This document shows positions 1-64,000 of a stretch of 64,000 nt of DNA, piece after piece. This stretch comes from Calocera cornea HHB12733 (lineage: Eukaryota > Basidiomycota > Dacrymycetes > Dacrymycetales > Dacrymycetaceae): assembly GCA_001632435.1 (NCBI GenBank), contig KV423930.1, positions 218,901-282,900 of the forward strand. Reading direction: 5' to 3'. Each line of letters begins with the position of its first letter. Position 1 is the first letter of the stretch. Both the position numbers and the translations under genes were made by a program. The notes under the pieces are model-generated. The model searched no databases and was not told the DNA's origin. It saw nothing but the letters and a program-made list of their open reading frames with translations.

Positions 1-134
1 CGCAGGCGTACCAGGGACCGGCGGGCCGCGCGTATCCAGCCACGCAGCAGGGGTATGCGCCGCCCGTCGGGCCGGGGCAGGGCAGGGGGTATAGGGAGGT
101 CGGGGGCGACGTGCAGCAGGGGAGGGCGTATTGA
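1..134 (+). CDS. 3' end of a gene with a Gln/Gly/Tyr/Pro-rich C-terminus (partial)
   Basis: The frame starting at base 3 is open from the window edge and ends at TGA 132-134, giving 44 residues rich in Q, G, Y, P and R (for example TQQGYAPPVGPGQGRGY). The composition is that of a disordered tail, as in RNA-binding, prion-like or membrane-protein C-termini. No domain is visible, so the gene cannot be named. Codon composition is GC-rich like the flanking DNA. It lies just outside the proposed transposon end at 505. Confidence 0.5.
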   Translation, partial: QAYQGPAGRAYPATQQGYAPPVGPGQGRGYREVGGDVQQGRAY

Positions 135-504
135 TCGCTCGCCCCCGTTCGCTGCCTGGCTTGAGGCGGGAAGAGAGTGCAGTGCAGGGGTGGGCGACGC
201 TGTTGGAGAGGGAGAGGGAGACGGACAGTCGCGTACAGAAAAAGCGCTGAGAAGCAAAGCTGTATTCTAGGAATATACCCTGATGCGCTGATGATACTGG
301 GTCGGGCTCGGGTATTGGGTGGGCTCGGCGTTTGGGCACTGTGTTCTGACGATCTTTGGGCGCTCTGCCCTCTGGGTGTTCGGCGCGCTGGGCGTGAGCT
401 GGGTTCGGCGTATGCAGTGGGCTCGGTGCTCGGTGCTCTATGTTCGCCTGGCGAGCAGCGAGCAGCGCGCTCGGTGTGCTCGGGTGCTGAGAGCATGTCA
501 ACTT
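135..504. other. GC-rich low-complexity intergenic DNA, left flank of the transposon
   Basis: No convincing gene. The stretch is made of recurring GCTCGG / GTGCTCGGG words (about 300-490). The same words (GTGCTCGGG twice) occur immediately outside the right end at about 18,090-18,110. The two flanks thus look like halves of one original GC-rich stretch interrupted by an insertion. Confidence 0.5.
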
Positions 505-524
505 CGTGACAACCCTTCCGGATG
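505..524 (+). repeat. Left terminal inverted repeat
   Basis: This is a perfect 20-bp inverted match to 18,053-18,072. It begins CGTGACAACCC and ends in the first TCCGGA motif. Such terminal repeats with subterminal motifs are the usual binding sites of DNA transposases. Confidence 0.65.
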
Positions 525-585
525 ATAGCATCCGGATGCATCCGGACTGACGTAATCCGGAAAGGGAACCGGATACCAGTAGCCG
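517..585 (+). repeat. Subterminal TCCGGA cluster, left end
   Basis: Several TCCGGA cores lie in about 70 bp, including the self-complementary GCATCCGGATGC, followed by ACCGGATACCAGTAGCCGG. The right end has the same motif spaced every 9 bp. The sites are probably transposase-binding repeats. Confidence 0.5.
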
Positions 586-982
586 GTGACACTTATTTGC
601 CTCCGTTTGCCTCCGCTAAGGGGCTAGGGACGTAGGCCCTCAGTGGCGAGGATATGGTCGCCTCCTCACTGTTGACACGCGGCCTATTGTCCCTTCTCTA
701 TCTGCCAGCTCATCGCCTTACCTGTCTTTGCCCCCCTCCCTCCCTTCCCTCGTCAATGATCGTCCCCCTCACTGCTTGTTACACCCATTCAACGATTCCC
801 GTCGCTACGCTATTCGCCCCGCCGCCTGTTTGTGCCCGTTCGATTTCGAATTGGACCAGGTTTTCGTGTGCACGAGTTGTCGAGGTCTCCTTCACTGTCT
901 CGGTGCGCCCTGTTACTCATACCTCCCCCCTTCATCTGCTGATCTGTTCCCAGGTCTACATCCACCTCTCCATACGATTGCC
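586..982. other. Leader region of the 983 gene
   Basis: No open gene. The stretch contains pyrimidine-rich DNA (about 690-760 and 900-960), typical of fungal core promoters, directly upstream of the ATG at 983. A doubled TTTGCCTCCG word lies at about 597-616. Confidence 0.35.
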
Positions 983-3900
983 ATGTCGGAAAGAGACTTA
1001 TGGCACGAGTACACAACGCGCTGCGCGAGGGCCGGAATTGCGGTCGACTTCAATGCTTACCGACGATGGGCAGCGCAGGAACAGGCTACTCGTGCAGGCA
1101 TGCAAGGCCAGGCGCCCTATCAGCCTTACCAAACCGTCTTCCTGCAACACCGCCCATCCCTGATTGGTGGTATTGACCCAAGGACCGGGCAGCCGATCGG
1201 TGGTGGCCCTTCCTTCGGCGACGGATCCGGGCAAGGGCAGTCTTTCTATCCGCCCAACCCTCCTCCTCGCCCCACGAACCAGGCCCAGCAAGGGCAGCAC
1301 CCTCTCTCGCCCAACCCTCCTCCTCGCCCCACGAACCAGGCCCAGCAAGGGCAGCACCCTCTCTCGCCCAACCCTCCTCCTCGCCCCNNNNNNNNNNNNN
1401 NNNNNNNNNNNNNNNNNNNNNNNNNNNNNNNNNNNNNNNNNNNNNNNNNNNNNNNNNNNNNNNNNNNNNNNNNNNNNNNNNNNNNNNNNNNNNNNNNNNN
1501 NNNNNNNNNNNNNNNNNNNNNNNNNNNNNNNNNNNNNNNNNNNNNNNNNNNNNNNNNNNNNNNNNNNNNNNNNNNNNNNNNNNNNNNNNNNNNNNNNNNN
1601 NNNNNNNNNNNNNNNNNNNNNNNNNNNNNNNNNNNNNNNNNNNNNNNNNNNNNNNNNNNNNNNNNNNNNNNNNNNNNNNNNNNNNNNNNNNNNNNNNNNN
1701 NNNNNNNNNNNNNNNNNNNNNNNNNNNNNNNNNNNNNNNNNNNNNNNNNNNNNNNNNNNNNAACCAGGCCCAGCAAGGGCAGCACCCTCTCTCGCCCAAC
1801 CCTCCTCCTCGCCCCACAAACCAGGCCCAGCAAGGGCAGCGCCGTCTCTCGCCCAACCCTCCTCCTCGCCCGGGTGGCAACCCTCTTGCTGGCTCACAGC
1901 TCAGTGTTTCTCCTCGACCGCCACGCCCTGTCCTCCAGGACAACCCCATCTCCCAAGCCCAGTCCAACGAGAGTCGCTCTCGCAACCAACCGCCTCCAAA
2001 TCCTCTACCTCGTCAGCTTCAGACGCGCCAAGCTTCGAATGATCCTGGTCTGCAGCCTCTCACCCCGCCTGTGAATCCCCAATGGATTCAACTTCGCGAA
2101 AACGACGTACCTGTACCCTTCCTCGAAGCATGGGCTGTTGGAACCCAGATTCCCAGTATGCACGCGAAGAGCGCGTTAACAAGGCCAAAACCACCGCTCG
2201 AGCCCGAGGAGCGGTTTGCGTACTATCAGACCGAGCTTTTCACTCTCATGGCTACTGCGCCGCCGCCGAGAGCGCAGCGTCAACATGTCGCTAGCTGGTT
2301 GAGATCTGCGCACAATGTTGTGGTGAGCACATGCCCGTTCTCTGCAATGAAGACCGTCACTTACATGTCGTCCAGGAATTCATTGGCAATTATGACAGGA
2401 AAAGTGACCTACCACTGATTCGATTCCTCGTCCATCTTGAGGAAGAGGTTTTCAAGATTGCCGACGACCTTCCGTCGCGCAACAACGATCCTGCTGTTCG
2501 TCCCGCCAACCATTCCATCTGGCACAAAGCATTCCCACTGGAGAAAATAATCAAGGACAAAGTGAAGGCTACTCTCCTCCATCGGACTGCCGACCCGTAC
2601 CGAACGCTGCGACGGTGCACCTCTGCACAAAAGATCATTGACGAGATGGCTCGCAACCGATGTTGGCCATTGCCGTGGTACGGCGATTATGCCCAGCTGG
2701 ACAGGGAATGGACGCAGCACGCCCTGCAACAACGCGCGCGCTGGGTGGTACGTCACGGCTCTCTTGCTCTGTACTTCGCTTGCTTATCATCTGTATTTAG
2801 CACGCATATTGGGACATGCATGCTCGTCAGGAGTCAGTCTACTATGAAGAAACGCGTGGTTTTATTGAAGATGAAGTCGTCTACCTCCTGTCTTTTCACT
2901 GGAACGAAGGTTTCCCCGATCCCCTTATCAACCGTGCGACTGCCCAAAGGTTCATGAACTGGAACTCGATGAAGAGGCGTCTTGATGAAAAGGAACCATG
3001 GACGCTTGTCAACTGGGATTGGTACTCGTCACTGTTTATCGAGTGCTGCCTCAAGCCTTGCGATGTTCGCAAGCCGAGGGCACGTGGGACGCCCAAAGAG
3101 CGCGTCATCTCACATTATAACCTTGTCCATCTCCTCACTGTCAGTTACCTCTATTCAACGTGATGCTATTCTCTGACATGCTATTACAGCGAGATACGAT
3201 CTCCTGTCATCACTGGTCCAATGCAGTCTACACCGAGGAAATGGCAATAGTTCTCGTCTCACTCATTCAGAATACCCTCGATTGGCTAATGCACTCTGAC
3301 GACTTCGATTGGTGCTTCGCGGATGACGAGATACCTCGAGCTATCTATGAACAACTGCTCGTCGTTGTTCACGGCATCACTCTCAATCGTCCGGCCCGTG
3401 CCCTCAGTTCCAGGTTGCTCCGCACACAGAATGACCCGATGCCTCCAGAGGAAGTGCATCACTTTATGCTCCGTCACATCAAGAGGAATCGGCGCGAACC
3501 CGATCCCGATCCTCTAGAGTACGATGTTGATATGGACGCAAGCGATTCAGCATCGTCGAGGTCGTCTAGCCGAGCCCGGAGGACCAAGCATATGCCAAAG
3601 TGTGGCGCTCCTCCCCAGGAGCTCGTAACGGAGTATTGGAAGATGCCCGTGTACAACCTGGAGAACTTTCCCTTGATCCAAGACGTACGCAGGAACTTGG
3701 AGTCAAGGATTCATGACCCAAGGTATCTTCCAGGAGATATCATTGTAAGTTGTCTCGCAATCATAGCACAGGCTCCCGCTTATCTCATTGTCAGCTTGCC
3801 TGGGGTATTCGTGCCTGCTACGCATGCTTATGGAGATCCACACGCCTAGGAGTTGGCCGTACTTGCCCTCGCTGGGAACGACAACGTTGTTCACCGTGTC

Positions 3901-4245
3901 GGCGTAAGACCGGGGACTCATATTGCGTTTTCTGCAGTGAGAAGTGGGGCAATGGTAAGCACCCTTTGTTCCTTTCAACCCCTACTGATTGGTTGTACAG
4001 TTTCAGTTAAGGACCGTGATCCACGCGGCAAGCGAAACAAGGAGATCGATGAAGATTGGATCGACAACATTATTCGAGACAAGTGGTTTGAAGGGGGGGA
4101 CGATTTTCCACCTCCTGAGGGCTACAGCGTCGCAGTGCCCGAGATTTGGCCCACTGTCGAGGCGATCTACAGCAATGCTCGGGGCTTGAAAGATGCACTG
4201 GCTTCGGCAAAGGTCACGCAGAAGCACTGGAAGAAGGCGAGGTAG
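983..4245 (+). CDS. Unknown protein with 19-residue Pro/Gln repeats and a C-terminal cysteine cluster
   Basis: I do not recognise this protein. The ATG at 983 opens MSERDLWHEYTTRCARAG. Next comes a tandem array of a 19-residue unit (NQAQQGQHPLSPNPPPRPT), interrupted by a run of N, then a conserved-looking acidic/aromatic region (EEVVYLLSFHWNEG, about 2860-2905). Near the 3' end is a cluster of eight Cys from about 3,810 to 3,950 (CYAC, RTCP, CSPC, CVFC), and the stop is at 4243-4245. Short introns are clear, for example 2323-2375 and those near 2748, 3138, 3746 and 3954. The same intron borders and exon pieces recur in the decayed copies at 5.0-11.3 kb, so this looks like the intact founder. 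Its position just inside the left terminal repeat suggests a transposon accessory gene. Confidence 0.6.
1246..1871 (+). repeat. 57-bp tandem repeat (19-residue unit) with assembly gap
   Basis: Near-identical 57-bp units encode NQAQQGQHPLSPNPPPRPT in frame; two full copies precede and two follow a run of N. The unit length is a multiple of three, so copy-number change keeps the reading frame. Inverted single or double copies occur at 6145-6258, 8590-8645 and 11,420-11,490. Confidence 0.85.
1388..1761. other. Assembly gap (run of N) inside the 57-bp array
   Basis: There are 374 unresolved bases. Both borders lie inside the 57-bp repeat, so the gap is most simply collapsed or unresolved extra repeat units. 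The true length is unknown. Confidence 0.95.
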
Positions 4246-4375
4246 TGAATTCAATCATGTATCAGTTGTTCTGTCTCTAGCTGAAGTGTTACTCCCAATA
4301 CAATGCAGTTTACAGCCGAAAATCACGTCCCATCCAGACGAATTCCATGCAAAGCTAACCTTTTTTCACCAGGGC

Positions 4376-4615
4376 ACGTACGGCGACCACATACTCCAGC
4401 AACGAGATACGCAGGCGATCAGGTACGCAAGAGCCCAGATACTCGGCCAACCAGGTACGCAGGCGACCGAATCCTCAGGCGACCAGATACTGATGCACCG
4501 CAATACTTAGGCTGCCGAATACTTGGGCTGCCGAATACCTGGGTTCACGAATACTTGGGTTCCCGAATACTTGGGTTCCCGAATACTATGGTTCCCGAAT
4601 ACTTGGCCCACTTAG
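4376..4615 (+). repeat. 16-bp minisatellite, locus 1
   Basis: About fourteen imperfect 16-bp units read GAATACTTGGGTTCCC or GATACGCAGGCGACCA, more uniform toward 4500-4612. Each contains an ATACTTGG-type core. Because 16 is not a multiple of 3, the translated frames cycle and are not a protein. It is one of four loci in the element (see 6786, 9537, 12,778). Confidence 0.8.
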
Positions 4616-4689
4616 GGCGTGCGGGATGCTTCCCGGGACTTTGTACCAAGGGATGGTATACACTCGAGACGGTGATTGTTACGCCGGCG

Positions 4690-5040
4690 CCGCTCTAGCC
4701 GTCTCACGGCTGCACATCCTCTGTCTCCTCACCACCCGTCTCGACGGCACGGGCAACATCCAGTATGCGTTGACGATCAAGGGTTCTTGTCCGGTGCTAT
4801 ACAGGATGTATGGTACGGAACAATTGTCAGCAGTCGTTCCAAGATGCCCATGAATCCATGCATCAGGGCAGTCAAACTCAAGCTCAGCGACTCTCAAGCT
4901 GAGTATCATAATCATGCAGATCCCTCCCAAGCTCCAAATCCTCACGTGCGTCCTCAACAGATGGAGGACATCATCCGAAGCAGCCCCGTCCAACGAGGTC
5001 GACTCCAAACTTTGCGAAGATCTTCTGCAGAGGTGCCCAC
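4690..5040 (+). pseudogene. Decayed RPS18 fragment 1
   Basis: At about 4711-4780 the sequence CACATCCTCTGTCTCCTCAC ... CATCCAGTATGCGTTGACGA matches exon 2 of the intact RPS18 gene (12,140-12,200). Farther on, the LQTLRRSSAEVP-type remnant before 5040 resembles the SKLRDDL region. Frameshifts and missing parts leave no functional product. Confidence 0.6.
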
Positions 5041-6125
5041 TGAGTGGTACGTCTTAGTCCACTCGCTCTCGGTGCTTCACTTGCTTACATTCGGTATGCA
5101 GCAAGCATATTGGGACATGCCTGCTCGAGGTGGGCGCGTGTGCTTTGAGCCCACGCAAGGGATCGTGGAAGATCATACCCTTCACGTCTCCTCGGCACAC
5201 TGGAACGAGGGAGTCAAGGATTCCCTTCTCCACCGTACGGCCAGTCAAGACTTTGCTAATTGGTTGGACATCAAGACGGCCCTCAATGAGAGACGTGAAT
5301 GGCCTCATTATACACAGGCAACAAGGAACCATCCACAATCGATGTATGTATCAATATCCCCTTCTGCTTATCGAGACTTAATAGCGGCGGGCATATGATA
5401 GATTGACTTCCACGTGGTCTATCATATGTGCCAGTCAGATACAACATCAACACACCTCGGATCGCAACATCAGCCACTGCAACCACTTTGACTTGCGTTG
5501 CCTTCAACTTCTGCTTCAACTTCAACTTCAACTTCTGCTTCGACCTCTTCTTGGACTTCGGCTTTGTCTCAGCTTGATGGACTGAACAGTCTGCTTGGCA
5601 CGGGTAACCAGACACCGCGTCGCTGCGACCCGTCTATGAGTACCAGCATCCTCACTGTCTGTTACCCCCATTCAACGTGCTTCATAGTACTGACATGCTA
5701 TTACAGCGGTGATGTACCAGTCTGCTCTGGAAACCAGTCGGCCGGTCCTCAGAGGCACTCGGCGATGGATGCATTGAAGCATCAATAGGGCTACACGGGC
5801 TCAGCAACAAGGACTAAGATATGCTAAGGCAGTTATCATTGTAAGTTGTCTCGCATTCGTATCATCCCATATTCACTGATCTTCATGTCAGCTCGCCTAA
5901 GACGCATACCAGCGTTTCTGTTGATTCCAGTCTGGCATATCCCGCACGATAGGCTGTTATGCACACATGCTCGTTCTCTGCATTGAAGACCGTCACCGGC
6001 TAGTGGAAATCCCACTTGACTCCCTATTGGCGGATGCATCGATCTACAGCGGAGCGTTGTTCAGGGAGCTTGGCACGGCTCATTCTTGGACTGCCGACAT
6101 TGACCGTTGCATGCCGGACGAGCCC
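5040..6125 (+). pseudogene. Decayed, rearranged copy of the 983-gene family with KDZ remnants, unit 1
   Basis: Pieces align by eye to the 983-4245 gene: 5046-5270 to 2745-2960 (intron start plus the W-N-E-G exon), 5645-5705 to 3130-3190 (intron CCTCACTGTCTGTTACCCCC...TTACAG), 5830-5900 to 3735-3800, and 5960-5995 to the intron at 2325. The block at 5335-5425 resembles the KDZ transposase intron at about 15,830-15,900, inverted. The order is scrambled relative to the intact gene and no long frame survives. Confidence 0.55.
5495..5570 (+). repeat. Imperfect CTTCAA/CTTCTG hexanucleotide tract
   Basis: A short run of 6-bp units (ACTTCAACTTCTGCTTCAAC) encodes alternating Ser/Thr in one frame. It is the smallest of the hexamer arrays in the element and sits at the same place in the unit as the arrays at 7674 and 10,508. 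Confidence 0.65.
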
Positions 6126-6144
6126 TAGCTCAACTGATTACCGC

Positions 6145-6258
6145 CTGGGCGAGGAGGAGGGTTGGGCGAGAGAGGGTGCTGCCCTTGCTGGGGCTGGTTC
6201 GTGGGGCGAGGAGGAGGGTTGGGCGAGAGACGGTGCTGCCCTTGTTGGGCCTGGTTGC
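6145..6258 (-). repeat. Inverted copy of the 57-bp repeat
   Basis: Two units of the 57-bp repeat are present in reverse complement (GGCGAGGAGGAGGGTTGGGC...). They are followed at 6305-6345 by the GAGGCTGCTCGACAAGCTGG word that also occurs in the 13,122 gene (13,676 onward). Confidence 0.75.
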
Positions 6259-6259
6259 C

Positions 6260-6785
6260 AACAAGAATCCGCTTCAATTGCCTCAGTTGACAAGGCGTGC
6301 AAATCCATCTCAAGAGGCTGCTCGACAAGCTGGTCAAGCCGCATCGCTCAAGCCGCAACTTCTGAATATGTATCAACCTTCAGTCTGTGGGTTACGTCCA
6401 TTCAGATGCATGGCACGATCTCATAAATTACCAGATGCCTGATGATAGCGCAACCTTGACGTTGCTGTTCAGTAGCGCCGGCATTCTTGGCTGATATGAC
6501 CTCTTGCGATTTGCTGCCATAATGCAGACTGCCTGTCTGTCAAACTGACCAGCATTACCTCTGCCTGCATACGCCAAGTTCTCTTCGTACAAGATCAACT
6601 CTCCCATTAGAACCATCGCCGTCAACTGCGATGGGTTTGAACGGCTATCACCAGGTTGCGATCGTATCCACTCCAACTTGCTCCCCTCACTCAGCATTCA
6701 CGAACGGCGACAAGGCCTCTGTTTGGCTCTGATTTAGCCTCGACTGTACGCTGCCTTGTCTCCGTGAAGGCAACCGACATTCCGG
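6260..6785. other. Gene-free remnant sequence
   Basis: No intact gene seen. The first 80 bp hold the AAGAGGCTGCTCGACAAGC word shared with the 13,122 gene and with 8,697 and 11,560. The remainder (6400-6785) matches nothing else that I could recognise in the window. Confidence 0.35.
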
Positions 6786-6965
6786 TAGTCAAGTACTATG
6801 GTGGCCAAGTACTCCGGCAGTCAAGTACTCCGGTAACCAGGTACTAAGGTCCCCAAGTAATGAGACGCCCATATACTTGGGCGTCCATATACTTGGGCGC
6901 CCGAATACTTGGGCGCCCGAATACTTGGGCGCCCGAATACTTGGGCGCCCGAATACTTCGTCGAG
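6786..6965 (+). repeat. 16-bp minisatellite, locus 2
   Basis: About eleven units; the most regular part (6865-6955) repeats GCGCCCGAATACTTGG nearly perfectly. The unit contains the self-complementary core GGGCGCCC. Confidence 0.85.
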
Positions 6966-8500
6966 TATTCGCCCGCCCGATGGCCCGCCGGACTTTTCAT
7001 GAACCCGTTGCATCCACTCTCGGACACCTCCAGCAGGACGAGTTCCTTACGATTACGGTGCAGACTCTTCACGATGGACCACCGACTGCCATTAGCTCGA
7101 CCTGAGTAGGGCGATGTGCATAGCTGGGCACGAAAGGGCTTCTGCGCTCTGCAGAGACGCGGCCAATGAGTGGTACGTGCTCCCCTCGCTGTCCGTGCAT
7201 CACATGCCTACCTTCTGTATCTGGCAAGCATATTGCGTTATACTTGCTCGATGTGGTCACAAGGCCTTCAAGGCCACCGACGTGATCATGGAAGACGATG
7301 CTTTTCACTTGTTATCGGCTCCATGGAACGAAGGAGTCAAAGGTCCCTTCTCAACCGCACGACCACCCAACACTTCGCCAACACCTTTACAATTCAAGAC
7401 TCTCATTTGGGAAAACCAGGCGACGGCTTCATCGCTGTCCGAGCGAGAGTTGCTACAAGCCAGCCATTATACAGTCAGCTTACTGTGCGGCCTTGTGGTA
7501 TGTATCACAATGGCCCAGGATCCCTCTACCGACCGATGCAACATCACCAATCGCTGTATGTATTAACCTCCCCTTCTGGTTATAAAGACTAATCAGCGGC
7601 AGCCTTACCATGGATTGACTTCAACATGATGCACCCGTTGCCCGAGTCTGATGCTTCATCGACATGCGTTGGATTGCTACTTGGACTTCTGCTTCGACTT
7701 TGACTTCTGCTTCTGCTTCTGCTTCTGCTTCTGCGTCGACGTCTGCTTCAACTTCGACATCTGCTTCAACTTCGACATCTGCTTCAACTTCGACATCTGC
7801 TTCAACTTCGACATCTGCTTCAACTTTGACGTCCACTTTGACTTCTGCATCGGCTTCAACTTCTGCTTCAGCTATACCATCGATGTCTGCTTATACTTCG
7901 ACTTCAAATTATACTTCTGCTTCTGCTTATACTCGGTCTACTTCTGCGACTCCAAGGTGTGCAGAATCTACTTAGCACGCTGGAACAGGCATGATGTCTC
8001 AAGCTACTGCCTGTCTATCTATATCATCAGTCCTCACTGTCTGTTGACCCCATTCAACGTGCATCATATATCTGACATGTTACTACAGATCACATCCGGG
8101 CCTCATATGGAATCAACACGGCCGATCCCCAAAGGACTCGACCATGTGCATAGTCAGAACCATCTAGAAGGATGCACAAGCGTAGCAAGCACAACCCAAG
8201 ATGAGATAGGGCGGATACCATTGTAAGTTCCAGGTGTTCGTCTCAGGCAGGATTGCTTAGCTTCATGTCAGTTCCCCTAGTAGACATATGAGAGCCACTG
8301 TTGCTGTCAGCCTCAGGTATATCACACAGTAGGCTATGGTGAACACATGCCCGTTCTCTACAAGGAAGACCGTCACTGGCTGTGGGAGGCCCCCCTTGGC
8401 TCCCTATTGGCGGATGCATCGATGTGCAGGGAAGCGCCTTTCAGGACATCTGACCCTGCTAGGCCTGCCCTACCGATGTCGGATGTTACACAGCCCGCTG
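6966..8500 (+). pseudogene. Decayed copy of the 983-gene family with KDZ remnants, unit 2
   Basis: Block order follows unit 1: 7166-7370 (TGAGTGGTACGT... to ...GGAACGAAGGAGTCAAAGG), 7440-7570 (contains TGTGCGGCCTTGTGGTATGT, close to the KDZ transposase at about 15,940, inverted), a hexamer array, 8033-8095 (intron CCTCACTGTCTGTTGACCCC...TACTACAG), 8215-8275 and 8336-8400. Frames are broken throughout. Confidence 0.55.
7674..7965 (+). repeat. CTTCTG / CTTCGACAT-type hexanucleotide array
   Basis: About 290 bp of 6-bp-based units (CTTCTGCTTCTG; ACTTCGACATCTGCTTCA as an 18-bp higher-order unit repeated four to five times) encode Ser/Thr/Ala-rich sequence in one frame and KLKQMS repeats in another. 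No real protein context. Confidence 0.8.
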
Positions 8501-8582
8501 GGCGACCACTGGATGGTCTGGTTACTGTCTGGGCCAGGAGATCGGCTGGGCATGCAAGTGGGGTGCCCTGGCTGGGGATCAT

Positions 8583-8760
8583 TGCCGTCGAGGCGAGGAG
8601 AAGGGTTGGGCGTGTGAGAGTATTGCCCTTGCTGGGGCTGGTCACCATCAGGAATCTGCTGCAAGCACCTCAGTTGGCAAGACCTGTCGACCCATCTCAA
8701 GAGGCTGCTCCACAAGCTGGTCAAGCAGCAACCCCTCAAGTCACTATCTGAGCGACTGCG
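8583..8760 (-). repeat. Inverted 57-bp unit plus shared tail, unit 2
   Basis: GGCGAGGAGAAGGGTTGGGC...TTGCCCTTGCTGGGGCTGG is one diverged, inverted 57-bp unit. It is followed by AAGAGGCTGCTCCACAAGC as at 6310, which shows that units 1 and 2 share a common layout. Confidence 0.65.
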
Positions 8761-8869
8761 TGAACCATGACACAGTATGCTACCCCCCTTCAGACGAATG
8801 GCTTGTACTGACTCAGTCTCAGTTCAGGGGCAAGCCCACGCCAATATAAGTCCGGATCTACTTGTCCAT

Positions 8870-9240
8870 GAGGATACTGGAGAGATGGCACATTCACGGT
8901 CTACCAGCAAGTGCAAGATCCAGTATGTGCGGACAGGGATTGAGGAGTTCGCAGGCACTATGCCAGCGTGGTCTGCAATAAGGCAAATGTTGACCTGAAG
9001 GAGTGGTGCGTCGTAATCCAGCGCATATTGACATGAGAAGCTCATGAATCTATCTGACAGGGCTGGCGAACTCAACTCCCAGGAGCTTGGGCGGATCGTC
9101 ACCATCATGCAAACCCCCATCCTATTCAAGATCCCCTCGCGGTTCCTCAACAGGCAAAAGGACATCACCGACGATAGGATCTCCCAGATCCTGTCCAATG
9201 GCCGTCTACTCCAAGCTTGGCGACGATCTTCCCCATTCAG
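8870..9240 (+). pseudogene. RPS18 pseudogene 2, intron 2 retained
   Basis: Exon-2-like sequence (AAGTGCAAGATCCAGTATGT..., 8908-8995) is followed by a recognisable intron 2 (GTGCGTCG... to ...GACAG, about 9003-9060). Exon 3 then encodes [19 protein letters not shown] ... WFLNRQ-like [13 protein letters not shown] up to about 9225. Exon 1 and the C-terminus are missing and frameshifts occur. Because the intron is kept, the copy arose by DNA duplication rather than retroposition. Confidence 0.8.
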
Positions 9241-9536
9241 CAAGCATACTGGGACATGCATGTTCCGGTTTAGCGCATGCACGTCAAGCTCACGGAAGGG
9301 TTCGTGGAAGACTGCACTTGCACTTCTTATCGGCTCATTGGCATGAGGGTGTCGAAGATCCCCACCCGAATCGTGTATTGCCTGCATCGTCACCGGCCGC
9401 AATGGCTTTGACCAGTTGAAGCCGTCCGGAACGCTCAGTCTTGGGATTGCCCTGCGCTCTCATGGAAGGCAACAACTCTTTGTTAGCTCTGCATCATCCC
9501 GACCTCACGCCTGCTCGTCTCCATTGTGGCGTCCAA
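9240..9536 (+). pseudogene. Fragment of the 983-gene family after RPS18 pseudogene 2
   Basis: 9240-9360 matches the exon seen at 2805-2935 and 5105-5235 (AAGCATACTGGGACATGCATG ... CGGCTCATTGGCATGAGGG...). The remaining ~170 bp resembles nothing else recognised. Confidence 0.5.
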
Positions 9537-9738
9537 ACACTCGGGCGATCAAGTACTCCGGTCATCAAGTACTGGGGCAATCAGATACTGAGGTGCCCAA
9601 GTACTGAGGCGCCCGGACACTTGGGCGCCCAGATACTTGGGCGCCCAGATACTTGGGCTCCCAGATACTTGGGCTCCCAGATACTTGGGCGCCCAGATAC
9701 TCTGGCAACCAAAAACTGAGGCGCCGAGATACTTCATC
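9537..9738 (+). repeat. 16-bp minisatellite, locus 3
   Basis: About twelve units; the core of the array (9610-9705) reads CGCCCAGATACTTGGG with few changes. Same unit length and register as the other three loci, with A/G variation at the CCGAAT/CCAGAT positions. Confidence 0.85.
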
Positions 9739-11300
9739 GAGGAATGGCCTGCTAAACGCATACCCAGACTTTCCATCAACTCTTCGCTTCCACTCTCGGG
9801 TACCGCCAGCACAACAAGTTCACTACAATTATGGGGGAGAGACTTCATGATGGACCGCCTATTCCAGCTCCCCCTAACAAGCCTGTAAGCGGAGCGCAGA
9901 ACTCCATTATCTCGATGTAGTGAAGGGGACGTACGTGGCTGGGATGGCCAGATTGCTTATGCCCTGCAGTGACGCACCTGATGAGTGGTACGTCTTGCCT
10001 CCACTCGCTCTCTGTGCGTCGCTTGCTTACCTTCTGTACCCAGTATGCATATCGGCACATGCCTGGTCGAAGTTCACGCATGCAGGTCAAGCTCACGAAA
10101 GGGATCGTGGAAGACGATGCCTTGCACGTCTTATCGCCTCATCGGAATGAGGAGTCGAAGATCTCCATCCAAATCGTGCGACCGCCCAAGGCTTGATGAA
10201 CTTTATTGCGCATCAAGACTGGTCTCTACGAAAGCGGATGACCCACTGATAGTTGCCAGAGCAAGAGAGGCAAGAAGCCCTCCACACTATGAGTACGTTG
10301 ATGTATGGCCCTGCACTACCACATCGGCGGCGGATGCATCTACGGTCCCATCTGCCATCCTCAATCGCTGTATGCATCATGCTCCCATTCCGTTTGTAGA
10401 GACTGATCAACTGCTCCCATATCATAGTTTGACTTGGAAACCATCCACCCTTTGCGCAAGTCAGATGCTGAACCAACATGCTGCTTGCTTCCATGTAGAC
10501 TAGTCGGATGTTTGCTTCTACTTCTACTTCTGCATCTGCCTCAACTTCGACTTCGACTTCGACCTGTACCTCGACTCCTACCTCAACTTCAACTTCAACT
10601 TCTACCTCCAGTTCGACTTCTACGTCTACTTCTACTTCTACTTCCACTTCTACTTCCACTTCGACTTCTACTTCGACTTTGACTTCGACTTCAACTTCAA
10701 CTTCTACTTCTACTTCTACTTCTACTTCTACTTCTACTTCTACTTCTACTTCTACTTCTACTTCTACTTCTACTTCTACTTCTACTTCTACTTCTACTTC
10801 TACTTCTACTTCTACTTCTACTTCTACTTCTACTTCTACTTCTACTTCTACTTCTACTTCTGCTTCGACTTCGACTTCGACTTGTGCACCTACTCCGACC
10901 TCTACTTCTACTACAACCGCTGGTCTCACTGGGACTTACGCTTCTGCTTTCTCGGTGACGTAGACTGGTGGAGTGAAGAGATCACTTGGCAGGCTAGATG
11001 CAACTTGGACTCTCACTTACATATGGCTCCATCAGTATCAGCAACCTCACTGTCAGTTACCCCAGTTCAACGTGCATCATACATCTGACATGCTATTACA
11101 GGTCTGCTCAATGATGATGATATGCAAGCAAGACAGCGGACTGGGGAAGCAAGTCATCATTGAATAGAACTCAATCTATCAACAGGCAATTACAATCGCG
11201 TCAAGATCGTCCCAATACCTGCTAGAGGAGATCTCATTGTAAGTTACCCAAGGAATCGTCTGCATCCAATCTGCTTATCTGTATGTCAGCTTGACCGATC
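9739..11300 (+). pseudogene. Decayed copy of the 983-gene family with KDZ remnants, unit 3
   Basis: Blocks recur in the same order: 9770-9850 (similar to 7005-7080), 9985-10,200 (GTGGTACGTCTTGCC..., GGGATCGTGGAAGACGATGC), 10,360-10,400 (CAATCGCTGTATGCATC), the large hexamer array, 11,045-11,105 (intron CCTCACTGTCAGTTACCCC...CTATTACAG), and 11,230-11,300. No gene-length frame apart from the repeat itself. Confidence 0.55.
10508..10912 (+). repeat. (TCTACT)n hexanucleotide array
   Basis: About 400 bp of 6-bp units. Between roughly 10,700 and 10,862 the TCTACT unit is essentially perfect, which indicates recent expansion. One frame reads (Ser-Thr)n, the other strand (Glu-Val)n. The 5' part is more degenerate (CTTCGACTTCGACC). 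Confidence 0.95.
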
Positions 11301-11419
11301 GGGCAAATTTGGAACGTTCACTGTATCTCTGCCCAAGTCGGCTCTTGCAAGTAGCAGGGGGCAGGCACTGGCTGGTCGCGTTACTGCCTGGGTGGGGAAG
11401 ACGACTGAGCGTACGTGTT

Positions 11420-11650
11420 GGTTGCCCTTGCTGGGGCTGATTGCCGTGTGGGCAAGGAGAAGGGTTGGCCGTGTGCACGGGCTGCCCTTGATGAACCTGC
11501 TTGCCGCCGAGTCTCCCATACCAGGACATCAATTGACAAGATATCTTATTCTATCTGAAGGTACCGCTCGACAAGCTGGACAAGTTGCCCTTCTCCAGAC
11601 TCTACTCGACAAGCTGGTCAAGCTGATATCTCCACTCACGAAGCGGCTGA
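11420..11650 (-). repeat. Inverted 57-bp unit plus shared tail, unit 3
   Basis: TTGCCCTTGCTGGGGCTGAT...GGGCAAGGAGAAGGGTTGGC repeats a diverged inverted 57-bp unit with a duplicated part. It is followed by two copies of the CTCGACAAGCTGG word (11,568 and 11,607). Confidence 0.6.
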
Positions 11651-11768
11651 TCGAGCACATCCTCTGGCTCCTCAACATGGATGTCAATAGCAAGCGCAAG
11701 ATCCAGTATGCGCTGACGGAGATCGACGGTGTTGGGATTCCCTATGCCAGCGGGGTTTGCAAAGAGCG
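11650..11768 (+). pseudogene. RPS18 exon-2 fragment 3
   Basis: GAGCACATCCTCTGGCTCCT ... AAGCGCAAGATCCAGTATGC ... GGGGTTTGCAAAGAG matches exon 2 of the intact gene with missense changes. It breaks off where a second GCGCAAGATCC word starts the 206-bp tandem repeat. Confidence 0.75.
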
Positions 11769-12180
11769 CAAGATCCAGTATGCGCTGACCCTCAAATGCT
11801 CACACGCATCGACCTTCTGCACGTTGCCAAAATGTCTCTCGTCGTCCCCGAGGCTCACCAGTCTTTCCAGGTCAGTACAATCCGCTGGATGCTTTACAGA
11901 ATCGCATCCTGACGAGGTCATCCACTTCTGCAGCACATTCTCCGTCTTCTCAACACCAACGTCGACGGCAAGCGCAAGATCCAGTATGCGCTGACCCTCA
12001 AACGCTCACACGCATCGACCTTCTGCACGTTGCCAAAATGTCTCTCGTCGTCCCCGAGGCTCACCAGTCTTTCCAGGTCAGTACAATCCGCTGGATGCTT
12101 TACAGAATCGCATCCTGACGAGGTCATCCACTTCTGCAGCACATTCTCCGTCTTCTCAACACCAACGTCGACGGCAAGCG
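11766..12180 (+). repeat. 206-bp tandem duplication of RPS18 leader, exon 1, intron 1 and start of exon 2
   Basis: The stretch starting CGCAAGATCCAGTATGCGCT at about 11,768 is repeated from about 11,974 almost without change (one visible C/T difference, CTCAAATGC vs CTCAAACGC). Each copy holds the leader, ATG (11,832 and 12,038), exon 1, donor, intron 1, acceptor and the first part of exon 2. Only the second copy runs on into the intact gene. Confidence 0.9.
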
Positions 12181-12674
12181 CAAGATCCAGTATGCGCTGA
12201 CGGAGATCAACGGTGTCGGCAGGCGTTATGCCAACGTGGTCTGCAAGAAGGCCGATGTTGACCTGAAGAAGCGGTGCGTAGTGACTGTCAAGATCATAGC
12301 GGGGAGCTCATGAATCATGTAACAGGGCCGGCGAACTCAACTCCGATGAGCTTGAGCGGATCGTTACGATTATGCAAACCCCCACCCAATTCAAGATACC
12401 CACGTGGTTCCTGAACAGGCAAAAGGACATCACCGACGGAAAGAACTCGCAGATCCTGTCCAACGGTGTCGACTCCAAGCTCCGCGACGATCTTGAGCCG
12501 CTGAAGAAGATCAGGGCGCACAGGGGTCTCCGTCATTTCTCGGGTATCCATGTGAGGGGTCAGCACACAAAGACGACGGGTACGTTCCTATCTCTCCGAA
12601 TATGTGTAGCTGTTCTAATTGATTTTGCAGGTCGTCGTGGTAAGACCGTCGGTGTGTCCAAGAAGCGTAACTAG
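12038..12674 (+). CDS. RPS18: 40S ribosomal protein S18 (uS13)
   Basis: This small-subunit head protein contacts tRNA and the bridge to the large subunit. Four exons join in frame: 12,038-12,076, 12,140-12,273, 12,326-12,579 and 12,631-12,674, giving 156 residues, the usual eukaryotic length. Recognisable motifs are [68 protein letters not shown] and a basic C-terminus. All donors are GTNNGT-type and no stop or frameshift is seen. The start matches the universal N-terminus of the family. Oddly for a core translation gene, it lies in a field of decayed copies of itself within a proposed transposon, with its leader and exon 1 tandemly duplicated upstream. Confidence 0.96.
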
Positions 12675-12777
12675 ATTCATATTCATGATGATTAGGTTCG
12701 CTATGCAGATCATGATACATAATACTACTATTCTCTGCCCTTGCGGGTGATGAAACACTTTGGTCATTGGATACTAC

Positions 12778-12940
12778 ATCCCCAATATACTTGGGAAACG
12801 GTATACTTCGGAGCCCGGATACTTGGTTATCTGGATACCTCGGTGCCCAGATACTCTGGCGCCCAAATACTCTGGCGCCCAAATACTCTGGCGCCCAAAT
12901 ACTCTGGCGCCCAAATACTTTGGCGCCCAGATACTCTCGT
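12778..12940 (+). repeat. 16-bp minisatellite, locus 4
   Basis: About ten units, downstream of RPS18. The right half (12,850-12,935) repeats GCGCCCAAATACTCTG five to six times with almost no change. Confidence 0.85.
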
Positions 12941-13121
12941 GTTTGCTGGCTGAGAGGTTTTCTGTGTAACTCCGAGTGTTTGTCCGGTGTATGGCCCGTG
13001 CACAAGAAAATATAGACCCTATGATTGATGAAGATGTACCAGCGTCAATCCACCATCGTCTCTTACCCAATCGGGCCCATTTCACTCATTTAAGACACCT
13101 TTACTCCTGGCGAACATCAAG

Positions 13122-15035
13122 ATGTCAATTCCCAATCTCACTATTCAGAAAGTTATGTCAATAATGGGTCTCGCCGAGCTTGAAGACCGGCAGTGCCCAG
13201 TATGCTTTGCAGCATGCACAGTACATGTCTTCAAGAACTCCAACGGAAAGCGCCCACAAGACTGGGGACGAATCTTCTCACATGTGAGTCTGTTTGACTG
13301 TATCAGCCTGGAAATGCTGACAAGTTCCAGTGTCCAACCCACCATACCCAGTCTTACAAGCTCATATCACCCCAGGTCCCTAAAGACCTCCGCGACGACA
13401 TGCAGGCGGAACTTCTTGGCTACCAACATTCAGATTTTGCATCGAGCCCACCAGCCAGTCCGTGCAAGCCAGCTTGGCTCAATCAGAGTCCAACCAAACA
13501 ATCCGGAACCGATTGTACGGGCTGCAGAGTGAGAAGGGGCAACAAAGCGTGCTATTTTCACTATTGTCGGCCATGCTGTCTGGATCGACAGAAGACACGG
13601 GCTGTCACTGCATGTGGAGAGCACAAGCCAGATGCAACATCCTGGACGCTTCCTGCACACTTTAATGCTTCTCAAGATGCTGCTCGACAAGCTGGACAAG
13701 CAGATTTCTCTCAAGCAACTGCTCGACAAGCTACACAAACGAATGACCTCGATCTATTTGCACCTTCCAGTGGTTGGGCAACAACTCCTCTTCCTACCCA
13801 ACCCCCGCTCCCTACCCAAGCGCCACGTGCATTTCAAGGCATTGCAGAGCATCGCAAGGGACTTGGGAAGCCAGTCAGTGTCGAGTATTCTGCGATGAGG
13901 AAGACCCTGCATTCGATCCAAGAAGCTCAGCGTGAAGAAGCGCTAGAAGCTCGAAAGCGAGAGGAAGAAAAGGCACGCCTTTTCAGTGTGATTGTCTTTA
14001 CACAGGTATGTCGGAGTCGGTGCAAGAAAGTGTCTGCTGACAGCTGGTTGATAGGCAGGACCGCGCACCTTTGCTGGCCTTCTTGCACTTCAAGATAGTA
14101 CTGGCCTTTCCACTTGAATTTCAGCATGGAAAGGGCCAATCAAGAAGTACTTGGTGGAGCAGCTTGGACCGGATTTTGACGCTTTAGAGCTGTACAATCC
14201 AGAAGCGGCAACTTGGGAGGACTATCCGTGCGACACAATTCGGTCCGTGAAGTCAGGCGAGCGTATTATCTGTCGAATTGGGAGTGTTCCGGAAGATATG
14301 GCTATGCTGCAGGAGGAGATCATGAAAGTGGCTTACCGGGTGGAACCTCGTGACGGCTGGCGTCGATCTTCTCGAGTGCGGCGTGACCGTCCAATATGGG
14401 GATCACCCTCGGAGAGAGGTAGTATCAGTCCTACCAAGGAGATGAACTCCCGAGAGGGGTTGAAGGAGAAGTCGAAGGAGAAGTTGAAGGAGAAGTTGAA
14501 GGAGAAGTCAAAGGAGAAGTCAAAGGAGAAGTCAAAGGAGAAGTTGAAGGAGATGGGTCAGAAGAAACGGCGGGCCAACTCTCACACATCTGACTCTAGT
14601 GGTGTGGAAGTGGTCGAGCACGAGATCCAGATGCCTATGTCACCCAAGGAGAACGTGATGCAGATCCCCTCGGACTCAGACGAAGGCAATTTGGCTCCAA
14701 TCAAGGTGGCCCCCATGCGCAAACGTGGAGGAAAGAAGTCATGGTTTACCTCTCGATCCTTTGGTTTTGTTCGGGATGTCTACAATCGCGTGGAATATCT
14801 GAAGAGCGAGGAAAGGATGTGCTTTGACGAAGCCGTGCTGCGGGTGACAAATGTGGAGATCGCCAGTTCAACTTGGTGGGACAATACCGATTGTCTGGAG
14901 CTAGCGTCCACCGAGACACTGGCAAAGTTCATCAAGGAGCCAACACGTCTGTGGGATGACTTTCGGTTGGAGGTGAACCAGAAGAAAGAGAAGAAGCCGA
15001 AGCAAAAGAAGCAAAAGAAGTACCCGATGGAGTGA
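13122..15035 (+). CDS. Unknown protein with GRF-like zinc finger, Cys-rich cluster and KEK repeats
   Basis: After ATG 13,122 a GRF-like finger is visible: CPVCFAACTVHVFKNSNG, then WGRIFSH spliced (intron 13,284-13,330) to CPTHHTQSY. A second cluster follows (DCTGCRVRRGNKACYFHYC, then CC and CGEH). After a helical region (EAQREEALEARKREEEKARL) come a domain with LYNPEAATWEDY and GERIICR, KEKLKEKSKEK repeats (14,460-14,550) and a basic C-terminus ending at TGA 15,033-15,035. Many mushroom genomes carry expanded families with this general layout and no known function; that is recollection, not a search. The frame slips by one base near 14,130, either a missed intron or a real or assembly frameshift. 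Its QDAARQAGQAD coding words recur in the decayed units. Confidence 0.55.
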
Positions 15036-15387
15036 TACGGCAAGCCAAGTTGCTGGGGCCGAAATATTCATACCAAGTCAGTCTTTAATTAACATTTGAA
15101 ACTTCCTCAACTACGACATTCTGGAATGCCAGTATCACATTCGTTTCAGCTTCTGAAGATAGACATAGAGTACGATGAAATTATTCTAATATTATGATCA
15201 TTCCTGTAAAGTCCTATGTGCACTCTCGCAATTATCGCACTGTCCCATCACGCTGTTCTACAAGCTGGTCAAGCTGACGTGCCTCAAGTCACTTTGTAAC
15301 AAGTATGGCTGCAGTTATGGGAGAACTGACGACAAAGCGGAATTCAATGTGAATGATTCTAACTGAATACATATATTTGTGACATAT
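15036..15387. other. AT-richer spacer between convergent genes
   Basis: No gene. It contains one more fragment of the shared TTCTACAAGCTGGTCAAGC word (15,256-15,275) and AT-rich 3'-UTR-like DNA serving two convergent genes. Confidence 0.4.
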
Positions 15388-17720
15388 CTAGTCGAAAAGC
15401 TCACTAGACGGGACTAAGTGGGGCATATGGCCGCGCTTCCTGAGTTCCTCGACGATATGACGGTTGCGTTCCTTGATAACTTCGTCAAGAAAGAACTCAT
15501 ACCGTACTGGCAACATCTCTCGAACGATGGACTGATAATTGTTGATCCACGCATTGGTTTGCTCGCATGCCGATGAATTGAATGTCCAGGTCTTCTTTTC
15601 TTCGTCAAACAGCTCTGGATAAACCAGGGCGTTGCAATGGCGACCACAATACTCGTCAGCAATCGAATGCTTCGTCTTGTAGTGGAAGATATCGACCACC
15701 AGAGCCGTGTCCTGGAAATGATGACGCAATTTGGGGCGGTCAGCGATGTAGCGGTGCAGCTGACAGTTGTTATCATAGAACACCACATCCGGTAGTGACT
15801 TGCGTGAAGGGAAGACGGACATTAAGAAATCCTATGAATTCCACGTGGATGATCAGATGCTGCAACCAGAAGGGTATCGTGATACATACAGCAACTGAGG
15901 AAAGGGCCTCGGCTCCATAGAATGTTCCCCGAGAAAGGATGACACCACAAGGCCGCACAATAAGCTGCTCGTTGTGCGTTCGACGCCTGGCAAATCTTGC
16001 CCTTACTCTCTTCTCCTTGGGCTGTGCACCGGCTGACTGTGCAGCTGCTTGATGTGCTTGTACTTCAACGTCTGCTTCGGCTTCTGCTTCGAGATCTGCT
16101 TCGACTCCAACTTCTTCGGTGTCCGGCTCAAGTAGTTCAGGACCTCGTATGTATTCAGTTGCTCGCTGAAGTCGTGTCTTCAAGAGGTTGAATGATTGCC
16201 CGACAGCTTTGTAGTTGAGCTCTACTTGGCGATGATCGGGGCGACTGCAAGTTCGCATGTCTTGTTCAACCGGCTGGTCGCAGTCTTCAATAGCGCAAAT
16301 ATGATTAAGTGGCTCGTGCAACTCGCAATACCTTGCACGGTTGTTGGGGAGAGACTTCGCGCAGTTATGAACACTGCAGCATGGTCGACCGATTGAAACA
16401 CCATCTGTGATGGCACAGGATAATGTGTCTGTTGTATGATGTAAGCTTATCGTTGAGAACACACACGAGACCTTCTTACATTCTTGTCCTTCACGAATGA
16501 AGTGCTTTTGACAAAGATCGCAAGCATGAGCCCAATATTCTTGGCCGGTGCCTGCCATGAACCGATTGCGGTCTTCCATCGCAACTGCAAGCCGATCCAC
16601 CTCGTTGGCTGCAGATTCTGGGAGCTGCAGGCGACTGCGTTGTTCGTGATGATGTAGAAGTAGGGCGTACAGGTCAAACGCAGTGGCAATGTCTTTGGGC
16701 TGCAGGTGGGGTACGTCGCACCCGTGTTGGGGTGGCGCGGAAAGGGTGGAGTTGTAGACCTTGGAGGTTGCAGTGAAGGATGAACTAGAAGTAGAAGTCA
16801 ATCCAGAAGTAGAAGTCGATCCAGAAGTAGAAGTCGATCCAGAAGTGGAAGGCAATCGAGAAGGCGGAGTCGAACCAGAGTCGGAGTTGACCCAGGTCAA
16901 AGTAAAAGTAGACGTCGAGGCAGAAGCAGAAAGGAAGTGGTCAGTATAACACAGACAAATGAAGATGAACTGGGCTGACTGAGAATGGACTGTGAGGGAG
17001 CGAAAGAGCTGACACAGCTTGCTTTCGAATAAGGCGTGCTGTCGCACTTTGATAACGCTCGGCACCCCTTCATAGTAGACCCTCCACTCGGTATGATCAA
17101 TGCTTGTCTTGCAGTAGTAATTGAGGTGATAGGTCGAGGAGCATGAACGGCAGCGTAAGGAAGTAACGATGACGGGAAAGGCGCCTCGTCCAACGGTATA
17201 TAACGCAGCCATATATCGTCGAGGGTCGTGTAAACGATGCGCCTGTCCGGTGGTTTGCAGATGAGGGCAGTCTTGATTGAGGCATATGCGGGTGGGAGGA
17301 TAGAACTCCTCAGCCGCTGCAGATCATGTTAACCGGGAAACGCAAGCTATGTGACTGATATGGCTTACCAAGTTGGCCGGCATTAGTGTGTTGAGCGAAT
17401 GGCCCATAGTCGTCGATGAGCGGAGGCGTTACAGCGGTAACATCCCTCTGCTTCACCCAGACAACAGATCGAAGTACATGCCAGAGCGCATGCACTTGAA
17501 TGGGTGTAACAGACAGTGCGTTTGCCAAAAAGGAAAGTCCTGATTCAGGGAGACTCGCAGGCGGATCGTCGACGTCGTATAGCAAGACGAGTTGCTGCCA
17601 CGCGATCCTATTCTGAAGTCGCCTGACAATGCCCATGAATGCCAGTGCTTGCTCAGTTGAAACATCGCCGATCCACTCTCTCAGCTGCCAGATCCGGTTG
17701 GCAAGATCCAGAAGCGACAT
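15388..17720 (-). CDS. KDZ-family transposase with CxC5 and CxC6 cysteine clusters
   Basis: This is the transposase of Kyakuja-Dileera-Zisupton DNA transposons, an RNase-H-fold DDE-type enzyme. Reading 17,720 to 15,388: MSLLDLANRIWQLREWIG; an intron near 17,335; the CxC5 cluster (RICLNQDCPH ... CRSCSSTYHLNYYC); a Ser/Thr tract from a hexamer repeat; a helical part; CxC6 (DGVSIGRPCCSVHNC, RYCELH, CAIEDCDQP, RTCSRPDH); then the KDZ core (RPCGVILSRGTFYGAEALSS, an intron at about 15,834-15,891, VVFYDNNCQLH, TWTFNSSACEQTNAW, FFLDEVI) and TAG. The exons can be joined in frame around the core, so it may still be functional. It faces inward from the right terminal repeat. The order of clusters matches the compact form of the family as I know it. 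Confidence 0.85.
16762..16930 (-). repeat. Hexanucleotide tract inside the transposase gene
   Basis: GAAGTAGAAGTCGATCCA-type units (plus strand) encode STSGSTSTSG on the transposase strand, between the CxC5 region and the VYNSTLS segment. The same (Ser-Thr) hexamer makes up the arrays at 7674 and 10,508, linking those to KDZ sequence. Confidence 0.7.
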
Positions 17721-17810
17721 TGTAAAGCGAAAGAGACGCGCGATAGTAGTACAGAGCACTGCCGAAAGAGCAAGCAAGAGGTTAAGTAAGATCGCCAGGG
17801 CTAGCAACAG

Positions 17811-17872
17811 AAGTAGAGGTATAGCAGAAGTAGAAGTACGAGTCGAAGTCGAAGTCGAAGTAGAAGTATAAG
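17811..17872 (-). repeat. Hexanucleotide tract upstream of the transposase
   Basis: About ten GAAGTA/GAAGTC units (AGTCGAAGTCGAAGTCGAAG) lie about 90-150 bp 5' of the transposase ATG, in its probable promoter or leader. Confidence 0.75.
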
Positions 17873-18052
17873 TGGTACACGAATACGCGATGTTACGATC
17901 CTTCCGGCGCTTGACGATACAGTCACAAAGTGGAATCTTGATTTTCGACGGAGCGAAAGAGCTTAAGGGTAGCGATAATGGAACCTGTTCGGCTATGTAC
18001 CGGTTAGTATCCGGATCGTCCGGATCGTCCGGATCGTCCGGACCCAAAACAG
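17873..18052. other. Subterminal region with 9-bp TCCGGATCG repeats, right end
   Basis: TCCGGATCG is repeated about three and a half times at 18,009-18,042 with a further TCCGGA at 18,055. Just outward of the leader, ACCGG and TAGCCG words mirror the left end in inverted order. No gene. Confidence 0.55.
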
Positions 18053-18072
18053 CATCCGGAAGGGTTGTCACG
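18053..18072 (-). repeat. Right terminal inverted repeat
   Basis: Exact reverse complement of 505-524. GC-rich GTGCTCGGG sequence begins directly outside it. Confidence 0.65.
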
Positions 18073-18545
18073 CCCCTGGCACGTAGTGCGGGTGCTCGGG
18101 GTGCTCGGGTACGAGATCTCGGGCGGGCGGTTGCACGCGGTCGGGCCCGCCTGGGTCTTGGCACGTCCCAGAAAGAAAGCTGTTGTGGACGGAGTTCGGA
18201 GTGTTGTTTCTGGTAGCACTGAGCGCGTACCGGGTGCTGATGGACAATGGGCTGTTTCGAGCCATTGCCTTGACCCCGGCATATGTGAGGGGACTCAGCA
18301 TCGGAGTACGTACTTCACGGAGGGGGGCTCGGAGGGTGTGCCGGGTGCCCGCTCGCGTGGGCGGACTCGGACTCGGGCTCGGACGCGGTCATCTTCTCCG
18401 GTCGTGTCGGCTTTGGAGGAGGGGAGGAGGAGGAGGAGGAGGAGGAGTATATAGGCTGCGGGAGGTGCCCTCGCCAGTACATCAGCATCTCCGCACTTCC
18501 TACACCTCACGAACTCACTCTCCCGCACCCCCCCCAACCCACACG
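18073..18545. other. GC-rich intergenic DNA and promoter of the secreted-protein gene
   Basis: No gene. It has GGTGCTCGGG words shared with the left flank (300-490) and a GGAGGAGGA purine tract at 18,415-18,445, then a TATA box. Confidence 0.4.
18447..18454 (+). promoter_or_regulatory. TATA box of the small secreted protein gene
   Basis: GTATATAG directly after a GGA-rich tract, about 95 bp upstream of the ATG at 18,546, a normal spacing for a fungal TATA promoter. Confidence 0.55.
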
Positions 18546-19204
18546 ATGTTCCCCCGCCCCCGCACGCTGCTCGCCGCCCTCGCCCTCCCCCTGCTCGCCC
18601 TCGCCCAATCCCTGTCCAAGGGCCCCGGCGGCTCGCTCAACAACCCGACGTTCAACCAGACCCTCGTGACGTGCGAGACGATCCTCTTCCCCGTCAACAT
18701 CACCGGCATCCCCTACAACGTCGCCGCCGTCACGCTCAACCTCGTGGGCGACGGGAGGGTCCCGCCGAGCTATAACGTGCGTCCGGTCCTGTTCTGCTGC
18801 TGGCCTAGTTACCCCGCCTGCCCGAGGCTACGTACTGACGTCCACACTTACTTGCGCAGTTCGATGGCGACCTCTTCATACCGTACAACGGCACCGTCAT
18901 CGAGCAGATCTCGTTCCCCTCCGAGTTCAGCTCGGGCGTCGCCCAGTCAGGGCACTACTGTGCGTCCTCTCTCCGAGTCCCTTCCCCTCGCCTTCCCCTC
19001 CGCTCCGCTCCCCTCCTCCTCCCCCCATACCCCCGCGCATACATACTGACTCAACGCCTCAAACGGCACCATCCAGACCTGGAAGTGAACGAATACTCGA
19101 TCAACTGCACCACGAAGGCGACGTACACCTACACCCTCCAGGGCCAGGTCAACATCGTCAGCAACGGGTTCGACCCGTCCAAGTGCGACACGGCGTCGGC
19201 ATAA
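18546..19204 (+). CDS. Small secreted protein, 152 residues, unknown function
   Basis: Three exons (18,546-18,776; 18,860-18,959; 19,077-19,204) add up to 153 codons with stop. The N-terminus (RTLLAALALPLLALAQS) is a typical signal peptide with cleavage likely after the Ala/Gln near residue 20. The mature part holds three Cys (VTCET, INCTT, SKCDT), three NXT/S sites early on, and strand-like segments (TLVTCETILFPVNITG, IEQISFPSEF, YTYTLQGQVNIVSNG). No known domain is recognisable. Secretion, small size and a strong TATA promoter fit a mushroom small secreted protein. Confidence is good for the gene, nil for function. Confidence 0.8.
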
Positions 19205-19791
19205 GCCGCCGGCCACACATCGTGTGACTGGCACAACTCGTTATATGCCTCTGCGCTGAGGCTCCTCGGCCGGCATAGTCTGGGCTGGGCTGGGCTGGTC
19301 CTCGGTGCATGGACTGCGAGGTAGCGGCGCCGGGTTGAAGAAGCTAAAGGAGATGACGACGCATGACGGACTGATGATGATATTTATTGTACTACGCGCA
19401 TCAGTTCTATAAGCTACACACGACCCGCTCCTACAGCTACATTGTTCGCGATGCGAAAATCAAAAGGATTACCATGGCCCCGGCCCTGTTCCCCCGCGCT
19501 TCCTTCCCTCCTGGCTGCTTTCTTCCTGCATGGATGAGCGCGATGGATGTGCTGGATCGGGAATCGAGCGCCCACCCTGGATCACAGGCAATGTAATTTA
19601 CATTGCATTGGCGCCCGGGCCCTGAGACCTCTTGCCTTATCTAGCCCTACCCGGGAGGACGACCCGCCAGCATGTCGTGCCTCCTCCCTCTCCCTCTCCC
19701 TCCCCCCCTCCCCGTCCCCTATACGCCCACGCCCTCCCCCCGCACCGCAGCGCCGGAGCGCACAGAGTAACACGTACTGTAGAGCAGCGCG
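19205..19791. other. Intergenic, gene not seen
   Basis: 3'-UTR-like DNA with a repeated GGGCTGGGCT word (19,283-19,300), then CT-rich promoter-like DNA (19,680-19,740: CTCCCTCTCCCTC) before the next ATG. Confidence 0.4.
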
Positions 19792-21002
19792 ATGGGCGAA
19801 GTGCGGCCCAAAGTCGCGCACCCGACGGCGTACGGCGGCCAGGCCCCACACACGCAGTGGCACGAGTACCCCTCGGGCCTCATCGACCTCTCCCGCCCCG
19901 CCGGCGGCATATCCAGCTCTCCCACTGGGCCGCCGCTGGAGGAGGGCAGCGGGTGCTTTGAGCTGCGCGTGGAAGGGCAGAGGAGGGTACGGGTAAGCGC
20001 GCGCGCGGCGGCCCTCGTCGTGGTCGATATGCAGAAGTGCGTTGCCGTCCCCTTCCCTTCCCTTCCCCCGCCCCTCCCCCAGCCTCTCCCGGGAGAGCAG
20101 CCATGCTGACCGGGCGCTCCTGCTACTGCAGCTTCTTCCTACTCCCCTCCCTCTGCGCCCACCCGCAGGGGCTCGCCTGCGTCAGCCCGATCCTCACCGT
20201 CGCCCGGCACCTGCGCAGCATGGGCGTGCGCATCGTCTGGCTGTGCGTCCCCTTCTCTTCCTGCTCCCCCTCTTTCACGGTTCGTGGGAGGGCGCAGGGC
20301 TGATGCGGGTGCAGGAACTGGGGCCTGGACGAGCGGAGCAGCGTGCCCCCGGCGCTGGAGAGGGAGTTCAAGCTCACTGCTCGGGCGGCTGGTGCGGCCT
20401 CGGCTGGCCCTGGCCCTGGCCCGGCAGCGGCAGCAGGGTTCGGCGCTGACCTCGGCCCAGCGCTCGGCAAGCTGCTGTACAAGCGGGAGCCCAACTCGCA
20501 GCTGTACGGCCCGCTGCAAGCGGAGTACGAAGGGAATAGCGCGCAGGACTGGTGGGTCGTTAAGGAGAGGATGAGCGGGCTTTGGGGGGACGGGGGGGAG
20601 CTCGCGAGCAGGCTCGACGCGGAGGGGAGGAGGACGCTTTTCTTTGCGCGGGTGAATGCGGACCAGGTCCGTCGTCCTTCTTTCTACCCTCTTCCGCTGG
20701 AGACCCTCCAGCGGGGGAAGGTTCTGTGGGGCCACACTGATGCGCGCGTGTGCGTTCGGGACAGTCCGTGAGCAGCACCATCGTCGACGCCTTCGCACTG
20801 GGGTACGACGTGCTCGCGCTCAGCGACTGCATCGGCACGACCAGCCCGGGGAAGGCAAAGGACCAGATCATGTTCAACATGCTGCATGTGCGTCGTTTCC
20901 TGCAGTGCGTTGCTATGTGGGTGGGAGGCTGATGGGCGGGGAGCACAGGAGTATGGGTTCGTCACGGATTCGGAGACTGTTGCGGGGACGAAGCTTGCGT
21001 GA
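19792..21002 (+). CDS. Isochorismatase-fold cysteine-hydrolase family protein with Cys-to-Ser active-site change
   Basis: The exons join to an alpha/beta hydrolase of the isochorismatase/nicotinamidase superfamily. ALVVVDMQNFFL spans an intron (donor at about 20,037) and carries the catalytic Asp. SMGVRIVWLNWGLDE crosses another intron. DWWVVKERMSGLW has the catalytic Lys. After the DQ at 20,667 an intron leads to SVSSTIVDAFALGYDV, followed by LSDCIGTTSPGKAK and EYGFVTDSETVAGTKLA then TGA. In relatives the residue after DQ is the nucleophilic Cys (DQCV); here the codon is TCC, Ser. That argues against amidase chemistry. True isochorismatases manage without this Cys, so vinyl-ether hydrolysis or a dead enzyme are both possible. 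The start at 19,792 is the first ATG in frame. Confidence 0.8.
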
Positions 21003-21309
21003 GGTGAGATGAGGGGGGCGCGAGGGGTTGTCACAGTGTGCAGTGCGCGGGGGCGTGGACGGGGTATCGACATATCGTTATTGGTGTAATAGTGAAGGCT
21101 AGATTATACAGTGGGGCGAATCTAGATGGCATTGTTAGACTCTGTCGGACCCTGTGAGTCATTGTCGGCCGGGACGTCATCGATATCCTCGGCTTCCTAC
21201 TTTGTTTCCCCGCATTCCCCGGGTCACCCTTCTCCTCACCGCCGCCGTCTCCAGTCATGCTGCCATGAACATTGTCTAATCTGCCAGTCGCCACAGCCCC
21301 AGCCAACGC

Positions 21310-24300
21310 ATGGCCGCTCTACACCTACAGCCCCACACCATGGACGCCGACGACGTGTCCAACACCCCTCGGCCCCGGGGCCAGCGCCGACGTCGCGCGC
21401 TCACCGTCCCTCGCCTCCTCCTCCTCACCGCCCTAACCCTCCTCCTCACCCTCTGCCTCCTGGCCACTGTCTGGCCCCTCAAAGGGGCAAGGCGTGCTCT
21501 CCTCCCTCCCTCACCACTGAACAGCGTAGCCCACGGGAAATACTCGTACGACACCTCCCTCTGCCCCGGTGCGCCCTCCCCCTCCCGCGCCGTGAGCGTT
21601 GCTGACCATCCGCGTGGGTAGGATACAACCTCACCGGCCTCTCGCGCACCCCCACCGGCCTCTCGGGCACCCTCTCCCTCGCCGGACCGGCATGCAACGC
21701 CTACGGCACGGACGTCCCCCTCCTCTCCCTCCAGATCGACCACCTCAACCGGGACACCGTCAAGATCCTCATCTCCTCCGCCTCCGCCAGCACGGGGGAC
21801 TACCCGATCCCCGCCTCCCTCCTCCCGCGCCCACCCCCCAGCTCATCAGAAGAGGAGAGCAACCTCGTCGTGAAGTGGACGGACGCGCCGTGGGGGGTGA
21901 GCGTCTACCGCAAGGGGGAGGAGGGCGGGCTGCCGCTGTTCAGCACTGAACGGCGATACCTGCCTGAGGAGCCCATCCCGCCGGTCGAGGGTATGGACGA
22001 GTCGACAGCTCTGAGGGGGTTCAACCTAGTGTACGAGGACCAATACGTGCAGGTCCGCCCATTCCCTTCTCGTCCTCGCCACTGCCTCAGCCCGAGCCCC
22101 GAACCGTCTAGCTAACCCCTCCCCCCGCAGCTCACCACCCCGCTCCCGCCTAACGCGAACATCTACGGCCTAGGCGAGGCCATCTCCCCCAGCGGCTTCA
22201 GGCGCGACCCGGACGCGACGGTCGGGACGGACTGGGCGCGGGACGCGGCCGACCCGGTGGGGGAGAACATGTATGGCGTGCAGCCGTTCTGGGTTGAGCA
22301 CCGGCTGTCTCCCGGGGTGGCTGCCTCTGCTGCCGGTTCCGGTTCCCCTGCTGGGTCTTCCGGGCCCGGGGAGCAAGGCGCGCATAGCGGCGAGTCGGCG
22401 CGCACCTGGCGAACGCACGGCGTGTTCCTGGCCTCCCCCGCAGGGGCCGACTACCTCCTCCGCCCGCACGTCCTCGAATGGCGCCTCCTGCGCGGCCCGC
22501 TCGAGCTCTACGTCTTTGCGGGCCCCGGGCCGGGGGAGGTGCTGGCCCAGTATGCGCAGGTGGTGGGAAGGCCGGCGATGATCCCCCTTTGGGCGCTGGG
22601 GTTCCATCTGTGCAGATGGGGGTGGGAGGTGCGTTTACGTTGCGTGGTTTCTTCTGGCTTGCTCGGGCTGGCACTTGGGGATTGGGGCTGATGCTGATGC
22701 TGATGCTGATGCTGATGCTGATGCGTGTTGGTGGTACATAGACGGTCAACGAGACGCGGGAGCAGGTCACGAGGATGCGCGAGGCCAACATCCCGCTCGA
22801 GGCGATATGGAACGATATCGACCTGTGCGTGCGCCCCTCCCTCCTTGCTCTTCCCACGCCGTAGGAGATGCTGATGCGGGGCGCAGGTACACGGCCTACC
22901 GGGACTTCACGGCGGACGAGGTGTCCTACCCCGCGGAGGAGATGCGCGCGTTCATCCGCCAGCTGGGGGCGAACGACCAGCACTATGTCCCCATTGTGGA
23001 TGCTGCTATTGCGAAGGTTGTCAATTCCTCCGATCTCGTACGTCCTTCTCAAGTCGATGCTCGGACATCACTGATGCTCTGTGTGCGGGTGCGGCAGTAC
23101 GACCCCTACACGCACGGCGCCGAGCTGGACGTGTTCATCAAGAACCCCGACGGGAGCGAGTACGTCGGCCAGGTCTGGCCGGGGTACACCGTCTTTCCCG
23201 ACTGGTACGCGCGCAACACTGCAGACTGGTGAGCCCCTTCCCCTCCGGTCGCCCCCGGGTAGAACAGCGCTGATGAGGTGTGGATGACGCAGGTGGACGG
23301 GGGCGCTGCGGGCTTGGTTTGAGAGTGGGGTGGAGTTCTCGGGCATCTGGTTGGATATGAACGAGGCGAGCAGCTTTTGTGATGGCTCTTGGTCCGTCTC
23401 TCCATCCCTTCTTTACATGCCAAGGCTCCTAATGCAGCTGGAACAGCGGCTCGCGCAGGGACATCTCCAACACAACCCCTCCGTTCATCCTCCCCGGCCT
23501 GCCGGGCAACCCCATCACCACCTTCCCGGAGGGGTACAACGCCAGCATCTGGGGCAACTCCGGCAACATCAGCGTGAACGGCACGCTCACGTACGGGAAC
23601 GACGGGCCTGGCACGGGCCTGGGCAGGCGCAGCCCCGAGGGGGACGAGGTGAACAACCCCCCCTACGCGGTGCATAATGGCGAGGATCGGCTGTCGGTGC
23701 ACACCCTGGCGACGAACGCGACGCACGCGGATGGCACGCTGGAGCTGGTGGCGCACAATCTTTGGGGCAGTGAGTGCCTTGCTCCGCACCCTTCTGGAAG
23801 CGCTACTGATGCCGGGTTGTGGTGTAGTCATGGAAGAGCAAGCGACGTACAACACCCTGTTGGAGATGTTCCCCGGCAAACGACCGTTCATCATCTCCCG
23901 CTCTACGTTCGCGGGCTCGGGCAAGTGGACGGGCCACTGGGTATGCCTTTCAGTGTTATTGTGATGTGGCATCGTCTGATGATGGCGGTAGCTGGGTGAC
24001 AACTACTCACTGTGGGAGTATCTGTATCTATCTATTCAGGGCGTGCTGCAGTTCCAGTTCTTCATGATCCCGATGGTACGTCCTCGGACTTTTTGGGGTC
24101 GAAAATAACTGGCTGACTCAACGCGCTAGGTTGGCGCGGACACCTGGTAAGACTTTCGCTCTGTATCTACAGGACTTGATTAACCTTCCGTCACTAGTGG
24201 CTTCGGTGGCAACACAGGTACGATCCCGCTTTCGCAGGCATCGATAGTGCAGCGCTGATATCCTGACTCCACAGATGAGGAGTTGTGCAACCGTTGGATG

Positions 24301-25226
24301 CAGATGGCCGCATTCACGCCGTTCTACCGGAATCACAACGTCATGGGTGCCATTCCGCAAGAGCCATACAGATGGTTTTCTGTTGCGGAGGCGTCTCGCA
24401 TTGCGATCGCCGCCCGCTATACTCTCTTACCGTATTGGGTAAGCCCGTGGTTGATGTAGATGGAGCTCATGGCTGAGGTGTCACGCAGTACACGCTCTTT
24501 GCCAATGCGACGCTATACGGTCTTCCAACTGTCCGTCCGCTCTGGTACGAGTTCCCGCAGGAACCAGAGCTGTTCGGCATCGACCGGCAATTCATGGTCG
24601 GGCCATCGATTCTCGTAACACCTGTCCTGACACCGAACGCGAGCCAAGTGGAGGGGATCTTCCCTGGCCGAGGCAATGTGACTTGGTTTGACTGGTGGAC
24701 TCATGCATCTGTGAACGCCACCGCAGGAGGGAACACAACGCTAGACGCACCGCTATCGCATATCAACGTTCACATTCGTGAGGGCAGTGTGCTGCTGCTG
24801 CACGACCAGCCTGGATATACGACGACCGAGACGAGGAACGGGCCATACTCTCTCTTGATTGCTTTCGACCAGAACTATGCAGCGTATGGCAGTGCTTACG
24901 TCGACGACGGCATCTCTTGGCCGACGGGTGATTCGACAACACTGACTTTCACGACAACGGACGGGACGCTCCGAGCGAAGCATTCTGGGAACTTCACCAT
25001 CGACCAGAAGGTAGAAACCATCATCTTGCTGGGCGTACCACCTATCTATTATTCCGAAGGGCAGCCAAACTTCTACAAGCTGCTCGTCAATGGCTACGAG
25101 TGCCTTGGTCCCGTCGACTACAGTGATGACATCAAGGAGATGCGCGCTTCTGGCTGTTCTCTTGACCTCAACGATGGGTTTACAGTACAGCTAAGCCCGA
25201 GCCCATCGAGCGTTGTGGAGAGATGA
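21310..25226 (+). CDS. Glycoside hydrolase family 31 alpha-glucosidase, membrane-anchored
   Basis: It hydrolyses terminal alpha-glucosidic bonds (maltose-type or related glycans), probably at the cell surface. The N-terminus has RRRRALTVP followed by a hydrophobic stretch (LLLLTALTLLLTLCLLATVW), a type II signal anchor. Then come the N-terminal GH31 domain (LPPNANIYGLGEAISPSG), GFHLCRWGWE spliced to TVNETREQV, WNDIDLY..., the nucleophile motif GIWLDMNEAS, RSTFAGSGKWTGHW spliced to LGDNYSLW (acid/base Asp), GADTCGFGG, TPFYRNHN, and the C-terminal beta domains, with stop at 25,224-25,226. At least ten short introns are visible. The ATG at 21,310 or 21,340 could start; both precede the anchor. 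Codon usage changes sharply near 24,000. Confidence 0.9.
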
Positions 25227-25747
25227 GCAGTATCGTACGAAGGCAGCTCGGCTGGTCGTGTTGTGACATAACAATGGGAGGCATGGATGCAGTACACTGT
25301 ATCGATAGTTTAACTGCGTGAATCTATGAAGATCGCCTCATCCCCCTCTTTGGACGACGTTCAGCATACCTTGTATCCTCGCTTCGGAGTGATCTGAGAT
25401 TGACACGATTGACAGAATGAGAGCGGCCAGACACAGGGTACCATTGGGTATGAAATGGAGAAGATATACAAGAAGATGCGAGCCACCGACTCTGATATGC
25501 TACACGATTCGCGCCCGATGTGGACGACCATTACAGTGGTTTGTAATTACAGACATGCTGAGGAGAGACGAAAAAAGGCTCGTCAAGTATGCCGACACCA
25601 GATTAATGGAGATGAGAAGGTGAAGAGATAGAGGAAACACTATCGGAACGAACTATTTTGATGCTGCTGGATGTGCAGCTATGTGCGATTGGGAGCCTTG
25701 GATATGAGAGCGGTGTGATGGCTGGCAGATGACTGTCTAGTCATCAA
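25227..25747. other. Intergenic between convergent genes
   Basis: No gene seen. Moderately AT-rich 3' regions of the GH31 gene and of the minus-strand zinc-finger gene. Confidence 0.45.
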
Positions 25748-28175
25748 TTATTGCTGAGAACTGGAGAAGGAGAGATAGTCGTCTATGTTGACCCCCATGT
25801 CCAGGTCCGGCGGAGGTGGCGACTGATGGAGAGTATTAAGGATCGGCACGTTGAGATCATCCGAAAGCGAGCTGTACCCATTGCCCGACCAGATGTCGTT
25901 CGGTGCCTCGTCGTAGTAGCCCATGTCGGGTACCAGCATTGGACTGACGGGCTTTCGTTGAAGAGGTGACGAGAGGTGAGCTTCGGGAACGATGGGCGCT
26001 GAAAAAGATCCAGGCGTGATGAGGGTGGCGGAATCCGAAGTGTATTCTTCCGATGCTGGCCTGCCAGATCTGGCACCGTGCCGTTCAGAGGCAGGTTGAA
26101 GCAATGGCGTCTTCGGAGTATCCGGGAGGAAAAGAGGATCCTCAAGCACGATATCGACATCGGCCACTGTAGGATCCGATGCGGCTGGTGCAGATGCGGT
26201 ACTAAGGATCGGTACGGTCGGCACCGGAGATGTAGAGGGGTTCAGGGTAATCGGGGTCCCCGTTCGCTCGATGTCCATCAGTTCGTGCTCCTCGTCGTTG
26301 TCAGATAGAATCTCGATGACCTCGACCTGCGAAGGCTGGTCGTCTTGGTCGTCCTGTGAGGCATCACCACCGCGAACGGGCAGCCCGCCACCGAGCACCC
26401 CGCCCCCTTCCACAACGAAACCATTATTTCGAAGCCACGTTTGAAGGCTGTAGCCGGTCTTCTTCTTCAGCTCTTTTGCGGTGCCGACGAACTCCCGTTT
26501 GAATCGAACCCGAGTACCCCGCTTTTCCATGCACTTGTCACAAGAGCAGAAGTCGAGGCAGACCGGGCAACTCCAGGCGGCGGACGCTTCGTCGAACTCC
26601 TGGTCATATCGGTTGTCGATACAGCTTTGGCAGTACACGTTCGGACAAGAGAAGCAGTGCATCTGCTGCGGCACGTATCTCGTGCGGCAGCTGTGACAGC
26701 CTTTTTCCGCGTTCTAGCCAAGATGTCAGCGATACGCAAAGCAACATGACGGTTGGACGTACCCTAGGTGTAAACTTGCTCGTCCTCTTCGCCTTACGCG
26801 AGGGCTTCCCGACCTTTCCGGACGTAACAATCTTCTTCGACTGGATGTGAGCAGTGGTGAGCCGGCGTTTAGCAGGGCGGTCCTCGGGCTCGTAATCATC
26901 ATCGCCGTTATCGTCATCGGGCTCGCCACCATCCCAATAGAATGGGCGCTTTGGTGGACGGACCGGAGATTCAGGTTGCACGGTCATCCGCGCGACATGA
27001 AGCCTCACTGGTGGCGGCCCTGGGGCCCGACCGCCCCACCAGCCCGTGGATGAATTAGACTTTCGCTTGGTGGCTGCCCCGGATACAGCAGTAGGAGGAT
27101 CGACAAGGGAAGCGACTCTGCCTTTCTTCTTTGCAGACTGCTTCTTTTTAGGCTGATAAGGATTGGGCCGGGGCACATAGCTGGCCAAGGGCGCAGGACG
27201 GTACTTGCCCTCCTCGCTTATGCCTGTCGCACGTCAGCGCTAGAAGAAGAAGGCGTGTGACCGCACTCACGCTCATTAACCTTCCGGTTCTTTAGATAGA
27301 CCTCGGCATTATCTGGGTTGTAGGTTCGAAAGTAAGACCCTTCAAGGGAAGTCAGCAGGTGCTCATGTCGCTACGGGACACACGCACGTTTCAACGCCGG
27401 CATCTCCACGAAGTCGAGGACAAGCCTCGTCGTCGTCCTCACTGGAGCAGCGGTAGCTGTGACGGTACGAGCGTCCGCTAAGCCTCGAACGTCGCCCTCA
27501 TCCTCGTCGGATGCTTGATCCAGCGGCAAGGGCCCGAACAGCATAACCGAAGGCGCGGCACCACGGAAAGCGCGCCGGCGAGGGAGGCGCTCTTCGTCAT
27601 CCTCGCGCTCTTTGCGCTATCAGAGCAATCAAAACGCGTAGAGTACAAGAGTATCAACTGTGCTTACCTTTAGACTGCGAGCGCTCACTGCGTAGTCGAC
27701 AGCAGCAACGGTCGCCTTCAGCGCCGCGCCCGCAGCAGGAGGCGGAGCGGACTCGAGGGGGACGAGCCTTGCGATCTTTTCGCTATCGTCATCTACGACG
27801 CGTATTTTTAGCTGTATGGTGGATTAGCAGTTCCTCTAGCAGATATAAGGCGCATATATGTACCTCCATGGAGCTTGAGTGCGCAGCCTGAACGTCGGGC
27901 TGATGGCGGACGACCGGATCTCCCAGAGACAGGGAGCGATCTCGTTCAGCAGCAGATGGAGGAGGCGACTGTACTCTGGAGGCCACTGATCGTTTCTGGA
28001 TAAGATTGAGTAGCTTGTCGAGGGGCCTGAGGGGTCGATCGTTCACAGCGGGCGCAAGTATCTCGTATATTGAAGGGGTTGCTGGTGGCGGGGGAGCGAC
28101 GACGGCGGCGCGAAGGGCGTCTGCTTTAGTCTCGGACACAACTGCGCTGCTACGATACCAGAACTTGGTCGACAT
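25748..28175 (-). CDS. 4CXXC_R1-type zinc-finger protein (CDCA7-like)
   Basis: Read from 28,175, the protein starts MSTKFWYRSSAVVSETKAD, and several short introns are visible (about 27,815-27,865, 27,617-27,670, 27,345-27,385, 27,225-27,270, 26,715-26,765). The hallmark is near 26,700-26,480: KGCHSCRTRYVPQQMHCFSC, YCQSCIDNRY, WSCPVCLDFCSCDKCMEKRG, the cysteine pattern of the zf-4CXXC_R1 domain found in CDCA7 and the MAOA repressor R1. In animals and plants CDCA7 helps recruit the HELLS/DDM1 remodeller for DNA methylation; a like role here is inference. Upstream is a basic, disordered part (AKKKGRVASL, KPSRKAKRTSK). The C-terminal third is acidic and Ser/Pro-rich (VEVIEILSDNDEEHELMDIE) and ends FSSSQQ. 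Confidence 0.8.
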
Positions 28176-28873
28176 CGTTGGTGGAGGATGGGGAGAAGAG
28201 GGGAAGACGGTGAACGGGGTGATGGAAGTGAGCAAAGGGGCGCGAAGGGGGGGATCAAGATGGGTGCTCTAATGACATTGAAAGTGGAAACCACCTCGGT
28301 CCCTAGAACAGCTAAGTGCGGAGGCGGCGGCGGAGGCAAATATAAGGGTTTCCTGCCGGCGAGACAAGGACGTCAAATAAGCAACCGTTGGCCCGCTTCC
28401 TAATGGGAGCTTTTCCTGCACAGTCATTATTCCCTCGATGCTTCACTTTGTCCGCTGACACCGGCATATCAGTATCACCGGCACCTATTATGTTAGGCGC
28501 CGAACTTTTCGCCCTCGAATGCGCTGCAAGACTCCTTTCAAAGGACGGTCCTATTCGCTTCTCGGAAAGGCGCACGTTCTGCAAGTTCATGGGCTTTTTG
28601 GGGCGATAAATTAAGGACGCCTTCCAACCCCATCCCTTGATCTGGGACCGTCCTTGACAACGAAGCGGATTTGACCAGGCCGTGTTCATGAAAACGGGCA
28701 GATTCCACTCTGTTCCCCCTCCACTTCTCCAGGATCTGCCCGTTGCCGATGCCCCGCTCCGCAACCCGCTGGCTTCTGCATGGCCACCCCGCGCAAATCA
28801 GAGCGCCTCGTCATGCCGGCCCGCGTAATGTCCGCATGCGATCCCCTACGAGCACCTTTCTGTCAGCACCGTC
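28176..28873. other. Divergent promoter region
   Basis: About 700 bp between divergent starts; only short unrelated frames. A GGCGGCGGCGGAGGC run at 28,323-28,338 lies upstream of the zinc-finger gene. No further gene supported. Confidence 0.4.
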
Positions 28874-30044
28874 ATGTCTGTATTCGATGATGAGCTGTAT
28901 GAAGCGTATGCGCGGCTGCGAAAACCACTGCCCAAGAGAGCTAGGCAATCCGTTTCTCCTCGTGCTGGCGGGAGCTCCATTCAGCGTGAGATTGGACCAG
29001 CATCCTGATGACTGTAATTGACTTTCAACCAGCACGGGCACAAAAACCCGCAGTGGACCCCGTCGAGGCATTGATTCTCGCAGCATTGGAAGAACCTGGG
29101 GAGAGCCTGACCAGCCCCACTGCGGAAGACCAGGCAAAGGAACCTCGTCCGAAAAAGGTACTACGACTCCGCAACAAGGGCCCTATATTCGGAACGCCTG
29201 GTACGGCTCATTGATACGCCTAAGTAGTGACTGCTAAGTTGGTTTACAGTGCCATCCTTCCAGTTTGGCCATCAAGCGTCGACCTCATTCACGTTTGATG
29301 CTCTATCCGCAGCGCTCGAGGAGGTTGAACAAGAGAATAAGCCGGTGACATCTCCCACCAAGTCAGAGACACGTAAGCGTCCAGTTGTTGTCCTGGCACA
29401 GATCTCGCTGAGATAGAAACACAGCGCCCGAAGATGAGGAGGACGACCTCTACATCCCTCCGGAGACTACAGGTCCTCTAACGCAAGCCGAGCAAGACAC
29501 GCTCGATGCGCTAGATCGACTGCTCGCCTATCCACCGATGCCACCACCCCCGCCCAGAGCGATATCTTCACCACCTACTCAACCTCTCGATTTCCCTGCA
29601 TTTGACCCCTCGCAGCCACCGGAACGACGAAGGGCGGATGCGGGGGACGTCAAGCCGGCGACCTCCTTGCCGGAAGATCCGGAGTTCAAGGAGGTGAAAC
29701 TCGCCGCACAAGCTTGGAAGCCGGGGACGATCTCCCCACTCTTCAAGCGACAAGCCAATGTCCCGCAAGCTGAGGGCAAGTCTTCCGAAAGCCCATTACC
29801 GAAGCGTGAAGCTCTTGTGTTGAAGGACGACGAAGAGCTGCTCTGGACTGATGAAGACAGCGATGACGAGGATGACGAAGTTACGCCGACGTCGCGATCT
29901 CCCGCTAACTTGTTCGGCGGCGTGCAGAAAGATACCGAGACTGGGGCGGGCTCCCTTAATGTATCGCTGGTGAGAAGCACTGCGGTGGGCGACAACGATG
30001 ACGAGGCTGTTTGGAACAGGAGTGTGATGAAGGAAGCTGAGTAG
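28874..30044 (+). CDS. Acidic, proline-rich protein of unknown function, 340 residues
   Basis: I do not recognise it. Four exons (28,874-28,985; 29,033-29,200; 29,250-29,372; 29,425-30,044) give an exact 341 codons including TAG. It starts MSVFDDELYEAYARLRKPLP. The middle has PTKSETPPEDEEDDLYIPPE and a PPMPPPPPRA run. The C-terminal part has KEVKLAAQAWKPGTISPLFK and an acidic patch (LLWTDEDSDDEDDEV), ending VWNRSVMKEAE. Composition is mostly disordered, apart from the N-terminal helix and the AAQAWKPGTISPLF segment, which look like short conserved binding motifs. No localisation signal seen. It is tail-to-tail with PCNA, stops about 190 bp apart. Confidence 0.7.
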
Positions 30045-30234
30045 AGATATTGAGACCTCTCATGTACCGCAGCATAGAGCTTCGCGACATGTGATACCAT
30101 GCAGAACAGATTGTATAGGACTGGGTTGGCGCGGAACTACTCCCGAAAAGACAGTAGATTATGACACAAGGAGTGAGATATGTACTACGTATGCATGTTG
30201 CTCCCCCCCATATCAGCAAGACAGCTCGCGCCGA

Positions 30235-31435
30235 TCACTCATCGCCGATCTTCGGTGCCAGGTAGTACCGGACGCTGCCCTGCTCGAACTTGTACTCGAC
30301 GAGGAGCGGGACGTCGCTGCTCATGGAAAGGGTGACTCTCGAGGAGAGCGAGGCGGACTTGGCGAAGTTGACCAGGTACTTGAGCGAGAAGGTCAGGGCA
30401 ACGTGCTGGTTCAGCGTGATGTAGACCTTGTCGTCCGACTCCTCCTTTTCCTGCGGTATGGTCAGTAACATTGAAAGGGCAGCGAAAAAGAGCAGAAAGT
30501 ACCTTGCGCTGCTTCTTGGCAGGGCCAGACTTCTGCTTCTTCTTGCGCTTCTTGCCCTCTTCCTCATCGTCCTCGTCATCATCATCTTCGTCCTCGTCCT
30601 CCTCATCCTTCTGCTGCTTGACCTCCTGGATCTCATCATCATCATCGTCCTCCTCCTTGACGTCCTCGTCCTCATCGTCCTCGTTCTTCTCCTTCTTGAC
30701 CTTCTTGATCCCGTTCTCCTTCTTGGCTTTGCTAGAACCGCCGTCAGCCTTAGCGACCGCCGCGCGGCCAGCGCTCTTCAGGAGGACGCTGCCGTTCGCG
30801 CTCTCGCCGTCAGCAGAGAAACGGACGCCATCCTTGCTGGCCTCGACCTTGACGGACTCGCCGAGGGAGGACAGGTTGCGGCATATGTTGGAGAACTCGC
30901 CGGAAGGGAGGGAGATGGTCGCGTCATACTGCGTGTCGGGGATACCAAGATGGTCCTGGTCGATGTCCATGAGCTTCATATCGTACTCGCCGGTCCTGTC
31001 GGTGGCTACGCGCAGGTCAGAGCAGTGGCATCAGAAAATCCTCAACCGCACTCACTCGTGTTCTCGAAGAGCAAATGCAGAGAGTCGGCATTATCGCTCG
31101 CCTTGAGCTGAACCTCGTCATCGTCCCGTGCGCACTTCATGACCTTCGTCAAGCTCGCGAGGTTAACGCCGAGGGGCATCGGCCGATCACAGCGGTACTC
31201 GGTGAAGCCATCCGCCTGGAGCTCGACGGCAACGAGCGCGACGTGCGAGTTGTCCATCGCCTGGAGCTTGAGGCCCTCTTCGTCGCACTCGAAGTTGGCA
31301 TCCGTCACGAGCTCCTTGATCGCTGGGAGGTCGCAGTGCGTGAGTCAACGGGGGACGCGACGCGACGCTGGAGATGTACACACCATCAAGGAGCTTTTTG
31401 AGGATAGAGGCTTGCTGGAGACGAGCTTCTAACAT
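30235..31435 (-). CDS. PCNA: Proliferating cell nuclear antigen with a ~90-residue charged insertion
   Basis: The sliding clamp for replicative polymerases. It starts at 31,435 ([19 protein letters not shown]; intron) and continues [40 protein letters not shown], an intron near 31,005-31,055, [40 protein letters not shown]. Past an intron (30,451-30,502) are [40 protein letters not shown] and the C-terminal [12 protein letters not shown] (TGA 30,235-30,237). Canonical PCNA has about 260 residues. Here, between NGSVLLKS and [13 protein letters not shown], roughly 90 extra residues are present: alternating Lys-rich and Asp/Glu-rich blocks (KKVKKEK, a long D/E run, GKKRKKKQK). The insert stays in frame and lies in the loop that in other PCNAs carries a short acidic turn. 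Confidence 0.93.
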
Positions 31436-32374
31436 GGCTGTGGGCTGAGGGAGGGGGGAGGGAGATGCTGAGAGACGACGCGACGAAGGTGACTGGAATG
31501 GAGGGGTGAGGGAGCGGGGAGAGACGCGTCAGGCGCGTCACTGTAATTTGAGCGCGTTATTGCCTCCGTCCATTACACAGAACGCGACTGGCTTTGCTTC
31601 TGAAGCGCGTCCGCTAGTCACACGGTCTGACAAGGCGAAGTACTGAGCATATTCGTTCTTTCGCACCTGCTTGAACGCAGCTTTTTACACCGATTTCCAA
31701 TTGTAGGGGAACGGCGACAATTGCGCTTATGCAGCTTATATTCATGTTCAATCTTTGGAGTGGATCACAGTACAATCTCCAAGCCTCCCACGACGCCCGC
31801 CGGACAAACCCTCAGAGCAAAACGACCCAGTCAAATTATAGTGATACATGCAAGGGATAACTTAGAACGATAAAAAATGAATAGTTAGAACAATCGTGAC
31901 AGCGCGTGGGCTGGGGTTATTGGTCGCGTGTAGAAGGAGGGGTGGCTTCGGGAAAGAACGTCAGCGAGGACCTCTTGTCTTGGTCAGGATTCGATGATAT
32001 CGAACACAGAGGGCGGGCGCGGTGTGGGGCGGTAGAAAAGCGACGTAACCTGTCTGGGACAGGCACCAGCCAGGCCGACCGTCTAATGGAACAGCTCGCC
32101 GTGTCCTGACGCAAGAGGGAGCAGCGGAACCAAGAGCGGAAGCAAACCTGTTGTTTGTGTTTTGTTCTCCAGGAACATTCCCGGGACCCCGTTGCGGTCT
32201 CCCGCGTGCAACGGTCCCATCACCCGCTTTTCGTCTCTTGCTTCCTTCCCCCCTTCTCTCCCCCCTCCTCATCGGCACTTGACCCCCCCTCCGTCGTCTA
32301 GCACTAGACACCATACACCTCGCCGTCGGCGAAAACACGCTCCTTCACCCCTTCCTCTCCTTCAATCCCCCACA
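31436..32374. other. Divergent promoter region of PCNA and the membrane-protein gene
   Basis: No gene supported. It contains an MluI cell-cycle box near the PCNA side and CT-rich DNA (32,235-32,370) before the plus-strand ATG. Confidence 0.45.
31524..31529 (-). promoter_or_regulatory. MluI cell-cycle box (ACGCGT) upstream of PCNA
   Basis: ACGCGT about 90 bp upstream of the PCNA ATG, with a second GCGCGTC word 8 bp farther and another at 31,602. ACGCGT is the binding site of the MBF (Mbp1-type) G1/S regulators in yeasts, which drive DNA-replication genes. That the same control holds here is inference. Confidence 0.55.
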
Positions 32375-34143
32375 ATGGGTCTCGACGCCGTCCACGTCGG
32401 CCGCTCAGCCGCTCACCACCTCAAACGCGTCGTCAAGCGCGCAGGTTCGCATCATCTTCTGCGTTACCATGCTCAAATGCTCATCTTTCACCAGTGGACT
32501 GTGCCAGCGGTGGCCTGTACGTCTCCCCTACCGCAGGGCAGGCCGTCACCCCTTCCAGCAATGTCAACATCACCTGGAACAACGCGTGCCTTGGCTCCCC
32601 AGCACCCGCTCTGATCGATATCTACCTTTACGCGCCCGCTGCGTCTACCCCGCTCGTCCATGTCTGGGGTAACGTCCCCGCATCCACTGGCACCTACGGC
32701 GATGCGAACATCAACCCTGCGTGGTGGAACGCAACTGCTAGCGAGACCGAGTCGCTCCAGCTGTTGATCGTCGAGGCTGGCCAGCCCGCCTGGATGACGT
32801 CTTCGCCCTCGGGACCCATCTTCAAGGTCACCACCCCGGCAGCCTACACACCCTCCACCAGCACGGGCAGCAACTCTGGCAGCACCACCTCTGGTACTAC
32901 CACTGGCAGCGCGTCCAACGGCGATTCCATCTACCAGTCGGTCACCCAGCTGTTCGAGAAGGTCTTCCCCAAGGGTGCCATCGCAGCGGCGGTGATCATC
33001 CCGATCCTACTGCTTGTGCTCGCTGCCGTCCTCTACATCAAGTGGTCTCGCGGGAAGGAGTCCAAGAAGCGCGAGCGTTTCTCCCAGGTGCTCGACAAGC
33101 GCATGTCGGTCATCTCCAGCGACTGGAAGCCGACGTCCGTTGCTGCCGCCCGCATGTCCATCGCCGCTGGTGCCCACCGCGGAAGTCTCGCTACGTCTGT
33201 CTATATGCCGCGCCCGAGCTCCACCTTCGCCACGGAAGGTGGCCAGGCCGGTATTGGTGCTGGTGTGTACAACACCGAGATGTCGGAGAAGGCCATCCCT
33301 CGCCCATCGTTCCAGACTCAGCGTACTCTCGGCGCTCCTCAGAACCAGACTACCCGCACGTCCCGTATCAGCTTCGCCCCGACGGTTCACCCCCGTATGA
33401 GCATGGCCGCCAAGGAAGTCCTCGGCACGCATGAGGACTACTACGAGGACGGCACGCTCAGCCCGACTCAGCTCGCCGGCCCGACGCTCCTGGCCGACGA
33501 CGATGTCGCGCGTGGCAGCATGGACGAGAGCTTCCGGACGGAGGTGCTCCAGATGCCGGCGATGACCATGATGCGCACCGGCCGCCAGTCGACCCATGTT
33601 CCGCAGAGCATCGTCGTTGAGATCCCGCAGGACAACAACAGCGGCTTCCGCTCGCCCTCTCCTCCCAGCTCGGTCATTTCCCCGACCGCGAGCGCCAAGT
33701 CGCCTTTGACTGGGTTCTTCCCCGCGACTTCCCCTGCGCCGACCACGATGATGACGCCCGATGAGCAGCTCCGTGCGTACGCGGCTCGCCGTGCTGCCTC
33801 GCCTCTCCCTCCTCAGCCCGCGGCCGTCGGCTCTCATCCTGGAATGCGTGTGCTGTACGACCCGTCCGCACACCAGCAATCCCCTCAGATGCAGAACATG
33901 GCCACGCTCCTCTCGCCCCAACTCGCTCCCACCCAGCCGCTCAACATCCCCTCGCACGGCAGCCCCAGCAGGCTGAGTGTGGCGACGAACAACCCGTTCC
34001 GCCAAAGCGCGATCAGCACAGGCGGGAGCGTTGGGAGCCGGTATTCCCAAGCCGAGGTGCAACACGAGCACGAGGCGCAGCATGAACACGAGCATGCCGA
34101 GGTTGATTACGAGGAGGAGATTCCGCGTGGCAGCGCGCTATGA
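32375..34143 (+). CDS. Single-pass membrane protein with Ig-like ectodomain and long cytoplasmic tail
   Basis: Two exons (32,375-32,444; 32,495-34,143) encode 572 residues. After exon 1 (MGLDAVHVGRSAAHHLKRVV) comes a domain like those in fungal Kre9/Knh1-type wall proteins (VSPTAGQAVTPSSNVNITWN, IDIYLYAP, SLQLLIVEAGQP, SSGPIFKV-like SPSGPIFKV). A Ser/Thr-Gly linker, a transmembrane helix (AAAVIIPILLLVLAAVLYIK, about residue 190), a basic stop (KWSRGKESKKRERF) and a ~360-residue Ser/Pro-rich tail ending in HEHEAQHEHEHAEV follow. The tail has repeated RMS/RIS words (DKRMSVIS, AARMSIA, HPRMSMA), possible kinase sites. A cell-wall or surface sensor is a guess from architecture. No classic signal peptide is visible in exon 1, which is odd. 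Confidence 0.75.
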
Positions 34144-35668
34144 ACTGCTTGAAGGCTCTTGACGAAATGGCCTGGACGGGACGGATTCGTTTCGGCCAGA
34201 GCTGTATATCCCTGCCTCTCGCTTCCTGTCTGGCTGAAGGTGCCTGCACCGGAAGCTCTCACGCTCGTTCCGGCTACATTCTTTTGTCTCTCCTCTTGGC
34301 CTGCTCGGGCACGCTCTTGACGTCTTTCCCTATTCTCCCGCCCGCCTGCAGCTGATTAACTATTGTGACCTGTTTTGATTGTGATTGATTGACGAGGTAC
34401 GGTACAGAACATGGCAGTACGTATATTACCGAGTGCCTGGATGGTGCTCTCTCCTTTTCTTTGCTCTTTTTTTGGCTGCCTCTCTTCTGCGGTGACTTGA
34501 CTCGGATGAGCCGGATTGTAGCTATTGTGGGAGAAATGCAGAGCTGTTGCGTGGGACAGACACGACATCGAACATGCGCGTGAGTGTGAGCGTGAACTTG
34601 ACCCGAAAGCATGGGTGTGCGAGCATGGTGGCCACGACACGATCACAGTCTTGACCGGCACGTGAGCGGCGGTTCGTGGACACGGGACGCCCGTTCTCAC
34701 TGCGTCGCGCTCTAGCCTTGAGTCGCTATTATCATCCAGCAAGCTGCGCCGCGCCGCCCCGGGCGCCTATCATATGAGGCTACGAACCCCGCACTATCAA
34801 TACCGATGTCGGTGGAATATCAGCCAGGCACGGGACAGGCAGGCTCTGCGGGTCGGGCCGGTCGACCGAGCGGGCCCGGGGCGGGGGGTCGCCCTGTGGG
34901 GATGGGAGTCGGAGTCGGGGGGGGAGGAAGAGCCTGTTCCGGCGTTCGAGGACGGCCCGGGACGGGGACAGGCCTGCGCTTACAATTGTGTATGTACTAG
35001 GACTAGGACTGGCGCCGGGAACGGGGGCGGAGCGGGCTTTGAGCAGGCCGGCGGGCCGGCGAAGCTGAGTTGGCGTGGTGCTACGGGCGAACGCGCAGGG
35101 CTTGTGCGGGGGATGGAGGGCAGTTGGACGGAGCGGATTGATGCTGCTGTACTACATAGGAGGAGGGGTTCAATTGTGCTGGCTATCGCCTGATGCGGGA
35201 AAGATGGAATTTTGGTTGTTTTTCCCGGGCCTGCGTTGGCCGTTATGGGGCGGGGTGTAGCTGGCCACCACCGTCACGATGAGCGTGCTGTGGAGGACGT
35301 CGGTGGTGGGCGAGCGCAGTGGTGTTGAGGCCACGCGGGGGGCACTGGCAGGCAGGTGGCAACGAGCGGCACGGGAGCAAAGGCAGGGAGGCGGGCAGGC
35401 AAGGCGGTCAGGGCCTCAGCACCCGCACGGCACGGCGCTCTGCCCGTGCAAAGGCAGCCATCCGTTCACCTCGAGGCTCGCCCAGCCAGGCAGCCACGGC
35501 GCCCACTCCCGCTGTCGGAGACCACCCACTGCCCACTGCTCACGGCCCACTGCCCACAACCAGGACAGACAATAGCCACCTACCCACTCACTCACCACCG
35601 CACGCGCAGAAACAGTATATTAGCCCGCGGTGAGTCCCTCCGGCGTCGCACGCCTGCACATCGACGCG
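34144..35668. other. 1.5-kb intergenic region, no gene supported
   Basis: A 3' UTR zone (34,150-34,700), then very GC-rich low-complexity DNA (34,830-35,120, with GGGCCGG-type words), a run of GGCAGGCAGG words near 35,340-35,420 and CCCACTGCCCACTG words at 35,520-35,560. A TATA-like GTATATTAG at about 35,615 precedes the next gene. Confidence 0.45.
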
Positions 35669-38600
35669 ATGCTCACACTTGTGCTGCTGTTCAGGCCCAA
35701 GAAAGGGGAACGCGATCGCGATTGGGTCAGTAGGAAGCAGGAGCAAGAGCAGCAGCAAGAGCAGGAGCAGGAGCAGAAGCAGCAGCACCCGCGGCTCGCC
35801 CGGCTCACCCGCCCCTGGCTCTCGCTCTCCCTCGCGCGTCGACGCCCATCGGCTTCCCCGCCCCGCAGCCCCTCTCCCACCTCCTTTCCCCCTCCCACGG
35901 CACACCCCAACGACGCACACCATCCCGCGCACCCCATACCGCCTCTCCACCTCCCACCACCCCTCATCACCGTCCCCTATCCAACTCGGCCCTCCGCGCC
36001 TATCCCGCCCAAGACTGCCGGCAGCACCCAGCAGCACCAACAACACGCATATAGCAACCCCGGCTCCGCCCCATCGCGCCCGTCCGAGGAGTACCGCGCC
36101 AAGCTCCTGCGCTACAGGGAGCCCGACATCGACGAGGAGGACGAGGCGCTGTTCGGCGACGACAACGACGACGACGCGGGCTCGATGAGCAGAGGCGCGG
36201 GAAACCGCGGAGGTGCGCTACCGTTATTGACTGCTTCCCGGGCGTCGTTCGCTTACGGGTTCCCGCGCCTTCTCCCGCCAACACCCATCTCGCCCGCATC
36301 ACATACCATCACACATCACTCAACACCCACCACACACCACACACCACCCTGCACCGCATCCCCCACTGACACAGGCGTCGCCTCGGGCCTCGAGAACTGG
36401 GACGACGACTTCCTCGACCAGTCCTCCCCTTCCTCGTCCCCAAAGGTAAGCCGCATGGCAGGCGCACCCTCAGCATCCGCATCCACCGCCCCCGCCGCAG
36501 CCCTCCGCCCGCGCAACAGCATGGACAGCGCCGCCTGGGATATGAGCAGCGACGACGACGAGGGCGCGGGCAAGGACCCTTTCCCGGGCGCACTCACCCC
36601 TGCCACCCTCACACCCACCGCGCCCATGGCGCCCATGATCGCGTCCACGTCCACGGCCGAGACGCCGCGCGCAAAGTCCCCGCTCACGCCGACCTTCCTC
36701 CCCTCAGCAACAAACTTCAACTTCCCCACCAGCGCCACCGCCTACGCGGGCAACCCGCGCGCCGCCGCCCCGGGCCCCGGCCTGCGCAGGCACTCGACGC
36801 GCGATTCGCACGCGTCCTCCCGCTGGGAGGTCGAGTCGACCGACGAGGTCTTCTACACCCCGCGCGACACGATGGTGTTCGACTTCCCCAGCAGCAGCGA
36901 GAGCCACTACAACCCCACCACGGACCCGCGTGACAGCGGGAGCAGGTACGACCCGACCCCCGAGCCCGGCTACGCGCGCGGGCTGCCGGCGGAGGACGAC
37001 GGCTATGCGGGCGAGGCGGACGAGGAGGACGAGGGCGACCGCACCGTCACGCTCGGCCGGGTGCCCGTGCCCGTGCCCGTGCCCGTGCAGATCGAGGACG
37101 AGGACGATGCAGAGTACGAGCGCGAGCTCCAGGCGCGGTACCACGAGGAGCGCGAGCGGGAGGAGGACGAGCCGCCGTACGAGGGCATGCCGGAGACGGC
37201 CTCGCCCGCCTCAGCCACCTTCCCCATCATGCCGGACACCGTGCGCGTCTCCGCGCTCCCCTCGTCCACCTCCCCGCCCCCGCCACCATCCCCCACCACA
37301 GCCTCCCGCTCCCGCTCCCAGCTGGGGCACGTCCCCGGCCGGCCCTCGCTCGGCGGCGGCTCCTCCATCTTCTCCTCCTCGGTCAACTCCACCCACGCCC
37401 TCATGGGCAAGTCCATCGCCCCGCCCTCGCGCTACCCCAACCGGCCGATCGGGAAGGAGAACGAGCGGCCGCGCCGGCGGCTGCGCAAGAAGAGCCGCCC
37501 GCCGGGCGACGACATGGGCATGCTCGAGCTCGCTAATGCGCCTCCCCGTGGGGCCGTGCCGCAGATCCCGCCCGTGGACGTGGACAATGACGAGATGCAC
37601 CCTCCGGAGCGGGCCGAGACGCCCCTGGAGCCTGAGGTCGTCGAGCCCGAGCCCGAGGACGTGCCCCTGCCACCTGTGCGCGCAGCCGTCCGCGCTCCAG
37701 ACCCAGCGAGGCCGACGCCGTACACGACGCCGGGCGCGCCGACGCACGTGCCCCCCAGCTCCGCCCGCAGCCGCTTCACCTCGCCCCCGTCCGCCTCCGC
37801 CTCCCCGGGCGCCTTCCTCACCCGCCTCTCGAGCATAACAAAGCTCTTCCCCCGCTCCGCCTCCGCCTCCTCCTTCCGCCCACGCGACCCGCCGCCCACC
37901 GCATCCCGCCAGCAGGCGCGCGCCGCCTCCGAGGAGCCCGCCGCGCCGGCCCAGCCGAACGGGAACGGGAACGGGAACGGGAACGGGCGGCAGCAGCCGC
38001 CCGCCTCGGGCCCCGTCATCCCCGGCCTGCCCGTCGCGAGCGCCGCAGCGGCCGGGGCCGTGCTCGGCCATCGCCGGGGGAAGGGGAGCGCGCCGCCCGC
38101 GTTTGTGGGCGATCGGGAGCGCGTCGAGGAGATGTTCGGGCTGCGCGGGGGGGAGGTGCCCCCGCCTGTGCCTGTCCCGCCTGTGCCTGCGCCTGGGGGG
38201 GACGAGCTCATCAGCCCCGACCTGAGGGCCGAGACGCCCGCACAGGCGCTGCTGGATGAGGAGGTGCAGCCTGAGCCGCCGGAGCCGGAGCCGGAGCCGA
38301 AGGTCGAGAGCAGGTCGAGGCGGAAGACGAGCTGGCGGAGGTCGGCCAAGTCCAAGTCCAAGGAGAAGGAGAGGGAGGCGGAGCCCGACCGGAGCAGGGA
38401 GAGGAGGGAGCGGCCCAGGTCGGCCACGGTCACGGGGCCCATGCCGGAGTCTGCTGCCCTTGCCCAAGAACCCGTGCCGCCCGTGCCGCCCGTGCCCGTC
38501 CCGCCGCCCGTCGTGCCCGGGCCATCGTCCTACGCACCACCAGCGGGCGAGGAGAAGAAGGAGAAGCGCAAGCCGCGGAAGCTGAGCAGTCGGCGGCCGC

Positions 38601-40598
38601 GCCCCAAGGAGGAGGGCATCAAGCACACGCGAGACTCGTTGGAGGGGCGCCAGATCCCCGAGATCCCCCCGGTCAAGGAGAAGGCGAGGGGGGAGGAGAT
38701 CCCAGCCCTGCCGACTGTTCCGAGCGGGCGGACGCTGGACTTGCATGGTGATGACGGGTGGGGCGTGCCCCCTGCAGACGCGCGTGCACAAGCACCGCGC
38801 ATTTCTCGCGAGGAGATGCAGGCGGTGGGATCATCGTCCTCTCCTCCGAGGCCCACGTCGCCCTTTGCCCCTCGCGCCTCATCGCCCTTGTCAAGCGCGC
38901 CGCAGTCGCGAGCCATGTCCCCAATCACGCCGATCTCGCCCAGCGCGGCCCTCGCCGGGTCGGCCCTCGAGAAGAAGGGGTCGCACACGAGCGAGCTCAA
39001 GATCCCGCAGAGGATCAGCCTGCAGCAGAGGAGCTTGAAGGAGGGGCTGACGGATGTGCGGCAGTTTGCGGGCGTGGTCGAAGGTGCGCATGGGTGTCGC
39101 TGTTCCTCCTCGACTGTACTTACGCGTTGTCACAGAACTGCGGGATCTGCAGACCCAACATTCGACCTTGCTCGCGTTCCTCACCGCATCCACATCCGCT
39201 GGACCGCCCGTGAGCCGCTTGCCGAGAGCAGCCCGTCGCAGCTCTGCTGCCTCACAGCATCAGATCGAGGCCGGCCTTGCGAGACTGGAATCGGGCCAGA
39301 CTGGGGTCTGGTGGGAACTTGCGGGCGTCCTAGTGGATCTCGGCGGAACCGGGACAAGTGGCTCTGTCCGAGCGGCCAAAGACAGGATCGGATCGCGCAT
39401 CACACAGCGAAGTGGTGACGACAGCGAGCGCGGGACTGCCAGTGCAAACGAGGCAGATTCTCCGAGAAGATCCGGCGCACCAACGCCCCCTACAAAGTCC
39501 CGTCTCCGTTCAGCGTCAGCGGCGCCCACTAACTCGAGTCTGGTCATGTCCCCATCGTCGCCCGCCTTGCCTTCGTCTTTGGAGAGCGGACCAGTCCCGA
39601 GAAGCACATCGCTTGGTGCCGAGCGCCCTTCGCAGCGCTCCGGAGAGGAGACGCCGAAAGAGCTCAGCAGCCGGCAGCTCATCCTTCTTGGGGAGATGCT
39701 TCGAGAGTCCGACACTTCCAGGGTGGTCGAGTACGGCGAGAGAAGCGAAGCTGGTGGGCGATCACGTGCCGCCTCTCGGGCTGGGCACGGCCCTGCTGGC
39801 CCTCCCACTGCACCACCATCACGGCCACCTACTCAGCAGAGCTTCAACACGCCGGTGTCATCCACGGCGGAACGTATCGGTCGCCCACGCCGGGGCAGCA
39901 AGATTATCGCGAATATTCGGGATATCTTCGGGAGGTCGCAGCGTGACAGCGTCGATATTGGCAGCGAGGGAATCTCAGATGCGGAAGTCCAGCAGGCCGC
40001 CCCACCTCGTCGTCCGCCGCGATCTTCATCTCGCCCGCCTACCATCCAGCCCAAAGGTGGGACTCGGAAGGGATCGCTTGACAATCGAAAGTCTCCGCGA
40101 AAGCCGAGCCTCGGCTCCATCTTCGGTTCGCGTCAGGCGCAAGAGAAAGGCGATCGTAGTTTACCTCCCACCATCGGCCCCAAGCAAGGGCGGGGCGCTG
40201 GGAATGGAAGCACGACCTCGCTTGATACGGATTTGGAGGATGACAGCGACTGGAACAGGGTCGAGCACGGGAACGATGGGATCCCTACCGTTCGAGGCCG
40301 GAACACTGGCATGAACACAAATGGTGCCAGTGCGTCCTCCAAGGTCTCCCTCCCGATTGCCGAAGCTTACTGTACGCCAGGCAAGCAGCCGTTGGCGATC
40401 CAGACGGCCTTCGAGCGTGAGCGGACTACTTCCATGAGGAGCGTCGAACGGCCTCCACTGGCGAGTGCCAAGCTTGCCTTGACGCCAGAAAACATTCGGC
40501 CTTTACTGAGCCATGCAAAAGCTGTCAAAAAGCAGTTGGAGGGATACATCGTAGAGCTGCGGGCGCTGCAGCCGCCTCGTGGGGATATGAAGCTCTGA
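35669..40598 (+). CDS. Large low-complexity protein with WDDDF motif, possibly Byr4/Bfa1-like
   Basis: Recognisable pieces: EEYRAKLLRYREPDIDEEDE, then after an intron (ending about 36,375) GVASGLENWDDDFLDQ, another intron (about 36,446-36,505), then a very long Pro/Ser/Glu/Arg-rich stretch. Only the last part looks folded: ISLQQRSLKEGLTDVRQFA, an intron (about 39,083-39,136), ELRDLQTQHSTLLAFL, QIEAGLARLESGQTGVWWEL, RQLILLGEMLRESD, and a C-terminal NIRPLLSHAKAVKKQLEGYI. A WDDDF-type motif after an acidic N-terminus is a feature of Byr4/Bfa1, the scaffold of the GAP that restrains the septation/mitotic-exit GTPase; I call this likeness weak. The start is uncertain: the ATG at 35,669 is the first in frame, but a GTGAGT donor precedes it at 35,631. 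GC content drops in the last third. Confidence 0.55.
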
Positions 40599-41299
40599 GG
40601 ACAATTGTCGCACTTTGTCTCGTCCAAGCAGGACATGCTACTTTCTTTTCCATAGTTACAGTAGTATTACACGAGGTTTTGTTTATATCATTTGTAGCCT
40701 TATACTCCCGAGCGTAATCGAGTCGTCGCGTTCGACCGTCGACAGCATCGCCGGACCAGAGGCAGGTCGTCATCGAGTTATTACAGCGAAACCAGTTTCT
40801 GCTAGCGGTGTATACAGTGTGCTGTGCAAATCTGATGGCATGGAGGCGAAACGCTCCCGGCGGTATGGCTGTGAGCTTGGATAGCCCGTATCCAGGCACA
40901 CATGGAAGTATAACAAAGACAATGGGTGCCTGGAGCAACTTCGGCCCGACCGCCAGACTTACACAGACGTGCCATACCATTTCAAGTCTCACGCCCTACA
41001 AGCTCCGAGTATTCTTCTGCCAACTCAGTTATCTGCAACTGCTCCACCACCTATTGTATCACAGGACCCGAGAAAACCCGGATTTTATTGGGCGCGTGTA
41101 GCGCTGTCATAACATTGTTGCATGGGTTTGGCGCTGCAAATCGAACGTTCGAACTTGAATGCTCTGCGGCGAGTGCTGTCCTGGTGGCATTCTCATGCTG
41201 CCAGCTCAGTGGCTACCGAGGATAACTTCTGCGAGGCGCGGTCAGGAGACTGGCTGTGCTTTTCGATGTTCTATGTATAAGGCGCCAGTTGAGATAAGG
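40599..41299. other. Intergenic, with possible 5' remnant of the next pseudogene
   Basis: No intact gene. The frame around 40,965-41,100 (ALQAPSILLPTQLSATAPPP) may be a relic of the coding sequence upstream of the trefoil pseudogene, but no match to the intact paralogue's helical domain is seen. Confidence 0.35.
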
Positions 41300-42581
41300 A
41301 CAAGTCACTGTTCTCGACACGGACGAGACATTCTTGATGTTCCCGCTCGAGTGCAACTCTTGCCGACAACTTTGGTCGATCATAGGTGTACCTCGGGAAG
41401 GGAATATATACTGGATACGGAACTTGTTTGATGGTCAAGCTCTTGATGCTCTCGGTAGCGGTAATTTACCGTGGGTGGGCACCAACAAACTGCATGGAGA
41501 ATGTTGGCAGACATGGGAGTTTGAGCCGACTGGTAAAACCGGGTACGCTCTTCGATATCGTATTGACCACTGTTCACCTAAGTCTCTGAGCAGTATGGAC
41601 GGTACATATGTCATAAGGAGCGCGCACAACGGCTCAGTGCTGGATTCCAAATGCCCTCATCGACCTCGATGCACTCGGATACAGTACACCGCGTCAACCA
41701 AACGCGTGGTGCAGCTTCGCAAGAGTGGGTTCTTGTTCCACTTCAACTTCGGCCACCTCCGAGTCTCCAAAGCCCCTTCGGCTTCGAAGAACCGATGTTT
41801 ATCCAGAACAAACATACCAAGTCGTTCTTGACACAACAAGACTACAGGACTCAAGAGGAACATCGAAATGTTACTGCTCAAGTGGGCGCCACGAATCACA
41901 GCGGGTGGAGCTTTGTCTACGCGGGTCATAATACGGCCCCCCATAAAGTGTTATATATTGTCTCAACCTACTACGGCAGCGCACTTGAGCATTGCAGCCA
42001 GCAAGTTCTTCATTCATCTGTTGGCATCAGGGACGACGCTCGACTCCGGTGGGAGGTTACTCCGTGCGGCGACTGTTCCGTCATTACTGTACAGGAATCG
42101 GGCGAGTGGAAGGCCTCTTTGCCATCGGGGTTCGAATGATGCGCAGACTTCCTTGCACAGTGCCGAAGCCGAAGATTTTGCGAATTCGGTGTGCCAATGG
42201 TATGTCACCAGCTCACCAAGTATGGATGCCCCTCGACAGCCGTGTGTCGTGTACGACACTCATCTCTCGCTAGCAAATCGGGTCACCGTTCTGCAAGCAA
42301 GTTCCTGCGCGGTGTCACTACCCAAGGTGCCGAGCACGAACCCCTTCAACCCCGGGCGATCAATCAACGGACGCCGACGATGGGCGCTACACGAGGCGAC
42401 TCGGAAGGAACGAGATCTTATGGCAAGAGTCGCGGATGGGCAGTACTCGTCTTTTGTGCTCGGCCCGGGTGACATCGATGCTGGAAAGAAGGACGGATGG
42501 GAGAGGGTGAAGCTCTCAAATCAGGTAGAAAGTGCTGAGGAGACGCTGTGTAGAGCAGCAGTGCTAGCCTTTCTATGCTGA
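41300..42581 (+). pseudogene. Frameshifted relic of the double beta-trefoil gene
   Basis: Paralogue of the gene at 44,228. Repeat blocks align one to one: FPLECNSCRQLW, YWIRNLFDGQALD...WQTWEFEP, an intron at about 41,543-41,594, TYVIRSAHNGSVLDSKC, FIQNKHTKSFLTQQD, VLYIVSTYYGSALEHCSQ, and SSFVLGPGDIDAGKK near the end. The reading frame changes at least twice relative to the paralogue: near 41,690-41,715 (a 5-base length difference) and near 42,085. No N-terminal helical domain is found upstream. It is therefore a truncated, disrupted copy. Confidence 0.75.
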
Positions 42582-44227
42582 GCTCGTAAATAAGTCTTGC
42601 TTGTAATCAGTCGATCTCGTGGACGAAGAAGAAGGGAGAAGGTACAGTGTAATTGCGCGTAGTGGGGAGTTTTAAAGCGGAAATTATCAGCTAGCGCTGA
42701 GCTTCCAATGGATGAGTTCGTTGCTGTTGATGACCAGAAAACTATTCAGACGTACACCTGACACATCGAGAGCATGCGAAGCGTCCTTGATGAGGGTTGT
42801 TTTGTCGATGCTGTGAGTACGCCTGTGTCCGTCTCTAGGCAACGACGAGAGCAGATACTAGTCTCCGAAACTTCCTTCATCATCGCGTCAACATGAGAAT
42901 CGCGCTCCGGTATGATGCTCTGGTTACAAAGCAGGCACAGTAGTCCGGTAGGCAGTCTCATAGCCATGCGGATAAATTTGGCATGGATTGCTGTGGCAGT
43001 CTTGCTGGCAGAACGCCGAGTGTTCTGCAATGCGTCCACATCGGCCCGACTGGAGAAGGCGATAACGGGGGGCTCTTCCCTGCGCTTCGATGGATGCTGT
43101 CCTCAAGACACTCGGCGGGACCGAGTCATGGGAGAAGCGATTCTTCCTGGGAAGAGGCTCTGCTAATCACGCGGGCTGTGCGGGGCCAGCGTCTTTATTT
43201 GAGGACGTGCACGTCGACACTGCTCTTGCTTCCCTCACGCGCTTGCGCTCCTGCAGTAACTTCACCCCCTAACGAGATTAGCTAGTCTTTCTGAATGCGC
43301 GAAGTCTCTCAACGACCCACACCACTCGATAATGGGGTGTCTGATATTACCACCGATTGGGGTATGGTCTCGGTGTCCACGGCCCAAGATGTCCTAGAGG
43401 CCCTTGAGGGACGAAATAATTTGGCTTATACCCCCGAGTGGCTGAGTCGGGTGCAATACTAATTTAGCGTACAAATACAAAATCATTTGTACACTTTTCT
43501 ACAGCAATTAAGGTTTTCCGTATACCTCCGCTCTGGGGGCATAACTTGTGGTATGCTCCCGTGAAAAGCATTGATTGCTGATTTTGTGTCACACATGAGA
43601 TAAAATGATTTCTTGGGGGTTGTCTATGTCTACTTATTCCCCACTATACCGACTAGTGTGCATTTCTCTCTGCTTTAATTATTGCCGGATGTTTGCAAAG
43701 ATTCAGAATCTCAGTGGCTGTACCCAGTGCCCTCTGGATGGGCCCTCAGCGCTGCCACCATGGTATTGCTTGACGCGGACACCGTGCAAGCTGTGCTAGG
43801 GTCCACTGGAAGGAAAGCCTGAACGGAGGCAGAACAGCGGATGCAGATTGGCTCTCCCCTTGTTGGCACAGCCACCCGTTTCAATAGGCATTTTCGGACA
43901 TTCATTGGAGAAAGTCTGCTCATCACTTGGTAATATGAAGTCAAAACATCAGAACATGTTTTAACACTCTAAAATGCTAGTTTGAATGATTTGAATTTTC
44001 TGAATTCATTTGTTGTAAGTAGTACACCTTAAAAAGTGGCCAGTGGCGTGCAAAATGCGGAAGCAAACGGAGGTATACCCTATTCAACCTTACATTTTGG
44101 TGCGGGGCTCGGCCTCTCCACCAAAATCCCCTATCAATTTGCTGTGCCTCCGAATAGCGTGTCGGAGGCAAATCCTTTGTTTCGGAGGTAAATACGCTCG
44201 CACCTCAAATTGGTACCGCAAATTGGT
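42582..44227. other. 1.6-kb stretch without a supported gene
   Basis: Short minus-strand frames at 42,720-43,100 are not recognisable. 43,300-44,040 is clearly AT-richer, with an 8-bp-arm hairpin (43,469-43,492: GTACAAAT...ATTTGTAC) and GGAGGCAAAT / GGAGGTAAAT words (44,163-44,192). It looks like decayed mobile DNA. Confidence 0.4.
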
Positions 44228-46248
44228 ATGTCCCAGGCGCTTGACACGTTGCCCTGCATCAAGATCATCGCTGGAATTGCTGCGACGATCCTCCAAGTGG
44301 TACAGGTGCGGCCTATCCGGGCTACTTGGAAGTCATAAGCTCATCTACCTGTCTGTGCAGGATGTGCACACAAACAAGGAAGATTGCCAGAGACTCTGCC
44401 GACATGCGGAGAAGATCGTTGTATCCCTGGCCAGAGCGCAGCATGACCAAGGTGTGGATGAGGATGCGGACCTTAAAGAGGATCTGGAGGAGGTTACTAC
44501 GTACGGCAGTGCTGCTGTCATCTGATAGCTGGAAAATCTGACGAAGACGTCAGGGCAATGTACGAGATCTTGCGATTTCTCGAGCGAGAACGAAACTCCA
44601 ATCTCGGATTGCGCATCCTTCGTAAGGAGCGGACTGCATCAATGGTGAAAGACCTGGATAGCCGACTGAATGAAGCATTCCGTATCTTTCAGGTGTGTTT
44701 CGGCGCAAAACAAATATTCGAGATGCTTGATGCAGTAGCCAGATCCGTTCCAGCGTCAGTCTTCGACAGTCTCAGAAGGCAATGGCAAGACAGCTCGAGC
44801 AAATCCAGGACGTGATTGTAAGATAGTTTGCCACTGCCCATGACTGGTAATGACAGCCTCCCAGGTCCAGTCTCGATCCCTAACACCGGGGACGCCTGAC
44901 TCGTCATTTGCAAATCAAATGCTTCCCGAAGGCGTCTACCAGATCATCAACGTATCGACTGGTCGTGCGATTGAGAGAGGGCACACCGGCACCGATGACA
45001 CCTTTCTTGTGCCAGCACTGGAATGCCGCTCTCGACGACAGCTCTGGTCCGTAATGTATTCACCGCGGCACGAGAAAGGATATTGGATACGGAGCTTGTT
45101 TGACGGGCAAGTTCTTGATAACCTTGCCCGCGGAACTCTTCCCTGGGCTGGCGCATACAAGCTCCACGGCGATACTTGGCAGACATGGGAGATAGAGCCG
45201 AAGAGTGAGGCAGGGTACGTGTCGGGGAGTTACGTTTCACGACATACCACTGAACCCGGATACCAGCGGGTCGACAACATACACCATCAAGACTGTGTGC
45301 AACGGTTCGGTGCTCGATTCCAACTGCCCGAAGCTCTCTCAATGCACTCGAATACATTGTCGCGGCAAGCGTGCTGACGCAGTGTCGCAAGAGTGGAATT
45401 TCGTGTTACTTGAACTTCGACCACCTCCCAAGGCTGAGAGTGTGTTCGGTCTCCAGGATGCCCTGTTCATTCAGAACAAGTACTCCAAAGGGTATCTGAC
45501 GCAGCAAGACGACCTGAATCAGCCGGAACATCCAAACATTACCGCCCAACAAGATGCGACAAGTGGTAGCGCGTGGCACTTCCTCTATGCGACCAAACCC
45601 GGAGTTACAGGACCAAACAAAGTCTTCTATATCATGTCGGCCTATTACGGAAGTGCGCTGGATCATTGCAACCAGCGATTTCTTCATGCCTCGGTCGGCC
45701 TCAAGGACAACGACCATCTGTGGTGGGAAGTCATCCCCAGTGGTGAATGCACTGTACTCTTCAAGAATCGTGCAAGTGGGAGGCTTTTATGTCATGGGGC
45801 ACCGAATGGCACTGAACAGGCACAGACTATGGATGAAGCTGAATATCAGAATCCGATGTGTCAGTGGCATGTCAGTGATACCCCTCGGGGCCAGGAGCAT
45901 CATGACACGTGTATCATATACGATCCATATCTCTACCTCAACGATCCGATCCCCGCACTGCAACCCACTTCCAGCACGGCGGGATCACTGCTTCAGGTCC
46001 CAACTGCGAACAAGGCGGCTACTTCTGTCCCGTGGCAGAATTCCCTCACTGTCCGCCGACGAAGGGAGTTGGAGGAAGCAGCTCAGAAGGAACGAAAGCT
46101 TCTAGCCAAGGTTGCTGGTCAGGGCTACTCTACCTTTGTCCTTGGACCGGACGAGATCGATGCCGCAAACAAAGTGGAGTGGGAAAGCGTCAAGCTGTTT
46201 AATGTCTCCGATACGACTGGGAAGGGCTACCGAGAGCCGCGCTGCTGA
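44228..46248 (+). CDS. MLKL/HeLo-like helical domain fused to two R-type beta-trefoils
   Basis: Exons join in frame across introns at about 44,306-44,360, 44,504-44,554, 44,699-44,740, 44,818-44,865 and 45,211-45,264. The N-terminal ~190 residues form an amphipathic helical bundle: LPCIKIIAGIAATILQVVQ, NKEDCQRLCRHAEKIVVSLA, YEILRFLERERNSNLGLRIL, VKDLDSRLNEAFRIF. This pattern matches the fungal MLKL-like (HeLo/HELL-type) N-terminal domains. Then six repeats follow, each a strand pair ending in a Trp motif: GVYQIINVSTG...RQLW, YWIRSLFDG...WQTW, TYTIKTVCNG...SQEW, FIQNKYSKG...SAW, FYIMSAYYG...LWW, LFKNRASGR...CQW. That makes two beta-trefoils of the ricin-B type. A charged C-terminal tail (RRRRELEEAAQKERKLLAKV) ends at 46,248. 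Likely role: carbohydrate- or ligand-gated membrane or cell-death effector; this is inference. Confidence 0.7.
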
Positions 46249-46453
46249 GTCAACTCGATGGAGCCCGGACAACGAACGCGTGCACATAGACCATATCTTG
46301 CCGCCGAGCGAGATTTGTATCGCAATATCTCATGCTATTAGCTACAATTGAAGTATGTATATGGCTACATGCCGTGCTTCTCTACGGTTCCTTCCGATCA
46401 AGCTTATTGTGTGGGACGGAGTCCTGTGTCGACAACATCGCAGCCCCAGAGGG

Positions 46454-49400
46454 TTACTTCCGCTTCTCCTCCTTGTTGCCTTCATCAGAGTTCACCTTCT
46501 CATTCGCACTGAGTTGAATACAGTCAGAGGGAAACGACGACAAAAGGATGACCACTTACTCCTCCTGGAAGTGGTAGACATCACGGCGACCGTTGCGGAC
46601 GCTAGCCTGCTTACTTTGACCGCTGGCAGCTGAAGGGACGCCCCCGGTCTCGTCCGCTTCATCCTGCTCATGCACGATGGTAAGACGGCGCAGGTTCTCA
46701 ATGAAGTCCTCATATTCCTCGCGCTTTGTTCCTCGCTGATGAATAGTCAGACGGAATCCCAGACGTGCATGGAAAGTGCAGTTACCTTGCTCTTGCCCAG
46801 ATTGTCCAAGAACTACGGGGACCCTGCATGAGATCCACGATCCCGCCCGAGATTGGTCACTTACCGTAATCTTGTTAAGCATGTAGTAGACGAGGGCCAG
46901 AATGATGATTACGCCAAAGGAGAATATCCAAACCCGAACCACGGTGACGATATCAGTGTGGCTAGACGGGGCATCAGAAGGTTGTCTCGGAGGGCGTGCA
47001 GAGGGGGAGAATGCGTACCCGTTGTGCGGATCCGTGCCAGAAATCCAACCGAAGATACAGAAGATGGAGGCGAGTATGTCGATCGCCAACAGTGCACCAA
47101 CCTGTTTGGGCGTCCTCAGCACTAGCCAGCAGGCACCAGTTGCTTAGCTCACCAATTGCCAAGACGGCAAGGTGCCACCGCCACGAGTAACAAGAATGAG
47201 CCAGTTCTGGCCGCACCGTCAGCCAACATATTCCTGATAGTTTGTATTGCTCACCTCTGTTAAGGCAATTTCTAGGAACAAAATTTCTTGGACGCTGCCC
47301 CAGTTTTGGATTATGCCCCCATGATCACCGGAAACCGATAGGAACAGCGTGCCACGCAACACCCAAGTGCCTGTTGAGGGCTGACATTAGTCTGGATCCA
47401 GCCGGTTGGAACGGGTCACGGCATACCTGCGGCTAGGAGGGCACCGAGAACTGTAGAGATCAACCAAATCTTGGGCAACTGCCATTCGACGGGCGCTCTG
47501 GCAAAGGGTGCGTTGTCATAAGCGATCGCAATGGTGCCGAGATCGGCGAAGAGAGCAATGAACACGATGAGATCAGAGCGGACTGTCTCATTCAACACAA
47601 GGATTGAGATAGTCTGAGCAGGCAGTTAGCTTTTGAACAACCTTCCTTGATCACTGAACATCGTACCAGATATATCTCCAGATGCAAGCAAAGGGCGATA
47701 CGGTAGACGATATAAGCCTTCATGCGATGGAAGATTTGACGGGCGACCTTGATGGCAGTGATGATGGTACTCAGGCCCTCGTCGAGGAAAACGACATCCT
47801 AGATGGTGTAGCTCAGTATGAGTATGCTGTGACAGTACAATTCCATACCGCAGCACTGCGTGCAGCATCAGAGGCGCCTTCTACCGCAATTCCACAGTCG
47901 GCTTTCTTCAGCGATGGCGCGTCGTTCACACCTGAATACCGTATCAGATTTGGCTATCGGAGTTATGGACGACCTACCATCACCAGTCATTGCGGTCAGA
48001 TGGCCTCTGTTTTGCAGAATTTCAACGACTTGATATTTCTAGAGAGCAGATTCAGCATCCCTAATCAAGTCCGATGCTGTTGACTAACGTTCTCTGGAGT
48101 GACTTCGGCGAAGCCGTCGGCGCTCTCGACAAAGTTGTGGAGCTGGCAATATGCGTCAGAGGCCGGCCCGGTAACTGTTGGTGCAAGAACGTACATCAGA
48201 GCCGGCCATCCCACCGCTCATCAGCCGTTGTGAATCATAGACGTTTGTGCCCAGGTTGAGTTGCTTGCACGTCTCGATGGCGATGGCAACAGCATCACCG
48301 GTGAGCATCTTGATCCGAACACCAAGTTGACCGGCTTCGGCGATGGTCTAAGGCCGGATAAGTCACATAGCCTAAGGGTCTGTCGGAAACATGACGTACC
48401 GATGCAGTATCAGAGCGCGGTGGGTCGAACCTAGACCAGTCTTCAATCAACTGAATACGCTGTCTGAGGGAAAGGGGCGAACATGGGAAGTAATCCCAAC
48501 ATCTTCCATCCTTGCCCCTTCTCCTGGATGGCGATACCTGCAACAAGTCAGGGAGTATCACTCGGTGGACCAGAGATACAGTCATACCAAGGGTGCGGAA
48601 ACCACGAGTGGCAAACTCCTGCGATTTTGCTCTAATCTGGTCAGCAAGCTCCCTAGGGGGCTTGCAAAGTCTCAAGATCCTGGGTTTAGGTTAGTAGTGA
48701 TGTACTTGCTCCGGAATGGTGAGACAGACGCATTTGGGGCCCCTTTCGCGCAGGTGTACTGCTTCCCATCGTGTTCGACCTCGGCAGTAATCCGCTTCGA
48801 GACGGGATCGAAGGGAGTGAATTTGTGAGTTATCCATCCACCCTACTATGCGTGAGAAGATTGCTGAGGTTCATGGGTGTGTTGACGTACCTTGAGCATC
48901 TCCCTGGCCTTCGGATAGTCCTGGTCGGGATTGAGCACGTCGTAATATCTGGGATGATGCAGGAGTACTGACCTTTAGGGTGACGATCGTAACACGATCA
49001 ATAGGGTCAAGTGCCTTGATGTTGTGCGAAGAGGCCAGAACGGCAACGGCCAGCCTGTGAGTCGATTGCTCAGCTTGCGGGTGGCAAAGGCAATAAGCGG
49101 TCTTACATCCAGTTGACATCCACATTCTCGCAGGCCCAAGCTACGATATTTAGTCAGTGCCATGGGGTTCACCGAGCCTGAGAACATACGCTCATGGACG
49201 CTCAGCTTGTTGGCAGTCAAAGTACCGGTCTTGTCGCTGCAAAGGATGTCGACACCTGCGAGGGACTCGATGGCCGTCAACTTCTGAACGATTGCCTTCT
49301 GCTTGGCCAAGTACGCAGCACCAACGGCCATGGTCGTAGTTGTAACGCAAGGCAGGCCAACAGGGACACCGATGATGAAGAAAATCAGGGAGTAGATGAG

Positions 49401-51083
49401 CAAGTTGTTGTCCTGAGGAGTCGAGATGTTGAGTCCACGGAAGAAGCCGCCAATCCAAACGGCAAACAGCCAGATGATAACGCTTTGGTACCGTTGTGAG
49501 CGACTGACCACTCGAGTTTGCGAAGCTCTTACAGAATGAGGAGCGATGTTCCAATTTGATTCATGACCTGCTGGAAGTGTCCTGTGCCGCTCGAATTGGT
49601 GACAAGACCGGCAGTCTTTCCGACGAAAGACTGTTTCGCCGAGTTGATAACAACAATGTAGACCTGACTGGCTTCAGCACCGAGACAGCTTCCGTGATAA
49701 TTCGAATTCTCACCTTGCCCCGCTTGGTGTTACAGGTGTAGTAAACCTCATCGCCGACATCTGTCCCTTCATCAGTTTTTGTCCAATGACGTGAAAATGC
49801 CACATACACTTGTCCACTGCCAAAGATTCTCCTGTGATCGCAGACTGGTCGACTGAAAGGACGGAAGGGCCCTTGTCAATGCCCTTGTCTTCATCGTCTT
49901 CATTATCCTTCTTTTCACCCTTCTTGTCGTCCTCGTCGTCTTTCTCCCCCTCGACATCTGGGCGCTCCTCGGCGTCCGAGTGCACGTCACCAGAGGTCTT
50001 CCTATCTTCACTCGTGCGGTCATCGTCGGCCTTGTCCGGGGCGTGGTCGCCCGCCGTTGGCTTCTCATTGGGGTCCTCGCCGGTTGGCTTATCGGGGCTG
50101 GTCTCAGGTACCTCCTTCCGTTCCTCTGTACCGTTTGCAGGTATATCAGGGGCAGGAGGAGCTCCATTCCCTCCTTTCTTATTCTTCTGCTCTTTCGACT
50201 GCTGCTTTTTATCCAGTATCTGCTTTGCTTTCGAACCGTCCTTGTCATCGTACGAGGCCAGAATACGGCCATCGGCCGGAATCGTTTGGCCTTCCTCAAC
50301 AATACAGATGTCACCCGGAACGATATCACGAGCGTCGATTTCCAGCTCCTTCCCGCCGCGCACGACGGTTGCCTTCATGGCGATGCCAGCTTTGAGCTTT
50401 TCGACAATATCTCCGGCCTGCTTCTCCTGGTACCAGCCGACAAATGCGTTGAGTAACAGGATTGCGCACTGAATGCGTCGTTAGACTGTGTGCTCAAGAG
50501 CGAAGTCTTCTGGGACGCACAATGACACCCAAATCAATCCAGTCCAACAGGCCAGCGGCGAGCACTACGGCGACCTCCATGACTGCGCGATGGTCAGCGT
50601 TGTGTTCATTTGGGCATACATGGACAAACCATAGAGAATCGGCCCGCGGAAATAGCCTATGAACTTGAGGAAGACGTTATCCTTCTTGCTCTCTAGCTCG
50701 TTGTAGCCAAACTTCTGGCGGCGCTCGGTGATGGCACTGTCATCCAGACCCTTGGTCATGTCGGTCTCCATCCAGTTCTTGGGCACCGTCTTTTCTGTGT
50801 CGTCTTCGACCTCGACGACTTTCCAGGGCATGTACCAGACTCGCGTCTTCTTCATCTTCTTCTCCTCGCCATCTCCCGCCTCCTCGTCGTGCTTACGTTG
50901 GCGTTCAGCCTCGCGGTCGATGAACTTGAGCAGGGTATCATATTCGTCGCTGCCCTCAATGTTATCGTCGGTGTCGTCTGCTGCTGGCTCTTTGCCATCG
51001 TTGCGTTGAGCCTCCTTATCTGGATCGCCCTTCTCCGGGTCCTTGTGGTGTCCCGGGTGCCTGAGCTTCTCTGCTATAGCCAT
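46454..51083 (-). CDS. PMA1: Plasma-membrane H+-ATPase (P3A-type)
   Basis: It pumps protons out at the cost of ATP and energises nutrient uptake. Reading from 51,083: [13 protein letters not shown], an acidic N-terminus, WNWMETD-like [32 protein letters not shown], an intron at 50,583-50,629, [40 protein letters not shown]. The actuator TGES motif ([12 protein letters not shown]) is preceded by a long charged insertion. Further on: [13 protein letters not shown] [27 protein letters not shown] (phosphorylated Asp), [25 protein letters not shown] spliced to [20 protein letters not shown], then M5-M10. The last exon (46,454-46,508) encodes [17 protein letters not shown]. At least fifteen short introns keep the frame. 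The C-terminal tail ([18 protein letters not shown]) is the usual autoinhibitory, kinase-regulated segment. Confidence 0.95.
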
Positions 51084-51784
51084 GGTGGCTGGGTATGTCT
51101 GTCGACGTGGGTGTTGAGGTGGTGAACGTCGATGGCAGCGTCCAAGAGGGTGAGGTTGAGGAGATAAGCAAGGACGCGAGGGACAGGAATGCCTGACTTT
51201 GAATCTCACACGCTGTCAAAGTGTGATGCGGCCTGGGGTGTATAAGAGGCTGCATTGCGGCAAGGCAGGATGGGACGGATATAGGTCACGGATATTGGGT
51301 GCGCGCCAATGACGTCGTCGCAGCGGTCATGGCCCGCGACAACACACAAGACCACCCGGACATTCGGTGGCGGTGCCCCCACGGCACGTGCAAGCCCGCA
51401 AGAGGCGGGCAGGCATTTGACGTCAGCAGGGTCCAGCCGACCCTGGTTAAGCAGGGGCAACCCCCACCACGGGCGAGGCTCCAATCCATTCTAGCAAAAT
51501 CATTTGCCGAACGAATCCAATATCGCGATATGACAACATTTCCCCTTCAACGAGGCTCCCCTCGCCGGACAACGTCCTCGGACTGGGTTGGCACGTGCAA
51601 GTCTTCCGGCCGTTCTCTCGATCCACACGGGAACGCGCTTGCGTGCTCACTAGGCTGAATGAAATACGCAGGTCCGATTGAGTATACTACTAGTACAAAT
51701 GCCAACAGTTCAGTCTCTACTGCAAAAGATAACAGGTATGCGGCGCCACATATACCACGGTCGCGATCAAGGGGAAACACACCC
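51084..51784. other. Promoter region of the H+-ATPase
   Basis: About 700 bp between the flippase stop and the H+-ATPase start on the minus strand. On that strand a TATA-like CTTATACACC lies about 160 bp before the ATG. No gene. Confidence 0.45.
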
Positions 51785-54700
51785 CTACAGAGCTCTAGGA
51801 CTGTAAGAGCTCGCGTACGAGTTGCTCGACTCGCGCCGCATGTCCCGGATCGTCTCCCCATCGTCCTCGGGGTCTGGCGTGGGCGGCCCGTTCGTCGCCG
51901 TCAAGTAGGTCGACGTCGACAGAACCGAGGCTGACGAACTAGAGGCCTCGCGGTTTCGAGTTGGCCGCATCTCGTACCCTCCACCGTCGTGCGGCTGCCC
52001 ACTCGGTGCGAGAGGATTGTGCTGGGTGACAGGTTGTGTCCACGGTGCCTGCACAGTCTCGATAGAATCCCGGTGATCATCTGCAGGAGGTTGAGACAGC
52101 GGATCACCCGACTGAGGCCGGGAAGCTTGGAACGTTCCCACCATGGGGGAAGGCATCGCGCTGCGAATGGCCGATGGGGAGTAGTAAGAGAGTGGGACAG
52201 GAGAATGAACGCCGTCGTGATAGTCAGGTTGGGGGGCAGGTCCTCCCAAGCCTTTCTCCCGAACGTCCATGTCCGTACGCGCATTTGGGCTAGAGAGGTA
52301 TGGCTGTGCCGAAAGCGGAACGTATGCTTCAGGATCGGTGTCGGAGAACGTGTCGGATGTAACCTCGTCACGACCAGTTACGGAGGTGTCGATCCTAGCA
52401 GCCTTCCGTCGACGAATGCCCAATTTCTCCTTCAGGTCACCCGCAACCCACATCTCGCGAACAATATCCTATAAAGAGTGTTAGATGATTCAGAGGTGCG
52501 GTGTTGTTCAGGACGTACTCGGTCCAGGGGCCTGAAGGACTGTTGAATGAAGTTCCAGATGAAACGTGGAATGAGTGCCAAGGAAATGACAAGAACCACG
52601 GTCGCCCAGAAGTTCATCAAAGGGAAGATAACCGAGGCTTCACCACTGAAAGTGTACGTGACGAATGCGGAATAGATCGCGATCCATATGAATATCAGCA
52701 GGATCGAGACAATAATGACAACCCAAGTCATAACAGTCCAACTGACAATCATATTAGATCTGATTCAGGCCTTATCACTTGCGACTCACTATTTCGTATT
52801 GAGGCCGACATAGATGTTGGAGGCAATCAAAGCCGCCACAGCAGCGGTCGTCCCGAAATCTGCTAGAGCTCCAACATCGCGGCCGTCCCAAGAAGATGCT
52901 GTGCCCATAGACCAAACAAGGTACGTGATGAAGTAGACGATCGCAGATTGGTAGAGGCCATCGACCATGTATGCCCAGAACTTGGTTCTGGTATACTCCA
53001 GCCCAAGGACTCCACGCTTGTAGAGCTGAGGGAAAGCCAGTGCGGCTTTTGCGTTGACATCTTGATCGAAGGCTGTCCCTCATCTGTCAGTTTCCTTTTC
53101 ATGTGAGCGAAAATACAGAAGAACCCACCACCCAAGACGATGACAGGAAGCGAGGTAAAGGCCAGATTCTGAAGGAGGATAAAAGTGTACTCAAACAGAT
53201 ACGTCGCGTCGAAACTGAAAATATCGGTCAGATATCGTTCGATAGGGTGATTTACAACACACCTATTCCAGAAGAGGAACCAAAACATTGCGACGGTCCA
53301 AATCACGTTCTTGTAGAAGAAGTTTGCATGCATCTCTGCAATGCGGATATAAGACCATCGACCATGCACGAGCAGCAGCTTCGTCAAGAAGCGGAACTGT
53401 GCAAATGCGTAATCTGCCGACATTGCCGCTTGGGAACCCTCTTTCCCGAGGAGACCGCAACCGACGTGAGCCTCCTGGATCATGGCCACATCGTTTGCCC
53501 CGTCTCCAATGGCAAGCGTCATGACATTGCGACCTTCTTTGACCTGAATTTTGACGTGAGTACAACTGGGAACAGTGTCTGAGGCGGGACGCACCAATTT
53601 GACCGTAAGCGCCTTCTGCGCCGGAGACACTCTGCAACACACGACGGTATCGCACTGAGTGCCCAGCGTGAGGAATAGCGGCTTCAGTTCTTCACTGAGT
53701 GCGTATCGAAGCGTGTCGCCATCTATGACCACAGCGAATCCGGTTGCACTGGTGCTGTCGGAGATTCTCTTCTCTGTCCGCGCGGCGCGTGTCATGGAAG
53801 CGATTTTGTTCAGACCTCCCTCGATCTGGTTCCGTGCTTCGCTAGCAGAGTCAGCAGAAATGATCATCACCTCCATACTGTTGGTGAGAAGGTTGCAGCT
53901 GAAGCCTGAAAGATCTATTCAATCGGAATTCAAAGGAGAAAAAGGATTGAGCATACCGATCTCGATAGCTGTCTGCAGCTTGTCACCTGTCAGTATCCAT
54001 AACTTGATGCCGGCCTGATGTAACATTTCTATTGCGTCAGGCACGCCTTCCTGCAGTTTATCTTCGAGGGCGGTGGCACCCAGGACGGTCAAAGAATGCT
54101 CGATCTGCTCGTTGGCCTCCTCAATCTTGTCGTCACGATCGTCCACAGCTGCGGCAGCCTCCTCGCTGACACGTAACCAGCTCGCAAATTCTTCCTCGGT
54201 CAGATACCGATACGCCAGGCAGAGTGTGCGCAGTCCACCGTTGGCGAACGTGTTCAGGTCCCTCTGCGTCGACTCCTTCATTTCTTGATCGTGATCTTTC
54301 GCAAGTCGTTCGTAAATCACGCTATCTGCGCCCTTGCAGTACAGCACAATCCTGCCTTCTGAGTCTCGCACTATGACGCTCATACGCTTCCGGGTGCTGT
54401 TGAACTCTAGGACCCGAAGGGGAAGGTACGTCTCCTTCTTGCCAAGAACTTCGATTTCCAAAGCTCCGTTTGATCGGACAAGGAAAGGAAAGCCCACGTC
54501 TCTGGCAGCGGATACCAGCGCGACTTCGTCGGGCGACTCTGCCTTATAATGAATGAGGTTAGGCTGCTCCCGCGGTTCTGGTCGATCGGGTAAGACCGTA
54601 TGACAGAGGGCGAGGGCACGGAAAAATGCAATAATCTTCTCCCTCTGCGGATTTGAGGTGTCGGCAAGGTGCTGAATAAGCTTCGGCGAGAGAAGTGTCA

Positions 54701-57012
54701 GGCTGTCCTCCTGAAGGTACGGGTTTCGCCAACTGGACTTCATAGCATCCACCATAGTAGCCTTCGTCCGTACCAGCTCCGCTGCCTCTGCGGCGGGATC
54801 GGCTGAAACGTCTTGGCCAGTACGAATCGCCGCGCCTTTCATAGCCTCGGTGACACCCTCGCCGTAAGGCACACCGTTGATGGAACATCTCTGGAACTCC
54901 ATGACATTCTGGGTAAGAGTGCCAGTCTGGGGGGTTTCAAAGTAAGATAGGGAAACAAAGACAAATGCGCTGATGCTCACTTTGTCCGAGAAAATATATG
55001 CAATCTGGCCCAGATCATCGGAGATGTTCCATGTTTTGGGCACACATGCCGAGTCGAGAGGTGCGTAGTACATGTCCACATCTTGAAAGATGAAGAATGC
55101 CTGGATGGTCTTGACGATCTCGATGGAGATGTACAGAGAGATTGGCACGATATTCTGGAACGCCACCAGACATGACCTGCAGTACCATTAGAAAGTGTCC
55201 ACACGTGAAGGAACATCAGCATACACGAAGGTCACGATAGCATTCACAATGTTGCTGGTGGACGCTTCCGCGCCCATCTCGAAGTAATCCGCGCTGGTTC
55301 CAGTCTTGTCTAGGAATACTCCATTGACGATACCGGTAACCAAGCACATGATCAAGAGGATGACGAAGTTCATGATGACGTTGAAGTTCGTCTCTTTCTC
55401 AATCTTGCTCCGCTTCGACGGCGTATCCCCACCGTTCAAAAGGATCTTCGTGTCTTTGCCCGTAAACGCAACGAGACCGATAACCCAGTCGGTGTTACGC
55501 AACGTGCAACCACGAAGCATCAGCTCGTTGATGGTGACCGGCTCGACCTTTGCAGTCTTCCCAGATCCATCTTCGCTCTTGTTGGTGTAACGGAGAACGC
55601 CGTTATACGTATACAGGTTGGCGTGTGGCGGTTCAGAGTCGATCACAAAACTGGCATGCTCCAGATCCTCATCACCGGATATCGAGCTCGTAGCCTTCAG
55701 ACTTTTCCGAGGCTTGAGATTCGTCTCTCCGTCCAAATTCTTCGTTTCGACATAGCACAGACCATCAGCGTCCGAGGTACTCAGCACGATGATGTCTGCC
55801 GGGACCTGGTCATTCTCGCGGAGCAGGACGATGTCGCCAACGTAGAGCTTCTTCCACAGTGTACGCTCCCACTGTGCAGTTCCAGAACTGCGATGCTCCC
55901 AGTCCATCACGCCGACCGAAGCGCGTGAGGACCGGGTGGAGTCTGCAGCCGAGCTCAGCGCCCGAGCGCGAGCAACAGCGTTATCGACTCCCTTAGAGGC
56001 GACCGACGAGGCGGGGCTGGTATAGCCGCCGTGTGGGGTTGGCGGATACAGATGGGTCGAGCTCGCTTCCTCTACAGAGTCTGGCGACTTCTCGACCGTG
56101 TCCGTAATGAACGATGTGTTACTGCTGCGCACGCTCGAAGTGCCGTTGTTCTTAACCAGGACCAGGTGTTGCAGATCCTGGTGATCGCGCTCCCGTAGCT
56201 TGCGAACACCTCTCGTGAGTTTATCGGGATGAGGAACTCCTCGCAGCTTCTCAAGCCAAGTCCTCGGGTCCTTCGCTCGGTTAACGTTGCGCCACTGCCC
56301 GAGTTTTGTTGTCGCAGAGTTGTTAACCTCTTCATCCAACCTTGCTCGACGATAATCTTCAATACCGTCCTTTATCGCGGTGACGCACAAAATGAAGACG
56401 AGCGGCAACATCGCAATTTGAGGTGTCGAGGAACCGAACATGGGGAAGACTGAGCAAACGGTCAATATGCGGTCATTCGCTCAGAGGACGGCAGCTCACT
56501 TTGCAGAATGACGAGAATCAAGAAGTAGATGTTGGCCACCCGCCGAAACTGCTCGAACAGGTTCTTGGGAACAAAGGTGACAATGGTGTACTCTGAGCCG
56601 AGAATTAGTTCCAGACTGCACTGTTCAACTCTGCAGACGCACTCGATGTCCGGATTTTGTTACGGGGGTACCGCGCGAGGGGGTCGCCATGTTGATCGAG
56701 CTCGCCCAGCGGTATCTCAGCATTCACGTATATCCTTCTCCTTTCTCCAGTAATCACGGCTGGCTTGCCCGTCTGATCCTCTCCCTCTGCTTGACCAGCT
56801 TTGCCACGGTCCTTGCCCTTGTCTGATTGTCGCCTGAAGAAGGTCTTCAACGCGTTCCTCCGCGTTTTACGCCTCTTGAACCTCCTCTCCTCGGTGTGGA
56901 TCGACTCGGCCAATGTGGATGCCGCCGTGCGAACGGTGCGCAGTCGGAGGTCATGGTCGAGGCCGGCACTGTCGTCCTCCTCGATATAGTCGGGTGGAGT
57001 TCGAGGTGCCAT
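51785..57012 (-). CDS. P4-type phospholipid-transporting ATPase (flippase, Dnf1/2-like)
   Basis: It moves phospholipids to the cytosolic leaflet. From 57,012: [18 protein letters not shown], basic [37 protein letters not shown] (the flippase N-terminal motif), [20 protein letters not shown]. Then comes [31 protein letters not shown], and an intron splitting the phosphorylation motif (DK, then [11 protein letters not shown], about 54,916-54,981). [56 protein letters not shown] and the C-terminal membrane region follow; the tail ends [14 protein letters not shown]. The SPDEVALV and [15 protein letters not shown] signature fits the Dnf/Drs2 class, closest by feel to Dnf1/2. A Ser/Pro-rich insertion (about 56,140-55,900) enlarges the actuator. 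Such enzymes usually need a Cdc50-type partner, not encoded here. Confidence 0.93.
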
Positions 57013-58033
57013 GTTGGTCGTGCGGAAGAGAGACCGTTGTCGACAAGGCGCCCGGGGTGATTGAGACCACGAGCAGGCACGGGGTATGCTATGCAGGGCG
57101 GCCGTGCGGTGCTATTAGTCCGCGCGGGTGAATCGGGATTGGGTGAGGGACCCTTATTGAAACGCGTGCAGCTGCGGACCGGCGTTGGGGGTGGTGAAAG
57201 CGATGCCCGACGTCGTGAACGACCCGGTGAGGGGCTTGAACGCGCTGAAGAGGATAGGAAGGAGGGAGAAGGGAGAAGGAGACGATGAGGAAAGGGTGAT
57301 GAGTTTGGGTGGGAAGCCTGGGGTGTAGGGGTCTGTGGGCCGACCTTGGCGCGGACTGTGGGATGGACTGGCCTCTCGTCTCGTCTCACGCTCTTGCCTC
57401 TATGGAACGTGATGGGATGCCGAGTCGCGTCCCGCGCGCTCGGATCGGCGCAAAAAGCGGATCCTATTTCGGTCACCTTGCATGACAAGCTTCTCTGCCC
57501 TTTGTCAACCACACCGTTTCTGGGGCGATTTCTCCTTGGAATCGCAACACAATCTTCTCGCAATGCTATTGTTTCCCCCGCTCTCGCCACTCGCCATTGT
57601 ATCTCCCCACAAAACCAGAGCGCAAACTTTTCTGCCATCACACTCTGCTCAGGGCACCTCTTCGTAACTGCTCTGCTAATCTGCTCAAGCTTTTCTGGGT
57701 GCTTACGATGGAACACGGCCCACGTCCCGTCATCAGATGCCGTATAAACTCGGGTTGCTGACGCGGGTTACCTGGCTGAGCCCTTAGGCAGACATCAACC
57801 ACAGACTGCGGTCCTTTGCTGGCGGCCGGATCATTCGAAGTCAGACATACGCGTCACTGCACGGGCTTGTGTGATGCTGCAGCATCAGAATGATGGACAG
57901 CCTGGGAGCTGGCGCGCTCCCTCGCGAGCGCCGGTCTGCACACGGTCACGCCATATCCAGTGCGCGCCGACTTCTTCGCAATTTCATCATGCAAACATAC
58001 TATCACTACATCATATCGACGCATATTGGCCAA
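57013..58033. other. 1-kb intergenic region, no gene supported
   Basis: The minus-strand open frame through 57,716-56,847 is a compositional by-product (Ser/Arg/Pro-rich, overlapping the flippase start in another frame). The remainder is promoter-like. Confidence 0.4.
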
Positions 58034-58874
58034 CTACCACCACTGCTGGTAAACCTCCTCCACGACATACGTAACCCTTGTGCGGACAGGACTGCCCATC
58101 GCCTGCGGGACGACAGTCGGCACCGTGTTCATCTGCTGCGCTAGATGACCCTGACGCGCAGCACTGCCAGCAGAGACGGCAACGCCCATATTGGGCTGAG
58201 CCTGCCCTACCTGGGCGACTGGAGGTGCCGGAATACCAAAGAGCGCCTGTTCAGCTGCGACAGGGAGGGACTGCCCGCGATGCCAAGCTCGGAAGATCGC
58301 AGCAACGGCTGTTTCTGGTAAGTCAAGGTTTGCTATGACGAACTGATTACGCACCGAGCCAGAACAAGCCGAACACGCCGACCAGCAGGAGCTCCTCCCT
58401 CGCTTGCGACAGCAGCATCCCTCCTCGGCGGTAATCGTTATACAACCTAACACCGTCCATGAGCGTATCTTTCGACATTCCGCCGCTCAGCGCTCACAAG
58501 CTCGTCAACCAGGACAACGCGAAAAAACCTATGATTATTTCTACCCATCGCAATACAGCTAGAATGGACCTCCAGTCAGCACACTTCGTGCGTTCCCATC
58601 GATACGCACTGTGCGAGACGGGCAGCATCGGCATCACAAAGTGCAGCGAGAAGACGGCAATCAGACCTATTCCTTTGTCAGGTCCTAAACAACGCGGTGA
58701 AGCATCATGCTTACCATATGCGGCTAATCTCGCAGGAGACGCAGCGCGATGAGCGGCGTCAACCATATCGTGTTCGAGATGTAGTTCTTGTCTTGGTGGT
58801 GGGGTTCGGAGAGGAGAGGTCATCGGTGATGGATGACCTGTTAGGCGGGAGCTTTCCGCCAGCGAGGCACGCAT
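58034..58874 (-). CDS. Small multi-pass membrane protein, unknown
   Basis: With introns of about 45-70 bp assumed at roughly 58,790-58,834, 58,686-58,756, 58,577-58,626, 58,462-58,502 and 58,320-58,360, the minus strand joins in frame: start at 58,874 (MRASLAESSRLTDKNYISNT), IWLTPLIALRLIAVFSLHFV, VLRWVEIIIGFFALSWLTSL, YNDYRRGG, EELLLVGVFGLFWLE. A soluble tail rich in Gln, Val and Ala ends VVEEVYQQWW. Three to four hydrophobic segments followed by a cytosolic tail resemble MARVEL-type proteins, but no family signature is certain. The gene model, especially the first two introns, is tentative. Confidence 0.45.
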
Positions 58875-58998
58875 GAGGCTCGTGTCTCGCGAAAGGGTGC
58901 AACGTTGTCAGGACCTGCCAAAAGCCAAATTGCCATAAATAGTATAGGTATACAACTCGCTACTGGAAACAGGATCGAACACAGCTTCTCTGCCAGGG

Positions 58999-59975
58999 CT
59001 ACTCCCAGATAAGCCCCCTGATCATGTCGCTATCTTCCTTCGCCAAGTGAAGGTCTTCGGCTCGAATACCGTCCAGCATGTGCTTCTCGGACGTGCTGCC
59101 AGCCAACGGCACGACACCAAAGCTCTCAGCAATGGCATATACTGCTTGTGCAGGAGTGCACTCGTACTTTAACGCAATGTCTTGCAAGAGAGGATGTCGT
59201 ATTAGAGACGGCGATCCGGTCAAAGTCCAGAACGACCTGAATGCAAAGTCAGTCGAGCCATGCCGCGGCTCATAGCGGCTGCCTTACTGATATTGGATGT
59301 GATTGGAATTGCAATAATCCAGAATATCCTTGTCCCAGCCGTTGCCCTCGAACCATCGATTTTGGACGACGTTTACCGGAGCTTCACGACCAAGTGCCAG
59401 CAAAGGACGTATACGGTAGCAGTTGCTGATGCCTATTAAGCCGACCTTGCCTTCTTGCTGTAATTCGTGTAGGACGCGCCAGGCTTCGAGCGTCGCCTCG
59501 GGTGTGTCTAGAGGCGAATGCAGAAGCAATGAGTCGATGAATGCAGTTCCGAGGTTCTTCTGTGAGCGCGCGAATGATGTTCGGACTTGCTCTGTGATGG
59601 ACGCTGCAGGGTCATAAGGCAGTGGCTGCGATCGGTCTTGACCGGTAATCGGAGTATATCTGAGCGCTATTAAGCACATTCCAATGGTAGGGTGACATTC
59701 ACTTACTTTGTTTGAATGAAAAGATCTTCTCGCCTTATGCCATGCTTTTCTTGCAGTATACGGAGAGCTTCACCAACCAGCTCCTCGCGATAGTGCTTTG
59801 GCTGACAGGCCGTGTCGATCCCGCGAAAGCCCTGAAGCACGGCTTGGACGACAAGCTCGGTAGTGCGCTCTTTCTTCCTGGTGTACGGAATCAACAGCCC
59901 GTGTAAAGAAGTGGCGGCTTGAGCGCATTACCACGCGGTTCCATAAACGATCTTTGGCATACGGACGGTAGACAT
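58999..59975 (-). CDS. Aldo/keto reductase
   Basis: NAD(P)H-dependent reductase of aldehydes and ketones with a TIM barrel. The start at 59,975 gives MSTVRMPKIVYGTAW, and the intron to 59,878 yields KKERTTELVVQAVLQGFRGI followed by DTACQPKHYREELVGEAL. Catalytic Asp and Tyr candidates are in GIDTACQPKHYREE (the Tyr spacing is near normal). After an intron near 59,655-59,705 come IDSLLLHSPLDTPEATLEAW, GLIGISNCYRI, VVQNRWFEGNGWDKDILDYC, and after one more intron VVPLAGSTSEKHMLDGI (cofactor-binding loop) and the C-terminus IRGLIWE. About 290 residues, on the short side of the family. The pathway is unknown; it stands divergent to the MARVEL-type gene. Confidence 0.88.
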
Positions 59976-60770
59976 TGTCGGTGCGCCCGCCTAGCAGACT
60001 CCGTTGAATGGGGACGTGAGGCACTCCGATAAGGCAATACCAGGTGGCAATGAGGCGAGTCGGCCGCTTAGTTTGAATACTGCAGAGCAAGGTGACCGAT
60101 CCGTATGAGTCGATGCGCAGGCACTCGAGCCGACAAAATCAATGGAAGTGGAGGCTCGGGGGGGGGGGTGAAAAGGAGGAGGAAGGGCGGGCGCCAACCG
60201 GATGCCGATATCGGCTAAGACTGGAATTCACGAGGCAGCCTCGTGGCGCGCCACATGCATTCCTTCCGACACAGCCACATACCGGAAAGAATCCACACGT
60301 GTGGTGGGCGAATCAGCAGTCGCGGTTCTAGCCTACTCCAGGGCGCACCCAACATCATATGAAACTAGCCGGGAAGGGACGTCCCCCAGCGCTCGACACC
60401 CCCATCCCCGCTAGTGGCCGACGATGACGGGACAACAATGTTGACGACAAACCACCAACACCTTCTCACCCTGGACGGCCTTAACGCATAGAAGACTCCT
60501 CTTTACTCCGCAGCCTGAGGCCCCATCCTTCCCAGCAGACGAATACGCTCCACCGCCCCCATCGGCCATCCAGCATACAAACACGTGTATGTTGGTTATG
60601 AAAATCGGCTGTTTTCCCGCATCAGCTCACCTCGAACGACCCTTGCCTGCAGGCCTTCATCCTTTTGCCTATAGGCACATCCTGCTGGCGTCCCTTCCCC
60701 CTTCCACTCTCCCCTCCCCTCCTTCACCTTCCCCGTCCTCGTCGGCCTCTCCTTCAACTCGTACATAGTT
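59976..60770. other. Divergent promoter region
   Basis: 800 bp between divergent starts. It includes a poly-G run (60,160-60,168) and CT-rich DNA (60,690-60,760) just before the plus-strand ATG. No gene. Confidence 0.45.
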
Positions 60771-62979
60771 ATGGCTCCACGACGCTCCTTCGCCATCATG
60801 GGCCTCATCAACTGGCTCAGGCTGTCTGTTTTCTGTAAGCTCCTCTCCAACGATACACAGAGTCAGCTCTGACGTTCCCTTCTCTGCTAGTTGTCATTCT
60901 CATTTTCGGCCTCATTGTGATGGGGCTGACCGCCCATTTCGCTGAGATCCTTGTCCCCTCTGATCTGAGTGAGTCTATCGCATACGAAATCACTTCGTCG
61001 AGCTGACCAGTTTCCAGCCCGATTTGTAACTGTTGGACTCATAGTATCTATCATCACGCTCATTGTAACGACTGCAATGCACGTTCGCCGCTGTCCGCTC
61101 ACATACATCGCTAATGCGTCCACAGTTTTCTCCTGGGTATCTTCCGAACGTATATATATGCTGCACAAACAAGGATAGAGCTCGCATGGCTCGGGCTTCT
61201 TACTGTATTATGGTTGGGTACGCACATCTTGACTTCCGGTGTTCATAAACTGACGTTCTCCCAGCCCTTGCCGTTTTCCTTTCCATGTCAGCGGATGTTG
61301 AGATTGACTGTGCGGATGCTGGGGGGGCGATTCAAGAGAATCAGAGTGTCGGAAGTGCGCATTCTTCCTCACTGTATCGTTGATACATGCTGATGGCGTA
61401 ACAGTGACTTCCGACGAGTTTGAGGCGGAATACAGGGCTATGCAGGCCTGCTCGTTCATCAATGCAATTATGCGTACGTATATGCTGCGACTCCAATACC
61501 TGGATGCTCACATCCTACGCAGTCGCCGCTTGGTTCTTACTACTACTGTCGTTTGCGGTTGCACACCACTTTTCCGGATACGACTATGTATGGCGCACCC
61601 CTGTCGCCGACTATCCCTGGTTCGAGAACCGGCTCGGTGGTCGTCAGCGACGAAGAGCAATGGACGACAAGGTCAAACAGGCTCTCGGTGGTCTGTCCAG
61701 TGAAACGTCATTATCGACTGAGGAGGAGCTTCGAGGTCGCTCGCGCAACAGGCCTCGAGTGAGGGAACGGTCTCGGGACGCTATAAGGGAGAAGGCTGGG
61801 ATGCACATCAACCTGTTCCGGCCGTTCTACGAGCTGCCGAAGCACACCCCCCACAGGCCACAGCCAGTTCGGGCTGTCACACAACCGATACAGCCAGTGG
61901 CCGCAGCTTCTCGAAAGCCCATACCATCTCCGCTTCTCATTCCGGGACCGTCAATGTCGCGTGGGCAGTCAATGTCCCGTGCGACTACCCCCGTGCGTCC
62001 TGGACCTCCGGTGCGGATGAATAGCACTCCGCAACCAGCGAGGCAGGCGACGCCACCTCCTGCAACACCGCTTTCTCGGAATGTCTCAGCCAAATCTGCG
62101 CAGACTTTCATGACTGCAAGGTCGACCCAGTCTGCTCGGACACCGTTGGCTCGAACGCCTTCAGGGTCTGGGCCGGCACGCCCCAGGACGCCAGTTGGAG
62201 GCGGTCAGCCATCGCGTCCTCCAGTCACCCCAACGCAACCAGGTCGCCCGAGAACGCCGGTCAATGGTGTTCAACAGACACGTCCGGCTGTGACGCCAAC
62301 GCAGCCCCCGCGCACGCCAGTCGTTGCTTCTCAGCCTGTGCGCACACGAACCACGTCACAATCGAATGTGCCGCAGCGAACGGCTTCGCAGTCTGCCGTA
62401 CCTGTCCGCCCAGCTGCGGTACGATCGACAAGTACACCGCCGGCCCCGCGACCCGCACCATCTGCTGCCGCGCCTGCTTCACGCATACCGCAAGCCTCGT
62501 CCACCAGACCTCGACCCTCACCCATTGTGACGAACCTCAGCGCCACGCGACCCACCCAGGGTCCGATCACGCCGCAAACTGCTCGGTCCCCTCCAACGGC
62601 AGCTCCCGTTCGCTCTCAATCCGGAACTGGACTCACCAGAACACCGACTCCTGTTCGTAACAATGGTGGCGTGGGCTCCCGCCAGCCTGTCACACCAACC
62701 GCCCCGCGTCCACAGCCCGTACGGACCGCGTCGACGCCCCAAGCACTGGCGACGGCGACGACTCCAACAAGACCACCAGTGTCCCGCTCTCAAACCACTG
62801 CGCCTGCGATTGCGAAGACTGCCGCTTCACCCGCGTCCGCTACCCGCCCGGCTCCTTCACGCTCACAAACATACTGGCAGCCCCCACCCAGCAAAGGCGT
62901 AAACCTAGCAGTACCTTCCCCGATTGGAAAAGATGGCTTGAGGAATCGCAGCCGCAGTCCGGCAGGCCGGATGGTGTAG
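60771..62979 (+). CDS. MARVEL-type four-helix membrane protein with long Pro/Thr/Arg-rich tail
   Basis: ATG 60,771: MAPRRSFAIMGLINWLRLSV, then across introns FVILIFGLIVMGLTAHFAEI (TM1), RFVTVGLIVSIITLIV (TM2), RTYIYAAQTRIELAWLGLLT and VLWLALAVFLSMSADVEI (TM3 region), DCADAGG, CSFINAIM, and after a further intron YAVAAWFLLLLSFAVAHHFS (TM4). This is the fungal MARVEL layout, linked to membrane domains such as eisosome-like sites. The splice between TM2 and TM3 (about 61,070-61,130) does not resolve cleanly by eye. The ~430-residue tail is disordered, full of RTP/TPT/QP repeats (ARTPLARTPSGSGPARPRTP) and potential proline-directed phosphosites, ending NRSRSPAGRMV. Confidence 0.75.
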
Positions 62980-63901
62980 TCTGCAACCTTGAGTCGTCTT
63001 CTTGTACATATGTAGATAGTGTAGACTATATGGACTTATGAATGTACACGTGAATTCTTCCTTCTATGCTGGACTGCAACTAAGCCCTTTGCCCAACTCT
63101 CAGCATGTACCCAACCCTGCCGCGCTGGACAGGGTATTCCCGTACGCCAGGGTTTAGGAACACAACCCTGACTTGCTTTTCCAGGGTCTGAGCTCAACCC
63201 TAACCCAACTATTCTTACCATCTAAGGCCCGGAGACACTCAGATTGGCTAGGGTTAGGGACACGTGTACAGCCACGAGCATTTGCACTGTTAGCTTTCAA
63301 CATGCTACACTGGTCCGTTCGGGACGAAAATTTGCACAGACCTAGTGCATGTACACCCCTAGGCCTAAGCGCTGCACAGGGTCCAAATGGGGCATTTGGA
63401 CCCCCTTCACTCACCCGCCGATTCCTCAGCAAGCAGCGCATCTACAGCAATTATTGAAAGTGCGTCGGTAAGCCCCTCTTCTCCTCTTTCCGAAACGTCA
63501 ATAATATTGTGAGTTGACAATGCCATTGTTGAGCATTGTAGTGGCGCGTCCGACGCACCTTGCACGTTTCGCGCGCGGCATCGCTCCGACGTCTCAACAC
63601 TCTGCAACGACGCTTACACGATCAGTTCTCCTCCTGGCGACGTTTTGCTTTCTCAAAGCTGTCGTGCATGCCAACCACTTGCCAACTGCGCTTTGAAACG
63701 GCGTAATTTCATTGAAGAACGGTCCAGTAACGCTCATTCGACGTTGGACGATACCAATCTGCTCCCTCACTCGACGCGGCCGACGTTGACAATGCACCCT
63801 GAGACAGCGAGCTCGCTTGCCAGTCGTCTCTTCTACACCCCTACTCTGCTGTCCCCCTTCCTCCCACCTGCCTATCCTCCCCGCCATCCACCCAGTCGCC
63901 A
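62980..63901. other. Intergenic, with inverted-repeat and telomere-like words
   Basis: No gene supported. AACCCTAACCC (63,193-63,203) and, 50 bp on, TAGGGTTAGGG (63,248-63,258) lie in opposite orientation, with several CAGGGT/ACCCTG words around. A perfect hairpin follows at 63,379-63,403. CT-rich promoter-like DNA occupies 63,825-63,890. Confidence 0.4.
63379..63403. repeat. Perfect 11-bp inverted repeat with 3-bp loop
   Basis: GGGTCCAAATG, GGG, CATTTGGACCC. It may be a terminator-like hairpin, a transposon relic or chance; nothing nearby decides. Confidence 0.6.
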
Positions 63902-64000
63902 ATGGGCCTAGCTCATCCTACGCGGTCTGGTCAACAGCGCAACATTGGCCGCTCACCCAGCACGCGACTCGCAGGCGCATACAGTGAGCACCCTCCCTAC
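63902..64000 (+). CDS. Possible 5' end of a gene running off the window
   Basis: The ATG at 63,902, after CT-rich DNA, opens MGLAHPTRSGQQRNIGRSPS and reaches a GTGAGC donor at about 63,984. Too short to identify. Confidence 0.3.
   Translation, partial: MGLAHPTRSGQQRNIGRSPSTRLAGAYSEHPPY

What the first reader, a model, noticed from the sequence alone, without database searches (positions are those of the whole stretch)
505..18072. A 17.6-kb KDZ-type transposon bounded by perfect 20-bp inverted repeats and carrying an intact RPS18 gene
CGTGACAACCCTTCCGGATG at 505-524 is exactly inverted at 18,053-18,072, and both are followed inward by clustered TCCGGA motifs. A KDZ transposase faces inward from one end and an unknown Cys-cluster gene from the other. 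GC-rich low-complexity DNA with shared words (GTGCTCGGG) lies directly outside both ends. If correct, a DNA transposon has engulfed, duplicated and still carries an intact ribosomal protein gene, making the host depend on it or giving it a spare copy. No target-site duplication was found.
Basis: partly seen in the sequence, partly recalled or inferred. Interest (0 to 1): 0.9.

Follow-up and report, generated by a model that had tools for sequence, protein, structure and literature searches.

The report
Fungal transposon carrying a ribosomal gene
A 17.6-kb jumping gene in a jelly-fungus genome has swallowed a complete copy of an essential ribosome gene, apparently in more than one step, while the fungus still keeps its own normal copy elsewhere.

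Summary
The 20-bp inverted repeat is real and rare, but the ends lie 16 bp further out on each side. Two 521-bp, presumably nonautonomous, relatives (C70, C58) share those outer ends. The element is 489-18088, flanked by an exact 8-bp duplication, CGGGTGCT (481-488, 18089-18096). The host is Calocera cornea HHB12733, inferred from identical proteins. The right-hand gene is a CxC5/CxC6 protein with only a sub-threshold KDZ match, but a full-length homologue models as a DDE transposase. The element also carries gene 1, gene 2, a decayed internal array and five RPS18-derived pieces. One piece is a full three-intron gene encoding 156 aa. The host keeps an ordinary RPS18 on C62, so it does not depend on this copy. 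The captured gene is a mosaic: introns 1+2 differ from the host at 3 of 115 sites, intron 3 at 17 of 48. I read this as an old capture later partly overwritten from the host. It has four amino-acid changes, three of them where all five displayed RPS18 relatives agree; it is probably a passenger, though some constraint is not excluded. Fungal precedent: histone H3 captured by a hAT element.

The parts
481..488 (.). left copy of the 8-bp target-site duplication CGGGTGCT
   Evidence: identical to 18089-18096 at the offset set by the homologous ends of C70 and C58
489..504 (+). true left terminus GAGAGCATGTCAACTT outside the 20-bp repeat
   Evidence: C58 element begins GAGAGCATGTCAA and C70 element GAGAGCATG
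505..524 (+). left arm of the perfect 20-bp inverted repeat
517..561 (.). left subterminal TCCGGA cluster (4 copies)
983..4245 (+). gene 1, inward-facing, Cys-rich C-terminal part, at least 6 exons; a run of unread bases lies in its proline-rich N-terminal part
   Evidence: splice model; identical to CALCODRAFT_506812 over the shared exons
4380..11606 (.). internal array of three decayed units (about 4380-6414, 6781-8802, 9528-11606) with minisatellite blocks and gene-1-derived pieces
   Evidence: self-comparison, roughly 62-72% identity over the longer alignments
4709..5024 (+). RPS18 fragment F1, decayed
   Evidence: 79.7% over 79 columns and 66% over 191 columns to host gene on C62
8907..9230 (+). 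RPS18 fragment F2 (exon 2 - intron 2 - exon 3)
   Evidence: 80.8% over 328 columns to host gene; intron 2 differs at 17 of 52
11654..11762 (+). RPS18 fragment F3 (exon 2)
   Evidence: 80.7% over 109 columns
11765..11995 (+). RPS18 fragment F4: tandem duplicate of 11971-12201 (5' leader, exon 1, intron 1, start of exon 2)
   Evidence: 99.6% identical over 231 bp
12038..12674 (+). RPS18 F5: complete gene, exons 12038-12076, 12140-12273, 12326-12579, 12631-12674; 156 aa
   Evidence: homologous stretch 11997-12691 is 94.4% identical to host gene
13122..15035 (+). gene 2, 596 aa model, Cys-rich N-terminal part
   Evidence: splice model; relatives in Calocera viscosa
15388..17720 (-). transposase gene: CxC5 + CxC6 + DDE-type C-terminal domain
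18010..18060 (.). right subterminal TCCGGA cluster (5 copies)
18053..18072 (-). right arm of the perfect 20-bp inverted repeat
18073..18088 (-). true right terminus CCCCTGGCACGTAGTG (reads CACTACGTGCCAGGGG inward)
   Evidence: shared with C70 and C58; a 27-bp pattern over this end matched 3 places genome-wide, this one included
18089..18096 (.). right copy of the 8-bp target-site duplication CGGGTGCT

Best explanation
489-18088 is a 17.6-kb cut-and-paste DNA transposon of the CxC5/CxC6 lineage related to KDZ elements, of which no second copy was found in this genome. It inserted into a GC-rich GTGCTCGGG tract and duplicated 8 bp. The right-hand CxC5/CxC6 protein is its DDE transposase (inferred from fold and conserved residues) and presumably recognises the ends and their TCCGGA clusters (inferred). 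A DNA-level copy of host RPS18, introns included, was taken into the interior (shown by the three retained introns). Further RPS18 fragments lie within an array that also repeats gene-1-derived pieces. At some later time the 5' two thirds of the one complete copy was replaced or re-captured from the host gene (inferred from the sharp jump in intron divergence). The present RPS18 copy is most likely a passenger that no longer makes a normal uS13; the host uses the C62 gene (inferred).
Against: PF18758 (KDZ) scores 19.0 bits in the window protein, below the 26.6 cut-off, and only 2 of 26 homologues match at E<=0.01. Profile comparison with the genome's own KDZ proteins was weak, E 0.095 and 0.32. 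Foldseek gave 0 PDB matches at E<=0.001, and VIA-align only re-ranks Foldseek's candidates. C58 has no duplication, 1 of 8 bases. The window's duplication lies in a repetitive tract where 6 of 1089 8-mer pairs match. GC content is no clear mark: the element is 52%, but much of the 20 kb to its left is 52-56% too. The two-layer reading leans on one 48-bp intron. The 3' exons of F5 differ at only 5 of 84 sites where about 22% would be expected without constraint (the cut at codon 130 was chosen after seeing the differences), which argues against simple neutral decay.
Confidence: 0.78

Rival explanations
1. The element-borne RPS18 is a functional second ribosomal protein gene kept by selection, a spare or a variant uS13.
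For: Frame, stop and all splice sites kept. dN 0.0112 and dS 0.0767, ratio about 0.147; a neutral simulation of 12 changes gives P(aa changes <=4) = 0.0038. If only F5 is neutral and the host is fixed, P = 0.042. 3' exons 5 of 84 against a neutral expectation of about 22%, P 7e-5 (cut chosen after the fact).
Against: Four amino-acid changes, K37N, R116P, W130S, R133H. K37, R116 and R133 are unchanged in 5 of 5 displayed PDB relatives, W130 in 4 of 5. Only about 41 bp upstream of the start codon is shared with the host gene, so no host promoter beyond that came with it. The open frame itself says little: 70% of neutral simulations also had no stop. Part of the low divergence may reflect recent overwriting from the host rather than selection.
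Confidence: 0.2
2. The CxC5/CxC6 protein is an accessory DNA-binding protein, and a separate transposase (a full KDZ protein elsewhere in the genome, or a retroelement) moves the element.
For: In Pleurotus ostreatus no KDZ gene was found near CxC5/CxC6 ORFs and the authors proposed a link with Copia elements (PMC7641404, passages). The genome has 51 listed PF18758 matches, none in the window.
Against: The homologue's model has a DDE-type RNase H-like part and an ordered D, D, E set is conserved across 26 homologues. None of the other nine segments of the element scanned with Pfam matched a transposase. An 8-bp duplication and inverted repeats do not fit Copia (recalled).
Confidence: 0.12
3. 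The RPS18 pieces come from one capture only. F5 stayed coding under selection while the other pieces decayed, and intron 3 merely evolved fast in the host.
For: F5 shares some synonymous states with F2 against the host gene (codons 52, 53, 101) and a codon-37 third base with F3.
Against: Introns 1 and 2 of F5 are near identical to the host (3 of 115); intron 2 of F5 differs at 1 of 52 where that of F2 differs at 17 of 52 (p 3.6e-5). Selection on exons does not explain conserved introns.
Confidence: 0.25
4. Not a transposon: a segmental duplication or chance inverted repeat in a low-complexity region.
For: No second copy of the 500-bp ends was found; empty site not seen.
Against: Paired ends recur in two other places as 521-bp elements with the same terminal order, one with a 7-of-8 duplication. 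Relatives of all three genes occur together on contig C238 of this genome.
Confidence: 0.03

Closest known systems
KDZ (Kyakuja-Dileera-Zisupton) DNA transposons of fungi
   Same: Terminal inverted repeats and 8-bp duplications as reported for Zisupton, and 8-bp duplications for a Dileera family (PMC12730594, passages); weak C-terminal match to PF18758; a cargo gene carried inside, as TET/JBP in those elements.
   Different: The CxC5/CxC6 protein falls below the KDZ model's cut-off; no TET/JBP domain among Pfam matches in the 10 segments scanned; termini are GAGAGCATG...CACGTAGTG; cargo is a host ribosomal protein gene.
CxC5/CxC6 insert that disrupts MSH4 in sporeless Pleurotus ostreatus (PMC7641404, passages)
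   Same: A CxC5/CxC6 ORF (739 aa there) inside a mobile-looking insert; many copies of CxC5/CxC6 regions in the genome.
   Different: That insert is 6,792 bp. The words 'target site', 'inverted repeat' and TIR do not occur in its main text. The authors linked it to Copia elements. Here ends, a duplication and a DDE-type fold are shown.
Histone H3 captured by a hAT transposon in Pseudocercospora fijiensis and relatives (PMC6710886, abstract)
   Same: A DNA transposon took up a housekeeping gene while the original stayed intact.
   Different: There amplified to hundreds of copies and inactivated by RIP; here one element with five RPS18-derived pieces, one complete, and signs of repeated input from the host gene.
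Helitrons with captured genes in Pleurotus ostreatus (PMC4289320, passages)
   Same: Basidiomycete transposons carrying captured genes.
   Different: Rolling-circle elements; the word 'ribosomal' occurs 0 times in that main text.

Membership tests
KDZ DNA transposon | transposase with PF18758 domain at or above Pfam's cut-off | tested here: inconclusive
   E 0.0012, 19.0 bits against 26.6 required, profile positions 119-217 only; 2 of 26 homologues at E<=0.01
KDZ DNA transposon | 8-bp target-site duplication (Zisupton, Dileera) | tested here: met
   CGGGTGCT exact in the window; 7 of 8 in C70; 1 of 8 in C58
KDZ DNA transposon | terminal inverted repeats | tested here: met
   perfect 20 bp starting 16 bp inside the ends; the outermost 16 bp agree only in part
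CxC5/CxC6 protein family | PF18718 and PF18721 over cut-off | tested here: met
   88.5 and 90.8 bits
DDE transposase fold | RNase H-like core with ordered D, D, E | tested here: met
Kyakuja | 7-bp duplication, CA..TG ends, no inverted repeats | tested here: not met
   8-bp duplication, inverted repeats, GAG..GTG ends; definition from PMC12730594
transposon capture of a host gene | homologous donor elsewhere in the genome, introns retained (DNA-level) | tested here: met
   C62 gene, same three introns
mobile element | empty site in a sister strain | not testable with these tools
   no relative genome is held for this host

The most novel reading that the evidence does not exclude
A DNA transposon maintains a coding ribosomal protein gene as standing cargo: it has been re-supplied from the host locus more than once, kept in frame with working splice sites, and now encodes a variant uS13 that could enter ribosomes and favour the element or act as a poison subunit.
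Probability: 0.12. Interest if true: 0.82.

Novelty: new variant of a known kind. Interest (0 to 1): 0.52.

Why it matters
It gives defined ends, an 8-bp duplication and short relatives for a CxC5/CxC6 element, and supports the view that CxC5/CxC6 proteins, which one published study could not connect to a transposase (PMC7641404, passages), are themselves DDE transposases. It also shows a complete, intron-bearing ribosomal protein gene inside a DNA transposon, with layers of different divergence that let one measure how often a transposon draws sequence from its host gene.

Tried and rejected
Rejected: ends at 505 and 18072, because homology with C58 and C70 runs 16 bp further out on the right in both relatives and on the left in C58, while C70 keeps only the outermost GAGAGCATG there. 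Rejected: host dependence on the transposon copy (C62 gene). Rejected: the transposase being one of the PF18758 places listed at E<=0.001 (0 of 51 in the window). Rejected as a mark of the element: GC content, since much of the 20 kb to the left is 52-56% like the element. The 500-bp ends gave no other full copy of the element. Led nowhere: profile comparison of CxC5/CxC6 with own-genome KDZ alignments (weak); sequence search of solved structures with the homologue alignment (8 matches at E<=1, none a transposase); Foldseek alone (0 at E<=0.001). The right ends of the C5/C185 copies could not be fetched, so the duplication of that family is unknown. One C205 match to the S13 family was not examined; I guess a mitochondrial S13 (recalled, untested). 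Beyond two own-genome DNA searches, whose matches outside C17 were the C62 RPS18, the C58 and C70 ends and matches confined to the CxC-gene part, I made no systematic scan of the element for other captured host genes. Protein searches scored only the roughly 8000 candidates sharing most words, so their lists may be incomplete. Literature searches listed no paper whose title or abstract start reports a ribosomal protein gene inside a KDZ-type element; I opened four of the listed papers (PMC12730594, PMC7641404, PMC4289320 as passages, PMC6710886 as abstract). Iyer et al. 2014 is not held and was not read.
Full report
Observation. The 20-bp sequence is present exactly at 505-524 and inverted at 18053-18072. 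Allowing two mismatches the genome holds four sites: these two, one on C70 and one on C58; the reversed control gave none. The window is part of contig C17 of a 32.1-Mb, 302-contig genome. Two proteins of the database are identical to window translations over the exons they share and are named from Calocera cornea HHB12733, so I take the host to be that dacrymycete (the class is recalled).

Boundaries. On C70 and C58 the same right-hand sequence continues 16 bp beyond the 20-bp repeat, CCCCTGGCACGTAGTG in the window. A 27-bp pattern across that end matched three places with no mismatch, this one included; the reversed control gave one match among those allowed up to three mismatches. Both places are 521-bp elements that begin with GAGAGCATG and end with CACATAGTG or CATGTAGTG. 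In the window GAGAGCATG begins at 489, again 16 bp outside the repeat. With ends at 489 and 18088 the flanks are CGGGTGCT on both sides, an exact 8-bp duplication. In C70 the flanks agree at 7 of 8 bases; in C58 at 1 of 8. Among all 8-mer pairs from 200-bp flanks, 14 of 37249 are identical in the window, and 12 of 37249 agree at 7 or more in C70. Within the 40-bp tracts next to the window's ends, which are repetitive, it is 6 of 1089. GC content steps from 66% in the 488 bp to the left to 52% inside and 62% in about 20 kb to the right, but the 20 kb further left average 57% and much of them lies at 52-56%, so GC does not by itself mark the element.

Family in this genome. CxC6 was found at 23 places, a lower bound. 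On C238 a CxC6 match (20737), gene-2 matches (21957-23711) and two blocks of gene-1 matches (24163-25886, 28454-30065) follow each other with the same relative orientations as in the window; a search of C238:18501-33609 with the C62 stretch that holds RPS18 gave nothing. Outside C17, gene-2 matches lie on 12 contigs, of which 4 (C238, C5, C7, C95) have a CxC6 place within 10 kb; gene-1 matches lie on 3 contigs, of which 2 (C238, C142) do. Three CxC6 copies on C5, C15 and C185, of four places with the same score, are about 99% identical over some 760 bp, and their left ends stop at one position (CCAATAGCGTCAGGG...) with unrelated flanks. This shows that CxC5/CxC6 elements move in this genome; the other ends of those copies could not be fetched.

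RPS18. A search for the S13 family gave 7 matches: 2 exons on C62, 4 on C17 in the window's element, 1 on C205. The C62 gene encodes a 156-aa RPS18 in four exons. The element's complete copy, F5, has the same four exons and three introns, so it was taken as DNA, not as mRNA (inference). Its similarity to C62 begins about 41 bp before the start codon and ends about 17 bp after the stop. Four further pieces, F1 to F4, lie at 4709-5024, 8907-9230, 11654-11762 and 11765-11995. F4 and 11971-12201 are 99.6% identical over 231 bp, a recent tandem duplication. F1 and F2 lie within an array of three units, roughly 62-72% alike over the longer alignments, that repeats pieces of gene 1 and minisatellite blocks.

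Two layers. Against C62, F5 differs in the 42-bp leader at 5, exon 1 at 0 of 39, intron 1 at 2 of 63, exon 2 at 4 of 134, intron 2 at 1 of 52, exon 3 at 6 of 254, intron 3 at 17 of 48 plus 3 gap columns, exon 4 at 2 of 44, and the 60 bp after the stop at 27 of 58 plus 4 gap columns. Introns 1+2 against intron 3: p 5e-8. Fragment F2 differs in intron 2 at 17 of 52, the same level as F5's intron 3. The simplest reading is an old capture, seen in F2 and in the 3' part of F5, and a later overwriting of F5 from the leader to about the end of exon 3. Some synonymous states shared by F5 and F2 or F3 against C62 can be host-side changes or exchange within the array and do not settle the order. A weakness is that the old layer of F5 rests on one short intron; the sequence after the stop may simply lie beyond the captured piece.

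Function of F5. Of 12 coding differences 4 change amino acids: K37N, R116P, W130S, R133H. In the five PDB relatives displayed of 132 matched, K37, R116 and R133 are kept in 5 of 5 and W130 in 4 of 5. dN 0.0112, dS 0.0767. If both genes were neutral, P(4 or fewer nonsynonymous of 12) is 0.0018; if only F5 is neutral, 0.042. The open frame alone is weak evidence: 70% of neutral simulations kept it too. The 3' exons from codon 130, a cut chosen after seeing the differences, differ at 5 of 84 where a neutral F5 would show about 22% given intron 3 (P 7e-5), whereas F2's exons (42 of 260, 16%) are near the neutral value of 20%. So past constraint on F5 is suggested, but the changed residues and the lack of a captured host promoter make a normal uS13 role unlikely today. 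No expression data were available.

Known work. Zisupton elements and a Dileera family make 8-bp duplications; Kyakuja makes 7 bp and lacks inverted repeats (PMC12730594, passages). A CxC5/CxC6-bearing insert of 6,792 bp disrupts MSH4 in sporeless oyster mushrooms; its authors found no KDZ gene nearby and suggested Copia involvement (PMC7641404, passages). Here a CxC5/CxC6 homologue itself models as a DDE transposase. Capture of a housekeeping gene by a fungal DNA transposon is known for histone H3 and hAT (PMC6710886, abstract). I therefore class this as a new variant of a known kind.

Noticed in passing
L003/L053 (C70:99892-100412) and L055 (C58:169356-169876): Two 521-bp relatives of the element, 84% alike over the aligned part, matching it only near the ends.
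   Followed up: yes
L069-L070 (C238:20737-30065): A second three-gene element with two gene-1 blocks and similar minisatellite matches, without RPS18.
   Followed up: partly
L071, L072, L073 (C5, C15, C185): Three near-identical CxC5/CxC6 element copies with one sharp left end; a recently active family.
   Followed up: partly
window 10500-10900 and 7670-7950: Long CTTCTA/CTTCGA-type tracts inside the array, with related words on the opposite strand within the transposase gene near 16.8-16.9 kb.
   Followed up: no
window 4382-4650, 6781-6963, 9525-9734, 12744-12940: Minisatellite of about 16-bp units (CGAATACTTGGGCGCC type, unit read by eye) recurring between the units of the array.
   Followed up: no
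window 36001-38000: GC 72% with strong skews, the most GC-rich 2-kb stretch of the window.
   Followed up: no
G000:C205:4440-4577: Distant S13-family match, perhaps a mitochondrial S13 gene.
   Followed up: no
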